Assembly: GCF_033063295.1 (NCBI RefSeq)
Contig: NZ_JAWJZH010000001.1
Location: 2,232,001-2,296,000, forward strand
DNA: 64,000 nt
Origin: Nitrosomonas sp. Is35
Lineage (GTDB): Bacteria; Pseudomonadota; Gammaproteobacteria; Burkholderiales; Nitrosomonadaceae
Direction: 5' to 3'
This document shows positions 1 to 64,000 of the stretch, one piece after another. Position 1 is the stretch's first letter. Every line of letters starts with the position of its first letter. The position numbers were made by a program, and so were the translations under genes. The notes under the pieces were generated by a model that saw only the letters and a list, made by a program, of their open reading frames with translations, ran no database searches and was not told the DNA's origin.

Positions 1-436
1 GCACGCGCAGACGATGGAGATTGAGAGCATGCACGGCGTCGCTCTCACCCGCCAGCACGTAGGCAGGCAGCGCTGTGGTGGGGTCGACTTCCACCACCAG
101 CAGTTTCTTGCCGGTCAGGGCGTTGATGAGGCTGGATTTACCGGCGGAAAACGGGCCGCCGAAGGCAACGACGGTTTTTCCGGCCAGGCGCGGGTCGGCG
201 CAGAATTCACGAAAGCGGGCAAGTTCGCGGGCAAAACCGAGATAGATGTCGGCAAAGTCGTTCGGGCTGCCAAGCCGGGCAAGTTCAAGCAGTTCGCGGT
301 GGATGAGGTCATCGAGCCGACTGACAGTATCCAACGCCGGTTGGGGATCGTTCAGTCCCGGCGTGGCTTGCAGGGCGCGGCAAAGCAGGCCGTAGCGTTG
401 CTGCAGGATGGCGGGATCAATATTTTCAAGTGGCAT
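1..436 (-). CDS. Dynamin-like GTPase, partial (C-terminus beyond window edge)
   Basis: The frame is open from an ATG at 436 to the window edge (145 codons). Residues about 94-102 read GPFSAGKSS, a P-loop in the form typical of bacterial dynamin-like proteins, followed by a switch-like stretch with PTTALP. The first 85 residues are helical and charged. A GGAG Shine-Dalgarno lies just before the ATG, and the gene starts 13 bases after the stop of another GTPase of the same superfamily, so the two are cotranscribed. Paired large GTPases are known for bacterial dynamins, which remodel membranes as hetero-oligomers; that role here is inferred. The G3 and G4 motifs are outside the window. Confidence 0.75.
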   Translation of the reverse strand, partial: MPLENIDPAILQQRYGLLCRALQATPGLNDPQPALDTVSRLDDLIHRELLELARLGSPNDFADIYLGFARELARFREFCADPRLAGKTVVAFGGPFSAGKSSLINALTGKKLLVVEVDPTTALPAYVLAGESDAVHALNLHRLRV

Positions 437-449
437 GAGGGTCTCCATT

Positions 450-2123
450 TCAAGTGGCGGAGGTGATTTCTGCGATCATGACGAGCAGTTGATCGAGGTC
501 GGCCTGAGCGCGCTGGCGCAGAGCGGCGATTTCGGCTTCGCCTTGTTGCAGTGCGGCGACAAGTGTGGTCAGGGTTTTCTTCACTTCCGCGCGTTCGGCT
601 TCGATGTTGCGAGCAACTTCGGCTTGCGCCTTTATCACCTGTTCGCTCAAGACCGGACGAAGTTGGGCATCGATTTGCCGGGTGGCGTCGCTCAAGGCGG
701 CGTGGATGCGGCTGCGGACTTCTTCCCGCTGGCGCGCGGCCTCGATTTTTTGCCGCTGTCGATCGGCGTGATTATCAAAGAGCGCGGCAAGTAAAGGCAA
801 CCATGGGGCGAGCAGTTTACCAAGTGGATGAGGTATCTGACGTAACAATGGAGCGAGAAGTGTACCCAACTCCTTCCAGCGGAATTCACCGTCGCTGTTC
901 GCGTCACCGGACATTTTGATGTTGCCGAGATTCAGCTTGAAATCGAGCCGGCTGGGCAGAGCATCGACCAGGCGGTCGAGATAGCGTTGTATGGCAGGCT
1001 CGAATTCTTGCCGCAGGGCTTCGGATATGACCAGGCGGGCCGTGCCGAGGATGTCGTCGCTGATGTCTTGGCCGTTTAAGGCATGTGACGTCAGCGTTTC
1101 GAGACGATCGGAAAGGGCGCTTTCGACGCGCAAGCGAATGGTGCCAAGGATGGGGCCGATCTGTGCTTGCAGTGCTTCGGTTTCTTTTTGCAGGCGGGTA
1201 TCGAAGGCGCGGATATCCTGCTCGAGTTTGTCGATGCCGGCCTGGATACGGTCTGCGTCCTTGTTTTCCTGGTTGGCAAGCAAACCGAGGTGCTGCGCGG
1301 CGTGTTGTAGATTATTCCGATAAGCGCCAACGATGCGAGTTTCGAAAATTTCGCCTGCTTGGGCTTGCAAGCTGTCGAGGGCGGTTTCGAGTGTGCCGAG
1401 GTCTTTCTTGCGCGCCGAGGTCACAACCACGGCCAAAGGTTCGCGGCCCATCAGTGCGGTGACGGCATCGCGCAAATGGTCAACCACGGCTTGCACGTCT
1501 TCTGGCGGGCGATTGTCGGTCTTGGAAACAATCAAGATCACGGGCATTTTGGCAATGGCCAGTTCGAGCAAGGCGCGGCGCAAGCTGTCGCGCAAGGTAC
1601 CTTCTTCTACTCCGATCATTACGCCATAAGCGAGACTGCGTTCAACATAGCCGTCAATGACACGCTCGTGGGCGGCAATGCCGGAATCCCATCCCGGCAG
1701 GTCGACCAGCACCAGTTGTTGCCGGGAGGCCAGTGCCGGACTGGGTATTTGCGCTTCGACCCAGCCATCGGGAACCAGCGAGGAAAGGTAGTTTTCCCGC
1801 AGGCCGGCTTCTTCCAGGGGAAACCGGCGGCCATCGGGCAAGCAGCCAACAAAGTGGCGCTCGGGGCCGTAACGCAACTCGGTGGGGACGGCGGTTTCCG
1901 GCGTGACGGCAGTGGCCAGCAGACGCTCTCCCAGCAACGCATTGAGCAGGCTGGATTTGCCGCAGCTGAAGGCGCCGATCAGCGGAACGCGAATCTCGAA
2001 ATGCTCGATGAGCGGAGAGAGTTCATCGATGTTGCTTTGGTCGAGGTGGTGACGTGCATGGATGTCACGCACCTCTTGAAGTTGCCGTTGCAGCGTGGTC
2101 TGTCGTGAAACAAGTCGACTCAT
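450..2123 (-). CDS. Dynamin-like large GTPase
   Basis: This 557-aa protein has a GTPase domain near the N-terminus: G1 GAFSCGKS at residues 50-57, G3 DLPG at 141-144 and G4 SKTD at 200-203. Long charged helical segments (about 270-360 and 450-557) could form a stalk. A hydrophobic stretch near 430-450 (rich in L, P, W) could be the membrane-touching tip. This is the layout of bacterial dynamin-like proteins. The ATG at 2123 is chosen because AAGGAT lies at good spacing; a TTG 42 bases upstream in the same frame has no such site. It lies between a 211-aa unknown protein and a second GTPase gene. The substrate membrane and function are unknown. Confidence 0.8.
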   Translation of the reverse strand: MSRLVSRQTTLQRQLQEVRDIHARHHLDQSNIDELSPLIEHFEIRVPLIGAFSCGKSSLLNALLGERLLATAVTPETAVPTELRYGPERHFVGCLPDGRRFPLEEAGLRENYLSSLVPDGWVEAQIPSPALASRQQLVLVDLPGWDSGIAAHERVIDGYVERSLAYGVMIGVEEGTLRDSLRRALLELAIAKMPVILIVSKTDNRPPEDVQAVVDHLRDAVTALMGREPLAVVVTSARKKDLGTLETALDSLQAQAGEIFETRIVGAYRNNLQHAAQHLGLLANQENKDADRIQAGIDKLEQDIRAFDTRLQKETEALQAQIGPILGTIRLRVESALSDRLETLTSHALNGQDISDDILGTARLVISEALRQEFEPAIQRYLDRLVDALPSRLDFKLNLGNIKMSGDANSDGEFRWKELGTLLAPLLRQIPHPLGKLLAPWLPLLAALFDNHADRQRQKIEAARQREEVRSRIHAALSDATRQIDAQLRPVLSEQVIKAQAEVARNIEAERAEVKKTLTTLVAALQQGEAEIAALRQRAQADLDQLLVMIAEITSAT

Positions 2124-2223
2124 GGATTTATCCTTATTTTTTCGTTTTGTTATACAGTTTTCCAAATGCTGTTCAATTTATGATGCCCGCCGACCGGCGA
2201 CGCCACTTCGGTCAGCCATAATG

Positions 2224-2859
2224 TCAAGCCGCACCCGGATTGCTTTGCGATGCATCAACTTTGCCAGACAATGTGTCAAGCATGTCAACATATCCTAACC
2301 GGGCAGTCTGGATGATGGTGCGGGTTTCTTCGCGAATCGATTCGATGATCTTTTCGCGCAACCCGAGTAAATTTTTGCGCAAGCGGCTGGCATTGTTGTT
2401 TAGCTCGCGATCCCAGGCATCGGAGCATGGATCGCTGGAGAGAAGCAGCATGCCGATCAGTCCCGGTTTGGCGCGTTCGATGGCCTGACCGATCAGGTCG
2501 TCGGCATGGGTGCGCAGCTTCAAACTCTTGCGCAGGCCCGTGAGACTGATTCGTGCGCTATCGAAGTCTGTTTCGCTGGCGCCACCTTCTCGCAGTTCAT
2601 TTTCTTGCCGTTCAAACAAATCAAGCACGTGATGTTCGAAAGCTTCGTCGTAGCTCAGTGCCAGCATGCCGCAGAGAGCCATTTGCGTGTTCGTGGCCAG
2701 GTCGAACATGAAACCGTCTGCTGTTACCTCCTCAATCTCGACTTCGAATTTGTCCCATACTTCATCAGCTACTGTGTTGGCAAGATCGTGAGCATCGTCG
2801 CGCAGGTCGCGCATGCGCTGACGCTGCCGGTTAATCAGATTTTGCAATTGAGTGTTCAT
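2224..2859 (-). CDS. Uncharacterised protein in a GTPase operon
   Basis: I do not recognise this 211-aa protein. It is acidic, mostly helical, and has no signal peptide or clear membrane segment; residues about 75-95 contain a mildly hydrophobic patch (ALCGMLALSYDEAF). The start is well supported by GGAGGAAA eight bases before the ATG. It is the first gene of the run that continues into two dynamin-like GTPases, with a 100-base gap before the first. An accessory or partner of the GTPases is a reasonable inference from position only. Confidence 0.7.
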   Translation of the reverse strand: MNTQLQNLINRQRQRMRDLRDDAHDLANTVADEVWDKFEVEIEEVTADGFMFDLATNTQMALCGMLALSYDEAFEHHVLDLFERQENELREGGASETDFDSARISLTGLRKSLKLRTHADDLIGQAIERAKPGLIGMLLLSSDPCSDAWDRELNNNASRLRKNLLGLREKIIESIREETRTIIQTARLGYVDMLDTLSGKVDASQSNPGAA

Positions 2860-2881
2860 AATTTTCCTCCATATTTGATTG

Positions 2882-2899
2882 ACCGGCGGGTATGCCGGT
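2882..2899. repeat. Stem-loop just before the ribosome site of the 211-aa gene
   Basis: ACCGGC (2882-2887) and GCCGGT (2894-2899) form a six-pair GC-rich stem with a six-base loop. On the minus strand it lies in the leader, about 14 bases ahead of the GGAGGAAA site of the gene starting at 2859. It could modulate translation, but no T-run follows on either strand, so it is not a terminator. Confidence 0.35.
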
Positions 2900-3013
2900 G
2901 AAAATCATGATGCCTGAGCAAGGCGACAGAAGGTGACGCGTGAACGCACTCTCAACTTATTTTTCTGATTCCGGATTGGAGTGGTCAGGTAGGTAGCGGA
3001 TCGATCATATCCT

Positions 3014-3031
3014 TGCTCAGAAAACTGAGCA
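3014..3031. repeat. Inverted repeat downstream of bioD
   Basis: TGCTCAG (3014-3020) and CTGAGCA (3025-3031) are a perfect seven-base inverted repeat around four A residues. It lies 50 bases past the bioD stop and inside the leader of the next minus-strand operon. No T-run follows on the minus strand, so a terminator role for the biotin operon is uncertain. Confidence 0.35.
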
Positions 3032-3080
3032 CAGATTATCATTCCCAAATGTATTCAAACACCTGAATAGCAAGGAATTA

Positions 3081-3752
3081 TCACAGTATTTCCAGCTTAT
3101 TAATATCGAGCAATTTTGCGCTTGCTGGCGCATTGACTTCCACATCGAACGGCACTACCACAAGCAGCGGAGCATCCAGCCGTTGTTCCAACGTGACGAT
3201 ATTTTCCGCTACAGCCAGCATCTGCGGATCAATGCAGTTGGCCACCCACCCTGCCAAGGTCAAACCGGCTGCCTTGATCGCTTGAGCCGTCAGTAATGCG
3301 TGATTCAAACAACCCAGACGCATACCAACCACTAAGATCACTGGCAGATTCAGTGCTCGTGCTAAATCCGCGCCAGTCTGATGCTGATTAACCGGCACCA
3401 GAAATCCACCAACGCCTTCGACGACAACCCTATCCGCTTGGGCGCTGAGTGTTTGGTAAGCTTGTTGAATCACCGTCAGGTCGATTTCCCTGCCCGCTTG
3501 TTGCGCAGCAAGGTGCGGCGAAATGGGCGGGTCGAATGCGTACGGGTTGATTTGCTGACGCGTTACATTCACGTTGCTAGCAGCGAGCAGTTGCTCGACA
3601 TCGTGCCATTTTCCATTTTCGACGCCTGCGGCGATCGGTTTCATGCCGATGACTTTGTGACCTTGCGCGGCCAACGCACGCAACAACGCGCAACTGACGG
3701 TGGTTTTGCCGATGCCGGTATCGGTGCCGGTGACGAAATAGCCTTGCCCCAT
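3081..3752 (-). CDS. bioD: Dethiobiotin synthetase
   Basis: BioD closes the ureido ring of dethiobiotin from diaminopelargonate, CO2 and ATP in the cytoplasm. The 223-aa protein has the family's N-terminal P-loop TGTDTGIGKTT (about residues 8-18), the KPIAAG segment near 38-43, and VVVEGVGGFLVPV near 109-121, which carries the conserved acidic residue. Its length is normal. It is the last gene of the bioBFHCD operon, and its ATG follows the bioC stop by one base. Confidence 0.95.
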   Translation of the reverse strand: MGQGYFVTGTDTGIGKTTVSCALLRALAAQGHKVIGMKPIAAGVENGKWHDVEQLLAASNVNVTRQQINPYAFDPPISPHLAAQQAGREIDLTVIQQAYQTLSAQADRVVVEGVGGFLVPVNQHQTGADLARALNLPVILVVGMRLGCLNHALLTAQAIKAAGLTLAGWVANCIDPQMLAVAENIVTLEQRLDAPLLVVVPFDVEVNAPASAKLLDINKLEIL

Positions 3753-3753
3753 A

Positions 3754-4632
3754 TTAAGGCGGCAATCCCAATTGCCGCCGCGTTTCCGGTGTCAGGATCG
3801 AACGCGGGTCGAACGGCTTCCAGGCATGGCCGTACACCACTTCAAACGTGGCCGGTAACTTACCGTCGCGGCGCAGCGTTTCGTATTCGCCGATGACTTG
3901 CTGCCACTTATTTTTTCCCATCAATCCCTGCCGCCGTCCCTGGATGACGTTGTGCGCACCGATGGCTTTGAGGTCGCGCATCACGCTGATCACATCGTCG
4001 TACGTCAAGGTGATGTATTCCATGTCCATCACCGGCGTGGAGAAGCGGTTGTTGACCAGCAGATCGCCGATGTCGTGCATGTCGGCAAAGCGGTTGACGT
4101 GGTTATAGCCGTCGATCTTCGCAAACGCCTGGCGCAGTTCCTTCAAGGTATCCGGACCGAAGGTACTGAACATCAGCAATCCATCGGCGCGCAGAATGCG
4201 GTGCATTTCGGCAAAGGTGCGATCCAGGTCGTTGCACCATTGCAGCGCAAGGTTCGACCAGATCAGTCCGACGCTTTCGTTTTTGAACGGCAGTTGCTCG
4301 ATATCGCCGCACACGTAATCGCTGCGCTGCTGCAACGGCAGCAAACGTTGCCACCAGGCGGTGTTGGGGCGCGCGTGCGTGAGCATCGCCCAGGCAATAT
4401 CGACCGCAATCAATTGGCTGTTGGGATATCGTTTGACCAGTTGCTGGCTGCCGTAACCGGTACCGCTGCCCGCGTCGAGAACCACATCGGGCTTATATTT
4501 GATGTATTCCAAGCGCGCCAGCATGCGGTTGCTGATTTCGCGTTGCAGCACCGCCGCTTGGTCGTAACTGGCCGAGGCGCGTTCAAACGCGGCACGCAGT
4601 TGTTTCTTGTCAAGAATTTGTCCGGAATGCAT
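3754..4632 (-). CDS. bioC: Malonyl-ACP O-methyltransferase BioC
   Basis: BioC methylates malonyl-ACP with S-adenosylmethionine so that fatty acid synthesis can build the pimeloyl chain of biotin. The class I SAM-binding motif VVLDAGSGTGYGS is near residues 50-62, and the WSNLALQW segment typical of BioC follows near 126. The frame opens at 4692, but the ATG at 4632 gives the N-terminus expected of the family (ILDKKQLRAAFERAS) and 292 residues. The gene then overlaps the end of bioH by 23 bases. No clear ribosome site precedes it, so translation may be coupled to bioH. Confidence 0.9.
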   Translation of the reverse strand: MHSGQILDKKQLRAAFERASASYDQAAVLQREISNRMLARLEYIKYKPDVVLDAGSGTGYGSQQLVKRYPNSQLIAVDIAWAMLTHARPNTAWWQRLLPLQQRSDYVCGDIEQLPFKNESVGLIWSNLALQWCNDLDRTFAEMHRILRADGLLMFSTFGPDTLKELRQAFAKIDGYNHVNRFADMHDIGDLLVNNRFSTPVMDMEYITLTYDDVISVMRDLKAIGAHNVIQGRRQGLMGKNKWQQVIGEYETLRRDGKLPATFEVVYGHAWKPFDPRSILTPETRRQLGLPP

Positions 4633-5380
4633 TGAGATGAGCCACAAATTGTTCGGGGTAAGATAAAAACGGCGCGTGGCCGCAGTGCGCAAACATCACC
4701 TGCTGCGATTGCGGCAATTGCCGGTGCATCCAATCGGCCGCTGCCGGGTGGGTAATCACATCGTTTTCACCATGCACGATTAAAACCGGTTGTTTGATGG
4801 TTACGATGCGTTCGCGTAAATCGCTGTGCTGCAAAATCCGCAAGCCTTTTTCCAATGCATCGGGATCGGGCTCGCCACGCTGGAAAAAACTTTTACGCAA
4901 TTGCGATAGAATCTTGCTGGCATCGCGATCGCCGCTCATTTGCAATGTCAGAAAGCGATTGATCGTGGTGGAGTAATTGAGTTTCAAGTTTTCCAGAAAC
5001 AATTGCAGCAATTTGCGCTCCATGCCCCATTCCCAGTCGTCGCGTTTGGCAAAACACGGTGTGGTCGAGATCAGCGCCAGCTTATCGACACGCTGCGGCT
5101 CGCGCACCGCCAATTCCATCGCCACTTGCCCGCCCAGCGACCAGCCACCGAGCATACAGCGTTCCGGTAACATTCCGGCTACCATGCCGACCAAATGATC
5201 CAACGTCCCGGGCTCGCTCGCGGGACTCAAACCATGTCCGGGCAAATCGACCAGATGCACACGGAACCGTTGTGCTAATTCATCGCGAACACTGCCCCAA
5301 ATGCCGCTATGCATCGCCCAACCGTGCAGCAACACGAGATCAGGACCCTGCCCCAGGGTTTCGATATGCAATGACGTCAT
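4610..5380 (-). CDS. bioH: Pimeloyl-ACP methyl ester carboxylesterase BioH
   Basis: BioH cleaves the methyl ester of pimeloyl-ACP and ends chain elongation in biotin synthesis. The 256-aa alpha/beta hydrolase shows the oxyanion-hole LLHGWAM (about 18-24), the nucleophile elbow GWSLGG (serine near residue 80), an acidic residue in HGENDVI (about 206-212) and the late histidine in HCGHAPF (about 234). Its ATG overlaps the bioF stop by four bases (ATGA), which indicates coupled translation. Neighbouring bioC supports BioH rather than a generic esterase. Confidence 0.93.
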   Translation of the reverse strand: MTSLHIETLGQGPDLVLLHGWAMHSGIWGSVRDELAQRFRVHLVDLPGHGLSPASEPGTLDHLVGMVAGMLPERCMLGGWSLGGQVAMELAVREPQRVDKLALISTTPCFAKRDDWEWGMERKLLQLFLENLKLNYSTTINRFLTLQMSGDRDASKILSQLRKSFFQRGEPDPDALEKGLRILQHSDLRERIVTIKQPVLIVHGENDVITHPAAADWMHRQLPQSQQVMFAHCGHAPFLSYPEQFVAHLNAFRTNS

Positions 5381-6540
5381 GACGGCGCCAAATCGTGCAA
5401 AGCCCGGACAAGGCGCTGAATATCGTCCGGCTGATGTGTGGCGGATAAGGAAATGCGCAGGCGGGCCGTACCCTGTGGCACTGTCGGCGGACGAATGGCC
5501 GGAACCAGTATGCCGCGCTCACGCAATCCTTGGCTGATGCGCACGGCTTCAACGCTATCACCGATCAGCAAAGGCTGAATCGGTGTCATGGAAGGCAACA
5601 GTTTCCAAGGTGACGTCTGCAAACCCTGTTTCAATTGCGCAATATTACGCTGCAGCGCCTCGCGCCGCCATTCATCCTGTTCGATCAAACGCACACTGGT
5701 CAACAATGCGTGCGCCAGCAACGGCGGTGTGGCGGTGGTGTAAATATAGCTGCGTGCCGATTGAATCAGGGTTTCGATCACTTCCGGCTGTGCCGCGACG
5801 AATGCGCCGAATACACCGGCCGCTTTGCCGAGTGTCGCCATGTAAACGAGATTCGGCGAATGGGAATGCGCATTTTTCGACAAAAATAAGCTGCCGCGCC
5901 CCTGCTCGCCCAGTACGCCAAAACCATGCGCATCGTCCAATAACAGCCATGCATGGTAGCGTTCGCACAATGCGATCAATCGCCGGACCGGTGCGATATC
6001 CCCTTCCATACTGAACACGGCGTCGGAAATGACCAGCTTGCGCCGCGCTTGGACTGTGGCCAGACGTTGTTCCAGCGCGGCTAGATCACAATGCGGATAG
6101 CGGATGAATTGCGCGCGCGACAGTAAAGCCGCGTCGTTCAGCGAGGCATGGTTCAGTTTGTCGGCGAAAACCGCATCTTCGCGCCCGGCTAACGCCGTGA
6201 CCATGCCGATATTGGCCATATAGCCGGTGGAAAACAATAACGCTTGCGGGAATCCGGTAAATGCCGCCAGCGCGGCTTCGAGATCATGATGCGCGGCGCT
6301 ATGACCGTTGACCAAGTGTGAGGCGCCCGCGCCAACGCCGTATAGACGGGCGCCGTCACAAGCCGATGCGATCAGTTCCGGGTGGTTGGCAAGTCCCAGG
6401 TAATCGTTGCTGCTGAACGCCAGATAATCGCACCCATCAATCGTGATATGGCTTGCTTGCGAGGAATCGGCGATTTGCCGGGTGCGCCGCAGACCTTTTT
6501 GTTCACGTATGCGCAGTTGCTCAGCCAGATCTGCAAACAT
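5377..6540 (-). CDS. bioF: 8-amino-7-oxononanoate synthase
   Basis: BioF condenses pimeloyl-ACP with L-alanine to 8-amino-7-oxononanoate using pyridoxal phosphate. The 387-aa protein shows FSSNDYLGLANHP near residue 42, the DDAHGFGVLG motif near 202, and TLGKAAGVFGA near 235, which carries the Schiff-base lysine. The bioB stop abuts its ATG directly (TAGATG). The length is normal for the alpha-oxoamine synthase family. Confidence 0.95.
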   Translation of the reverse strand: MFADLAEQLRIREQKGLRRTRQIADSSQASHITIDGCDYLAFSSNDYLGLANHPELIASACDGARLYGVGAGASHLVNGHSAAHHDLEAALAAFTGFPQALLFSTGYMANIGMVTALAGREDAVFADKLNHASLNDAALLSRAQFIRYPHCDLAALEQRLATVQARRKLVISDAVFSMEGDIAPVRRLIALCERYHAWLLLDDAHGFGVLGEQGRGSLFLSKNAHSHSPNLVYMATLGKAAGVFGAFVAAQPEVIETLIQSARSYIYTTATPPLLAHALLTSVRLIEQDEWRREALQRNIAQLKQGLQTSPWKLLPSMTPIQPLLIGDSVEAVRISQGLRERGILVPAIRPPTVPQGTARLRISLSATHQPDDIQRLVRALHDLAPS

Positions 6541-7548
6541 CTACGACAGCGCGTGCAGCCCCAGCTTATCCAATAACATGCGGTCGCGATCGGTTTCGGG
6601 ATTGCCGGTCGTCAACAATTTGTCGCCGTAGAAAATGGAATTGGCACCGGCCAGGAAGCACAGCGCTTGAATCGCATCGGACATTTCTTGCCGTCCTGCG
6701 GACAACCGCACCATCGCTTTCGGCATGGTGATCCGCGCCGCGGCGATGGTGCGTACGAATTCGAGCGGATCGAGCGCTTCCGTACCGTACAGCGGCGTAC
6801 CCTTGACTTGTACCAGATGATTGATCGGCACCGATTCCGGATATGGATTCAGATTGGCCAATTGCGCGATCAATCCAGCGCGCGAACGGCGCGTCTCGCC
6901 CATGCCGACAATGCCGCCGCAACACACGTTGATACCGGCTTCACGCACTTCCTGCAAGGTATTCAAACGATCCTCATACTGCCGCGTGGTGATGATTTCT
7001 TCATAAAATTCCGGCGCGGTATCGAGGTTGTGGTTGTAATAATCCAAACCGGCTTCACCGAGTTGCTGCGCCTGCCCCGGTTTCAATAAACCCAGCGTGG
7101 CACAGGTTTCCATGCCCAGCGATTTGACTGCGCGCACCATCTCGGTCATTTTCTCGATATCGCGCTGTTTCGGGCCACGCCAGGCAGCTCCCATACAGAA
7201 GCGCGACGCGCCTTTGGCTTTTGCGGCAGACGCGGCAGAGACCACTTCGTTCAGCGACAGCAGGTCCTGATTCTCAACGCCGGTGTGATAACGCGCCGCT
7301 TGCGGGCAATAACCGCAATCTTCCGGGCAGCCGCCGGTTTTTACGGAAATCAGTGTCGATAATTGCACGCCATTGGCGTCGTGATATTGCCGGTGCACGC
7401 TTTGCGCGCGATAGATCAGATCGTTGAACGGCGCATTCAGCAATGATTCAATATCCGCTACGCTCCAGTGCGCCGAGTCTTGCGATTTTCCGGTCATCCC
7501 GCCCAGATCGTTTTGTGTTTCGTTGCTTGTCAGTGAATCCAAGTTCAT
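6541..7548 (-). CDS. bioB: Biotin synthase
   Basis: BioB is a radical SAM enzyme that inserts sulphur into dethiobiotin. The 335-aa protein has the radical-SAM cluster motif [10 protein letters not shown] near residues 74-83, then the family segments [11 protein letters not shown] and [12 protein letters not shown], and [10 protein letters not shown] further on, which carries an arginine linked to the second FeS cluster. AGGTAA precedes the ATG at 7548. It is the first gene of the operon and is divergent from comF. No bioA is in this window. Confidence 0.96.
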
Positions 7549-7638
7549 ATCAATTTACCTATTGTGCTGTTTAAATGCTGCAGCGATCGCGCCCATTGCC
7601 GATAGCCTTAGAAACCCAGTATTGTATTCATGCGGGTT

Positions 7639-7647
7639 ATTTTACCA
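7639..7647 (-). promoter_or_regulatory. Possible extended -10 promoter of the biotin operon
   Basis: On the minus strand the shared bioB-comF region reads TGGTAAAAT, an extended -10 form (TGn plus TAAAAT), about 90 bases before the bioB start. The -35 region is poor (TTGTTT at 15-base spacing). No BirA operator-like palindrome was recognised. This is the best promoter candidate in the gap, but only by eye. Confidence 0.35.
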
Positions 7648-7678
7648 CCGCCGATTTTTAAACAATGGATTAAATGCG

Positions 7679-8377
7679 ATGCCGATCTGGATCCGGAAAA
7701 ATTGTCTGCTATGCGGCACCGCCAGCGCTCAGGATTTCTGCGCAGCGTGTTACCGCGATTTACCGCAATTGCCCGATCACCATTGTCCTGTTTGCCTACG
7801 GCCGGTACCGGCGGGGGAAATCTGCGGCGCTTGCTTGAAAAAGCCGCCCGCATTCACGCGCACGATTGCAGCGCTGCGCTATACTTTTCCTGCCGATGCA
7901 CTGATCCATGCATTAAAATATCAAACCAATCTGGCGATCGCACCGGTTCTTGCCCATCTGTTCATTGCCCGGTTAGAGGCGGTAGAAACGATGCCTGATG
8001 TCATCGTGCCGATGCCGCTGCACCCGATCCGGCTACGCGAGCGTGGCTTTAATCAAGCGATGGAAATCGCCCGTTACATCGCCAAGCAAACCAGCATTAC
8101 CCTGCTGCCGGATGGTTGCAGCCGCATCAAACATACGCTGCCGCAAGCCGGGTTGCCGTGGAAGGAGCGGCCGAAAAATATCCGTAAGGCTTTTAGCTGT
8201 ACAATGGATTTATCCGGCAAGCATGTGGCGGTGGTTGACGATGTCATGACAACCGGCGCGACACTCAACGAACTGGCCAAAGTATTGCAACGGCAGGGTG
8301 CTACTGAAATCAGCAATTGGGTGATTGCCAGAGCCTTGCCGGAAATAAAGCAAACCGGTCCTTTGACTTCATTCTAA
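7679..8377 (+). CDS. comF: ComF-family phosphoribosyltransferase
   Basis: The protein has an N-terminal four-cysteine zinc ribbon (CLLCG, CAAC, CPVC, CGAC within the first 55 residues) followed by a type I phosphoribosyltransferase domain with the PRPP loop VAVVDDVMTTGAT (about residues 180-192). ComF proteins are linked to natural DNA uptake, and the nearby pilM-Q genes make the same machinery plausible here. The frame is open from 7424, but the ATG at 7679 gives the normal N-terminus and 232 residues; the upstream part would run through the bioB leader. The enzymatic substrate is unknown. Confidence 0.85.
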   Translation: MPIWIRKNCLLCGTASAQDFCAACYRDLPQLPDHHCPVCLRPVPAGEICGACLKKPPAFTRTIAALRYTFPADALIHALKYQTNLAIAPVLAHLFIARLEAVETMPDVIVPMPLHPIRLRERGFNQAMEIARYIAKQTSITLLPDGCSRIKHTLPQAGLPWKERPKNIRKAFSCTMDLSGKHVAVVDDVMTTGATLNELAKVLQRQGATEISNWVIARALPEIKQTGPLTSF

Positions 8378-8398
8378 TCAACACACTTTGATAGCCGT

Positions 8399-8863
8399 AT
8401 GTTTCATATCGTTTTGCATCAACCTGAAATTCCACCCAATACGGGTAATATCATCCGCCTGTGCGCCAATACCGGCACACAACTGCATTTGGTCAAGCCA
8501 CTCGGTTTCCCGCTGCAGGATAAGCAATTGATTCGCGCCGGTCTGGACTACCATGAATTTGCTTCGATCAAAGTCCATGAAGACTGGACCGAGTGCAATC
8601 AGCATCTGCAAGGACAGCGCCTGTTTGCGATCACTACGAAGGGAAAACAGCGCTACGACACAATAGCGTATACCGCCGGGGATGTTTTTCTGTTTGGTTC
8701 GGAAAGCTGCGGCTTGCCGGCTCACATCATGGAAACTTTTCCGGAGCAACAACGCATCCGGGTGCCGATGGTGGCAACCAGCCGCAGTCTGAATCTATCC
8801 AACGCCGTCGCCATTGTGGTTTATGAAGCATGGCGGCAAATTGGATTTCCGTCGGGACAATAA
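8399..8863 (+). CDS. trmL: tRNA (cytidine(34)-2'-O)-methyltransferase
   Basis: TrmL methylates the wobble ribose of leucine tRNAs using S-adenosylmethionine. The 154-aa protein has the SPOUT trefoil-knot signatures: [15 protein letters not shown] near residues 9-23, [11 protein letters not shown] near 97-107, and [13 protein letters not shown] near 129-141. It is a single short SPOUT domain, as expected of the YibK/TrmL group. It starts 21 bases after comF and converges with pilQ, leaving seven bases between them. Confidence 0.93.
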
Positions 8864-8870
8864 CCGGCAA

Positions 8871-10970
8871 TTACTGAAGATTGAGATTTTCGCTCAAGAT
8901 GCGCGGCGTTACAAAAATCAGCAATTCACGTTTATTATCGACTTTAGTGGTATTACGGAAAACGTAGCCCAGTACCGGGATATCGCCCAGCATCGGCACT
9001 TTGTTCACCACTTCGTTTTCAGTGCGATCAAAAATACCGCCAATCACCACCGTTCCACCGTTTTCTACCAGAACCTTGGTCGTGACCTGCTTGGTATTGA
9101 TCGGCGGCGGCAAAAACTGGTTGATTGCAGTACCGATCTTGTCCTGATTGACATTGAGCTCCATGTCGATCTGGCCATTATAGGTAATCAGCGGTTTCAC
9201 TTTTAACCGCAGCGTAGCGTCCATGAAACGGATACTGGTGGCACCGCTGCTGGTCGCCTGTTGATACGGCACCCGGTCCCCTTGTTCGATAATTGCTTCC
9301 ACACCGTGCGCGGTCACAACGCGTGGACTCGCAATAACCCGTCCTTTCTGATCAGTTTCCAGCGCGGACAGTTCCAAATTAATGAGGCGGTTATTGTTAA
9401 TCTTTAACAAACTCAATCCTAGAGCTGCAGGTCCACCTAGCAATCCGGTCGCAGCTGCCGCGGGCAAATTAACATTCAGATTGCTCCCCCCTCCCGCTGA
9501 ACCGCCGCCAGCTAAAGCACTCGAATCGTTCAAATTGCCCGAGATCCCAAGCCCCTGACTTCCCAGATTGGTTGAATTCTGAATCCCGAAACGGGCTCCC
9601 AGATTACGGCTAAATAAGTCTGTTGCTTCCACAATACGGGCTTCGATCATGACTTGTCTTTCAAAAATATCCAGTTTCTGAATACGTTTCTTAATTTCAT
9701 CCAATCTAGCCGGAATATCGGTAACGGTAATCGTATTGCTGATTTCATCCACATTGATCGTGCCGCGTTTGCTGAGCATGCTTTCAAACGACATGGAATT
9801 AACCCTGCGGTGATTCAAGCGGAAAATCTCCGAACGCAGCGGTTCCATATCGGCGATTTGCATCTTCGCTTCCACATCAAGCAATTCCCTGTCCGCCATT
9901 TCCTTTCGCGGTGCGACAAAAATGACGTTGCCGGTCTTACGTTTATCCAGACCTTGCGCCTGCAACACGATGTCGAGCGCATGATCCCACGGAACATCTT
10001 TCAACCGCAGCGTGAGATTGCCCGCAACGGAATCGCTGGCAATGATATTCAGATTGGTAAAATCAGCAATGACTTGCAGAACCGCGCGCACTTCCACGTC
10101 CTGAAAATTAAGCGACAGTCTTTCCCCAGTATATCCGCCGTTGGCCCGCTGCTTCTTTGCAATTTCTTCTTCATCTTCGCTCAATGCGCGGATTTCCAGA
10201 ACAAACCGGGTACCGGTTTGCCGCGCCGAATGTTCCCAGCGCCCGCCGGATTTCACATGCATCCGGACGTTATTACCTTTCTTCGATGCTTCGATGGTTT
10301 GCACGGGAGTGGCAAAATCGACCACGTCGTAGCGTTTTTTCAAGCTACCGGGCAGCAATGTATCGACAAACTCGACGAATACATCATCGCCTTGGGTTTG
10401 CACATCAACACTCGCACCCGACTTTGTCATATCCACTTCAATCCGGCCTTCCCCCTTTGTGCCACGGCGGAAATCGATATCTTGCAAACTGTTCATATGC
10501 TGATTGGGCATTTCTTCCGCAAACCGGATGACGGTGGCGGTTGCCGGGTTCTCTGGTACGCTCACGAGCCGGACAAAAAGAATGTTCTCCTGTGCACGGA
10601 TGTCGTGCCGCATGAGCCTTGCCAGATTCATCACCAGCCGGGTGCGATCCCCAACTTGCACAATATTGACGCTGCGTAAGTCACCCTCGGCAGCTTCTTG
10701 CACATTTCTGCCCAAACCATTGGCGACCTGATGAAAATCGAAATAAATGCGATGCGGGTTATCTAATGCAACTCCCGCCGGGAGAACGGAAAGCGGTTGA
10801 TCTAAGGCAAGTTTGACGATGACCTCGCCATTCAGAAAAGTGGAAATATCGATGGAACGGATACTATTGGGCGGTGTTTCCGCAGTTATCGTTTGTTGCG
10901 CAAAAATTGCCGTCGCAAAACAAATCAACAGTGCTGCTAATACGATGTTGAGACCATATCTTTTCATCAT
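8871..10970 (-). CDS. pilQ: Type IV pilus secretin PilQ
   Basis: PilQ forms the outer-membrane ring through which type IV pili pass. The 699-aa precursor has a signal peptide (hydrophobic core about 9-22, AIFAQQ cleavage region) and AMIN-type peptidoglycan-binding regions at about 35-270. An STN domain follows near 290-360 (LSLNFQDVEVRAVLQ), then an N1 domain near 385-450. The secretin core runs from about 560 to the end, with VPMLGDIPVLGYVFR near 655-670. A glycine- and asparagine-rich stretch at about 470-510 is a likely flexible loop. It is the last gene of pilMNOPQ and starts 28 bases after pilP. Confidence 0.96.
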   Translation of the reverse strand: MMKRYGLNIVLAALLICFATAIFAQQTITAETPPNSIRSIDISTFLNGEVIVKLALDQPLSVLPAGVALDNPHRIYFDFHQVANGLGRNVQEAAEGDLRSVNIVQVGDRTRLVMNLARLMRHDIRAQENILFVRLVSVPENPATATVIRFAEEMPNQHMNSLQDIDFRRGTKGEGRIEVDMTKSGASVDVQTQGDDVFVEFVDTLLPGSLKKRYDVVDFATPVQTIEASKKGNNVRMHVKSGGRWEHSARQTGTRFVLEIRALSEDEEEIAKKQRANGGYTGERLSLNFQDVEVRAVLQVIADFTNLNIIASDSVAGNLTLRLKDVPWDHALDIVLQAQGLDKRKTGNVIFVAPRKEMADRELLDVEAKMQIADMEPLRSEIFRLNHRRVNSMSFESMLSKRGTINVDEISNTITVTDIPARLDEIKKRIQKLDIFERQVMIEARIVEATDLFSRNLGARFGIQNSTNLGSQGLGISGNLNDSSALAGGGSAGGGSNLNVNLPAAAATGLLGGPAALGLSLLKINNNRLINLELSALETDQKGRVIASPRVVTAHGVEAIIEQGDRVPYQQATSSGATSIRFMDATLRLKVKPLITYNGQIDMELNVNQDKIGTAINQFLPPPINTKQVTTKVLVENGGTVVIGGIFDRTENEVVNKVPMLGDIPVLGYVFRNTTKVDNKRELLIFVTPRILSENLNLQ

Positions 10971-10998
10971 TATTGGTAGCTTTAGGGTTGTTTTATTT

Positions 10999-11520
10999 CT
11001 AATTTTTCAGCATGAGTGTACTCGTTTTCTCAGTCCATTCATTCGCTCCATCCTGCACAATCTCCAATAGTTTAACTTCTGATTCCGAAATATGGTTAAT
11101 TTTTCCGAAATTTTGTCCTAAATAATTACCGGCTTTCACGCGGTACAGTGTGCCATCCGGGGATTTAATCAGGGCGAAAATCATATCATGTTGCTGCAAT
11201 GTTCCAACCATCAATAAATTTTCCAGCGGAAAGGATTCCAAAACCTCCTTGCGCCTGGTTAAATCAGGCTGAATTCCACTGGCAACTGCCTGCACTTGAC
11301 CATTTTTACGGGGTACGAAGGGGCTGGGAATGTCGAAAGCTTGATAAGTAAAATATTGATGCGGTTTAATTTCGGGAAGCGGATCGACCTGACCTTTCAA
11401 GCCTTCGCCAGAGCTTTGAATAAAAGCTTCCAGATCGCTATAGTCATTTTGACTGCAAGCAGTCATTGTCACCAAAGCTATTGCAAGTAATACTAACAGG
11501 CATAGGTTTCTTATCATCAT
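10999..11520 (-). CDS. pilP: Type IV pilus assembly lipoprotein PilP
   Basis: PilP is the inner-membrane lipoprotein that links the PilN/PilO complex to the secretin PilQ. The 173-aa protein begins with a lipoprotein signal ending MTAC, with the acylated cysteine at about residue 22. A linker and a small beta-domain follow (about 90-160, with LIKSPDGTLYRVKAGNYLG). Its ATG abuts the pilO stop. Confidence 0.93.
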   Translation of the reverse strand: MMIRNLCLLVLLAIALVTMTACSQNDYSDLEAFIQSSGEGLKGQVDPLPEIKPHQYFTYQAFDIPSPFVPRKNGQVQAVASGIQPDLTRRKEVLESFPLENLLMVGTLQQHDMIFALIKSPDGTLYRVKAGNYLGQNFGKINHISESEVKLLEIVQDGANEWTEKTSTLMLKN

Positions 11521-12135
11521 TCATTTACCCTTAGCTTGCTTGGCTATTTCATCTTCATCCAAATAACGGTAGGTCTTTGCAATCGCATCCAATACCAATT
11601 TTCCATCGGTACCTGGAGCAATCGTAATGTCATTGAGCGTGACAATTCGCGGCAATCGCGCGATATCGCTAGCAAAAGCGCCAATATCATGATAACCGCC
11701 TGTGACCCGGATCGAAACCGGCAGTTCGGCATAAAATGCGTTGATCGTTTCCTTCTCGGCCGGTTTAAATAGTTCAAATTGCAATCCGCGGCCTAAGCCT
11801 GCCTGATTGATATCGACCAGCAACGCTTCCATTTCGGATTTATCCGGCAGTTGCTTCAACATGGCACTCAGCGATTGCTCTATTTCTTCCAGCTGCGCGC
11901 GTAATGCCGGTAAGTTAACCGCGCTTCTTTTTTTAAGAAGATAAGTATTTTTTAATGTTTCTTCCTCAGCTTGGATTTTCTCCAACGTTTCGGTCTGATC
12001 TTGCCACACCAGGAAATGACCGGCTATCACGATGACAACGAATAAAATGACCAGAGCAGCTATTTTAAATGCTACCGGCCAGCTCCCTGCTTGATTGATA
12101 TCAAGCTGACGCAATTCAATAAGCAAATCATTCAT
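11521..12135 (-). CDS. pilO: Type IV pilus inner-membrane protein PilO
   Basis: PilO forms a heterodimer with PilN in the periplasm and aligns the pilus motor with the outer-membrane pore. The 204-aa protein has one N-terminal membrane helix (about 24-44), a coiled coil (about 50-95), and a ferredoxin-like domain carrying the PVSIRVTGGYHDIGAF segment near 140-155. It sits nine bases after pilN and abuts pilP. Confidence 0.94.
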   Translation of the reverse strand: MNDLLIELRQLDINQAGSWPVAFKIAALVILFVVIVIAGHFLVWQDQTETLEKIQAEEETLKNTYLLKKRSAVNLPALRAQLEEIEQSLSAMLKQLPDKSEMEALLVDINQAGLGRGLQFELFKPAEKETINAFYAELPVSIRVTGGYHDIGAFASDIARLPRIVTLNDITIAPGTDGKLVLDAIAKTYRYLDEDEIAKQAKGK

Positions 12136-12144
12136 ACCTTAGCC

Positions 12145-12735
12145 TTACAATTTTCCAGCGGGATTGGCTGGTGAATTCTGCACATCGTCAATCGATGTCC
12201 TTCTGAGCTTGATTCTCATATTGAATTCGTTCTGACGGATGTTATTAACTGTTATCGCCTTAATTTCTACCAGTAGTGGGGATTCCAGCCAGGGCGATGA
12301 TTCAAGATTACGCATCAGCATGGACACCCAGGCATTGGATTGCGCATATCCGATAAGCGTAATAATCTGATCGTTCTGCTTCACACTTTGCAGATACACG
12401 CCATCGGGAAGCAGTCTTACCAGTTGATCCAGCAAGTGCACCACTTCAGAGCGGCTGTTCTGCAAGGTTTCCACCACCAGTTTGCGCGACAGCAGCTCCT
12501 GAGTTTGCGTTTTGATATTTCTGATTTCAGCAATTTCTGTATCCAGTACAGCGATCCGGCTCTGCAAATACTGATTACGGGCATTTTGATTTTCTATTTC
12601 GTCGTCGATCATCGCATAAACACTCCAGACAGCCGCAATCCCCAGAAAACCGGCCACACCGGCCAGAATCGCGATTTGTTGTTGCTGTGCTTTGCGCTTC
12701 AGTTCACGGTGAGGCAGCAGATTGATGCGGATCAT
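12145..12735 (-). CDS. pilN: Type IV pilus inner-membrane protein PilN
   Basis: PilN has a short cytoplasmic N-terminal tail, here starting MIRINLLPHRE, that docks into PilM. The rest of the 196-aa protein is one membrane helix (about 22-42), a coiled coil and a periplasmic domain. The INLLP motif is the hallmark of the family. The start overlaps the pilM stop by four bases (ATGA), so the two partners are translationally coupled. Confidence 0.95.
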   Translation of the reverse strand: MIRINLLPHRELKRKAQQQQIAILAGVAGFLGIAAVWSVYAMIDDEIENQNARNQYLQSRIAVLDTEIAEIRNIKTQTQELLSRKLVVETLQNSRSEVVHLLDQLVRLLPDGVYLQSVKQNDQIITLIGYAQSNAWVSMLMRNLESSPWLESPLLVEIKAITVNNIRQNEFNMRIKLRRTSIDDVQNSPANPAGKL

Positions 12736-13835
12736 GATGGATCAAAGCTCCGCAAAGCCAGACCGCAGGCGATCAAAAGAGAAGGTGCATCTTGGTTTAG
12801 TTGCCGCGAAATGATTCGGCTTGATAATTCCATATTTGCAAAAGGATTCACAACAATCGTACTGACCTGCGTCCGTGCGGCAATGATGGCATCCAATCCG
12901 GGTATGACAGCGCATCCTCCCGCTATAAAAATATAATTTACTTCAGTATATTGCGTTGAAGTGTAAAAGAACTGAATGGCGCGCATCACTTCAATCGCCA
13001 GGGTCTCGCAAAACGGTTGCAAGACTTCCGCTTGGTAATTTCCCGGCAGACTCCCGCCGCGCTTGGCAGCCTCCGATTCTTCCAGTGACAGATTAAATTG
13101 ATTGTGAATTTCCTGTGTCAGTTGATCGCCGCCGAAGTGCTGGTCGCGCGTATAGAGTGATTCATCATTCAATAGCACATTGACCTTCATGACAGTCGCG
13201 CCAATATCAACCAGCGCAATCACTTGATCTTTTCCGCCGCCCGGTAATTGACGCAACGTTAATTCAAATGCTGCCTGTGCCGCATAAGGTTCAACATCCA
13301 CGATCACTGTCTTCATACCGGCTGCAAGCGCGGCAGCCACACGATCCTCTACTTTTTCCTTACGCGAAGCCGCAATCAGGACTTCGACTTCTTCCGGGTT
13401 ATCCGGAACGGATCGGGTTACTTGAAAATCCAGATCCACTTCATCCAGCGGAAAAGGAATGTATTGACTGGCTTCATTCTCTACTTGAAAAACCAGGTCT
13501 TCCTCGCGTTGCCCGGCTGGCACTACAATTTTCTTGGTAATCACATCCGTCGCGGGCAGTGCGAGCGCCACATTCTTTTGCCGCGTTCCCATCCGCTTCC
13601 AGCCGCGCCGCAGGCTTTCGGTCACTGCTTCCATATTGGCAATTCCACCGTCCTGCATGGCGTCAGCCGGCAAGGATTCTATGACATAGCGTTCGATGCG
13701 GTAAGCTTGATTGTCTCTGCCAATCATCGATAACTCAACCATCTTCACGGATGAGGAACTGATGTCCACTCCGATCAATGGTGGCGACTTCAGCTTTAAG
13801 AAGTCTAAATTGATAGCAAAATTTCCCTTGAACAT
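12732..13835 (-). CDS. pilM: Type IV pilus assembly ATPase-fold protein PilM
   Basis: PilM is an actin/FtsA-fold cytoplasmic protein that binds nucleotide and the PilN tail. The 367-aa protein shows the phosphate-1-like GVDISSSSVKMVEL near residues 22-35, a second nucleotide segment ALVDIGATVMKVNVL near 206-220, and the adenosine motif FIAGGCAVIPGL near 303-314. It is the first gene of pilMNOPQ and is divergent from mrcA, the usual arrangement in proteobacteria. Confidence 0.95.
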   Translation of the reverse strand: MFKGNFAINLDFLKLKSPPLIGVDISSSSVKMVELSMIGRDNQAYRIERYVIESLPADAMQDGGIANMEAVTESLRRGWKRMGTRQKNVALALPATDVITKKIVVPAGQREEDLVFQVENEASQYIPFPLDEVDLDFQVTRSVPDNPEEVEVLIAASRKEKVEDRVAAALAAGMKTVIVDVEPYAAQAAFELTLRQLPGGGKDQVIALVDIGATVMKVNVLLNDESLYTRDQHFGGDQLTQEIHNQFNLSLEESEAAKRGGSLPGNYQAEVLQPFCETLAIEVMRAIQFFYTSTQYTEVNYIFIAGGCAVIPGLDAIIAARTQVSTIVVNPFANMELSSRIISRQLNQDAPSLLIACGLALRSFDPS

Positions 13836-13861
13836 TGGCCTGTTAGAAGCGATACTCGCGC

Positions 13862-13867
13862 ATTATA
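13862..13867 (-). promoter_or_regulatory. Possible -10 box for pilM
   Basis: The minus strand reads TATAAT 27 bases upstream of the pilM start. The -35 at 17-base spacing is poor (TATTCA). The hexamer is a full consensus match, but the region is AT-rich and chance occurrence is possible. Confidence 0.35.
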
Positions 13868-14011
13868 AATTACCCTGTTAAAGCTGAATATAGGTAAACT
13901 ACTACCCATTATCAAGATAAATCCAAGTTTATTCAGCAAATTAAAAAGCCGGTGTTGATTCTGACAGAATTCGAAAAATCCTATTCAAAGAAAAACAGTA
14001 GATATACCCCC

Positions 14012-14017
14012 TATAAT
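14012..14017 (+). promoter_or_regulatory. Possible -10 box for mrcA
   Basis: TATAAT occurs 35 bases upstream of the mrcA ATG. No convincing -35 lies 16-18 bases further up. It mirrors the -10 box on the opposite strand, so the 216-base gap between pilM and mrcA may hold two divergent promoters. Confidence 0.35.
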
Positions 14018-14051
14018 TTTGTATTTTAACCGTTTCATCATTTAATTATTC

Positions 14052-16370
14052 ATGTTTGCTCGCTGGTTGTACTATCTTTTTGTCACATTATCCGCATTAG
14101 GTTTGATCGGCGTGCTACTGGCAGGTTTTGCCGGACTGGTCATTTACTCCAATCTGCCATCACTGGATACACTGACGGACTACCGCCCGAAAATACCTTT
14201 ACGCATATACAGTGAAGAAGGTCAGATGATCGGTGAGTTTGGCGCGGAACGGAGAAACGTCGTCAGTATCTCTGAAGTGCCGGAGCATCTGAAACAGGCC
14301 ATTCTTGCGGCGGAAGATGATCGCTTTTACGAACATGGCGGGGTCGATTATTTGGGTGTATTGCGTGCGGCTTATTCCAATTTCTCCGCGGGCAGTGTCC
14401 GCCAAGGCGCCAGTACGATCACCATGCAAGTCGCCCGGAATTTTTTTCTGACCAGGGAAAAGACACTAACCCGGAAACTCAGCGAAGCGCTACTGGCATT
14501 TAAGATTGAACACAGCCTCAGCAAAGACAAAATCCTAGAATTGTATGTGAATCAAATTTACCTCGGGCATCGCAGTTATGGTTTTGCAGCGGCGGCACAT
14601 ACCTACTTCGGTAAGTCATTACAAGAGATCAATATCGTAGAAGCCGCCATGCTGGCCGGATTGCCCAAGGCGCCTTCCAGTTATAACCCGATCAGTAATC
14701 CTAAGCGGGCTAAAAGCCGGCAATTGTACGTATTGGGCCGGCTCCATAAACTCAATTACATTTCCAGTAACGAATTGAGTGAATTGGAAAAACAACCCGT
14801 TCCCGTGAAGAAGCAATCGTCTGCCTTCGCCATGCGTGCCGAGTATGTGGCAGAAATGGTCCGCCAGGTCATCTATGATCGATATCAGGAAGAAACCTAC
14901 GATAAAGGGATCAAGGTCTATACCACGCTGCGGCAGCTGGATCAGGAAGCCGCTTATCAGGCGCTCCGTAAAAATGTGATCGAGTACGACAAACGCCGCG
15001 GTTATCGCGGTCCAGAGGCTTATATCGATCTGATGAAATATGGCGGTAATCAAGAAAAAACACTGGACGATGCGCTGGATGAAATCAACGATAGCGATGA
15101 TATTTATGCCGCTGTTGTCATAGCGGCTAAACCGAATTCTGTCCAGGCTTATAAAAAGGGTGGAGAGTTCATTGAAATCACCGGCGATGGACTAAAATTC
15201 GCACAGAAATTTTTGGCGGAGAAAAAAGATCCCGGTAAAAAATACATTACCCCCGGTGCATTAATCCGTGTGCAAAAAAATCAGAAGAATGTCTGGCATA
15301 TCGTTCAACTACCGGAAATAGAAGCGGCGCTTGTTTCTATCGACCCTAATGATGGCGCTATCCGTGCATTGATCGGTGGATTTGATTTCTATAAAAACCA
15401 ATTCAATCATGTCACACAGGCATGGCGGCAGCCGGGCTCCAGTTTCAAACCTTTCATTTATTCGGCTGCACTGGAGAAAGGTTTCACGCCAGCCACCATT
15501 ATCAACGATGCCCCGCTCTCGTTCAGCGCAGCCCAGACTGGCAGTCAGCTATGGGAACCGAAAAATTTCGATGGAAAATTTGAAGGGCCGATGCGCATGC
15601 GCACCGCGTTAACCAAATCAAAGAATCTTGTGTCGATCCGGATCTTGCAGGCGATCGGCATACAGTACGCACAAGATTACATTACGCGATTCGGTTTCGA
15701 TGCCAGCCGTCATCCGCCCTACTTACCGATGGCACTCGGTTCGGGTTCCGTCACACCGATGCAAATGGCCGCCGGATATGCAGTTTTTGCCAATGGCGGT
15801 TTTCGCATTGCACCTTATTTCATCAAGAAAATCGAAGATGAAAAAGGCAACACCATCGAACAATTCCAACCTGTCTCGGTCACCAATGGCGCAAAACGTG
15901 TGATCGATCCGCGTAATGCCTTTCTCATGACCAGCATGATGCAAGATGTTGTGAGTCAGGGTACGGCAGTCAAAGCCAAACAACTGGGACGCACCGATCT
16001 CGCGGGAAAAACTGGTACGACCAGTAATTTTATCGACGCTTGGTTTTGCGGTTTTCAAAAAGACCTGGTAACCATTGCCTGGACTGGATATGACGAGCCT
16101 AAATCGATGGGAAACAATGAAACCGGCGGGCGCGTCGCATTACCGATTTGGATGGATTACATGGGGCCTGTGTTGAAAGGCGTCGCCATGGCAGAATACA
16201 AACCGCCCAATGGCGTCGTTGCCGCGAGAATTAATTCAGCCACCGGATTCAGGGAATCCGGCGGAGATATGACCGAGTATTTCCTTAGTGAACAGCTCCC
16301 GCCGCTGAATGAAAATCCGGTTGAATATACACCGAAAGTTACCCGGGATTTACAAGATCAGCTGTTCTAA
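14052..16370 (+). CDS. mrcA: Bifunctional penicillin-binding protein 1A
   Basis: This class A penicillin-binding protein polymerises and crosslinks peptidoglycan in the periplasm while anchored by an N-terminal membrane helix (about 8-33). The glycosyltransferase family 51 domain shows EDDRFYEHGG with the catalytic glutamate at residue 88, then RQGASTITMQVARN and KILELYVNQIYLG. The transpeptidase domain carries the active serine in SSFK near residue 462, SKN in TKSKNLVS, and KTGT near 654. At 772 residues it is slightly short of the largest PBP1a proteins but complete. Confidence 0.96.
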   Translation: MFARWLYYLFVTLSALGLIGVLLAGFAGLVIYSNLPSLDTLTDYRPKIPLRIYSEEGQMIGEFGAERRNVVSISEVPEHLKQAILAAEDDRFYEHGGVDYLGVLRAAYSNFSAGSVRQGASTITMQVARNFFLTREKTLTRKLSEALLAFKIEHSLSKDKILELYVNQIYLGHRSYGFAAAAHTYFGKSLQEINIVEAAMLAGLPKAPSSYNPISNPKRAKSRQLYVLGRLHKLNYISSNELSELEKQPVPVKKQSSAFAMRAEYVAEMVRQVIYDRYQEETYDKGIKVYTTLRQLDQEAAYQALRKNVIEYDKRRGYRGPEAYIDLMKYGGNQEKTLDDALDEINDSDDIYAAVVIAAKPNSVQAYKKGGEFIEITGDGLKFAQKFLAEKKDPGKKYITPGALIRVQKNQKNVWHIVQLPEIEAALVSIDPNDGAIRALIGGFDFYKNQFNHVTQAWRQPGSSFKPFIYSAALEKGFTPATIINDAPLSFSAAQTGSQLWEPKNFDGKFEGPMRMRTALTKSKNLVSIRILQAIGIQYAQDYITRFGFDASRHPPYLPMALGSGSVTPMQMAAGYAVFANGGFRIAPYFIKKIEDEKGNTIEQFQPVSVTNGAKRVIDPRNAFLMTSMMQDVVSQGTAVKAKQLGRTDLAGKTGTTSNFIDAWFCGFQKDLVTIAWTGYDEPKSMGNNETGGRVALPIWMDYMGPVLKGVAMAEYKPPNGVVAARINSATGFRESGGDMTEYFLSEQLPPLNENPVEYTPKVTRDLQDQLF

Positions 16371-16394
16371 CTTTATACTCTATTATTTTATCGC

Positions 16395-17411
<1,017 letters not shown>

Positions 17412-17469
17412 TTAGGAAAAATAATACGATAAAAAATAATTCTATTAATTTGAGGAACTAATCGAGTCG

Positions 17470-17593
17470 ATAAGGTCTCTTAGCAAAGGACATTTTGATC
17501 GTCCCCCTGTCTTTCCTCCCTGAGACAGGGCCTTAGTGTGATATTAAGGCGATTCCCCCCGGTTTTACTCCCCTTTAGCCGGGGGCTTTTTTT
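17470..17593 (+). ncRNA. Candidate structured small RNA ending in an intrinsic terminator
   Basis: Three hairpins follow one another on the plus strand. The first is CCCTGTCT (17505-17512) with AGACAGGG (17523-17530) around a loop containing CCTCCC. The second is CCTTA (17531-17535) with TAAGG (17545-17549). The third is CCCCCGG (17556-17562) with CCGGGGG (17579-17585), whose loop contains CTCCCC and which runs directly into seven T residues. Both flanking genes, hemB and engB, are on the minus strand, and mrcA ended over a kilobase upstream, so this terminator belongs to no visible plus-strand gene. C-rich loops able to pair with Shine-Dalgarno sequences are known in several regulatory RNA families. 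The 5' end is a guess: no strong promoter was found. Confidence 0.5.
17556..17593 (+). terminator. Rho-independent terminator, plus strand
   Basis: A perfect seven-pair GC stem (CCCCCGG/CCGGGGG) with an 16-base loop is followed by C and TTTTTTT. The T-run is only on the plus-strand side; read on the minus strand the hairpin is followed by GAATCG, so it would not end the engB transcript efficiently. Confidence 0.85.
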
Positions 17594-17620
17594 ACAGTTT
17601 GAATCGCTCAGCACTAAATT

Positions 17621-18217
17621 CTAATCAGCATTTAGCCAAGAATTAATGACGGAAGTAGCATCCTCGATCCCGCTACGAGTTAAGCTAGAAAATAACTGCA
17701 CGCTACAGCCCGGATAGGACTCATGTAAGTATTGCTTAGCATGTTGTAATGTCATATTTGCTTGTTGTTTACTCAATTTATCGGCTTTCGTCAATAAGAT
17801 ATGGACTGTCTTTCCTGTCGGTATAAACCAATCCAGCATCTGAATATCCAGCGCTTTGAATGGATGCCGGATATCCATAATCAATACTAAGCCTTTAAGT
17901 GACTCGCGCGTCTGTAAATATCGACTTAGTAACTCCTCCCAATGCTTGCGGATGTTATCCGGAACTTTCGCATATCCATATCCGGGTAAATCAACGAGAA
18001 ACTGATTCTCATCCAGTCGAAAAAAATTAATATGCTGTGTGCGCCCTGGTGTTTTACTCACAAAAGCCAGTCGGTTTTTGTTGGCCAAAGTATTTATAGC
18101 ACTTGATTTACCAGCATTAGATCTTCCAGCAAAGGCAATCTCAACTCCAGTATGCTGTGGTAATGCATGCATATCATTGATGGAGGTATAAAAGGTCGCT
18201 TTCTGGAATAAGTGCAT
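17621..18217 (-). CDS. engB: Ribosome biogenesis GTP-binding protein EngB (YsxC/YihA)
   Basis: EngB is a small essential GTPase that helps assemble the 50S subunit. The 198-aa protein has G1 GRSNAGKSS (about residues 32-40), the G2 region KTPGRTQ (about 55-61), G3 DLPGYGYAK (about 75-83), G4 TKADK (about 142-146) and a G5-like SSL. Length and motif spacing are normal. It is the last gene of a minus-strand run after coaX, seven bases upstream. Confidence 0.95.
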
Positions 18218-18223
18218 GATATT

Positions 18224-18988
18224 TTAAGAACTGTACAGCTCTCTTCTTTTCAATTCATCCTTAGCAATCACTAACAATCCTTCTAAAACTAAATTGTCAA
18301 TTATCTTAGTAGGATACTTAATGAAAGAGCTTAGCAAAAATGCGTTTCCACCACTGATGATGCAGCTTATAGTTGAACGCGTGGGTTGAGTAGATAAAAT
18401 ATCATACATACGATCAATAGCACCTACCAAGCTCTGTATTATGCCACTATGAATCGCATTTTGCGTATTAACGGGAAAATTTTGGTAGACACCCGATTTA
18501 TTAGGTTTCAATTGAGTACCAGAATAAAGGCTATTAAGCATCAAACCAAAACCAGGTAAAATAACGCCCCCCAGGAATTTTCCGCTATCAGACAGTGTAT
18601 CGATAGTTAACGCAGTACCAGCGTTAATAACTAAACAGGCCTTGTGTTCTATATTCCAAGCAGCAATTAAAGCTGCCCAACGATCACTACCCAGTTGCTT
18701 TGGATCTGAATAGCAATTTAAAACACCACATTGATAGGATTGCGAATGGTGCCATATTGGTTGTATGGACCAGCGTGAAATGGACTTATAAATTTCATTT
18801 TTTGTTTCATCTCGTGCCACGTGTGAAATAATAATTAAATTCGGTTCAGATAAAACACTAAATTCTTTTTTTAACTCAAAAATATCATCATACGAAACAG
18901 TATTTTGAGATAACCAATTATTTTTATCAAACAATCCCCATTTTACACAGGAGTTGCCAGAATCAATGATTAGTAAAGTGGGATTCAT
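18224..18988 (-). CDS. coaX: Type III pantothenate kinase
   Basis: CoaX phosphorylates pantothenate, the first step to coenzyme A. The 254-aa ASKHA-fold protein shows the phosphate loop LIIDSGNSCVKWGLF (about 5-19), the GSDRWAALIAA motif (about 99-109) and INAGTALTIDTL (about 119-130). Neighbouring birA and coaX are often adjacent in betaproteobacteria. The gene is AT-rich like birA and the ribosomal block and unlike hemB. Confidence 0.93.
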   Translation of the reverse strand: MNPTLLIIDSGNSCVKWGLFDKNNWLSQNTVSYDDIFELKKEFSVLSEPNLIIISHVARDETKNEIYKSISRWSIQPIWHHSQSYQCGVLNCYSDPKQLGSDRWAALIAAWNIEHKACLVINAGTALTIDTLSDSGKFLGGVILPGFGLMLNSLYSGTQLKPNKSGVYQNFPVNTQNAIHSGIIQSLVGAIDRMYDILSTQPTRSTISCIISGGNAFLLSSFIKYPTKIIDNLVLEGLLVIAKDELKRRELYSS

Positions 18989-18995
18989 TGGTCGC

Positions 18996-19700
18996 TTAAT
19001 TATTTTTTAAGCGCATAGAGATATTACCGGTATTGTAAGACTGTTTGCCATTAGGTGTTATTAAGCAAATAGAACCGTCATCATTTACATCATCTACAAC
19101 TCCAACAACTGATTTATTATCTGGAAAAAGCAGTGTCACATTTTTTCCTTGATATGCATGATAACTCATCCATTCATTTTTGAAATATGAGAATCCATAT
19201 TTCACAAAATCAGATAAAACAATATATAGCTGAACAAGAAGTGCACCAAGTATTTCGTTACGATCATGCACTTTGCCTGTGCATTGAAATAAATCTGTTA
19301 CTTTTTGTTGGATGTGAGATTTAATCGAGAATGGCAGATGAAAATTTATACCAATTCCAATAACAGCAAATGATGGCCCATGAATCTTTCCACGAAGTTC
19401 TACTAATATACCAGCCAATTTACTATTATCATGCAGAATATCATTAGGCCATTTAAGGTAAATATTACTATCTGAAAAGGATCTTAAGACACGTACGAGA
19501 ACAATACCAATTACTAAGCTCAAACCAGATAAAGAAGAAACACCCTTCTCGAAACGCCATAAAATTGAAAAGGTAAGAGTATTACCTAATGTTCCACCAT
19601 ACCATTTACGATTTTCACGGCCGCGCCCGTTAAATTGGATCTCAGAAGCTGCAACAACTATTAAATTATTATTGTACTCAGATTTATCAAATTTATTCAA
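18996..19700 (-). CDS. birA: Biotin--[acetyl-CoA-carboxylase] ligase, catalytic domain (start problematic)
   Basis: BirA attaches biotin to the carrier protein of acetyl-CoA carboxylase. The reading frame shows GRGRENRKW with the ATP/biotin loop, KWPNDILHDNSKLAGILVEL with the catalytic lysine, and GIGINFHL, then a small C-terminal SH3-like domain. The only canonical start in the open frame is a TTG at 19700. It would drop the conserved IDSTN motif, which is encoded immediately upstream in the same frame. The DNA-binding domain of bifunctional BirA is absent. The gene is either started at a non-canonical codon upstream or is a 5'-truncated remnant. Reading continues to a stop at 19863-19865. 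Confidence 0.8.
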   Translation of the reverse strand: MNKFDKSEYNNNLIVVAASEIQFNGRGRENRKWYGGTLGNTLTFSILWRFEKGVSSLSGLSLVIGIVLVRVLRSFSDSNIYLKWPNDILHDNSKLAGILVELRGKIHGPSFAVIGIGINFHLPFSIKSHIQQKVTDLFQCTGKVHDRNEILGALLVQLYIVLSDFVKYGFSYFKNEWMSYHAYQGKNVTLLFPDNKSVVGVVDDVNDDGSICLITPNGKQSYNTGNISMRLKNN

Positions 19701-19862
19701 TAAATAATTATTCGTAGAATCAATTATATTGAATATTTTTATATTAAATATCTTTGAGTAACATGGAATAAACTCAAGAATTTTATTTCTATTTAATAAG
19801 TTAATTTTAATTACATCAAAACTATCAAATTTTCTTAAACATGAAATATATAAAAGTATATT
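19701..19862 (-). other. In-frame 5' extension of birA without a canonical start codon
   Basis: Translated in the birA frame, this stretch reads on from the TTG through NNYLL, IIDSTN and LLNRNKILEFIP. That matches the segment of bifunctional BirA between its helix-turn-helix and catalytic domains (LLNAKQIL then IDSTNQYLL in Escherichia coli, from memory). It contains no ATG, GTG or TTG codon. The frame is closed by TAA at 19863-19865. An ATG at 19898 in the same frame gives only 11 codons before that stop. Confidence 0.7.
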
Positions 19863-19918
19863 TTAGTAGTAATTTAGTGATAAAAATGATAAATACATAT
19901 TACGAAACAGCAACAGTC

Positions 19919-20317
19919 TTATTCCTCACTGATTTCATTCTTGTCATCTACTTCGTCAACTGGACGATCAAGTAATTCAACAAGCGCCATTGGAGCGTTG
20001 TCACCTTTTCTATATCCAAATTTAAGAATTCTGACATAACCACCAGGTCGAGTAATATAACGTGGTCCAAGTTCATCAAACAATTTTGTTACGATTTCGC
20101 GATCGCGAAGTTTATTAAAAGCTGCCCTTCGATTAGATAAAGACGGTTTTTTACCTAATGTAATAACAGGTTCAACATAACTTCTAAGTTCTTTTGCTTT
20201 TGGAAGTGTCGTAGTAATTACTTCATGACGTAATAAAGAGTTACTCATATTACGAAACATTGCCAATCTATGACTACTAGTTCTATTTAATTTCCTAAAC
20301 GCATTATTATGACGCAT
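19919..20317 (-). CDS. rplQ: 50S ribosomal protein L17
   Basis: L17 binds near the peptide exit region of the 50S subunit. The 132-aa protein has the family N-terminus [17 protein letters not shown] and the [17 protein letters not shown] segment, and ends in an acidic tail. Its ATG overlaps the end of rpoA by 11 bases. It is the last gene of the alpha operon, and birA follows in the same direction. Confidence 0.97.
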
Positions 20318-21308
20318 GATTCTGATCCTTCGATATATTTTCTAAATTAGCAGGCGGCCAATTATCTAACTTCATGCCTAAAGTAAGTTCTCTCGACGCC
20401 AATACCTCTTTGATTTCATTGAGAGACTTTCTTCCTAAATTTGGGGTTCTGAGTAGCTCAGCTTCTGTACGTTGAATCAAGTCTCCAATGTAATAAATAT
20501 TTTCGACTTTTAAACAATTAGCAGATCTGACAGTTAGTTCTAAATCATCAACAGGGCGCAGTAAAATTGGATCAATTTGAGGCATCTGAGGCTTTTCTTT
20601 TGGAATAGGAGTACTCTCCAAATCAGCAAAAACAGATAGCTGTTGAACTAAAACACGGGCTGCGTATCGTATCGCTTCTTCTGGTTCGACAACTCCATTT
20701 GTTTCCAGATCTATAATCAGCTTATCCAAATCCGTACGTTGTTCTACACGAGCACTTTCGACAATGTAACTGACACGTCTAACGGGACTAAAAGAGGCAT
20801 CCAAAAAAATTGTTCCTATGTCTTTATCAGTATTCTTATTTTTTCTAATTGTCGCCGGAACAAATCCTCTACCTTTCTCAACTCTCAATTCAATGTTAAT
20901 TTTACTATCTGCAGTCAAATGAGCAATAATGTGTTCTGGATTTATTATTTCAACATCATGACCAGCTTCGATGTCGCCAGCAGTAACAACACCTTTTCCA
21001 TTTTTCCTCAAATATAAAGTAGCTTCATCATTATTATGAAGTTTCAGGACTATACCTTTAATATTCAATAGAATATCAACAATATCTTCTTGAACTCCAT
21101 CCAAAGCAGAATATTCATGAACGATTCCTGCAATTTTTACTTCTGTTGGAGCAAAACCTGACATTGAAGATAATAGAATTCTTCGAAGTGCATTACCTAA
21201 TGTATGGCCATAACCTCTTTCAAAGGGTTCCATCACAACTTTGGCATGCAAAGGAGATATATTCTGAACATCAATAATTCGTGGTGTAAGCAGCTCCGTA
21301 CCGAGCAT
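20307..21308 (-). CDS. rpoA: RNA polymerase alpha subunit
   Basis: RpoA dimerises to start assembly of RNA polymerase, and its C-terminal domain contacts UP elements and activators. The 333-aa protein has the N-terminal dimerisation domain with [20 protein letters not shown] near residue 27, and the C-terminal domain with [18 protein letters not shown] near 290. It follows rpsD in the alpha operon. Confidence 0.98.
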
Positions 21309-21339
21309 AAAAAATCCTTATGTTTAAAAATCTATATGA

Positions 21340-21966
21340 CTATTTTGAATATAATTCAATTATCAATGATTCATTAATAGAAGCAGGTAAATCAGAACGT
21401 TCAGGTTTCATTTTATAGACACCTTTCATTTCGCTAACATTTACATCTATCCAGGAAGGAAAATTTCGATTGCTGGCTATCTCAATAGAAGATTTAATAC
21501 GTAATTGATTTTTTGCATTCTTATCAATTTCGATCGTATCTCCAACATTAACTAAATAAGCAGGTATATTAACTCTATGACCATTAACTAAAATACAGTT
21601 GTGTCTAACAATTTGACGTGCTTCCGATCTAGAAGATCCAAATCCCATATGATAAACGACATTATCAAGGCGGCTTTCTAACAATTGTAGTAAGTTATCG
21701 CCTGTGATACCTCGCTCCTTGTCGGCTGCTTTATAAATATTACGAAATTGCTTTTCTAAAATTCCATAGATTTTTTTCACCTTTTGTTTTTCACGCAGCT
21801 GACCGCCGTAGTCAGACAATCGACCCTTTTTTTGGCCATGTTGTCCAGGAGGGTAATTCCTACGTTCTATAGCGCATTTGTCAGTAAAACATTTTTCACC
21901 TTTTAAGAATAATTTTTCACCTTCTCTTCGGCATTGTTTACATTTTGGTGCAAGATTTCGAGCCAA
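21340..21966 (-). CDS. rpsD: 30S ribosomal protein S4
   Basis: S4 nucleates 30S assembly and, in other bacteria, represses the alpha operon. The 208-aa protein has an S4 RNA-binding domain (about 98-160, with SRLDNVVYHMGFGSSRSEARQ). It keeps the zinc-type cysteines in CKQC and CFTDKC within the first 32 residues. The start codon is TTG at 21966, supported by AAGGAG at ideal spacing and by the conserved N-terminus MARNLAPKCK. Confidence 0.97.
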   Translation of the reverse strand: MARNLAPKCKQCRREGEKLFLKGEKCFTDKCAIERRNYPPGQHGQKKGRLSDYGGQLREKQKVKKIYGILEKQFRNIYKAADKERGITGDNLLQLLESRLDNVVYHMGFGSSRSEARQIVRHNCILVNGHRVNIPAYLVNVGDTIEIDKNAKNQLRIKSSIEIASNRNFPSWIDVNVSEMKGVYKMKPERSDLPASINESLIIELYSK

Positions 21967-21975
21967 GATATCTCC

Positions 21976-22365
21976 TTAAATACGGCGTTTTTTAGGTGGT
22001 CGACATCCATTATGGGGTACGGGTGTCACATCTGAAATGCTAGTAATTTTAAAACCGGCCGCATTCAAAGCTCTTACTGCAGAGTCACGACCTGGACCTG
22101 GGCCTTTTACTTTAACTTCAAGATTTCTAACACCACAGTCAATTGCTATTTTACTTGCTGTTTCAGCAGCAACTTGTGCAGCAAATGGTGTGCTTTTTCT
22201 TGATCCTTTAAATCCAGCCCCACCTGAAGTTGCCCATGATAGAGCATTTCCTTGCCTGTCAGTTATAGTAACTATTGTATTATTAAAAGAAGCATGTATA
22301 TGAGCGATACCTTCAGATACATTTTTCTTGATTTTTTTCTTAACACGTGAATTTGTTTTATTCAT
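21976..22365 (-). CDS. rpsK: 30S ribosomal protein S11
   Basis: S11 lies on the platform of the 30S subunit near the mRNA exit. The 129-aa protein shows [18 protein letters not shown] near residues 19-36, and ends with [12 protein letters not shown]. It lies between rpsM and rpsD in the alpha operon, in the usual order. Confidence 0.97.
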
Positions 22366-22401
22366 TATGGCACCAAAATTACAACTATTTATCTAACATA
22401 G

Positions 22402-22761
22402 TTAACGAGCTCGTATTGCTTTGCGAGGGCCTTTTCTAGTTCTTGCATTTGTTCTTGTGCGTTGTCCACGAACAGGAAGACCACGCCTATGTCGTAATCC
22501 ACGATAGCATCCTAAATCCATTAATCTTTTAATATTCATCGAAATTTCACGACGAAGATCACCCTCAATTGTCATTCGAGTTACATATTCACGCAATTGA
22601 TCAATTTGCTCTTCTGTAAGATCTTTTAATTTTTTATCAGTTTCGATACCCACTGCTTGACAAATGTTCTTAGAACTAGATCTACCAATACCATAAATTG
22701 CAGTGAGAGCAATGCCAACATGTTGATGATTAGGTATGTTTACGCCAGCAATACGTGCCAT
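22402..22761 (-). CDS. rpsM: 30S ribosomal protein S13
   Basis: S13 sits in the 30S head and forms bridges to the 50S subunit. The 119-aa protein starts [20 protein letters not shown] and ends with the basic [17 protein letters not shown] tail that reaches the P-site tRNA. It heads the alpha operon, 39 bases after rpmJ. Confidence 0.97.
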
Positions 22762-22800
22762 TTATATTTTCCTATATAATCTTGCTTTCACTTTCTATGT

Positions 22801-22914
22801 TTAACCTTGTCTCTGTTTGTGTCTTGGATCTATGCAAATAACTCGGACAACTCTATTACGTCTTATTATTTTGCAATTTCTGCAATATTTTTTAACTGAA
22901 GCATTTACTTTCAT
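22801..22914 (-). CDS. rpmJ: 50S ribosomal protein L36 (zinc-binding form)
   Basis: This 37-aa protein starts [15 protein letters not shown] and ends RHKQRQG. The cysteine pair CRNC, a later cysteine (VICIDP) and a histidine (PRHK) form the zinc site of the C+ form of L36. It lies between infA and rpsM, where rpmJ is expected. The start is the ATG at 22914 and the stop is TAA at 22801-22803. Confidence 0.96.
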
Positions 22915-22976
22915 AAGATTAAATTTGATAATTAAAATTGGTAATAATAATATGTTTATGTAATTTTGATTTTTTA

Positions 22977-23195
22977 CTATTTAGCTCGGAAAGTGATGCG
23001 AGCTCTTGTTAAATCATATGGTGTTAAGTCAACTGTAACTTTGTCGCCCGGCAAAATTCTTATATAATGCATACGCATTTTCCCAGAAATATGTCCTAAC
23101 ACTATATGTCCATTTTCTAATTTTACTCGAAATGTTGCATTGGGAAGAGTTTCGAGAATTTCACCTTGCATTTGTATTGTATCTTCTTTTGCCAT
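22977..23195 (-). CDS. infA: Translation initiation factor IF-1
   Basis: IF-1 occupies the A site of the 30S subunit during initiation. The 72-aa OB-fold protein starts [20 protein letters not shown] and contains the [17 protein letters not shown] core. The ATG at 23195 is preferred to a TTG one codon earlier. It follows secY by 17 bases and precedes rpmJ, the order found in betaproteobacteria. Confidence 0.97.
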
Positions 23196-23212
23196 CAAAA
23201 AATGCCAAATAT

Positions 23213-24529
23213 TTATCTTGTAGTTAATTTCGTTTGGTTACTTTTGAAATTAGTTTTCTTAAGCAAGCTATCGTATTGCGACGACATTACATGTGACTGA
23301 ACTTGTGACATAAAATCCATTGTCACAATTACAATAATTAAAAGAGAGGTACCACCAAAATAAAATGGAACATTCCATTTAAGAATCAAAAATTCAGGTA
23401 ACAAACAAACTAAAGTAACGTAAATCGAACCCGATAGTGTCAAACGTAACATAATCTTTTCGATATAACGCGTAGTCTGTTCTCCTGGCCTAATACCCGG
23501 AACAAAAGCTCCACTTTTCTTAAGATTATCAGCAGTCTCTTTAGGATTAAAAACAAGAGCTGTATAAAAAAAACAGAAGAAAATGATCATCATGGCATAT
23601 AAAATGACATATATGGGTTGCCCAGGAGATAATGCAGAGCTAATATCCTTCAGCCATGTTACAGATTCATTATTGGCAAACCATCCAGCTAATGTTGCTG
23701 GAAATAAAATTATGCTTGAAGCAAAAATCGGTGGAATTACACCAGGCATATTAAGCTTTAAAGGCAAATGGGAACTTTGGCCGCCATAAACTTTTTGTCC
23801 AATTTGGCGTTTTGCATAATTAACTAAAATTCTTCTTTGTCCCTTTTCAACAAAAACAACAATTCCAGTGACACAAGCGGCAGCGATAAAAATTCCTAAA
23901 GCAACTAAAAAATGCATCGAGCCTGTACTAACTAAATCTAAAGTACCTCCAATAGCACTTGGCAAACCAGCAGCTATACCCGCGAATATTATCAATGATA
24001 TTCCATTACCAATTCCACGCTCTGTGATCTGTTCACCCAGCCACATTAAAAAAATTGTGCCAGTAACTAATGTAATAACAGTAGTAATCGTAAACATTCC
24101 GCCCGGGTTTATTACTAAACCCGCTTGCGACTGTAGCGCAATAGAAATTCCATAACTTTGAACCAATGCTAAAGCAACGGTGCCATATCTTGTATATTGA
24201 GTAATTTTTCTTCTGCCACTTTCTCCTTCTTTTTTCAAAGATTCTAGGAAAGGTATTGCAACTGTTCCTAATTGCATAATAATAGACGCAGAAATATAAG
24301 GCATGATTCCAAGCGCAAAAATCGAAAATCGTGAAAGGGCGCCCCCCGAAAACATATTAAACATCCCCAAGACACCGCCTTCTTGCGATTCGAATAGATC
24401 CTTCAACACAATAGGATCTATACCAGGAACAGGAACATGAGCGCCAATTCTATAGACAATTAACGCTAATAGTAAAAACCATAAGCGCTTTTTTAGATCA
24501 GAAAATTTATCTACAGCAGAATTCGACAT
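23213..24529 (-). CDS. secY: Preprotein translocase subunit SecY
   Basis: SecY is the channel of the Sec translocon in the inner membrane. The 438-aa protein has ten predicted membrane helices. The signature PGIDPIVL lies near residue 35 and [13 protein letters not shown] near 190. The cytoplasmic loop with [14 protein letters not shown] near 245 contacts SecA and the ribosome. It follows rplO in the spc operon. Confidence 0.97.
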
Positions 24530-24551
24530 ATTATTTGGATTTAAATAATCA

Positions 24552-24983
24552 TTATGAAATTGTACTTCCAGAAGTCAAAAGTATATCTTTAGCTCCTTTA
24601 CTAATCACAATATTCTTAAAATTAAAGGTTTTTGTACAATTTCCAGATTGAAATATTTTAACTTTATTCGTTTTTTTGGGAACTATATTATTTGCAATCA
24701 AAGTTTCAATAGTAATCTCTAATTCGGAAAGTGAATTCAAATCATTCAAACGTATATTAGGATATTCTCGTTTTCTTAAAATCACAAAACCTCTTTTTGG
24801 CAAACGACGTTGAATTGGCATTTGCCCACCTTCGAAACCCACCTTATGAAACCCTCCAGACCTTGATTTTTGCCCTTTATGTCCCCTACCACAGGTTTTC
24901 CCAAAACCTGAACCAATACCACGTCCAACTCGCACTTTATTTTTTTTCGAACCTTCAGAAGGTTTAATAGAATTCAAATACAT
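24552..24983 (-). CDS. rplO: 50S ribosomal protein L15
   Basis: L15 is a late-assembly 50S protein with a glycine- and basic-rich N-terminus. The 143-aa protein starts [20 protein letters not shown] and contains the [20 protein letters not shown] segment. The 3' half is very AT-rich: I counted 12 G or C in the 60 bases from 24601. Confidence 0.96.
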
Positions 24984-24986
24984 AAT

Positions 24987-25178
24987 TTAATCGCATTTAA
25001 CTAAATAATTAATCTTGTCAATCATTCCACGTATTTCGGGTGTATCCTTAAGTATTGAAGAACTATTTAATTTCCTCAGCCCTAAACCTCGAGCTGTAGC
25101 TTTATGCGATTCTTTTGTTCCTATCAAGCTTTTAATAAGTGTAATTTTGATAGTTTTTTCTTTTTGAGAATTAACCAT
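24987..25178 (-). CDS. rpmD: 50S ribosomal protein L30
   Basis: L30 is a small 50S protein; this one has 63 residues. The core [20 protein letters not shown] and [23 protein letters not shown] match the family. It starts 4 bases after the rpsE stop and ends 3 bases before rplO. Confidence 0.95.
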
Positions 25179-25182
25179 AATT

Positions 25183-25695
25183 TCAACCTATTATGTCTTT
25201 TATTGTCTTATTGCGCTTAGCTGCAATTGTTGCTGGAGTATTCATTTGATCTAAGCCTTTTAGTGTTGCTCTAACTACATTATATGGATTTGTAGAACCA
25301 ATGCACTTAGCTAAAATATTGGTCATTCCCATGACTTCAAATATAGCTCGCATAGGTCCTCCAGCAATTATACCTGTTCCTTCAGGTGCTGGTTGCATAT
25401 ATACCTTAGCAGCACCATGTGATGCGGTTATAGGATGATATATAGACCCATTTTTCAATTTAACTTTTATCATTTTTCGACGAGCTTCATCCATTGCTTT
25501 CTGCACTGCGACTGGCACTTCACGTGATTTACCTTTACCCATGCCAACTCCGCCATCACCGTCTCCGACTACAGTAAGTGCCGCAAATCCTAAAATACGA
25601 CCACCTTTAACAACTTTTGTAACCCTGTTGATAGCAACCATTTTTTCACGTAAATTATCGCCACCTTCTTCTGCACCTATCGTTTTAGTACTCAT
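25183..25695 (-). CDS. rpsE: 30S ribosomal protein S5
   Basis: S5 helps shape the mRNA entry channel and translational accuracy. The 170-aa protein shows the double-stranded-RNA-binding N-domain with [18 protein letters not shown] and the [19 protein letters not shown] loop, where spectinomycin resistance changes are known in other bacteria. It lies in normal order between rplR and rpmD. Confidence 0.97.
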
Positions 25696-25724
25696 ATTTT
25701 GACCTTGGATATCATTACATTCTG

Positions 25725-26081
25725 TTAGAATTTCAACCCTTCTTCACGAGCTGCCTCAGCTAAAGCCTTAACTCGACCATGGTATTTATATCCAGATCTG
25801 TCAAATGCAATATTTGATATACCAAACTTTATTCCTTTTTCTGCAATTCTTTTTCCAATTATTACAGCCGCCTCAATATTACCACCCACTTTAATTTCCT
25901 TCCTTACATCAGGTTCCAAGGTAGATGCACTAACAATAGTTTTATTTTTCTTATCATCAATCAACTGTGCATATATATGCGAGTTACTTCTATGTATAGA
26001 TAATCTAATGACACCCAATTCGGCTATAGTGGCACGAGTTTTTTTTGATCTTCTAATACGCTTTTCTTTCAAATTCAGCAT
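25725..26081 (-). CDS. rplR: 50S ribosomal protein L18
   Basis: L18 binds 5S rRNA with L5 and L25. The 118-aa protein has a basic N-terminus ([19 protein letters not shown]), the [18 protein letters not shown] strand, and ends with [17 protein letters not shown]. It lies between rplF and rpsE. Confidence 0.96.
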
Positions 26082-26092
26082 GTTAATTTCAC

Positions 26093-26626
26093 TTATTTTT
26101 TCTTAGTTTCTTTAAGAACAATAATTTCATCTGAATAACGAACACCTTTTCCTTTGTAAGGTTCTGGTTTTCTGTATGCTCTAATATCAGCCGAAACTTG
26201 CCCAACCTTTTGTTTATCAATGCCTTTAATTATTATCTCGGTTTGTGTTGGAGTTTCAATTTTAATTCCATCAGGAATTTCAAAGTTTATTGGATGTGAA
26301 AACCCAAGTGTGAGACTTAATTTATTAGCAGTTGCTTGCGCTCTGTAACCAACTCCAACTAGTTGCAATTTCTTTTCAAATCCTTTTGAAACTCCATGAA
26401 CCATATTTGCAATTAATGCCCTGAATGTTCCAGATAACGCATTTGCATGTTGAGAATTAGAATTTGCTTTAATTTTCAGAAAACCATCTATCTGATCCAC
26501 ACTAATCTCACTTGCGATAGGATACTCTAAAGCCCCAAGAGGTCCTTTTATCGTGATATCTTGTCCAGATAAAGAGATTTGAACATTATCAGGAACAGAT
26601 ATTGGATTATTACTTACACGAGACAT
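26093..26626 (-). CDS. rplF: 50S ribosomal protein L6
   Basis: L6 sits near the sarcin-ricin loop at the factor-binding site. The 177-aa protein is built of two similar domains and contains the signature [14 protein letters not shown] near residue 153. It starts 13 bases after rpsH. Confidence 0.97.
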
Positions 26627-26639
26627 TTAATAAAATCCT

Positions 26640-27035
26640 CTAAACTAGAATGCACAAGAGTTCGCCGCCTATACCTAACTCGCGCGCTTTATTTTGCGTC
26701 ATCACACCTTGCGACGTTGAAACAATTGCAGTGCCAAGGCCATTCATAACATTTGGTAAATCCTTACTAGATTTGTAAATTCTTAAACCAGGTTTACTAA
26801 TACGTTTAATATTCTCAATTACAGGCTTACCTGCATAATATCTTAGTAAAATTTCTAATGTACTTTTGCTATTTTCGTTAATAACACTATAAGAATCAAT
26901 ATAACCTTCTTCTTTTAAAACATTAGCAATTGCCACTTTTAAGCGAGAACTTTCCATTTTAGTAAATTGCTTTCTTGCCATCTGAGCATTTCTAATTCTT
27001 GTTAGCATATCTGCAATCGGATCGCTCATACTCAT
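26640..27035 (-). CDS. rpsH: 30S ribosomal protein S8
   Basis: S8 binds the central domain of 16S rRNA and is the known repressor of the spc operon in Escherichia coli. The 131-aa protein ends with [26 protein letters not shown], of which the first part is the family signature. Two in-frame ATG codons lie at the start (27035 and 27029); the upstream one has an AGAG site at better spacing. Confidence 0.97.
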
Positions 27036-27092
27036 ATTGATTACACTCTATAATTAATTATTTATACTATGATTAACTTATTAGACAAAAAA

Positions 27093-27398
27093 TTACCAAC
27101 TAGCTTTTATGATTCCTGGAATTTTTCCACTCATTGCCATATCTCTCAATTTGTTTCTTCCAAGTCCAAATTTAGAATAAACTCCTCGTGGTCTTCCTGT
27201 TAATTCGCATCTATTTCTTAATCTAACAGCGCTTGAATCCCTTGGAAGTTTCTGTAATTGCTGTCTAGCTTTTAACCTATCATCTTCATCCAGTGAATAA
27301 TTTGAAATTATTTCGCATAAGTTTTTTCTTTTTTCAAAATATTTACTTACTAATTTTTGTCTTTTATTATTTCTATTCACTGTTGATAACTTAGCCAT
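27093..27398 (-). CDS. rpsN: 30S ribosomal protein S14
   Basis: This is the long, zinc-free form of S14 (101 residues), found in the 30S head near the P and A sites. It shows [26 protein letters not shown] near residues 63-88, with a single cysteine there. It starts seven bases after rplE. Confidence 0.96.
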
Positions 27399-27405
27399 AA
27401 CTTCC

Positions 27406-27945
27406 TCAATTCTTGAAGGGAAAACTAAATGCTGCCAACAAAGCTTTCGCTTCTACATCATTTTTTGCAGTTGTTGTAATCGAAATATTCATACCGCGTA
27501 AAGCGTCTATTTTATCGTAATCAATTTCAGGAAATATAATTTGTTCTTTTATACCTATATTATAATTTCCTCTTCCATCGAATGATTTTCCAGATATTCC
27601 TCTGAAATCCCGAATTCTAGGTATTGCTATAGTAATTAGTCTATCAAGAAACTCATACATCCGAACCTTCCTAAGAGTTACCATGCAACCTACTGGATAA
27701 TCTTTTCTAACTTTAAAAGTTGCAATAGATTTCTTAGCTTTTGTCACAACCGGCTGTTGACCACAAATCTTTTTTATATCAGAAATTGCATTCTCAATCA
27801 CTTTTTTATCAATTGTCGCTTCGCCCAATCCAATATTAAGTGTAATTTTAGTTATACACGGCACTTCCATTACTGATTTGTATCCAAATTGCTTTTTTAA
27901 TTCTTTTGCTACTGTATTACGGTAATAATCCTGTAAACGAGCCAT
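27406..27945 (-). CDS. rplE: 50S ribosomal protein L5
   Basis: L5 binds 5S rRNA and contacts the 30S head. The 179-aa protein starts [20 protein letters not shown] at the ATG at 27945, with AGGAA upstream. The frame is open nine codons further to a TTG, which overlaps rplX and is unlikely. Signature segments are [20 protein letters not shown] and [17 protein letters not shown]. Confidence 0.97.
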
Positions 27946-27961
27946 ATAATTACAATTCCTT

Positions 27962-28279
27962 TTATACTTCAATCAATTCATTTGTAGTTTTAAAAAAACG
28001 CACTTTTTTATCATTAGAATCTACTCTAAACCCTACTCTATCAGCTCTTTTTGATGTGAAGTTATAAATTGCGACATTCGAAATATGAATTGGCATTTCT
28101 TTATTAATTATTCCTCCAGTGACTCCGGTTGAAGGATTAGGCTTTTGATGCTTTTTTACCGAATTTATTCCTTGCACCAGCAAACGCTCAGAACCGATCG
28201 TACGAAGTACTGTACCTTTTTTTCCCTTATCTTTTCCAGTAATTACAATTACATCATCATCTTTTTTAATTTTTTTCAT
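27962..28279 (-). CDS. rplX: 50S ribosomal protein L24
   Basis: L24 initiates 50S assembly and lies near the exit tunnel. The 105-aa protein starts [20 protein letters not shown] (a KOW motif) at the ATG at 28279 with AGAGAA before it. The frame is open upstream to 28327, but that part is not L24-like and overlaps rplN. Confidence 0.96.
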
Positions 28280-28298
28280 ATCTATTCTCTTCTCGATA

Positions 28299-28667
28299 TT
28301 ACAGAACTTCTGGAGCAAGCGACACAATCTTCATAAAGCGCGCATTACGCAACTCACGAGTGACTGGACCAAATATCCGTGTTCCAATCGGCTCAAGTTT
28401 GTTATTCAAAAGCACGGCGGCATTTTCATCGAATTTTAACAAAGAACCATCTATACGTCTCACACCTTTTGCTGTACGTACTACAATAGCATTATATACT
28501 TCGCCTTTTTTCACACGTCCTCTTGGCGCTGCATCTTTGATGCTCACTTTAATTATATCGCCAATACCTGCGTATTTTCTCTTTGATCCACCAAGAACTT
28601 TGATACACATCAATGATCTCGCACCTGTGTTATCTGCAACTCGCAATATTGATTGCATTTGTATCAT
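28299..28667 (-). CDS. rplN: 50S ribosomal protein L14
   Basis: L14 makes an intersubunit bridge and starts the spc operon. The 122-aa protein begins [20 protein letters not shown] and contains [21 protein letters not shown] promoter and a leader hairpin lie in the 176-base gap before it. Confidence 0.97.
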
Positions 28668-28697
28668 TTAATATTCTCTTTTTAAAAACTCATATTG

Positions 28698-28734
28698 AAT
28701 ATTTATTTAGATTTATTTCGATCAAATAAATATT
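28698..28734. repeat. 11-bp perfect inverted repeat in the spc operon leader
   Basis: AATATTTATTT (28698-28708) and AAATAAATATT (28724-28734) are exact complements around a 15-base loop. It lies between the proposed spc promoter and the rplN start, so it would be in the RNA leader on the minus strand. It is made only of A-T pairs, no poly-T follows, and the surroundings are AT-rich, so its significance is open. Confidence 0.4.
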
Positions 28735-28771
28735 TATTTTAATAAGTATCCCGACGAATCAAAAAGGCGGC

Positions 28772-28777
28772 ATTATA
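28772..28777 (-). promoter_or_regulatory. Proposed spc operon promoter (-10 box)
   Basis: The minus strand reads TATAATGCCGCC here, a full -10 match followed by a GC-rich stretch, between rpsQ and rplN. The -35 at 17 bases is weak (TATCAA). In Escherichia coli the spc promoter sits in this same gap, which makes the placement credible. The start of transcription would be near 28765. Confidence 0.5.
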
Positions 28778-28843
28778 CAAGAAAACACTCTTTTTTGATA
28801 TAATTTATAGAAAATCACGCACTTCAAGTAGCAAAGAAACTAT

Positions 28844-29107
28844 TTATCTCTCGGATACATTATTAACGTGTTTTACTACTTTCCAATTCTTGGTTTTTGA
28901 TAATGGACGACATTCTTCTATTAAAACAATATCACCTATAGATAAATGTTCATTCTCAACATGAGCATGATATTTTTTTGATCTAATTACAAATTTTCCA
29001 TAAAGTGGGTGTTTTATTCTGCGTTCAACCAATACTGTTACTGTTTTATCCATTTTATTACTTGTGATACGACCAGTCAGTGTACGTTTCAATTTTTCGC
29101 TATTCAT
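28844..29107 (-). CDS. rpsQ: 30S ribosomal protein S17
   Basis: S17 is a primary 16S rRNA-binding protein. The 87-aa OB-fold protein shows [20 protein letters not shown] near the N-terminus and the [17 protein letters not shown] signature near 60-76. It is the last gene of the S10 operon before the spc promoter gap. Confidence 0.97.
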
Positions 29108-29109
29108 AA

Positions 29110-29298
29110 TTAACTTGCTTTCTGAGTCATAATTGTTTTAACTCTTGCGATATCTTTTCTAACCATCTTCATTCGACTTGTGTCTGAAAGTTGTTGTGTA
29201 GCTAATTGCATTCTTAAGCTAAATTGCACTCTTAATAAGGAAATGAGTTCTTTATTGAGTTCAGATAATGATTTTTCTTTCAATTCACTAACTTTCAT
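29110..29298 (-). CDS. rpmC: 50S ribosomal protein L29
   Basis: L29 is a two-helix protein at the tunnel exit, where signal recognition particle and trigger factor dock. The 62-aa protein starts [19 protein letters not shown]. It has two bases on each side between it and its neighbours rplP and rpsQ. Confidence 0.95.
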
Positions 29299-29300
29299 TG

Positions 29301-29717
29301 TTATCCGCCAAATTGCCTAATAGTAAATACTGTTTTAATTGGTAATTTTGCTGCAGCTAGTCTAAACGCTTCTTTAGCTAGTTCTTCACTAACTCCATCC
29401 ATTTCATAAAGAACCTTCCCAGGCTGAATTTCAGCAACATAATACTCTGGACTTCCTTTACCATTTCCCATCCGTACTTCAGCTGGTTTATGTGAAATTG
29501 GTTTATCAGGAAAAATCCGTATCCAGATACGGCCACCCCTTTTGATATGTCTTGTCATAGCTCTTCGAGCAGCTTCTATTTGACGTGCTGTTAATCGGCC
29601 TCTATCAACTGCTTTTAGACCAAATTCACCAAAGCTAACTTTTGAGCCTCGTGTTGCGATGCCGGTATTTCTTCCTTTTTGCTGCTTTCTATATTTAGTA
29701 CGCGCTGGTTGAAGCAT
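29301..29717 (-). CDS. rplP: 50S ribosomal protein L16
   Basis: L16 organises the A-site region of the 50S subunit. The 138-aa protein starts [19 protein letters not shown] and contains [20 protein letters not shown] and [18 protein letters not shown], both family signatures. Confidence 0.97.
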
Positions 29718-29783
29718 TTCTTTCCCCAGAATTTATTTTTATCAGATATCAAAGAATCTAGTAATTGTAAATAAATGTTTAAA

Positions 29784-30539
29784 TCATTCAATGCTTTTAT
29801 CTATTTTAGAATCGGATTCTTTAATAAACGATGGAGAGGATTTTTTACTAATTTTCTTTTTCTCACTATCAGAAACAGTACCTAAGACATTTAAGCTATT
29901 TGCGTCACTTTTTCCAAGTATCTCGCCTTTAAAAACCCACACTTTAATGCCAATAATGCCATAAGTAGTTTTAGCTTCTGAAGTTGCATAGTCGAGATCT
30001 GCTCTTAAAGTATGAAGAGGAACTCGGCCTTCTCTATACCATTCCGTTCGGGCAATTTCTATCCCGTTCAATCTACCCGAACTCATTATTTTTATACCTT
30101 GAGCTCCCAATCTCATAGCATTCTGCATTGCCCGTTTCATTGCTCTACGAAACATAATTCTTTTTTCTAATTGTTGAGCGATATTATCGGCAATTAGTTG
30201 CGCATCCAGTTCTGGTTTTCTTATTTCTTCGATATTAACATGGACGGGAACCCCCATTCTTTTTTGGAGCTCAGTGCGCAATACCTCTATATCTTCTCCC
30301 TTTTTGCCAATGACCACACCTGGACGAGAACTGTAAATAGTAATCCTTGCATTTTTTGATGGTCTTTCTATCAAAACTCTACCAACCGAGGCATTTTTAA
30401 GCTTTTCATTAAGAAAAGTCCGTACTTTTATATCCTCATTCAGCATAGTTGCAAAGTTATTGCTATTTGCATACCACTTTGACAACCAATTTCTTTGAAC
30501 TGAAAGACGAAACCCGATTGGATGTATTTTTTGACCCAT
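29784..30539 (-). CDS. rpsC: 30S ribosomal protein S3
   Basis: S3 lines the mRNA entry channel and has helicase activity. The KH domain carries [15 protein letters not shown] near residues 75-89, and the C-domain carries [20 protein letters not shown] near 158-177. At 251 residues it is longer than most S3 proteins because of a lysine- and serine-rich tail after about residue 208. Confidence 0.97.
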
Positions 30540-30559
30540 ATCAATTAGTGCCTTTGATT

Positions 30560-30907
30560 TTATTTAATTTGACTACCATTATCGCTTACTGTTAACGAGA
30601 TATGACATGTAGGCTTAACAATTCTGTTGCCACGACCTTTAGCACGTGCACTTGTTCGTTTCATCAGTACTCCTCTATCAATATATATAGATGAGACTTT
30701 CAATTCATCAATGTCAGCGCCATCATTATGTTCTGCATTTGCAATGGCTGATTCCAAGATTTTTCGAATTATTTCTGCGCCTTTTTTAGGGCTGAAAGTC
30801 AAAATATTCAGTGCTTTATCAACTGTCAGACCTCTTATTTGATCTGCCACAAGACGTCCTTTTTGTGCTGATAACCTAACCCCGCGCAATTTAGCAGTAG
30901 TTTCCAT
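30560..30907 (-). CDS. rplV: 50S ribosomal protein L22
   Basis: L22 extends a hairpin into the exit tunnel, where macrolide resistance changes are known. The 115-aa protein starts [20 protein letters not shown] and contains the tunnel hairpin [18 protein letters not shown] near residues 84-101. Confidence 0.96.
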
Positions 30908-30915
30908 ATTAATTC

Positions 30916-31197
30916 CTATCGCTTAGTAACTGCTTTTTTATCGCCAGCATGGCCTTTAAAAGTACGTGTAAGTGAAAATTCACCAAATTTATGACCAATC
31001 ATATTTTCTGTCACAAAAACAGGAATATGTTGCTTACCATTGTGTACGGCCACTGTTATCCCTATAAAATCGGGCAATATGGTGGACCGTCTTGACCATG
31101 TTTTAACAGGTCTCTTATCATTTGTTTCACGCGCTTTCACTATCTTTTCCATTAGATGCGTATCTACAAATGGTCCCTTTTTAACTGATCGTGCCAT
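30916..31197 (-). CDS. rpsS: 30S ribosomal protein S19
   Basis: S19 forms a complex with S13 in the 30S head. The 93-aa protein starts [19 protein letters not shown] and contains the signature [20 protein letters not shown] near residues 67-86. Confidence 0.97.
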
Positions 31198-31205
31198 TTA
31201 ATCTA

Positions 31206-32039
31206 TTATCCTTTTTTTGAATAACGATGACGAACTATCATCACTTCTGTTCTTTTATTTTTTCGAGTTCTATAACCCTTAGCTGGTGTTCCCCATGGAC
31301 TGACTGGATGCCTTCCTGCGGATGTCCTTCCTTCTCCACCACCATGTGGGTGATCTATAGGATTCATTGCCACACCTCGTACAGTTGGTCTAATTCCACG
31401 CCACCGAACTGCACCTGCTTTACCAATAGATCTTAAGTTGTGTTCAGCATTACCTACTTCACCGATTGTGGCACGACAATCAATATGCACTTTCCGCATC
31501 TCTCCTGAGCGAAGTTTCAGTTGTGCATAATTTCCTTCTCGTGCTTGTAATTGTATCGAAGCACCAGCCGATCGTGCTAATTGGGCGCCTTTTCCTGGCA
31601 ATAATTCAACACAATGAATTATCGTCCCCATCGGTATATTGCGTAAAGGTAGCGCATCTCCAGGTTTTATTTGAGCATTTTTACCACTAGAAATTTTTGT
31701 GCCTACTGCTAATCCTTTTGGAGCAATAATGTACCTTCTTTCCCCATCCTGATAGCAAATTAAAGCAATATTTGCTGTCCTATTAGGGTCATACTCAATA
31801 CGTTCGACGATACCAGTTATATCATCTTTATCACGTTTAAAATCTATCAATCTATAGTGTTGTTTATGTCCGCCCCCACGATGCCTTGTAGTGATGCGAC
31901 CATAATGATTACGTCCCGCAGTTTTAGTTTGTTTTTCTATTAAATTTTTATAAGGTTCGCCATTGTACAGATCATTATTTGCTATTTTAACTACTGATCT
32001 TCTTCCAGGTGAAGTCGGTTTTAATTTAACAAGGGCCAT
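31206..32039 (-). CDS. rplB: 50S ribosomal protein L2
   Basis: L2 is a large core protein needed for peptidyl transfer and subunit association. The 277-aa protein shows [19 protein letters not shown] near residue 43 and [19 protein letters not shown] near 220, where the conserved histidine lies. Its ATG overlaps the rplW stop by one base. Confidence 0.98.
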
Positions 32040-32374
32040 TATTTAACCTCTGCATTTGAAAAATTTGCAAAACTCAATTCCTGCCCTGCCTTAATGCTTA
32101 CGATGGCTTTTTTCCAATCACTTCTGCGTCCCATAAAACGTCCAAATCTTTTGCTTTTTCCTTTCACATTTATCGTTTGAACATTCTTCACTTCTATCTT
32201 TTGTTCTTTCCATAATAACTCTATGGCATGTTTTATTTCTTTTTTAGTTGCATCTGTTGCTACACGAAATACCGTTTGATTATTTTTCTCTCCGATAAAT
32301 GTAGCTTTCTCTGAGATATGCGGCGCTAATATGACTTTTAATAAACGTTCTTGATTAATATTTGAATTTTTCAT
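32039..32374 (-). CDS. rplW: 50S ribosomal protein L23
   Basis: L23 is the docking site for trigger factor and SRP at the tunnel exit. The 111-aa protein contains [16 protein letters not shown] and the RNA-binding loop [21 protein letters not shown] written here in part ([17 protein letters not shown]). It overlaps rplD by four bases (ATGA). Confidence 0.96.
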
Positions 32375-32991
32375 GACAGAAGTTCCTCAAGATTCTTCAA
32401 TCCTTCTGTTGTAAGTAAAATCTTTTCAAATTTCAAAAGACTTACCGGATCTACATTCTTCACTTCAACTACAGAAACATGTGGAATATTGCGCGATGAG
32501 AGATACAAATTTTCATCCACATTATTCGTAATCAACATAACCTCACTGAGCCCTAATGCAATTAGTTTTTCTTTAAAAGCTTTAGTTTTATGCGTATCGA
32601 CATTAAAGTTATCTATAATCATTAATCGCTCATCACGTACTAACTGAGACAAAATGATACTTATACCGGTACGATACATTTTTTTATTGAGTTTTTTTCT
32701 AAAATTCTCATCAGGACTATTTGGAAAAATTTTTCCGCCTCCGCGCCATATTGGACTTGATGCCATACCGGCACGAGCGCGCCCTGTTCCTTTTTGCCGC
32801 CATGGCTTACGAGTTGACTTGGCAACATCTGCACGCCCTTTCTGAGCTCGCGTAGCTCCTCGCGCATTTGATAGATAAGAAGTTATAACTTGATGAATAA
32901 GTGCCTCATTGTAATCTTTATTAAAAAGTTCATCAGAAACAGTGATATTTTCTGTTGCCTGATTCTTTTCACCGATAAGCTTCAACTCCAT
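32371..32991 (-). CDS. rplD: 50S ribosomal protein L4
   Basis: L4 reaches into the exit tunnel and in Escherichia coli represses the S10 operon. The 206-aa protein shows the tunnel loop with [20 protein letters not shown] near residues 62-81 and [14 protein letters not shown] just after. It is in normal order between rplC and rplW. Confidence 0.97.
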
Positions 32992-33031
32992 TACCTGTTC
33001 ATCCTATTGTTATTTCGTTTTATTAATCAAT

Positions 33032-33679
33032 CTATTTTCTTACTTTAATGCTCGAACGCACTATGACATTGCCGCCTTTAGATCCTGGTATTGCGCCTTT
33101 TAAAAGCAATAAACTCCTTGCTTCATCAATTCTTAATATCTCTATATTTTGAATAGTTCTTCTTACATTACCCATGTGGCCTGACATTCTTTTACCGGGA
33201 AAAACTCGACCGGGATCTTGCGCCATCCCAATTGATCCTGGTTTATTATGCGCTTTTGAATTACCGTGACTAGCTCGATTTGAAGAAAAGTGATGCAACT
33301 TTATCGTTCCTGCATAGCCTTTGCCAATAGTTGTTCCAGACACATCCACTCTTTGGCCAACTTTGAATATACCACATGTAACTGTAGCGCCATTTTGTAG
33401 CTCATTGATATCTTCATCTGAAGTTACTCTAAACTCTTTTATAGTGCTTCCTGCTTCTACACCTGCTTTTGAGAAGTGCCCTGCAATTGATTTATTGACT
33501 CTATTAGGTCTTTTTTTTCCAAATGTTAATTGCACCGCAGAATAACCATTTGTATCAGACCTTTTTAACTGAGTTATGCGATTATTGGAAACATCAATGA
33601 CAGTTACTGGCAAGCTATCACCATTCTCAGTAAAAATCCGAGTCATTCCAATTTTACGACCAATCAACCCTATTGCCAT
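33032..33679 (-). CDS. rplC: 50S ribosomal protein L3
   Basis: L3 starts 50S assembly and reaches the peptidyl transferase centre. The 215-aa protein starts [20 protein letters not shown] and has [20 protein letters not shown] and [20 protein letters not shown] near 125-170. The glutamine in MAQDPGR is the residue methylated by PrmB in other bacteria. Confidence 0.97.
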
Positions 33680-33748
33680 TTTCCGCCTCGATCTAAGAGC
33701 ACATGTCTTTATTAAGAAGAACTAAATACTCTAACTATTTAAAAAAAC

Positions 33749-34057
33749 TTATAATTTGATTTCCACATCCACACCAGCAGGCAAATCCAATTTCATTAAA
33801 GCATCGACTGTTTTGTCTGTTGGATCAATGATATCCATTAATCTTAAGTGCGTTCTAATCTCGAACTGATCACGAGATGTTTTATTTACATGAGGCGATC
33901 TCAACACATCAAAACGTTCGATTCTAGTCGGCAATGGAACGGGGCCCTTAACAACAGCTCCAGTTCTTTTTGCTGTTTCTACAATTTCCAGTGCCGATTT
34001 ATCTATCAACCGATAATCGAATGCTTTTAGACGAATTCTAATTTTTTGGTTTTGCAT
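33749..34057 (-). CDS. rpsJ: 30S ribosomal protein S10
   Basis: S10 is part of the 30S head and also works with NusB in antitermination. The 102-aa protein shows the signature [20 protein letters not shown] near residues 35-54 and [15 protein letters not shown] just after. It starts 76 bases after tuf; no terminator or clear promoter was seen in that gap, so read-through from the str operon is likely. Confidence 0.97.
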
Positions 34058-34133
34058 ATATATTTTAATCTCGAGTTTATAGATTCAATTTTACAACTGG
34101 ATTGACTCTAACTCTATTTCGCCTTATAAAATA

Positions 34134-35324
34134 TCATTCAATAATTTTTGCGACGACGCCTGCACCAACCGTACGTCCACCTTCCCGTATCGCAAATCGC
34201 AGCCCATCTTCCATCGCAATCGGCGCTATCAGATTGACCGTTACCGATACGTTATCCCCGGGCATCACCATTTCCGTACCCGCCGGTAATTCAATCGCCC
34301 CCGTAACATCCGTCGTTCTGAAATAAAACTGTGGGCGATAACCAGGAAAAAATGGGGTATGTCTTCCACCTTCTTCCTTGCTCAATACATATATTTCCGC
34401 TGTGAATTTGGTATGTGGCGATATGCTACCCGGTTTTGCCAGCACTTGTCCGCGTTCTACTTCTTCACGTTTCGTGCCACGTAGCAGTATTCCCACATTA
34501 TCACCGGCTTGACCTTGATCCAATAGTTTACGGAACATTTCAACGCCCGTGCATACTGTCTTCAGCGTGGGTTTAAGGCCTACGATCTCTATCTCTTCGC
34601 CTACTTTGATGATGCCTCTTTCAACCCGTCCCGTTACAACCGTTCCACGGCCCGAAATCGAGAAAACATCTTCTACCGGCATGATAAATGCGCCGTCGAT
34701 TGCGCGTTCCGGTTGTGGTATGTAGCTATCCAGCGCTTCCGCCAATTTTAATATGGAAGGCTCTCCGATATCGCTTTGATCGCCTTCCAGCGCTTTCAGC
34801 GCCGAGCCTACAATAATCGGAGTGTCATCACCCGGAAAGTCATATTTGGATAATAGTTCGCGTATTTCCATTTCCACCAGCTCTATGAGCTCGGCGTCAT
34901 CCACCATATCTGCTTTATTCATATACACAATGATGTAAGGAACGCCTACTTGGCGCGCCAGCAGGATATGTTCTCGTGTTTGCGGCATTGGACCATCGGC
35001 AGCAGACACCACCAATATGGCTCCATCCATTTGTGCCGCACCCGTGATCATGTTTTTCACATAATCCGCGTGCCCAGGACAGTCCACATGCGCATAATGA
35101 CGATTCGACGTTTCGTATTCCACGTGTGCCGTATTAATGGTAATCCCACGCGCACGCTCTTCCGGTGCTGAGTCAATCTGATCGTAGCTCTTCGCTTCTC
35201 CGCCAAATTTCTTCGTCAATATCGTCGTAATCGCCGCCGTCAGCGTCGTCTTACCATGATCCACGTGCCCTATCGTACCAACATTTACGTGTGGCTTCGA
35301 CCGCTCAAATTTACTCTTTGCCAT
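34134..35324 (-). CDS. tuf: Elongation factor Tu
   Basis: EF-Tu carries aminoacyl-tRNA to the ribosome. The 396-aa protein has G1 GHVDHGKTT near residues 18-26, the switch [13 protein letters not shown] near 58-70, G3 DCPGHADY near 80-87, G4 NKAD near 135-138, and domains 2 and 3 to the end. Its base composition differs from the genes downstream: I counted 32 G or C in the 60 bases from 34201, against about 11-12 in sample lines from rplO and the birA frame. A second tuf copy elsewhere, as is common in proteobacteria, would explain this. Confidence 0.98.
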
Positions 35325-35355
35325 GTTTTATCCCTCTACACTCTATCCAATTCGA

Positions 35356-37446
35356 TTATTTTTTATTGATTATCGCATCAGCCACATTTTTCGGTGCTTC
35401 TGAATAATGTTTAAATTCCATTGAGTAAGTTGCCCTACCCTGCGTGGCCGATCTTAATGCTGTCGAATAACCAAACATTTCTGCTAGCGGCACCTCGGCT
35501 CGAATTACTTTAAACCCAGGCACGTCTTCCATCCCTTGTATCATGCCACGTCTAGACGACAAATCTCCAACTACGTTCCCCATGAAATCTTCTGGTGATT
35601 CCACTTCAACCGCCATCATTGGCTCTAACAGCACCGGATTGGCTTTACGCATGCCATCTTTAAATGCTATTGATGCAGCCATCTTGAACGCATTTTCGTT
35701 TGAATCAACATCGTGATATGAACCGTCAAAAAGTGTAACCTTAACATCTACCACGGGATATCCTGCCAATACTCCACTTGGTAACGTTTCCAGCAAACCT
35801 TTCTCGACCGCTGGTATATATTCGCGCGGCACGGAACCGCCTTTTATCTCATCAACAAACTCAAAACCTTTACCCGTCTCATTAGGTTCCATTTTCAACC
35901 ATACATGACCATACTGACCACGTCCGCCTGATTGTTTAACAAATTTTCCTTCAATCTCAACATACTTTCTTATTGCTTCACGATATGCAACTTGAGGAGC
36001 ACCAACATTAGCCTCCACGCCAAATTCCCGTTTCATTCGGTCAACAATAATTTCCAGATGCAACTCACCCATTCCAGAAATGATGGTTTGACCCGATTCT
36101 TCATCGGTGCGCACTCTGAAGGAAGGATCTTCTTGTGCTAATCTGTTGAGCGCTATGCCCATTTTTTCTTGATCAATTTTTGTTTTTGGCTCAACAGCAA
36201 CATGAATAACCGGTTCTGGAAAATCCATTCTTTCCAATGTAATTACCTTTTGCGGATCACAAAGTGTATCTCCCGTTACAACGTCTTTTAAACCAACAGC
36301 TGCCGCTATATCGCCCGCTCTTACTTCTTTTATCTCTTCACGCTGATTCGCATGCATTTGCAATATCCTGCCTATTCTTTCTTTTTTACCCTTGACCGGG
36401 TTATAGACAGTATCGCCAGAAACAACAACACCGGAATAAACTCTAAAGAAAATGAGCTGCCCAACATACGGATCGGTGGCAATCTTAAAAGCAAGCGCTG
36501 AGAATGGTTCATCGTCATCAGCCTTACGTTTATCAGCCTCACCTCTCTCGTTCTCGCCTTGTATCGCCAATACATCGGTAGGCGACGGCATGTAATCTAT
36601 GACTGCATCCAGCATTGCTTGCACGCCTTTATTCTTAAAAGCGGTTCCGCACATCATGGGAACTATTTCATTATTGATAGTCCGTGCACGCAGACCAATT
36701 TTTATATCCGAGATTTCCAAGTCTCCACTCTCAAGATATTTATTCATTAAATCTTCGTTTGCCTCGGCCGCTGATTCCAGCATTTTTTCACGCCAAGCTT
36801 GCGCATCCTCCTTTAAATTTTCCGGTATATCGCGCTCTTCAAACTTCATCCCGCGACTTTCATCATCCCAGTAAATTGCCTTCATTTTTACTAAGTCAAC
36901 AATACCTTCAAATTTATCCTCAGCCCCTATGGGTAACTGTATAGGCACTGGCATGGCTTTTAATCGTGCCTTAATCTGCTCATACACACGCATGAAATTT
37001 GCGCCAGAACGATCCATTTTGTTCACAAAGGCAAGACGCGGAACCTTATATTTATTTGCCTGCCTCCAAACCGTCTCTGTTTGCGGCTGCACTCCACCCA
37101 CTGCACAAAATACTGTACACGCACCATCCAGCACACGCAATGACCGCTCCACCTCAATCGTAAAATCCACGTGACCAGGTGTATCTATTATATTAACTCG
37201 ATGCTCAGGATAGTTCCCTGCCATTCCTTTCCAGAAACAGGTTGTAGCTGCCGATGTAATCGTAATACCTCTTTCCTGCTCTTGCTCCATCCAATCCATC
37301 GTGGCCGCACCATCATGTACTTCACCAAGCTTATGCGATACACCAGTGTAAAAAAGGACGCGCTCGGTCGTCGTTGTCTTACCAGCGTCGATATGAGCCA
37401 TAATGCCAATGTTTCTATAACGCTCTATTGGAGTTTTTCTTGCCAC
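35356..37446 (-). CDS. fusA: Elongation factor G
   Basis: EF-G drives translocation on the ribosome. The 696-aa protein has G1 [10 protein letters not shown] near residues 17-26, switch [12 protein letters not shown] near 59-70, G3 DTPGHVDF near 87-94 and G4 NKMD near 141-144. It ends with the domain IV/V region, which includes the [16 protein letters not shown] and [16 protein letters not shown] segments. The start codon is GTG at 37446, with AAGG upstream; the conserved [16 protein letters not shown]-terminus supports it. Confidence 0.97.
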
Positions 37447-37507
37447 GGTTTAATGCCTTACGATTAATTCAACTTACGGTTATGTTTGATGCCAGAGATT
37501 TAATTTA

Positions 37508-37978
37508 TCAAAATCTAAAATGTGAGAATGCTTTATTGGATTCCGCCATTCTGTGCACTTCTTCTCGTTTTTTCACAGCACCACCGCGCCCTTCTGCAGC
37601 TTCAGTCAATTCACCTGCCAGCCTGGCATCCATCGACTTTTCACTTCTCTTTCTAGCCGCATCGCGTAGCCAACGCATAGCCAACGCATTCCGGCGCACC
37701 GAACGTACTTCAACCGGCACTTGGTAATTAGCTCCACCTACTCGGCGGCTCTTAACTTCCACTATTGGACGAACGTTAGTCAACGCCTGGGTAAAAACTT
37801 CCAGCGGATCATTTCCGGTTTTTTTGCCTATATGCTCTAGAGCGCCATAGATAATTCTTTCTGCAACAGATTTTTTACCACGCGTCATGAGAACATTAAC
37901 AAATTTTGCCAATTCAACATTGTGGTATTTTGGATCAGGCAATATTTCACGCTTTGGAACTTCTCTACGTCTTGGCAT
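37508..37978 (-). CDS. rpsG: 30S ribosomal protein S7
   Basis: S7 organises the 3' major domain of 16S rRNA and is the str operon repressor in Escherichia coli. The 156-aa protein starts [20 protein letters not shown] and has [18 protein letters not shown] near 75-92. It lies between rpsL and fusA. Confidence 0.97.
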
Positions 37979-38043
37979 TATTCAACCCCTACATTACGCA
38001 ATTTTATTTTTTCTAGCACTTTGGATTGACACCTAAATTAATT

Positions 38044-38421
38044 TTAAGCAGTTTTAGGTTTCTTAGAACCGTATTTCGAACGACTCTGCTTACGATCTTT
38101 AACACCCGCAGTGTCAAGACTACCCCTGACCGTGTGATAACGCACACCTGGCAAATCCTTAACACGACCACCACGGATTAATACCACCGAGTGCTCCTGA
38201 AGATTATGCCCTTCACCACCAATATAACTAGTCACCTCAAATCCATTAGTCAACCTTACCCGGGCTACTTTCCGCAACGCTGAATTTGGCTTTTTGGGTG
38301 TTGTTGTATATACCCTTGTACATACGCCCCTTTTTTGCGGGCTATTCTCGAGCGCAGGGACAGTACTTTTAACTTGCTTGGCAGCACGTGGTTTTCTAAC
38401 TAACTGACTGATTGTCGGCAT
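38044..38421 (-). CDS. rpsL: 30S ribosomal protein S12
   Basis: S12 checks codon-anticodon fit at the decoding centre. The 125-aa protein contains [18 protein letters not shown] near residues 40-57 and the [18 protein letters not shown] loop near 84-101. The lysines in TPKKPNS and GRVKDLPG, where streptomycin resistance arises in other bacteria, are the sensitive form. It is the first gene of the str operon. Confidence 0.98.
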
Positions 38422-38724
38422 TTCTGTGTCCTAAAAAACTGGAATGGCTTTAAGCCGTTCTTCATCTGTTTGCTGATTTGCTTTAATTTCCCAACATCAA
38501 ACATATTGGTAATTATCAATACCGACCTCCAACCAATCCGAAGATGCGGCAAAAAAGAGAGCGGATTCTATTGGGTTTATTTATATATGTCAAGACGAAG
38601 ATAGCTCACTTGAACAATACACTTCCATCCATCATCACATATCCCTGCAACTTCCTTTCTGCTAAGAATCCTAACCTTGTTTCTTAAACTGCAAAATAAG
38701 TTTTCAAGTATCAACTAATCCCTG
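38422..38724. other. Gap between yajQ and rpsL holding the str promoter
   Basis: This 303-base stretch has no credible gene on either strand. It contains a near-consensus promoter for the str operon at 38565-38593 and a leader of about 135 bases before rpsL. I saw no terminator hairpin with a T-run for yajQ, whose 3' end is at 38725 on the other side. Confidence 0.6.
38565..38593 (-). promoter_or_regulatory. Near-consensus sigma-70 promoter of the str operon
   Basis: On the minus strand TTGACA (38588-38593) is followed by exactly 17 bases and TAGAAT (38565-38570). This is a full -35 match and a five-of-six -10 match at ideal spacing, about 145 bases ahead of rpsL. A strong promoter here fits the high expression of ribosomal proteins and elongation factors. 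Confidence 0.85.
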
Positions 38725-39210
38725 TTAATCCCTGAAATTTTGAAATTGTAATGGAAAATTATCAATCGATTTCTTTATCAGCTGAATTGCTTCTTGCAGC
38801 ACATCTTTTTTTGCACCGGTTACACGTACCACATCGCCTTGAATGCTGGCTTGAACTTTGAGCTTACCGTCTTTGATGTGCTTAATAATTTTTTTTGCCA
38901 GCTCAGTTTCAAGCCCTGTTTTAATTGTTACTGACTGCTTTACTTTGTTTCCGCTAATTTTTTCAACCTGGCCTTTCTCCAAGCATCGCACATCCACATT
39001 CCGCTTGGTTAGCCGGGTTCTGAGAATATCCAATATTTGTTCCAGTTTAAATTCGTCGTCTGCGAATACAGTCAGCTGATAATCCGCCTGCTCCACTCTG
39101 GCATCGGAACCTTTAAAATCAAACCGAGTAGTGACCTCTTTGTTCACCTGGTCGACTGCATTCCTGACTTCCTGCTTATCCACTTCTGAAACGATATCAA
39201 ATGATGGCAT
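38725..39210 (-). CDS. yajQ: YajQ-family nucleotide-binding protein
   Basis: The 161-aa protein starts [20 protein letters not shown] and ends [10 protein letters not shown], with [14 protein letters not shown] near residues 31-44. All are marks of the YajQ family. Members bind cyclic di-GMP or other nucleotides and act in regulation in some species; the role here is not known. It lies downstream of argG by 106 bases on the same strand. Confidence 0.93.
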
Positions 39211-39316
39211 TATTTCTCTCTGTGTCTGTGCATAAACAATTACGCTATACCCGCTTTCTATGCATTCACACTTCCAGGCAAACCGGTGATATTCCGGTCA
39301 TAAGGGTTTGAAAAAG

Positions 39317-40540
39317 TTATTTCTTATGTTTCTTTCCAGCGTTAGCCGCAATGCGCATTCTCAAAGCATTCAGTTTGATGAATCCTGCCGCATCCCCTTG
39401 GTTATATGCGCCCGCGTCGTCTTCAAATGTTGCGATGGTGGGGTCAAACAAGGAATCGGTTTGTGAGTCTCTGCCGACCACTATGACATTTCCTTTATAC
39501 AGCTTCAGCCTCACCCAGCCATTTACTTTTTCCTGGCTTGCATCGATCATGGTTTGCAGCATTTTGCGTTCCGGACTCCACCAGTAACCGTTGTAGATCA
39601 ACGACGCGTAGCGTGGCATTAAATCATCCTTCAGATGCGCCACTTCGCGGTCGAGTGTAATCGACTCCATAGCACGATGCGCTCGCAACAGAATGGTCCC
39701 GCCCGGCGTTTCATAACAGCCACGTGACTTCATGCCCACATAGCGATTCTCCACCAAATCCAACCGGCCTATGCCATGTTTCCCGCCTAATTGATTGAGC
39801 TTTTCCAATACACTCGCTGGCGATAATGCGACACCGTTAAGGGCTACCACATCACCGCGTTTAAATTCGATATCCAGATATTCCGGTTCATCCGGTGCTT
39901 TTTCCGGCGAAACACTCCAGCGCCACATGGATTCTTCCGGTTCCGCGGCAGGATCTTCCAGAATTCTACCTTCGTAAGAGATATGCAACAGATTGGCATC
40001 CATGCTGTAAGGCGATCCCGCCTTCTTCTTCATTTCGACCGGAATACCATGCTGCTCGGCATATTGCAATAACGTCTCACGAGAGGTCAAATCCCATTCA
40101 CGCCACGGTGCAATCACATGAATATCCGGTTGTAATGCATAATAACCCATCTCAAAACGCACCTGATCGTTACCCTTGCCGGTAGCACCATGCGATACCG
40201 CATCAGCACCGGTTTCTCTCGCGATTTCAATCTGTCTTTTTGCGATCAATGGACGCGCAATACTGGTCCCCAGCAAATATTCCCCTTCGTAAATCGTATT
40301 GGCGCGGAACATGGGAAATACAAAATCGCGGACAAACTCTTCACGCAAGTCATCGATATAAATTTCCTTTACACCCAGCTGCTTTGCCTTTGCACGCGCC
40401 GGTTCCACTTCCTCTCCCTGCCCAATGTCCGCTGTAAAAGTAACGACTTCACACTGATAGGTATCTTGCAGCCATTTCAAAATGACGGATGTATCCAATC
40501 CCCCGGAAAATGCCAAAACCACTTTATTAATCTTTTTCAT
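39317..40540 (-). CDS. argG: Argininosuccinate synthase
   Basis: ArgG joins citrulline and aspartate with ATP to argininosuccinate. The 407-aa protein has the N-type ATP pyrophosphatase loop [14 protein letters not shown] near residues 10-23, [13 protein letters not shown] near 118-130, and the [19 protein letters not shown]-terminal segment. It follows argF by 71 bases. Confidence 0.97.
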
Positions 40541-40611
40541 TATTCTCAGTACGTTCGTTTATCTAGCGCTGTAATCCGTTAATGCGCAATCCATGAATAC
40601 CAATCGCAAAT

Positions 40612-41538
40612 TTATTTTGCAGTATCTATTTTACCCAGCAGCAAATACTCCATCAGTGCCTTTTGGGTATGCAGCCGGTTCTCCGCTTCGTCCCATACCA
40701 CGGATTGCGGTCCATCCAGCACTTCCGCACTTACCTCTTCACCCCGATGAGCTGGCAAACAATGCATAAATAATGCATCCGGTTTGGCCAATGCCATCAT
40801 TTCCTCGTCAACACAAAACTCGGCAAAATCATTCTTTCTTTGCTCAGTTTCCGATTCAAACCCCATACTAGTCCACACATCCGTCGTGACCAGATCTACT
40901 CCCTCCACTGCCTTGTGGGGACTGGCAAATTTCTCAAAATGCGCAGTGCCGTTGAGTCCTATCTGCGCAGGGTCAATATCGTAACCGGGCGGCGTGGAAA
41001 CATGCACTTTAAAGTTAAATATCTCGGCCGCCTGCAACCAGGTACTGCACATATTATTGGAGTCACCGATCCACGCCACTGTTTTACCTTCTATCGAGCC
41101 TCTGTATTCCGTGTACGTAAAAATATCACTCATGATTTGGCACGGATGATATTCATCGGTCAAACCATTAATCACCGGTACTCTGGAATACTCCGCAAAA
41201 CGCTTGACAAGGTCATGCTGATAAGTCCGGATCATAATCAGATCGACCATGCGGGAAATCACCCGCGCCGCGTCTTCCACCGGCTCTCCCCGCCCCAATT
41301 GCGTATCCCGCGTTGACAGATAAATGGCTGCACCGCCCAGTTGATGCATGCCGGCTTCAAATGACAAGCGCGTACGGGTTGAATTTTTGTCAAAGATCAT
41401 CGCCAATGTGCGATCGGACAGCGGCCAGTATTGCCGGTATTGTTTGAACTCCTGCTTTATCCAACGCGCGCGCGCAAATAAATACTCATATTCATCGCGG
41501 CTAAAATCCTTGAATTGCAAAAAATGCTTTAATTGCAT
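40612..41538 (-). CDS. argF: Ornithine carbamoyltransferase
   Basis: ArgF makes citrulline from ornithine and carbamoyl phosphate. The protein has the carbamoyl phosphate site KNSTRTRLSFEAGM near residues 52-65, MRTYQ-like contact MIRTYQHD, HPCQ near 130 for the family's active-site segment, and FMHCLPAHRGEEV near 262 with the catalytic cysteine. The ATG at 41538 (308 residues) is preferred to a TTG 18 bases upstream. It lies between argD and argG. Confidence 0.96.
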   Translation of the reverse strand: MQLKHFLQFKDFSRDEYEYLFARARWIKQEFKQYRQYWPLSDRTLAMIFDKNSTRTRLSFEAGMHQLGGAAIYLSTRDTQLGRGEPVEDAARVISRMVDLIMIRTYQHDLVKRFAEYSRVPVINGLTDEYHPCQIMSDIFTYTEYRGSIEGKTVAWIGDSNNMCSTWLQAAEIFNFKVHVSTPPGYDIDPAQIGLNGTAHFEKFASPHKAVEGVDLVTTDVWTSMGFESETEQRKNDFAEFCVDEEMMALAKPDALFMHCLPAHRGEEVSAEVLDGPQSVVWDEAENRLHTQKALMEYLLLGKIDTAK

Positions 41539-41583
41539 AACGCGATAAACAACCAATCAGCAATGCATTACTACGCAATCTGC

Positions 41584-42756
41584 TTAGTTATTCAAAAACT
41601 CCTTTATCAACAGACAAGTAATATCAATCACTTGCTCAGCTTCATGTTGCTGCATCACAAACGCCGGTAGCAAGCGAATCACTTTATCCGATGTTACATT
41701 GATCAATAATTTCTTCTCCAGCGCTTTTCGCACCAATTCGACGCAAGGCACGGAAAGTTCGACACCGACGATTAAACCCTGACCTCTGACTTGCACAACA
41801 CCCGGAACATCGGCCAGTTGATTCCGCAGCCGATCGCGCATGAAATCGCCCAATTTTGTCGCATGCTCCAGCAGACCTTCATCGGCAATTACTTTCAGCG
41901 TTTCGATCGCCGCCGCACAGGCCAACGGGTTACCACCAAACGTGGAGGCATGATTACCCGGTTTGAACACTTCGGCTGCTATACCTTTCGCCAAACAAGC
42001 ACCAATCGCCACACCACCGCCGAGTCCCTTGGCCAGCGTAACGACATCCGGCATGATATCGCTATGCTGAAACGCAAACCATTTACCGCTGCGCCCGATT
42101 CCCGATTGCACCTCATCAAGCATCAGCAGCCAGCCATTCTGGCTGCACAGATTGCGTAATCCTTGCAAATAATGCGCTTCGGGAATATTTACCCCGCCCT
42201 CACCCTGAAATGGCTCCACCAACACCGCCACGACATCTTTATTATTGGCGGCCACTTGCGCGATCGCATCCAAATTATTATAAGGAGCGCGCACAAAACC
42301 GGTTAACAGCGGTTCAAACCCGGCTTGCACCTTGCGGTTTCCGCTGGCTGTCAGCGTTGCCATGGTACGACCGTGAAATGACCGCTCCATGACAATGATC
42401 GTGGGCAACGATATCCCTTTGTTATGTCCATACAGCCGGGCCAGTTTAATGGCGGCTTCGTTCGCTTCCGCACCGGAATTGCAGAAGAACGCATTATCCA
42501 TTCCGGATAATTCCGTCAGACGTTCAGCCAGCCGTTCCTGCTTTTCAATATGAAAAAGATTAGAAGTATGGATCAGCGTCCCGGCTTGTTCACAGATCGC
42601 CCGGGTTAATCTCGGGTGGCAATGACCCAGTCCGCACACCGCCACACCGGCCAGTGCATCCAGATACCGTTCACCGCGATCGTCCCATAACCAGACCCCT
42701 TCGCCTTTGACAAAGGTAACAGGCAACCGTGAGTATGTATTCATCAAATTAGACAC
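41584..42756 (-). CDS. argD: Acetylornithine aminotransferase
   Basis: ArgD converts N-acetylglutamate semialdehyde to acetylornithine with pyridoxal phosphate. The 390-aa protein shows FFCNSGAEANEAAIKLAR near residue 90, the LMLDEVQSGIGRSG segment near 213, and LAKGLGGGVAIGA near 241 with the Schiff-base lysine. The listed start is GTG; an ATG four codons inside (42744) is an equal alternative, and neither has a clear ribosome site. It is the first gene of argD-argF-argG and is divergent from gyrA. Confidence 0.95.
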   Translation of the reverse strand: MSNLMNTYSRLPVTFVKGEGVWLWDDRGERYLDALAGVAVCGLGHCHPRLTRAICEQAGTLIHTSNLFHIEKQERLAERLTELSGMDNAFFCNSGAEANEAAIKLARLYGHNKGISLPTIIVMERSFHGRTMATLTASGNRKVQAGFEPLLTGFVRAPYNNLDAIAQVAANNKDVVAVLVEPFQGEGGVNIPEAHYLQGLRNLCSQNGWLLMLDEVQSGIGRSGKWFAFQHSDIMPDVVTLAKGLGGGVAIGACLAKGIAAEVFKPGNHASTFGGNPLACAAAIETLKVIADEGLLEHATKLGDFMRDRLRNQLADVPGVVQVRGQGLIVGVELSVPCVELVRKALEKKLLINVTSDKVIRLLPAFVMQQHEAEQVIDITCLLIKEFLNN

Positions 42757-42953
42757 TGCATCACACTCGCATTTGTATTTTAAACGAAAAATTCAATTCA
42801 GCGCTCCACCCGGTACGGTAAGGAAAATTTGAAAAAGTTGTTATGGTTACCTATTTAGCCTGCTTTTTCAAGCTTTTTTCTTTGCATATCCACTCATTTA
42901 TGGCAATTTTATGCGCGGGTCATAGCAAAGTTAGTCGAGAAACGATAGCAGCA

Positions 42954-42962
42954 TGTTAGAAT
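42954..42962 (+). promoter_or_regulatory. Possible extended -10 promoter of gyrA
   Basis: TGTTAGAAT is an extended -10 element (TGn plus TAGAAT) 88 bases before the gyrA ATG in the 293-base gap shared with argD. The -35 region is weak. Nothing else was recognised in this gap, and no arginine-repressor box was identified by eye. Confidence 0.4.
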
Positions 42963-43049
42963 GATCCGATTTATAAATTTCTTATATCCAGTTTCAGCAA
43001 AGATATATTTCTGCATCATAACCTGTTGTTTCTCACAAAATCATAAGAT

Positions 43050-45611
43050 ATGAATCAGTTTGCCAAGGAAACTCTGCCCATCAGTCTTGAAGAAGAAATG
43101 CGGCGTTCCTATCTTGATTACGCAATGAGCGTCATCGTGGGCCGCGCTCTGCCGGATGTTCGCGATGGCTTGAAACCGGTGCACCGGCGCGTGTTATTCG
43201 CCATGCACGAGCTATCCAACGACTGGAACAGGCCCTACAAAAAATCCGCGCGTATCGTCGGTGACGTTATTGGTAAATACCATCCGCATGGCGATACTGC
43301 GGTCTACGACACCATCGTTCGCATGGCGCAGGATTTTTCCTTGCGTTACATGCTAGTCGACGGACAGGGTAACTTCGGTTCGGTCGATGGCGATAACGCC
43401 GCGGCGATGCGTTACACTGAAATCCGTATGTCGCGGATTGCGCACGAGCTATTGGTCGATCTCGACAAGGAAACGGTGGATTTCGGTCCCAACTACGACG
43501 ATTCCGAAAAAGAACCGCTGATTCTGCCGGCCAAAATACCCAATTTGCTGATCAATGGCTCCTCGGGTATCGCCGTCGGCATGGCGACCAACATCCCGCC
43601 ACATAATCTGAATGAAGTCGTGGAAGCCTGCCTCGCCTTGCTCAAAAACCCGGATATTACCATCGATGAGCTGATCGATATTATTCCGGCGCCGGATTTT
43701 CCCACCGCTGGCATCATTTACGGTGTCGCCGGCGTACGCGACGGCTATCGCACCGGCCGTGGCCGTGTGGTGATGCGTGCACGCACACATTTTGAAGATC
43801 TGGAAAAAGGCAGCCGCCAATGCATCATCATCGATGAATTGCCATATCAGGTTAACAAAGCCAATTTGCTGATACGTATCGGCGAGCTGGTGCGCGACAA
43901 GAAAATCGAAGGTATTTCCGATCTGCGCGACGAATCCGACAAATCCGGCATGCGCGTCGTCATCGAACTGAAGCGCGGCGAAGTGCCCGAAGTCATCCTG
44001 AACAATCTGTACAAAGAAACCCAGATGCAGGATACGTTCGGCATGAACATGGTGGCTTTGCTGGATGGCCAGCCGCGCTTGCTGAATTTGAAGCAGATCC
44101 TGGATGCCTTCCTGCGCCACCGCCGCGAAGTCGTCACGCGCCGCACGGTTTTTGAACTGAAAAAAGCGCGCGAACGCGGTCATTTATTGGAAGGCCTGGC
44201 AGTTGCATTATCCAACGTCGATGAAATCATCGCGTTGATCAAAGCAGCGCCGACGCCTGCTGATGCCAAGGAAGCCTTGATGGCAAGAACCTGGCAGTCC
44301 AAATTGGTTGAAGAAATGCTGTCGCGCGCCATGGCCGATGCCAATGCGCTGCGTCCGGAAGGATTGGATAATTTCTTCGGTTTGCAAGCACAGGGTTACC
44401 GGCTTTCCGATGCGCAAGCGCAAGCGATCCTGGAACTGCGTCTGCAACGTTTAACCGGTCTGGAACAGGAAAAGATCGTCGATGAGTACCGGGAAGTTAT
44501 CGATAAAATCATCGATTTTCTGGATATTCTGGCCAATCCGGAGCGCATCACCAGCATCATCACCGAAGAACTGGACGCGATCAAACTGCAATTCGGCGAC
44601 AAACGCCGCAGTGAAATCGTCATCGACACGCAGGATTTGAGTATCGAAGACTTGATCACCCCGGCCGATGTCGTGGTGACGCTATCGCACAGCGGCTATA
44701 TCAAATCCCAGTTGCTCGACGACTATCGCGCGCAAAAACGCGGCGGGCGCGGCAAGCTGGCGACGAGCACCAAGGAAGATGATTTCATCGACAAACTGTT
44801 CATCGCCAACACGCATGACTACATCCTGTGCTTCTCGAGTCTGGGGCGCGTGTACTGGATCAAGGTCTACGAAGTGCCGCAAGGCGGGCGGCAATCGCGC
44901 GGCAAGCCGATCATCAATTGGGTGCAGCTGGAAGAAGGCGAGAAAATCAACGCTATTCTGCCGGTCAAAACTTTCGACGAGAACCGCTTTGTCTTTATGG
45001 CCACATCGTTTGGCACCGTCAAGAAAACGCCTCTATCGGAATTCTCCCGTCCGCGTAACAATGGCATCATCGCCATCGGACTGGACGAAGGCGATTATCT
45101 GATCGGTGTCGAACTGACCGAAGGTAAACATGATGTCATGTTGTTCTCAGATAATGGCAAAGCCATGCGCTTCAGCGAAAACGACGTGCGTCCGATGGGT
45201 CGTACCGCCCGTGGCGTCCGTGGCATGAAACTGGGCTCCGGACATAAAGTCATTTCGATGCTGGTAGCGGAGAATGAAGAACTGGCGGTGTTAACAGCGA
45301 CGGAAAACGGCTTCGGCAAACGCACCCCGATCAGCGAATACACCCGCCACAACCGCGGCACGCAAGGCATGATCGCGATCATCACCAGCGCGCGCAACGG
45401 CAAGGTGGTCACCGCCAAACTGGTAAAACCGGACGATGAAATCATGCTGATCACCTCCGGCGGCGTCATGATCCGCACGCGCGTCAACGAAGTACGCGAA
45501 ATGAGCCGCGCCACGCAAGGCGTTACCTTGATCAATCTGGATCCGGGCGAAAAACTGGCCGGTCTGGAACGGGTGGTCGAAAGCGAGGACAGCGATGGAG
45601 ATGGTGAATAG
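43050..45611 (+). CDS. gyrA: DNA gyrase subunit A
   Basis: GyrA cuts and rejoins DNA during negative supercoiling. The 853-aa protein shows the DNA-gate region [19 protein letters not shown] with threonine at residue 83 and aspartate at 87. The catalytic tyrosine is residue 122 in [11 protein letters not shown] GyrA-box-type C-terminal beta-pinwheel runs from about residue 530, with KRGGRGK in [11 protein letters not shown]. Threonine at 83 instead of the serine of Escherichia coli occurs naturally in some genera. It heads the amino acid gene run with serC 28 bases downstream. Confidence 0.98.
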
Positions 45612-45639
45612 CCAATAACCACTTACCGGAAAAAACGCC

Positions 45640-46719
45640 ATGAATCAGATCTACAATTTCAGCGCAGGACCCGCAGTCCTCCCCAAGGAAGTATTGCAAC
45701 AGGCGCGCGATGAGATGCTCGATTGGCACGGCAGCGGCATGTCGGTGATGGAAATGAGTCACCGCGGCAAGGAATTCATGTCGATAGCGGAAAAAACCGA
45801 GAACGATCTGCGCGAGCTGGCAAACATTCCGCGCAACTATAAAGTGCTGTTTCTGCAAGGCGGCGCTTCCAGCCAGTTTGCCATGGTGCCGATGAACCTG
45901 CTGCGCGGCAAAACAACAGCGGACTATATCAATACCGGCCAGTGGTCGGCCAAAGCCATTGAGGAAGCCAGCCGCTATTGCACGGTCAATGTGGCCGCTT
46001 CTTCAGAAGATGGTAATTTCACGTACATCCCGCCACGGGAACAATGGCATCTAAACCCCGATGCAGCCTATGTGCATTACACCAGCAACGAAACCATCGG
46101 CGGTGTCGAGTTTCACTGGGCACCGGATACGGAGGCTCCGCTGGTTGCCGACATGTCGTCGGATATTTTGTCGCGGCCGTTGGATGTCACGCGTTTTGGT
46201 CTGATTTATGCCGGTGCGCAAAAAAACCTCGGCCCCGCCGGATTGACGCTGGTCATCGTGCGCGAAGATTTATTGGGCCAGCCGCTGCCCGGCACACCGA
46301 CGCTGTACGATTATCAGATTCACGCCAAGAATGATTCGATGTACAACACCCCGCCCACTTACGCCATGTACATCACCGGCCTGGTGTTCGCCTGGCTGAA
46401 AAAACAGGGCGGGCTGACAGCAATGGAAAAAATCAACACGGCCAAGGCCAATCTGCTGTACGACTATCTCGACAGCACCGATTTCTATCACTGCCCGGTG
46501 GCGATAGCCAACCGGTCGCGTATGAATGTGCCGTTCACACTGAAAGATTCCGCGTTGGACGGTGAATTTCTCAAACAAGCGCAACACAACGGTTTATTGC
46601 AGCTGAAGGGACATCGCTCGGTCGGCGGTATGCGGGCATCAATCTACAATGCCATGCCGGTCGAAGGTGTCGCGACACTTGTCACTTTCATGAAGGAGTT
46701 TGCCAGCCGCCATGCCTGA
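45640..46719 (+). CDS. serC: Phosphoserine aminotransferase
   Basis: SerC transfers an amino group to 3-phosphohydroxypyruvate in serine synthesis, and also acts in pyridoxal phosphate synthesis. The 359-aa protein starts [19 protein letters not shown] and shows [17 protein letters not shown] near residue 71 and [18 protein letters not shown] near 191, with the Schiff-base lysine. It overlaps the next gene, the preceding step in the pathway. Confidence 0.97.
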
Positions 46720-47902
46720 ACAACAATCCTTTAAAATTCTGACGCTCAATGCGATTTCTTCGCACGGACTCAACCGTTTTCCCGCGGAGCGTTATCAGAC
46801 CGGTCATGACATCGAGGAACCGGATGCCATCTTGGTGCGCTCGCACAACATGCTGAACAGCGTCATCCCAGAGAGCGTCAAAGCGATCGGCCGCGCCGGC
46901 GCGGGTACCAACAACATCCCGGTCGACGCGATGAATGCGCGCGGTGTGCCGGTTTTCAATACGCCCGGCGCCAACGCCAACGCCGTCAAGGAATTAGTGC
47001 TGGCCAGTTTGTTTCTGGCGGCGCGTAACCTGGTACCGGCATTGCAATTCGCCGACAGCCTGCAGGGTGACGATGCGGCGCTCAACAAGCAAGCCGAAGA
47101 TGGCAAAAAACGTTTTTCCGGCATCGAATTGCCGGGGCGCACGCTGGGCGTGATCGGTCTAGGCGAAATCGGCCGCCTGGTTGCCAATTCGGCCATCCGG
47201 CTCGGCATGAAAGTCATCGGTTTCGACCCGAAAATTACCGTCGAATCGGCCTGGAGCCTGTCGGCGGAAGTCAAGAAAGCCAACAGCCTGGAGGATTTGC
47301 TGCGCCATAGCGAATTCATCAGCGTACACGTGCCATTGCTCGATTCGACACGGCACCTGATCAACAGCAGCACGATACAGTTGATGAAGCCGCATGCAAT
47401 TGTGCTGAATTTCTCGCGTGGCGCGATCGTCGATGAAGATGCCATTCTGCAAGCCATCGCCGCCAACAAAATCAAAACTTACGTCAGCGATTTCCCCAGC
47501 GAGAAACTACAACACCAGAAAAACGTGATTACCTTGCCGCACCTCGGTGCATCGACCGCCGAAGCGGAAGACAATTGCGCCGTGATGGTGGTGGATCAGT
47601 TGATCGATTATCTGGAAAACGGCAATATCACCAACACCGTCAACTTTCCGGACACGCAGATGGAACGCGAAGTGCCTTACCGCGTCGCGGTCGCCAATGC
47701 CAACGTGCCGAATATTCTGGGGCAGATTTCGACCAGCATGGCGCAGGCCGGACTGAATATTCATACCATGATCAACAAATCGCGCGGTGGCATGGCTTAT
47801 ACGCTGGTCGACACCGACAGCCCGGTCCCGCCGCATGTTTTGCATGAGATAGCATCGATCAGCGGCGTGCTGATGGCGCGTTATTTGCGTCTTCCCGGAT
47901 AA
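46712..47902 (+). CDS. serA: D-3-phosphoglycerate dehydrogenase
   Basis: This enzyme oxidises 3-phosphoglycerate, the first step of serine synthesis. The protein shows [15 protein letters not shown] near residue 59, the NAD-binding [13 protein letters not shown] near 147, [13 protein letters not shown] near 233 with the catalytic arginine nearby, and the acid/base histidine in [12 protein letters not shown] near 278. An ACT domain fills the last 75 residues and suggests feedback control by serine. The ATG at 46712 overlaps serC by eight bases; a TTG four codons earlier is less likely. Confidence 0.93.
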
Positions 47903-47947
47903 ACCCCAAGCACTACCGAATCGCCCAATGTTCAATGATTAACTAAC

Positions 47948-49018
47948 ATGTCCGAAGAACTCAAACAACTCCGCGATCAAATCGACGCCATCGACAACGA
48001 ATTGCTGCAATTGGTCAGCAAACGCGCCGGATTGGCGCAGCAAGTCGGCAAAATCAAAAAAAGCGGCATCGTCTATCGTCCCGAACGCGAAGCGCAAATA
48101 TTGGCGCGCGTGCAGGAACAAAACCCCGGGCCGGTCAGCAACGAACACATTAAACATTTATTTACCGAAATCATGTCGTTGTGCCGCTCCTTGGAAAAAC
48201 CCATGAGCGTGGCCTACCTCGGCCCGAACGGCACCTTCTCCGAAGAAGCGGCGCTGAAACGCTTCGGCAGCGCGATCACTGAGGTCGCGTGCGATTCGAT
48301 CGACGATGTGTTCCGCACGGTGGAATCGGAAGCGGCCCATTACGGCGTGGTGCCTGTGGAAAATTCTTCCGAAGGCGCGGTCGGCAGAACCATGGATTTG
48401 CTGCTGCAAACGCCGCTCACCATCTGCGGCGAGATTCAATTGCCGGTGCATCAGTTTCTGATGGCGCAGCAAACCGATCTAGCGCACATCAACAAAATTT
48501 ACTCGCACCCGCAATCGCTGGCACAGTGTCATCACTGGTTAAGTACCAACTTACCGCATCTGTCTCATTCCGCGTTGATCCATGCCGCCAGCAATGCCGA
48601 TGCAGCCCGGCAAGCCGCAGCCGACAATCAGGCCGCAGCGATCGCCAGCCAAAGAGCGGCGGAATTATTCGGGCTTTCCATCTGCGCGGAAAACATCGAG
48701 GACGATCCGAAAAATACCACGCGCTTTCTGGTGATCGGCAGGCAAATCGTCGCGCCTTCGGGAAAAGACAAAACATCGCTGATCGTGTCGACCAATAACC
48801 GTTCCGGCGCGATTTACACCTTGCTCGAATCGCTGGCGCAGTATGGCGTCAGCATGAGCCGCCTGGAATCGCGCCCGTCCCGCACCGGTCTGTGGCAGTA
48901 TGTTTTTTTCATCGATCTTGAAGGACATCAGCAAGATGACAATGTCGCCGCAGCCGTGGCGGAGTTACGCCACAAAGCCGCTTTCCTGAAAATTCTGGGA
49001 TCGTATCCGGCCGCCTGA
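47948..49018 (+). CDS. pheA: Chorismate mutase / prephenate dehydratase (P-protein)
   Basis: This fused enzyme turns chorismate to prephenate and then phenylpyruvate. The N-terminal mutase domain (about 1-90) starts MSEELKQLRDQIDAIDNELL. The dehydratase domain begins VAYLGPNGTFSEEAALKRFG and includes NTTRFLVIG near 257. An ACT domain (about 270-350) carries GAIYTLLESLAQYGVSMSRLESRP in part (SLAQYGVSMSRLESRP), the phenylalanine-binding ESRP site. The 356-residue length is typical. Confidence 0.97.
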   Translation: MSEELKQLRDQIDAIDNELLQLVSKRAGLAQQVGKIKKSGIVYRPEREAQILARVQEQNPGPVSNEHIKHLFTEIMSLCRSLEKPMSVAYLGPNGTFSEEAALKRFGSAITEVACDSIDDVFRTVESEAAHYGVVPVENSSEGAVGRTMDLLLQTPLTICGEIQLPVHQFLMAQQTDLAHINKIYSHPQSLAQCHHWLSTNLPHLSHSALIHAASNADAARQAAADNQAAAIASQRAAELFGLSICAENIEDDPKNTTRFLVIGRQIVAPSGKDKTSLIVSTNNRSGAIYTLLESLAQYGVSMSRLESRPSRTGLWQYVFFIDLEGHQQDDNVAAAVAELRHKAAFLKILGSYPAA

Positions 49019-49101
49019 CAACGCACCGCCGCTGAATAGCCGCATTATTCAATTCACCACATTTTCCCTATTCTTTTTTATTCATTAACACATTTAATCT
49101 T

Positions 49102-50220
49102 ATGAATCTTTGCGATTTTGCTCCGGAATATATCCGCTCGATCCAACCTTACCAGCCCGGCAAACCGATTTCGGAACTGGCACGTGAAATCGGACTGGAT
49201 GAGTCTTACATCATCAAACTGGCGTCCAACGAAAATCCGCTCGGAACCAGCCCGCTCGCGCTCGACGCGATGATCAACACATTGCACGACGTCGCGCTGT
49301 ATCCGGACGGCAGCGGCTACGAGTTGAAAGCCGCGCTATCGAAACGCTATGGCGTCGATCCGACGCAGATTATTCTGGGCAACGGCTCCAACGACGTGCT
49401 GGATCTGGCCGCGCGCGTTTTTCTCAAACCCGGTGCCGCTGCGGTGTATTCGCAGCATGCCTTTGCGGTGTATCCGCTGGTGGTGCAAATGATCGGCGCG
49501 AACGGTATTGCGGTTCCCGCCCGCGATTACGGCCATGACCTGCCCGCGATGCTGGATGCCATCACGCCGGAAACACGCATCGTCTTTATCGCCAGCCCCA
49601 ACAACCCGACCGGCACGTTATCCGGCGAAGATGAATTGTTCCGTTTCATGGAACGGGTATCGCGCGATGTGCTGGTCGTCATGGACGAAGCGTATTACGA
49701 ATACCTGCCCGAAGCCAACAAACCGGACAGTATCAAATGGCTGAAACAATTTTCCAATCTGCTGATCACGCGCACTTTCTCCAAGGTTTACGGCCTTGCA
49801 GGCGTGCGTATCGGATTCGGACTGACGCATCCGGACGTAGCCAATCTGATGAACCGCGTGCGCCAGCCATTCAATGTCAGCAGCATCGGCCTGGTCGGCG
49901 CGCTGGCCGCGCTGCAGGATGCCGAGTTTGTGCAGAAATCGTATGCGCTGAACCGCGCCGGTATGCTGCAACTGACCGACGGCTTCCGCAAAATGGGCGT
50001 GGAATACATTCCGTCGTACGGCAACTTCATTAGTTTCCGCATCAAAGGCGATGCCGCCAACACCCCGAAAGTGTATCAAAGCCTGTTGCAGCAAGGTGTC
50101 ATCGTGCGTCCGCTGGGAATCTACGAAATGCCGAACCATCTCCGCGTAACCGTCGGACTCGAATCGCAAAACAAACGATTCCTGGAATCGCTCGAGCAGG
50201 CCTTAAGCGAACTGAATTAA
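49102..50220 (+). CDS. hisC: Histidinol-phosphate aminotransferase
   Basis: The 372-aa pyridoxal phosphate enzyme shows [19 protein letters not shown] near residue 40, NPTGTLSG near 173, MDEAYYEY near 194 and [18 protein letters not shown] near 223 with the Schiff-base lysine. Its place between pheA and tyrA suggests that it also serves aromatic amino acid transamination, as known for HisC-type enzymes in such clusters. The 83-base gap before it holds no recognised signal. Confidence 0.95.
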
Positions 50221-50242
50221 TTACCACATCACAGCAATAGTC

Positions 50243-51130
50243 ATGGCAACTATCACGGCACTGAATAAACTGGTCATTGTCGGCGTCGGCTTGATCGGCG
50301 GATCGTTTGCGCTGGCGCTGCGCAAAGCGGGTTTGGTCAAGCACATCACCGGCGTCGGGCGCAGTCAGACCAATATGCAACGCGCCGTTGAATTGGGTGT
50401 GATCGATGAAATTGCTACCGATATCGCCTCCGCATTGAACGGCGCCGATCTGGTGTTCCTGGCCATGCCGGTCGGCCAAACCGCCAGTACCCTGGAAAGA
50501 ATCGCACCGCATCTGCACGCCAACACCCTCGTCACCGACGCGGGCAGCACCAAACAGGATGTTATCGCTGCGGCCCGCCACCATCTTTCCATGCAGAACC
50601 AGCACCACTTCGTGCCCGGCCACCCGATCGCCGGCGCCGAACAAAGCGGCGTGCAAGCCGCGCAAGCGGATTTGTACAGCAACAAACACGTGATTCTCAC
50701 CCCGCTGCCGGAAACCAGCACGGCAGCCGTCGAACGCGTGCGCCAGTTATGGCAAGCCTGTCACGCCCAAGTCTCGCTGATGCCCCCGGACGAACATGAC
50801 CGCGTACTTGCCGCCACCAGCCACCTGCCGCATATCCTGGCGTTCACCCTGATGAATCACCTCAACCACAGCACCGATGATCCTGAAAGCTTATTGCGCT
50901 TCGCCGGCAGCGGCTTCCGCGACTTCACCCGCATCGCCAGCAGCTCCCCGGAAATGTGGCGCGATATTTGTCTGGCGAATCGTGAGGCGTTACTTACGCA
51001 GATTGAGGCGTATCAGACTGAATTGAACAGCTTGCGAGAGTTATTGAAGAAGAATGATGCTGAAGCATTGGAACAAGATTTTTCCAACGCAAGGAAGATT
51101 AGGGAAAATTGGATAAAGAACAAAAACTAA
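50243..51130 (+). CDS. tyrA: Prephenate/arogenate dehydrogenase
   Basis: TyrA oxidises prephenate (or arogenate) toward tyrosine. The 295-aa protein has the NAD-binding loop IVGVGLIGGSFALALRK near residues 11-27, the TDAGSTKQDVI segment near 97, HPIAGAEQSGVQAA near 128 with the conserved histidine, and SHLPHILAFTL near 192. No ACT domain follows. In many betaproteobacteria aroA, cmk and rpsA come next; here different, AT-richer genes follow. Confidence 0.95.
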   Translation: MATITALNKLVIVGVGLIGGSFALALRKAGLVKHITGVGRSQTNMQRAVELGVIDEIATDIASALNGADLVFLAMPVGQTASTLERIAPHLHANTLVTDAGSTKQDVIAAARHHLSMQNQHHFVPGHPIAGAEQSGVQAAQADLYSNKHVILTPLPETSTAAVERVRQLWQACHAQVSLMPPDEHDRVLAATSHLPHILAFTLMNHLNHSTDDPESLLRFAGSGFRDFTRIASSSPEMWRDICLANREALLTQIEAYQTELNSLRELLKKNDAEALEQDFSNARKIRENWIKNKN

Positions 51131-51189
51131 TATTTTTTGTTCTTCACTCTCTGATCTATAGTTTGTCTAAATTTTTGTTAGAGGTCTTT

Positions 51190-51402
51190 ATGTGGTCAAT
51201 TTCTGATCTGAAGAAAAAATTCGATAAACACATAGAAAATCATGACTTTGAAACAGAAATGGCAGGGAAACCACACTTCCCAGTATGGCGTATTCTATTA
51301 AATCCATTTATTAATTTTTACCTTCTACATTGGAAGTGGATCTGGTCAATAGCTATTGCATCTATCAGTGCATATGCAGCCATTCTTAAGCTCGCCTGTT
51401 GA
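51190..51402 (+). CDS. Small tail-anchored membrane protein, unknown
   Basis: I do not recognise this 70-aa protein. It has a charged N-terminal half (KKKFDKHIENHDFETEM), a PVWRILLNPFINFYLLHWKW middle that is aromatic and hydrophobic, and a C-terminal helix (WSIAIASISAYAAILKLAC) ending at a cysteine. This suggests one or two membrane segments. An AGAGG ribosome site precedes the ATG at 51190. The frame is open to a TTG at 51109 overlapping tyrA, which is less likely. It converges with the 326-aa membrane protein gene, 14 bases away. Confidence 0.6.
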   Translation: MWSISDLKKKFDKHIENHDFETEMAGKPHFPVWRILLNPFINFYLLHWKWIWSIAIASISAYAAILKLAC

Positions 51403-51416
51403 TAATTTCCCCCTGA

Positions 51417-52397
51417 TTATTGACTTCCAGATTTTCCCGGCTGCTTACCCGCCGCCCGCAAATCGACAATCTTATTCAGCAACTGAAACCAGAACGGTGC
51501 ACCAAGCGATCCGGCGAAAGTCGTGATCAGGATGCCCATGATTTTGACCAGCCAATCCATGGCTTCAAATTTTTCCGATACCCAAACCCATTTTTTCTCT
51601 TCGCCATCCTTGACCGTCCATCCTATCGGCAAGTGCAGTTCTTCAATTTTTTTAATCAACTCCCCAACATCCTTGGGGGATTCCGCAGTTTTCTTGACTA
51701 CACCATCATCATTCCCGGCGGATATTTCCTCTGCCGATTGCTTTTCCGGTGGTTGCGGCATCAAACTTGCAACATCCGTCGAAGAAGCAGCTTGTACCAA
51801 AGCTTGCCTGAGCGCGATATCGGTCCACAGGGTCTGGGAAATTTTGATGGCGTCGATATTCAAGGCTGTACAGACCATGAGTGAAATACCAAAAATAATG
51901 ACTTGCGTTTTTTGTTTGTACCAGCCGCCCACCCGGTCCATCGCATCGTTGTACCAGCTCTCCACGTTCCTGCGCGCTTTCTCCGCGTCGTCGCCTGCTT
52001 CGTGCAGCAGCAGGATGATCGATTTTCCCGCTTCGGTTTGCGCAAAAAACTTTTGGCTCTCGATCTTTGCAATGAGCGATTGATTGTCCGCCGGAAGCTT
52101 GCCGGTACTGCCGGTCATGATATCCATCAGCGCCAGGGTGAAATTCTTCGGCGGGATATAGGAAGGTTTCTCTCCCGCTTTTGAGAGCCCGCTAATCAGC
52201 GGATGCTGATAGAGATCGGCGACCAATTGATTGGCTTCGCCGGATTGCAGCAAGTTGGTCAGACCGGCTTCAAGATTTTTCGCGCGCATCCGGATGAATT
52301 GCGCAATCATTTCATTGACCGCGGAACACAATAAACTAACCAGAACAAAGAGAAACACCATGCCCATGGCGATATCCAGAATTGAAGAATTCAGCAT
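51417..52397 (-). CDS. Uncharacterised membrane protein
   Basis: The 326-aa protein has an N-terminal membrane helix (about 8-28) and a charged helical domain containing HPLISGLSKAGEKPSYIPP near residue 64. A second helix lies near 163-182, a hydrophilic region rich in D, E and K spans about 205-270, and a third helix is near 283-305. I recall similar N-termini (LDIAMGMVFLFVLVSLLCSA followed by NE) in unnamed bacterial proteins, but know no function. It is transcribed away from the protease operon that starts at 52850 and may share control with it. Confidence 0.75.
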   Translation of the reverse strand: MLNSSILDIAMGMVFLFVLVSLLCSAVNEMIAQFIRMRAKNLEAGLTNLLQSGEANQLVADLYQHPLISGLSKAGEKPSYIPPKNFTLALMDIMTGSTGKLPADNQSLIAKIESQKFFAQTEAGKSIILLLHEAGDDAEKARRNVESWYNDAMDRVGGWYKQKTQVIIFGISLMVCTALNIDAIKISQTLWTDIALRQALVQAASSTDVASLMPQPPEKQSAEEISAGNDDGVVKKTAESPKDVGELIKKIEELHLPIGWTVKDGEEKKWVWVSEKFEAMDWLVKIMGILITTFAGSLGAPFWFQLLNKIVDLRAAGKQPGKSGSQ

Positions 52398-52849
52398 TTT
52401 TCCTCCGGCTAATGATAGTCGTTACACGTCGTCGATCAGTTTAGCGCACGAAAACGGAAACGGGGTGCTTTGTTTGACAGCTTTCCGGGTTTTCAGTATA
52501 TTCTGGACTGAAGCGGGGTTATTATTTTTCTATTCCAACAGAAAAATGAAATACGAACAAAGGGTTAATGTTTCATCCATAAAAACTAATAACACGCATA
52601 CCCACCTAAAAAAACCCTACACCGGAACACGTATCCGATCGGCAAACCGGTTGCTGATTAGCAAGGATTAGTAAGTTCAGTCAAATTAGAAACGTAGTAA
52701 CAAAATTCACCCGTAAGGGCTTCCGTACCAGCATCACTGCATCTGATCGTCTCGAGTCATCTTTGATGATAGGAAGCGATAAGTTGAATAATTAAGCGCA
52801 TCACTGAGTGTATCCCATCAGCTGACGGCTTTATTAATAGGTGGTTACT
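52398..52849. other. Regulatory gap before the protease operon
   Basis: This 452-base stretch between divergent genes carries the promoter at 52474-52502, a stem-loop at about 52524-52547, and a long untranslated leader of about 340 bases before the first protease gene. An ATG at 52546 opens 41 codons to 52671, but its ribosome site is poor and nothing supports it as a gene. No terminator was seen. Confidence 0.5.
52474..52502 (+). promoter_or_regulatory. Near-consensus sigma-70 promoter of the protease/giant-protein operon
   Basis: TTGACA (52474-52479), 17 bases, then TATATT (52497-52502): a full -35 match and a five-of-six -10 match at ideal spacing. Transcription would start near 52510 and run into the gene at 52850 after a leader of about 340 bases. 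Confidence 0.75.
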
Positions 52850-53713
52850 ATGACTGCAAATGCCTCGTTCAAATTGACCGGCCACTCCGGCGCTTTGGTT
52901 AAGCATCACCTTGATGCCGCATTACCGCGTGTCGGCGCCGCCATCAGCAATCTGAAAGGCATTTATCAATTCCACCACATCAACGTAGGCTTGGGCACGC
53001 TGGGTTTCCTGGCCGCCAAACGTAACGCTCCGGATGGGGAATCGCTGGTGCTGGTATCCAACCGGCATGTTCTGTTCGCCAACGATGCGGAACACGACGA
53101 AATTATTTTTCAACCTGATTACGAAGAACACGATGACCATGTCATTTTCGACGCGCCACGCTTAAATGCCATTGCCAAAATCGACGGCGAAGGACTGTGC
53201 GGGCATTTCTCCTTTGCCTATCCGGGAGAACCGGAAAAACCCTATTACATCGATTGCGCAACAGCCAGCCTGCTGCTGAAGCAATGCAAAAATCCGCAGC
53301 AGACGCAAGGAAGAATCCGGCACTTCGCAAAAATCGCCCGGGTGCATCCGCTGGACACGCTGAGAGGACGAGAACTGAAAGTCCGCTTGTTAGGCCGCCC
53401 TGATTCAACGTGGGGAAAAATCATTGACAGCGCAGCCACGGTTGAGACTGTCCATGGCGAACTGTGCCGCAACACGCTGATCATCGAAGCACTACCCGAT
53501 CGCCACGGCATTAGACAACCGTTCTCACGTAAAGGCGATTCCGGCGCTTTGCTCGTCGACCAATACCAGCGCGCGGTAGGGTTGCTCTGGGGCCATCACA
53601 TGCGCGATCCCTATATCTCCTACGCGTGCCACATTCATCCGGTGCTCAGTTGTTTGCAGATTACGCCCTGGTACTTCGATTTTTGCGCGCCCCGGTCTAT
53701 CAATAAGGATTAA
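52850..53713 (+). CDS. Trypsin-like serine protease, no signal peptide
   Basis: The 287-aa protein shows a chymotrypsin-fold triad: histidine 73 in SNRHVLF, aspartate 135 in YYIDCATA and serine 231 in RKGDSGALL. Strands typical of the fold lie between them. There is no signal peptide or membrane segment, so it probably acts inside the cell, which is unusual for this family. The ATG at 52850 has AGGTGG six bases upstream; a GTG three codons earlier is possible. It is the first gene of an operon with a second such protease and giant proteins of unknown function. Confidence 0.85.
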   Translation: MTANASFKLTGHSGALVKHHLDAALPRVGAAISNLKGIYQFHHINVGLGTLGFLAAKRNAPDGESLVLVSNRHVLFANDAEHDEIIFQPDYEEHDDHVIFDAPRLNAIAKIDGEGLCGHFSFAYPGEPEKPYYIDCATASLLLKQCKNPQQTQGRIRHFAKIARVHPLDTLRGRELKVRLLGRPDSTWGKIIDSAATVETVHGELCRNTLIIEALPDRHGIRQPFSRKGDSGALLVDQYQRAVGLLWGHHMRDPYISYACHIHPVLSCLQITPWYFDFCAPRSINKD

Positions 53714-53717
53714 CGCT

Positions 53718-53774
53718 ATGCCACAGAAAAAACGCATTGTATTCGCATACTGCTGGCCGACTGGATGGAGGTAA
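53718..53774 (+). CDS. Possible 18-codon micro-ORF between the two proteases
   Basis: ATG at 53718 opens MPQKKRIVFAYCWPTGWR and ends with TAA at 53772-53774, five bases before the next gene. AAGGA lies upstream at usable spacing. Its last codons contain the GGAGG site of the next gene, so it may only serve to couple translation. There is no family to compare with. Confidence 0.3.
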   Translation: MPQKKRIVFAYCWPTGWR

Positions 53775-53778
53775 CGTA

Positions 53779-55335
53779 ATGGATCAAAAAGAATTGGCTA
53801 TATTACATGCGGAAGCCGAAGCTGAGCTGAAAAAAATCCCGGGCGTGGTTGGCGTTGGCTACGGCTTGAAAGAAGTCGGCGGCAAAACCACCAATCAAAT
53901 TTCCTTCCGCGTGTACGTCAAAGAAAAACGCAAACCGAAAGACCTGAATCCAGCCGACATCATCCCGAAAGAATATAAGGGCATTCCCACCGATGTGGTG
54001 CTTGTCATTCAATCCAAACCAATACATTGCGAAGACTTGGATCAACATTCACCGCTGATTGGCGGAATATCGATTACCAATTTCAAAACGAATGCCTCGA
54101 ATCAAATTGGCTCCGGAACATTGGGATGTTTTGCCACGTTAAATGGTGTCAGCGGACCGGAAAACGTGGTGCTGCTGTCGAACAATCACGTACTTGCAAG
54201 TAATGGCGCAGTCAATGGCGATACGATTTATCAACCGCGCTATATCGATAACGCAGGTACTATCACTCTTGACGGCACACAAGAACGGCGTAATCCGATC
54301 GGAAAAATTCACAATGTGGGTCAACAAGCCCCCTATTCTTATACCTACCCCAGTGAAACAGCCCAAGACTATTACTTGGATTGCGCCATTGCAAAACTGG
54401 ATATCTGTATTTCCAGCTGGTGCAATACCAATTGCGGCGTATCGTACAAGAACGAAATTCGCGGACTGAATATCGGCGGCAACAGCAAATTGGAAGATGT
54501 TGCCCGCGTTGCACAAAGTGATCTGGGCGGTAGCGATTATGTCGTGTATAAAGTTGGGCGTAGAACCAGCAAAACCACCGGCAAAGTCATCGACACCACC
54601 GCACTGGATGCTGGTGGCGGGCGCATGATCTACATCGAAGCGACGCAACCCGATTGCAATGGCGACTTGATATTCGCCGATCATGGCGACTCCGGCTCCG
54701 CTGTTGTCAACGCGCAAAACAAAGTGGTCGGGTTATTGTATGCAGTGGATTCGGCCAATCCTGCTCGAGCGCTTGCATCGCACATTCACCCGGTCATGGC
54801 CTACCTCAGCATCACCCCCATCACAACCGCCAACCCGCCGGTCGGCCCCGCGGGGCAAACATTAAACGATGTTGAAGGCATTTTCACTGGCATCAACCAC
54901 ACCACCGAGGTGCGCGAGCGTTTTCTGAACACGCGCAAAGGCGCTGAGATTTATCAGCAGATTCTCGATCACCGTCAGGAAGTGATTGCCCTCGTCAATC
55001 ACCGGCGACCGGTCACCGTGGCTTGGCATCGCAGCAAAGGCCCGGCGTTTCTAGCGCACTTTGTCAACAATGCGCGCGACCCGGCGCATGTCATTCCGTT
55101 TGAAGTGGAAGGCATCACGCGCGATCAGATGATCCGGCGTATGGCCGAGGTGCTGACGCAGCATGGCAGCGCTGCGTTGCAGCAAGTGATTCAGCGTTAC
55201 GTTGAAGAAGTGATGGGATTCATCAACAGTTTCGATAATCTGCACGAGTTCGTTAAGCAGTTTGAAGACGCATCCGGCTCCAGCGAATTCAGTGGACACG
55301 CCGCACTCATGGAGGAAACCACCGATGTCAAATGA
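53779..55335 (+). CDS. Trypsin-like serine protease with N-terminal extra domain
   Basis: This 518-aa protein begins with a small domain (about 1-80, with GVVGVGYGLKEVGG and RVYVKEKRKP) that resembles the N-terminal piece seen in some bacterial trypsin-like proteins. The protease domain follows: histidine 137 in LSNNHVLA, aspartate 201 in YYLDCAIAKL, serine 305 in DHGDSGSAVV. The last 150 residues are helical and have no recognised fold. GGAGGT precedes the ATG at 53779. There is no signal peptide. Its end overlaps the next gene by 11 bases, so it is tied to the giant protein that follows. Confidence 0.85.
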   Translation: MDQKELAILHAEAEAELKKIPGVVGVGYGLKEVGGKTTNQISFRVYVKEKRKPKDLNPADIIPKEYKGIPTDVVLVIQSKPIHCEDLDQHSPLIGGISITNFKTNASNQIGSGTLGCFATLNGVSGPENVVLLSNNHVLASNGAVNGDTIYQPRYIDNAGTITLDGTQERRNPIGKIHNVGQQAPYSYTYPSETAQDYYLDCAIAKLDICISSWCNTNCGVSYKNEIRGLNIGGNSKLEDVARVAQSDLGGSDYVVYKVGRRTSKTTGKVIDTTALDAGGGRMIYIEATQPDCNGDLIFADHGDSGSAVVNAQNKVVGLLYAVDSANPARALASHIHPVMAYLSITPITTANPPVGPAGQTLNDVEGIFTGINHTTEVRERFLNTRKGAEIYQQILDHRQEVIALVNHRRPVTVAWHRSKGPAFLAHFVNNARDPAHVIPFEVEGITRDQMIRRMAEVLTQHGSAALQQVIQRYVEEVMGFINSFDNLHEFVKQFEDASGSSEFSGHAALMEETTDVK

Positions 55336-58300
55336 AGTGGATACCTTACAGCGCGTTTTGCTGCAAATCTCCAACGTATTGGAGCCGCTGGAACGCGAGC
55401 TAAATAGCACGCGCGCGGTGCAAACGTTTGCCGAACTCGGCATTACGCTCAACAGCGGCCAGGTTTCGTCACTGGCTTCTCCGATGCAAGCGCTGATCGC
55501 CAGCAGCAAAACCGTGCTGCAAAAAGCCGGGGATTTGGTGGAAGCCATCGAAGCGGAAAATATCGAGCAAATTGTCACCATCAGCATAGAGCTGATCAGC
55601 CAAGTCATCACCGCCATCCAAAAAATCGATCAACTGCAAACCGCCGTGCAAGGCATCGGCAGTATCCCAGCGAGCGTTTCCAGTCATTTTGCCGAACGGT
55701 TGTTCAACTACTTGCTCGTCCGTGCGCTGGATACCGCCAACGGCATCAATGAGTTGTTCGAGCTGCTGGGCATACTTGAGCGGCAACGCAATAACGTTGG
55801 TTCCACCGACCCCGGTAATCCCGAGTTTACAATCTCTACCTTCCATTTCAACGAACTAGGCAAGTGGCTGGAATCGCCGGTATCGGCATTACAGTCGCAC
55901 TATAACTGGGGCAGCAACAGTCTCGATGCCGCCAATTTGTTGCAGCGGCTCGAACGCTTGTTGCTTCATCTCAAAGCACCGGCTTTTTTTGACGATACAT
56001 CGCCCACGCCGATTCTCGAAGCTGTCATTTTTCAACTGCGGCCGCGCACCGATCTCAATCCCAACGGATTGAGCCTGTCGATCCGGCAGAATCTCAGTCC
56101 CGGTAAAATCGAATTTGCTGCCGACGATTTAAAAGTCATTCTGGATTTGCAGGCCACGCTGCCGTTCGGCGCCGAGCTTGTGATCCAGCCGCCGGCCACA
56201 TTCACTTTTCATACCTCCGCAGCCGACACGGTTTCCGGTTTGTTGAACCTCAGCGTCACCGCCGACCGCACGCAAGCGGCAACACCGTATCTATTGATTG
56301 GCGACCCCGATGGCAGCCGGTTGGAAGTCGGTAAATTCGGCGTCAGCTTCGGCGGCCGGATTCAAGGCAGCGGCGGCCAATCGGCAGCCGATTTTACCGT
56401 CGGCGGTGAAATCGGCGCCGGTAAACTGGCGATCTCATTTGCCGACGGTGATGGTTTTCTTACCGATATCTTGAGCGGCGTCCAGCTCAATTCGGATTTC
56501 GGCATGGCGTTCGGCTACAACAGCAACGATGGGCTGTTTTTCGTCGGCAGCAGCGCCTTGGAAATCAAATTGCCGCTGCACCTGAATCTTGGGCCGGTGG
56601 AAGTCAGCGCGTTAACCTTTTCGGTCGGTATCGAAAACAACAAATTCCCTACCGCCATTTCAACGGATATCAAAGCTGCGCTCGGCCCGCTCGCCGCTGT
56701 CGTGGAAAACATCGGCTTAGCGATCGATTTCGCCTTGGTCGATAACCGCAGCGGCAATGCCGGGCCGGTCGATATCCAGCTAGGATTCAAGCCGCCGAAT
56801 GGCGTCGGCTTGTCGCTGGATGCCGGTATTGTCAAAGGCGGCGGCTATCTCTACTTCGATTTCGACAAGGAAGAATATGCCGGTGCATTGGAGCTGATGT
56901 TCAGCGGCATCGTCACGGTGAAAGCGATCGGTCTAATTACGACGCGCATGCCCGACGGTTCCGAAGGTTTCTCGTTGCTGATCATTCTCAGCGCCGAATT
57001 CGGCACGCCGTTCCAGCTGGGTTTCGGTTTTACGCTGAACGCCGTCGGCGGGTTGCTCGGCTTGAATCGCACCATGGAACTGGAAGTGATTGCCGCCGGT
57101 GTTCGCACCGGATCGATCAACAGCATCATGTTCCCGGACAATATCATCGAGAATGCGCCGCGCATCATCAGTGATTTGCGCCAATTCTTCCCGCCTGCGC
57201 AGGATGTGTTTCTGATCGGCCCGATGGCCAAATTGGGCTGGGGCACACCGACACTGGTCAGCGCATCGCTTGGCATCATCGTCGAAATACCGCCGGGCAA
57301 TATCGCCATTCTCGGTGTGCTGAAAGTTGCATTGCCCGATGAAGACGCGGCGTTGATCGTCATTCAGGTCAGTTTCATCGGCGCGCTGGAAGTGGATAAA
57401 CAGCGGCTGTGGTTTTATGCCAGCTTATATGATTCCCGGGTTATTTTTCTCACCATCGACGGCGATATGGGTCTGCTGATCGCTTGGGGTAACGATGCCA
57501 ATTTTGTCATCAGTGTAGGTGGTTTTCATCCCTCCTTTAAACCACCTCCACTGCCTTTTCCCAATCCCAGCCGGATTGCGATCAACATCCTGAATACTTC
57601 ATTTGCACGGATCCGCGTGGAAGGTTATTTCGCCGTCACTTCCAACACCGTGCAGTTCGGCGCCAAAGCGGAAGTTTATTTCGGTCTCAGCGCCTTCAAT
57701 ATTTCCGGCCATGTCGGCTTCGATGCGTTGTTCCAGTTTTCGCCATTCTATTTCATCATCACCATTTCCGCGTCGTTCGATGTCAAAGTGTTCGGTATCG
57801 GCTTGTTCGGGGTGCATATGCGCGGCGAACTCGAAGGCACATCACCGTGGCACATCGAAGGCGAAGGCTCCATCTCGCTGTTATTCTGGGATATCGACGT
57901 ACCTTTCAGCCACACCTGGGGCGAGGATGAAAACACCACGCTGCCGTCCATCGACATCATGCCGCTCATCACCGCGGAATTCGATAAGCTGGATAACTGG
58001 ACGGCCGAATTACCCGCATCCAGTCAATTGCTGGTATCACTGCGCGCCATTGAAAGCACCAGCGATCTGATTTTGCACCCGGTCGGCGTATTGCGCGTCA
58101 ACCAGCGCGCCGTTCCGCTCGATCTGGATCTCGACAAAGTCGGCAATCAAAAACCGAAAGACGCCAAACGGCTGACCGTCGAAGTGATCGATACCGGCCT
58201 GGCTAAGATCGCGGACACCAAAGAATCGTTTGCCACGGCGCAATATAAAAACTTGAGCGACGCCAACAAACTGAGCGCACCCTCCTACGAAAAACAAAAT

Positions 58301-58723
58301 GCCGGTATCGAACTGTCGGTGAGCAACCAGCAACTCAAATCGCCGGCAGCGGTTAAACGTGTGGTGCGCTACGAGCAAAATATCATCGACAATAACTTTG
58401 TTTCGTTGCTGATCCGTTTTGTCGCCATCGGCGCCGAATTCTTCAATCACTTTTTAGGCCGCAACGCCGCATCGAAATCGGCACTCTCGGCCAGTTACAA
58501 GGCGCAAAAAGCACCGGTCGATCAGAAAATCATCGTGAAAGAAACCGGCTACGTGGTCGCCTCGACCATGAACAACAGTCCGCATAGCAAAGACGCTTAT
58601 TTCGACACGCACGCGCAGGCGCAGGATTTCCTGCGTAAGCAAGTGAATCAGTCGCCCACGTTGCAAGACAATCTGCACGTCATCCCCAGCGCGGAAGCCG
58701 CGCCATTGCAGGAGGCGGCATAA
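55325..58723 (+). CDS. DUF6603-like giant protein
   Basis: The 1132-aa protein has a helical N-terminal region (about 1-180), then a long beta-rich region (about 230-900) of alternating hydrophobic strands. This includes GGYLYFDFDKEEYAGALEL, LITTRMPDGSEGFSLLII and FGFTLNAVGGLLGLNRTMEL, which I recognise as DUF6603-type sequence. The rest is a charged helical tail. There is no signal peptide. The function of the domain is not known. The ATG at 55325 has GGAGGAA upstream and overlaps the protease gene by 11 bases; the next gene starts on its stop codon. Confidence 0.8.
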   Translation: MSNEVDTLQRVLLQISNVLEPLERELNSTRAVQTFAELGITLNSGQVSSLASPMQALIASSKTVLQKAGDLVEAIEAENIEQIVTISIELISQVITAIQKIDQLQTAVQGIGSIPASVSSHFAERLFNYLLVRALDTANGINELFELLGILERQRNNVGSTDPGNPEFTISTFHFNELGKWLESPVSALQSHYNWGSNSLDAANLLQRLERLLLHLKAPAFFDDTSPTPILEAVIFQLRPRTDLNPNGLSLSIRQNLSPGKIEFAADDLKVILDLQATLPFGAELVIQPPATFTFHTSAADTVSGLLNLSVTADRTQAATPYLLIGDPDGSRLEVGKFGVSFGGRIQGSGGQSAADFTVGGEIGAGKLAISFADGDGFLTDILSGVQLNSDFGMAFGYNSNDGLFFVGSSALEIKLPLHLNLGPVEVSALTFSVGIENNKFPTAISTDIKAALGPLAAVVENIGLAIDFALVDNRSGNAGPVDIQLGFKPPNGVGLSLDAGIVKGGGYLYFDFDKEEYAGALELMFSGIVTVKAIGLITTRMPDGSEGFSLLIILSAEFGTPFQLGFGFTLNAVGGLLGLNRTMELEVIAAGVRTGSINSIMFPDNIIENAPRIISDLRQFFPPAQDVFLIGPMAKLGWGTPTLVSASLGIIVEIPPGNIAILGVLKVALPDEDAALIVIQVSFIGALEVDKQRLWFYASLYDSRVIFLTIDGDMGLLIAWGNDANFVISVGGFHPSFKPPPLPFPNPSRIAINILNTSFARIRVEGYFAVTSNTVQFGAKAEVYFGLSAFNISGHVGFDALFQFSPFYFIITISASFDVKVFGIGLFGVHMRGELEGTSPWHIEGEGSISLLFWDIDVPFSHTWGEDENTTLPSIDIMPLITAEFDKLDNWTAELPASSQLLVSLRAIESTSDLILHPVGVLRVNQRAVPLDLDLDKVGNQKPKDAKRLTVEVIDTGLAKIADTKESFATAQYKNLSDANKLSAPSYEKQNAGIELSVSNQQLKSPAAVKRVVRYEQNIIDNNFVSLLIRFVAIGAEFFNHFLGRNAASKSALSASYKAQKAPVDQKIIVKETGYVVASTMNNSPHSKDAYFDTHAQAQDFLRKQVNQSPTLQDNLHVIPSAEAAPLQEAA

Positions 58724-61700
58724 TGGCGATCGGCACGTATACTTTTCTACCGTGGCTACGGCAAGGCGTCGCCAATAATATCCAATCGGCGGATCTGGAT
58801 GCTTCGGTCAAAACACGCGCCAGTGTCGCCGTCAGTCTGAACATCAAAGGCAGCGGCGGCGAAGGCGGCGATGTGGCCGCTCCGGTCAACAAGAACGTTG
58901 CCCTGTACGGCCCCGGCGATATCATCGGTATTGAGTCGAGAGCGATTATCAAAACCGAACCGCTCAACTGGATCACCAACTTTGAACCGAATTATCTGTG
59001 TCATATCGAGTTCTACGACGAAGATTTTCCTTGGCGTTACACCCCGGCGGCACCGGCGGGATCGCGGTTACGGCCATGGGTCACGTTGATCGTATTGACC
59101 GAAGCGGAATTTGCCGAGGGCGGTAATATTTCCGGCAAGCCGCTGCCTTTTATCGATATTAAAGCTGATGCGCTGGGATCGGTATTTCCCAAAGCCGAGG
59201 AACTGTGGGCGTGGGCGCATGTGCACGTCAATAAAAATATTGCCGGTGGTCAAGATGCGCCGCAAGCGCCGGATATCAACAACGCTCTGTCGCAACTGCA
59301 AAGCGTGCTGGCGCAAAACGCCGACGAAGCCTATTCGCGCATCGTCTGCCCGCGCAAACTGACCCCGAACGAGCGCTATCACGCTTTTCTGATCCCCACC
59401 TTTGAAACCGGCCGTTTGGCCGGACTGGGGATGAACCCCGACGATGCAACGCACGCGACATTTTCAGCATGGGGCGAAGGCCGCCCGGCGCCGACGCAGT
59501 TTCCGTTTTATTACCGCTGGTTCTTCCGTACCGGCTCGCAAGGCGATTTCGAATACTTAGTGCGCCTGCTCGAACCGAAACCGGCGGATAGCCGCGTCGG
59601 CCGCCGCGACATGGATGTACAGAACCCCGGCTCCAATATCAGCGGTATCCAGAATCCGGATCTCGAAGGCGTGCTAAAACTCGGCGGCGCACTGCTCGCA
59701 CCGTTGAGCAAGCAAGCCGAGCAGGAAATCGCCAAATGGGAAAATTGGGATCAGCCGTATCCGCATGTGTTCCAGCAGGAATTGGCGGCCTTTCTGAATC
59801 TTGCCGATGACTACGCCCGGCTCGCCGCCGATGCGGCTCACCAGAATACCGATTTGCCCGATGCCATCCAGGCCGATCCCGATCCATTGATTACACCGCC
59901 GATTTACGGCCGCTGGCATGCGCTCAGAAACCGCGTACTGAAAGAAGCCGACGGCAGCGATGCGCCCAATGACCAAAATTGGCTGCACCAGCTCAACCTC
60001 GACCCGCGCTGGCGCAGCGCCGCCGGTTTCGGTACCGACGTCATCATTGCCAACCAGGAAGAATACATGGATGCGGCGTGGGACCAAGTCGGCGATGTGC
60101 TCGAAGCCAACCGCCAAATCCGCCTGGCGCAGCTCGCCAAGATCACCGCCAATAGCTGGTATCAGAAGCAAGTGCTGCCGTTGCAACAAATCAGCCACGA
60201 CAAAGTGCTGTTCATGACAGCCCCGGTGCAAAAACGCGTCATCAGCCAAGGCATCACGGTTTCTCATCGAATCAAGCAAAGCCCGGTCACGCCCGCGCTG
60301 ACCTCCTCACCACTGCGGCGCATGTTGCGCCCGAACGGCCGCTTGCAAAAGCTCTCGACCTTTGACGAGCGCATTCATCCCAACAATTTGATCACGCGCG
60401 TCAACGACGGTATTGTCACCGCCGCGCCGCCGCATGAAGTACCTGCTTCATTGCCCACCTTGGATAATCTATCGCAAGATGCGCAACCGAAGAACGTGCC
60501 GTCCTGGTTGCTGGATTTACTGAAACGCTATCCGTTGATCCCTTACCTCTTGCTAGCGTTGATTTTGCTGCTCGTGATCGTGTTGGCGGTCATCGGCGCC
60601 AGCACCGCAATCTGGGCTGTAGCGGCGGCGCTAAGCGCGGGATTATTGTGGGCTTACCGTACTGCGCAGCGTTTAATCACGCAAATGAATCAAGCCGATT
60701 CGGTATCCGAAACCAGGCAAACACCGGCTGCGGTCGACTCGATGCCACCCAGCAGTAATTTTGTGCTGACGCCGGAACTGAATCCTTTAGCGCTGGATCC
60801 GGCCAATCCGCCGCAACCCGCCAGCGCCGGTGGAGCCGATAGCATTCAATCCAGCCGTTTTAAAACTGCACTGAAAGACTCTTACACAGTGTTGCAAAAC
60901 GGCCTGCAAGCCGGTGTCATACCGGCAACCGTACCGGTCAATATTGCTCAATTGGCAACGGATACGCTGGTCAAACTGAATCCAACAGTTACGATTCCGA
61001 AATGGACACTGGGCAACATCCTGTTACCGCCGCACATCATCGGGTTAATTGGTGAAAAGTTTGTCGAAGCGATGGCGTATCCGGAATTCGATGTTCCGAT
61101 GTACAAACCGCTGACCGATAAATCCACCGAGTTGTTTGTGCCGAACCTGAATTTCATCGAACAAAACACCATCACGTTATTGAAGACCAATCAGCCGTTC
61201 ATCGAGTCGTACATGGTCGGCCTCAATCACGAATTTGCGCGCGAGTTGTTGTGGCGCGAATATCCGACCGATCAACGCGGCTCCTACTTCCGGCAGTTCT
61301 GGGACGTCAGCGGTTTTCTCAGTCCGACCGAGGACAGCAAACAACGTCGCGAAGAATTGAAAGACATTCCGCCGATTCACCGCTGGTCACGGTTCTCCAA
61401 ACTGGGCGAACACGATCATCGCGAACAAGGTTTGGAAAACGAAGAAGAACTGGTATTGGTAATTCGCGGCGAATTGCTGAAAAAATACCCCAATGCGGTG
61501 ATTTACGCGCAAAAAGCCAAATGGCAACCGATCAGCGCTACCAATCCGGCACCGGACAAAAAAACCGAACGGGTATTCGACGATAGCGTACCGATCAAAA
61601 CACCGCTGTACGAAGCGCAGGTCAAACCGGACATTTACTTTTTCGGCTTCGATTTAACCGAGGAAGAAGCGCGCGGCAATCCCGAGGTCGACGACGAACC

Positions 61701-62037
61701 GGGCTGGTTCTTCGTGATCAAGGAACGGCCGGGTGAACCGCGCTTCGGTCTGGATATCGATCGTGAAGGTCCGATTCAGGTTTGGAACGACCTCGCTTGG
61801 ACCGATGTTGCGCCCGGCATCAGTGATGGCGAATTTATCGACATCGCCGCCGCACCCGCGCGCAGCTTGCCAAACACGGCGCCGGGCGGCACCGCGCAAG
61901 AAAAAGCGGAGCAGTGGAAAGAGGATCATTTGTTGAGCTGGACTAACAATATCAATTCGGCGGAACTGGCTTACATTTTATTCCAGGCGCCGGTACTCGT
62001 CGGTGTGCATGCTGCCGAAATGCTGCCGCGCGATTAA
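58723..62037 (+). CDS. Giant protein with a central membrane segment, unknown
   Basis: The 1104-aa protein starts MAIGTYTFLPWLRQGVANNI and has a large soluble N-terminal part (1 to about 600). A strongly hydrophobic stretch near 606-650 (PLIPYLLLALILLLVIVLAV and a second helix) is followed by a second soluble part with GWFFVIKERPGEPRFGLDID near 1000. I do not recognise the family. GGAGG precedes the ATG, which overlaps the previous stop by one base (TAATG). Close coupling with the DUF6603-like gene suggests that the two products work together. Confidence 0.75.
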   Translation: MAIGTYTFLPWLRQGVANNIQSADLDASVKTRASVAVSLNIKGSGGEGGDVAAPVNKNVALYGPGDIIGIESRAIIKTEPLNWITNFEPNYLCHIEFYDEDFPWRYTPAAPAGSRLRPWVTLIVLTEAEFAEGGNISGKPLPFIDIKADALGSVFPKAEELWAWAHVHVNKNIAGGQDAPQAPDINNALSQLQSVLAQNADEAYSRIVCPRKLTPNERYHAFLIPTFETGRLAGLGMNPDDATHATFSAWGEGRPAPTQFPFYYRWFFRTGSQGDFEYLVRLLEPKPADSRVGRRDMDVQNPGSNISGIQNPDLEGVLKLGGALLAPLSKQAEQEIAKWENWDQPYPHVFQQELAAFLNLADDYARLAADAAHQNTDLPDAIQADPDPLITPPIYGRWHALRNRVLKEADGSDAPNDQNWLHQLNLDPRWRSAAGFGTDVIIANQEEYMDAAWDQVGDVLEANRQIRLAQLAKITANSWYQKQVLPLQQISHDKVLFMTAPVQKRVISQGITVSHRIKQSPVTPALTSSPLRRMLRPNGRLQKLSTFDERIHPNNLITRVNDGIVTAAPPHEVPASLPTLDNLSQDAQPKNVPSWLLDLLKRYPLIPYLLLALILLLVIVLAVIGASTAIWAVAAALSAGLLWAYRTAQRLITQMNQADSVSETRQTPAAVDSMPPSSNFVLTPELNPLALDPANPPQPASAGGADSIQSSRFKTALKDSYTVLQNGLQAGVIPATVPVNIAQLATDTLVKLNPTVTIPKWTLGNILLPPHIIGLIGEKFVEAMAYPEFDVPMYKPLTDKSTELFVPNLNFIEQNTITLLKTNQPFIESYMVGLNHEFARELLWREYPTDQRGSYFRQFWDVSGFLSPTEDSKQRREELKDIPPIHRWSRFSKLGEHDHREQGLENEEELVLVIRGELLKKYPNAVIYAQKAKWQPISATNPAPDKKTERVFDDSVPIKTPLYEAQVKPDIYFFGFDLTEEEARGNPEVDDEPGWFFVIKERPGEPRFGLDIDREGPIQVWNDLAWTDVAPGISDGEFIDIAAAPARSLPNTAPGGTAQEKAEQWKEDHLLSWTNNINSAELAYILFQAPVLVGVHAAEMLPRD

Positions 62038-62081
62038 GCATGGTTACATAAGTACAAAATCTCAACCGACAGAAATGGCTT

Positions 62082-64000
62082 ATGACTCAATTTAAAGACA
62101 CGCAAGAACAGATCGATCAAGCACGGCATCAGCACCGGCAAAGCCGGTTAAGTTTGTCTGCCGCCAATGAGAAGCTGCAAAAAACCGAACGCTTGATCGC
62201 AGCATTGCGCCGCCGCTCCGACGGTGCAGCCAAGGAACAATTGCAGACTTTGCTACGCGAGCAAGAAGCGTTGCGAGCTGACACCGGCAAGCTGCAAGCC
62301 GAGCTTGAGCGGAACCGGGAAGTATTGATCGGCCGGGAATCGCTGTTCGAGACTTTCTCAGACCCAACCAAAAACATCGGTCAATTGAACGATATCCATC
62401 CGATTCTGCTGTTACCGCTGCGCATCGAGACACGCTTCAAAAAAGTCACCGGCCCCGGCGGACGCGATGTCAGTGTCGATCAACTATGGGTGCGCGTCTA
62501 CCCGGATGACATCAGCGTCGATACTTTTGAAGAAATTCCATCCGAAGTCGAAATCAGCAACACCCGCGTGTATTGGACCAATATCTGGAAAGCGGGCGGC
62601 ATCGACAGCGAAAAACGTGCGGCGTGGCAAGCGCTGGTCAAGAGCCACGGCGCGGGCCGGGCGTATTGGTTGAGCCAATTATTCAAACCGCTGAATTTGG
62701 CTGAAGAACCGGTCAAAGCCGACGGCGATTATATTTTGGTGATTGTTTCGGAACAGCCGCTGCCCGCCACCGAGAAACCGTTCGTACAGGAATATTGGCA
62801 AGCGGTATTCAACGCCAATAACGATGCCACGGCTTTGGATGCGGCGTATGCCAAACTCAAAAACGATCTCGGCGCAGCGCGCGCGCAGGAAATCGTCACG
62901 TCATACCAGCCACAGAATCTAAACGTCAAACCCGCACCATCGCAAATTATCACTAACGTGCGCGTCGAATTCCTGGAGTTACCCGTCGCCGACGGAGTCG
63001 ATACGCAGCTGCAAGCTTGGACCAATCCGGCACGCGTGGCGCTGTTGCCGGAACGGTTTGTGGTGATGGGTTTCAACGGAAAGGAACAAACGTTACAGCA
63101 TATCGGCCGCCCGGTACCCTCGGAACTGATCGTCGGACCCAATCCCAATGCTCCGGAAGATCAACAGCTACGGCTGGAAGACGACGAGCTGATCGTACCC
63201 GATGAAATGAAATGGGTCACCGACTTTGACGAAGCGGTTGCCAAAGGCATGGGCTTCAAGATTAATCTGAACGATATCCAAGCACGGCGCGGTTTCGACC
63301 GGCTGTTTGTGCTCGGTGTGCGGCTCAGCGCCGATGTCGACAAAAGCCGCGAGCAATTGCAACAGTTGATTCAGCACCATCAACGCAGCCGCAAAGGATT
63401 CAGTTTCCTGATGCAGGGTGCGCCGACCAATAACGTTGAAGATCAGGAAAGCGGTTATACCTGGTTCAGCGACGCCGACGCCAGTTACGATCATTATTTC
63501 AACCAGTACGCCGCCGACGATGATCCTGCCGATTGGCGCACACGGAAAGACGGCCGCTGGCTGGCAAATAGTCTGGGTCTCGACCCGGCGATCCTGAAGT
63601 TATCGCCGCAGTATTACGCCAACGATCAGATGGAAGCCCGGGCAATGAACGAGGCACTGTGGCCGGCAACACTCGGTTATTTCATGGAACAAATGATGGA
63701 GCCGGTGTTCAGCGACGGCACCATCACCAGCACACGCAACTATTTCAACCGTTATGTGCTGGGCCGCGGCACGCTGCCAGCGATCCGCATCGGCAAACAA
63801 CCGTACGGCATCTTGCCAGCCACGCCGTTCTCGCGCATGGCATGGATCAATCGTAAATTATTCAACGACGATCGGTTGGAGCCGCATATCTCCGGCTCAT
63901 TCCTGTTCCTGACCCGGCTCTACAGCCTTATCAAGAAAGCCGACGAGCGCTGGACTTCACTGCTGCCGAAAGTGTCGTACGTCGGCAAACCGCAAACCGA
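62082..64000 (+). CDS. Giant coiled-coil-led protein, partial (runs off the window)
   Basis: From the ATG at 62082 the frame stays open for 639 codons to the window edge. Residues about 1-90 are a heptad-rich coiled coil (QARHQHRQSR, LREQEALRADTGKLQAELER). A soluble region follows with LLLPLRIETRFK near 115, a conserved-looking GFDRLFVLGVRLS near 405, and GKQPYGILPATPFSRMAW near 580. I do not recognise the family. It begins 44 bases after the previous gene, in the same direction, and looks like part of the same operon. An ATG seven bases earlier is in a short dead frame. Confidence 0.75.
   Translation, partial: MTQFKDTQEQIDQARHQHRQSRLSLSAANEKLQKTERLIAALRRRSDGAAKEQLQTLLREQEALRADTGKLQAELERNREVLIGRESLFETFSDPTKNIGQLNDIHPILLLPLRIETRFKKVTGPGGRDVSVDQLWVRVYPDDISVDTFEEIPSEVEISNTRVYWTNIWKAGGIDSEKRAAWQALVKSHGAGRAYWLSQLFKPLNLAEEPVKADGDYILVIVSEQPLPATEKPFVQEYWQAVFNANNDATALDAAYAKLKNDLGAARAQEIVTSYQPQNLNVKPAPSQIITNVRVEFLELPVADGVDTQLQAWTNPARVALLPERFVVMGFNGKEQTLQHIGRPVPSELIVGPNPNAPEDQQLRLEDDELIVPDEMKWVTDFDEAVAKGMGFKINLNDIQARRGFDRLFVLGVRLSADVDKSREQLQQLIQHHQRSRKGFSFLMQGAPTNNVEDQESGYTWFSDADASYDHYFNQYAADDDPADWRTRKDGRWLANSLGLDPAILKLSPQYYANDQMEARAMNEALWPATLGYFMEQMMEPVFSDGTITSTRNYFNRYVLGRGTLPAIRIGKQPYGILPATPFSRMAWINRKLFNDDRLEPHISGSFLFLTRLYSLIKKADERWTSLLPKVSYVGKPQT

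Follow-up and report, generated by a model that had tools for sequence, protein, structure and literature searches.

A constant four-protein core with one exchangeable enzyme slot in a cassette of Nitrosomonas sp. Is35

Six co-oriented plus-strand genes (A–F) at the right end of the window, i.e. the whole 64,000-nucleotide stretch analysed here (contig positions 2232001–2296000 of a 3.3-Mb genome in two contigs), are best described as a constant core of four proteins, C-D-E-F, and one exchangeable enzyme slot, sometimes with a dedicated shared domain. This structural statement is well supported, and is the best supported one that we can make. As to function, we lean towards an effector enzyme that docks on the core and is carried or controlled by it, the probable use being biological conflict. 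The names DUF6603 and PF20248, i.e. the family of core protein C, were not found in the open-access PubMed Central papers searched, nor was any description tying DUF6603 to D-E-F and an enzyme slot found in that literature.

A six-gene operon with one near-consensus promoter

ORF and start-codon reading confirmed genes A–E on the plus strand within the window, with overlaps of 11 bp between B and C and of 1 bp between C and D. The sequence-only reading had described five tightly spaced plus-strand genes, two of them coupled by overlaps, and this stands for A–E; its gene list was incomplete, as E continues to 67712 and a sixth gene, F, begins just beyond the window end. The features are listed below in window coordinates, continued past the window end, with L002 positions in brackets.

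52407–69770 (right end L002:17771), no strand: cassette of about 17.36 kb, delimited by blastn comparison of both flanks with the empty sites L246 and L247
51417–52397, minus strand: left neighbour, 326 aa, with hydrophobic stretches by eye, outside the cassette
52474–52502, plus strand: sigma-70-like promoter TTGACA-17-TATATT, 11 of 12 consensus positions, inside the cassette
52850 (ATG; alternative GTG at 52841)–53713, plus strand: gene A, predicted trypsin-like protease domain alone, first slot occupant
53779 (ATG)–55335, plus strand: gene B, predicted trypsin-like protease with a C-terminal presumed docking domain, second slot occupant
54895–55278, plus strand: presumed docking domain of B, residues ~387–514 of the ORF from 53737, ~120 residues
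55325 (ATG)–58723, plus strand: gene C, DUF6603 protein, core gene 1
56576–58264, plus strand: DUF6603 domain of C, amphipathic beta-strand periodicity with z 4.1
58723–62037, plus strand: gene D, 1104 aa, core gene 2, without Pfam family
60517–60648, plus strand: hydrophobic segment of D, residues ~599–642, presumed membrane anchor
62082–67712 (end L002:15713), plus strand: gene E, 1876 aa, core gene 3, first 639 aa inside the window
67715–69622 (L002:15716–17623), plus strand: gene F, 635 aa, 2 bp after E, closing the operon

The near-consensus promoter claimed ahead of the genes was recovered as the best among five sites in 52300–64000; at the looser 9/12 threshold these five sites stood against 8.8 expected in shuffles, i.e. 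fewer than by chance, so weight is given to the 11/12 match alone, together with its position. Downstream of F follow a 183-aa FecR-like gene, named by eye, and then a minus-strand gene. By a simple hydropathy rule, no signal-peptide-like N-terminus was detected in A–F, which agrees with the absence of an export signal noted before for the proteases.

The motifs SNRHV, IDCAT and GDSGA in A, and SNNHV, LDCAI and GDSGS in B, present His, Asp and Ser in order, upholding the intact triads that had been reported, and by this motif order A and B are classified as trypsin-like serine proteases. Both matched phrog_20754 (A, 1.5e-11; B, 2.1e-42), while A had no Pfam match and B scored 19.3 with Trypsin_2, below the cut-off of 27.6. 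Weak, sub-cut-off similarity to NAL1_N was seen in B and in similar slot enzymes, so the likeness is to NAL1-type proteases, from which B differs by its extra C-terminal domain and by its tie to the core. The protease region of B also weakly matched phrog_1731, a virion structural protein (E 0.016). A PADLOC match of B residues 410–472 to Cas10h (E 5.7e-4), weak and lying inside the C-terminal domain, was judged spurious.

Anatomy of the core proteins

Protein C matched DUF6603 (PF20248) at E 1.9e-137 (459.3 bits versus a cut-off of 27, profile positions 1–501 of 502), by which it is assigned as a full-length member of the family, in accord with its earlier description as a DUF6603-like giant. 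The amphipathic beta periodicity of the domain would be in keeping with a beta structure in contact with lipid or a membrane. The giant credited earlier with a central membrane segment is D, whose only Pfam matches were at chance level and on that hydrophobic segment; the segment is found in 51 of 58 D proteins (own included). By the same simple hydropathy rule, a TM-like hydrophobic window was present in 36/36 C (own C barely), 23/63 E and 4/70 F proteins, and a signal-peptide-like N-terminus in none of 58 D, 63 E and 70 F and in one of 36 C proteins.

Neither E nor F matched any Pfam family at E ≤ 1. An N-terminal coiled coil in E is plausible from its sequence, and E residues 95–1290 were modelled well, as mainly helical with a beta sandwich; the model had no PDB or viral-library match at Foldseek E ≤ 0.001, and the poor-quality model of F matched no known fold. 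A fold common to the giants, which the sequence-only reading had proposed to look for, was not found, as hhalign shows no similarity between any two of the four core proteins.

The cassette is gained or lost as one unit

Two members of the genus that lack DUF6603, G059 and G060, have the left neighbour and the FecR-like right neighbour adjacent, 142 bp apart, and none of C, D, E and F was found in these empty-site stretches. By blastn, left-flank homology ends at window position 52406 and resumes at 69771 (L002:17772, or 17779 with L247). As the flanking genes adjoin in two cassette-free relatives, the ~17.36 kb, promoter included, was gained or lost together. G042, a third genome of this kind, has a further gene between left and right neighbour. 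The left neighbour itself was rejected as a cassette member on account of its close orthologues in six DUF6603-free genomes (G019, G042, G049, G053, G059 and G060). DUF6603 was found in 14 of 149 genomes, counting the own one, and all are of the window's genus.

Conservation and spread of the core

Loci were sampled by two F peptide patterns in named genomes, with 80 kept of 165, and this sampling favours conserved members. Leaving aside the 17 loci with <9.5 kb before F, D-E-F kept the same order and strand in 62 of the other 63; only L022, which is rearranged, departs from this. C was matched on the plus strand in 49 of the 63, in 48 before D and in one (L043) after F, with the gene order D-E-F-M64-C; in 13 it was unmatched because the stretches end within 1.5 kb before D, and blastp saw a C fragment in six of these. 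The genes are tightly coupled, with median gaps of −4 bp for C-D and E-F and 14 bp for D-E, and DUF6603 scored over its cut-off in all 37 whole genomes of such loci. Thus, the recurrence of the gene set in other genomes is strong for C, D, E and F, bearing out a system whose giants lie outside known families, while the proteases A and B are not core but exchangeable occupants.

Homologues at E ≤ 0.001 numbered 3437 for F and 4027 for D, among ~8000 scored candidates each; the best 120 were named ‘hypothetical protein’ and none had a Pfam domain. The closest named rows were from Nitrosomonas oligotropha (F 95% identical to L020, D 96% to P0122). Core rows span about twelve bacterial phyla, i.e. 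Pseudomonadota, Bacteroidota, Cyanobacteriota, Chloroflexota, Myxococcota, Acidobacteriota, Actinomycetota, Gemmatimonadota, Chlorobiota, Bacillota, Vulcanimicrobiota and Aminicenantes, and more distant cores were seen on plasmids, in the haloarchaea Salinigranum and Halobellus, in Streptomyces longwoodensis and in Rhizobium, where D and E are each in two pieces. F was found in 14 of 72,556 plasmid records; among the five of these examined, a Streptomyces anthocyanicus plasmid carries F alone, near IS elements, without C, D and E. The core is rare in the window's phylum, F being found in one of 398 genomes, the own. In the core tree the phyla are intermingled, and Nitrosomonas rows are spread over three clades, one with a Methylococcales row and one with a Paenibacillus row (support 83).

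A phage or virus origin was considered and rejected, for no F relative was present among 32 pattern matches in viral_contigs and there was a single phage-collection record (MT835531), an unannotated human-faecal scaffold marked UNVERIFIED, which has E and F but in which, over the part read, neither C nor D could be recognised.

The slot before C changes without the core

Slot occupants were read in all 37 loci and comprised trypsin-like enzymes (9), subtilases (10; 8 called by Pfam, L144 and L162 by clustering and motifs), M64 (5) and M14 (1) peptidases, one PLD-like, one PhoD-like and one tyrosinase protein, and nine unrecognised ones, so proteases are the commonest (25/37). Among the unrecognised slots, six hold a ‘k1’ protein (~330 aa) with a protein of no family after it or fused to it, and three hold proteins of no family. 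The tyrosinase locus also has a HEAT and an SCO1-like gene and then a ‘k1’ gene adjoining C, and a PhoD-like enzyme precedes C in the first-type (C-D-E-F) haloarchaeal locus L170. Five GC-rich slots were read from plus-strand ORFs (L158, L160 and L161 checked by Pfam, L153 by blastp, and k1 of L143 by eye). By the simple hydropathy rule, a signal-peptide-like N-terminus was present in none of 39 slot proteins and none of the five re-read ones.

Mapped on a quick F tree of 71 rows, 45 of them with a known slot and with 21 of 68 inner branches open, the enzyme class changed 24 times versus a shuffled mean of 24.8, and was as low in 77 of 200 shuffles; eight of the 53 known slots were absent from the tree, their F ORF being outside the length limits or unpicked. 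With as many class changes as under shuffled labels, the enzyme class does not follow the core. This was exemplified by L040, with a trypsin-like enzyme, and L072, with a subtilase, whose F, D and E are 83%, 81% and 72% identical, and by L032 and L037, which differ in their slots at 75%, 75% and 72% identity of F, D and E. By these comparisons, the proteases are occupants of an exchangeable slot, outside the core.

A presumed docking domain on slot enzymes

The domain formed by the last ~120 residues of B recurs on trypsin-like slot enzymes and as a free-standing 128-aa protein (L159), and four subtilases carry it as well at E 1.9e-12 to 1e-20, using a model built without them; at the level of sequence, one C-terminal domain is thus common to two protease folds. 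It had no Pfam match above cut-off and no clear PDB relative. All 17 matches in the 37 genomes lie in the slot, a count that is circular for positives, as these are the model-building sequences or the same places, and informative for absence elsewhere. The independent test took 30 of the 43 remaining loci and gave 19 matches in 14 of 30 further genomes, all 19 in the one or two genes before C, i.e. the gene adjoining C and, in five tandem pairs, the next gene upstream; the occupants were trypsin-like at 12 of these 14 loci and a subtilase at two. Among 398 genomes of the window's phylum, with at most 10 candidates scored per genome, the domain was found in the own genome only.

We read it as a docking domain, which may bind the core. 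It is absent from A, from six of the ten subtilases and from all metallopeptidase and non-protease occupants; the HMM did not confirm a blastp match in the tyrosinase protein (E 7e-5). As many occupants are without it, it is not the general means of recruitment, and other recruitment must exist.

Proposed mechanism

We propose that a mobile, self-contained cassette would encode the core C-D-E-F and, placed ahead of the core and driven by the same single promoter, an effector enzyme that can be exchanged, here two putative trypsin-like proteases, which the core would hold. Where the enzyme is trypsin-like, and in some versions with a subtilase, the C-terminal docking domain, found only at the locus, would do the holding, and in most members the core would be membrane-attached through D. 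The core would carry or restrain the enzyme, which would act once a trigger or target is met, and in conflict the target killed or disabled could be a competitor or an invader, or else the infected cell itself. What we infer here are the docking as a physical contact, the anchoring in the membrane, the trigger and the role in conflict; the function is deduced from the kinds of enzyme, their exchange and the mobility, and conflict is the likeliest use, since the occupants are mostly degradative, of several unrelated folds, and change without a change of the core.

The order of D-E-F (62/63), the presence of DUF6603 and of a readable slot in 37 of 37 genomes each, the near equality of observed and shuffled class changes (24 versus 24.8), the locus-specific domain across two protease folds, the two empty sites, the lack of signal-peptide-like N-termini in slot proteins and A–F, and a class 3 lipase directly ahead in one operon of a second DUF6603 type (last section) are all consistent with this mechanism. 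It is weakened by the want of any PADLOC family apart from the weak Cas10h match, by the rarity of the core in the phylum (1/398), by tyrosinase and PhoD-like phosphatase, unusual as conflict effectors, by the nine of 37 slots with proteins of no recognised family, by a docking domain that metallopeptidases and non-proteases lack and only four of ten subtilases carry, and by the F alone on the S. anthocyanicus plasmid and second-type loci without an enzyme. Should the cassette prove to carry or trigger swappable enzymes, it would represent a new modular principle in microbial biology. There are thousands of F and D homologues without a Pfam family, and direct tests become feasible now that core, slot and presumed docking domain have been delimited, along with naturally empty sites in this genus.

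Alternative readings

Enzymes of usually secreted families without export signals, together with surface-type domains annotated in distant versions, point to delivery outside the cell: C-D-E-F could be a toxin-like assembly released without signal peptides, whose D segment inserts in the target membrane with the docked enzyme as payload, as a Tc-type or other injection system might work. We regard such an exported particle as possible, if tentatively. Tc toxin complexes combine giant proteins without signal peptides with a variable enzyme; the likeness is in this general plan and in a weak Ig-like overlap of E with TcdA1, and the difference is that the enzyme here is in a separate upstream gene. 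TcA, TcB and TcC Pfam domains were not detected in D, E and F, nor sheath, tube, baseplate or tail genes by Pfam or PHROG in A–F. Against the particle, D, E and F had no Pfam match to Tc, phage-tail or secretion families, the E model lacked a structural match as given above, and no lysis or export gene was recognised among A–F. It is also conceivable, with similar caution, that an undescribed class of enzyme-delivery machine extends from bacteria into archaea, with the four giants, unrelated to known injection or toxin systems, as carrier, D entering a membrane and whichever enzyme currently fills the slot as payload.

The hydrolase occupants favour delivery and intracellular defence alike. 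In the latter, of abortive type, the core would sense an invader and free the enzyme inside its own cell, a reading that we consider as possible, and as tentative, as the exported particle. It gains from the patchy presence or absence as one block, from the hydrolase occupants and from TPR-S and patatin, which lie two genes ahead of DUF6603 at a single second-type locus, and suffers from a core without NTPase or known sensor domain. CBASS and NTP-dependent conflict systems have a constant core and a swappable effector; the cassette resembles them in this plan, and further likeness lies in the TPR-S and patatin pair near that one second-type locus; it differs in that no NTPase, cyclase or known sensor was recognised, with no NTPase families in A–F, and in core proteins of up to 1876 aa. 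In PADLOC, neither the left neighbour nor any of the six operon genes had a family, the weak Cas10h match in B excepted.

Instead of conflict, the core might scaffold enzymes for digestion or metabolism in a cellulosome-like manner, for the enzymes are mostly degradative, including tyrosinase, PhoD-like phosphatase and carboxypeptidase, and the shared domain recalls dockerin; but such a complex would have many docked enzymes genome-wide versus one slot per locus here, the domain occurs only at the locus (37 + 30 genomes) and export signals are missing, which renders it unlikely. The mechanism offered by the sequence-only reading, in which the proteases mature the giants of one assembly, could draw on proteases being the commonest occupants. 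However, the slot holds two serine-protease folds, metallopeptidases or non-proteases, exchanged between closely related cores; with catalytic classes exchanged, and with the slot differing between such cores as L040 and L072, the core can hardly depend on one cleavage, and self-maturation is therefore very improbable. The ‘membrane-attached machine’ and ‘conflict system’ that the same reading had named fit better. A chance neighbourhood of unrelated genes, for which the lone F on one plasmid might speak, can be dismissed, as gene order and tight coupling persist from phylum to phylum, with a median gap of −4 bp for C-D and for E-F.

A second arrangement of DUF6603 genes

Longer DUF6603 proteins (about 1.1–3.5 thousand aa) head other operons, whose ORFs are often of ~700, 1200–1700 and 500–600 aa and were unmatched by the D, E and F models. 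Thirteen loci of this second type were collected and upstream genes were scanned in six; three of these (L186, L187 and L194) showed no enzyme upstream of DUF6603. Enzymes near second-type DUF6603 genes are a hint, not a rule: a weak metallo-beta-lactamase match lies upstream in L185, TPR-S and patatin lie two genes away in L192, across a gap of ~870 bp, and in L193 a class 3 lipase stands directly ahead of DUF6603.

Rearranged and partial cassettes

A Chitinophagaceae MAG (L043:1055-17980) carried the cassette in the gene order D-E-F-M64-C, in which C, the DUF6603 gene, itself lay behind F, and the M64 metallopeptidase gene was still found immediately before C. That the enzyme remains directly before C even with C located behind the core gene F hints that the two belong together.

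The cassette order was rearranged in a Nitrosomonas MAG (L022) as well, where neither D nor E was found adjoining F, and DUF6603 was present in the genome (G028) as two far-apart pieces:

G028:C1:626470-627663 and G028:C1:1582347-1582676, DUF6603

This arrangement could be a true inversion or a misassembly.

A Streptomyces anthocyanicus plasmid carries F but none of C, D or E; IS5 transposases lie 4-6 kb upstream, and this F would be a remnant or a gene put to independent use:

L171:15983-17788 (NZ_CP109276.1), lone F

Homologues of E and F (E-values 2e-126 and 7e-78, respectively) were detected on a human-faecal scaffold, MT835531.1, which is labelled Bacteriophage sp. (UNVERIFIED) in its record and is probably bacterial DNA.

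A different DUF6603-headed operon

A different operon type (L167-L169 and L185-L194) is headed by DUF6603 proteins that reach about 3500 aa, and its partner genes gave no match to the D, E and F models; in one such locus a lipase gene immediately precedes DUF6603.

Surroundings of the cassette

The left neighbour of the cassette matched no Pfam family:

window 51417-52397, minus strand, 326 aa

Close orthologues of it (62% or more) were found in 17 of the 149 genomes, its own included; another 30 genomes have orthologues that are more remote, mostly at 26-41%. Elsewhere in the window, which is mostly 47-56% GC, the 16 kb at 18001-34000 have 32-39% GC with a negative GC skew, and look like foreign DNA.
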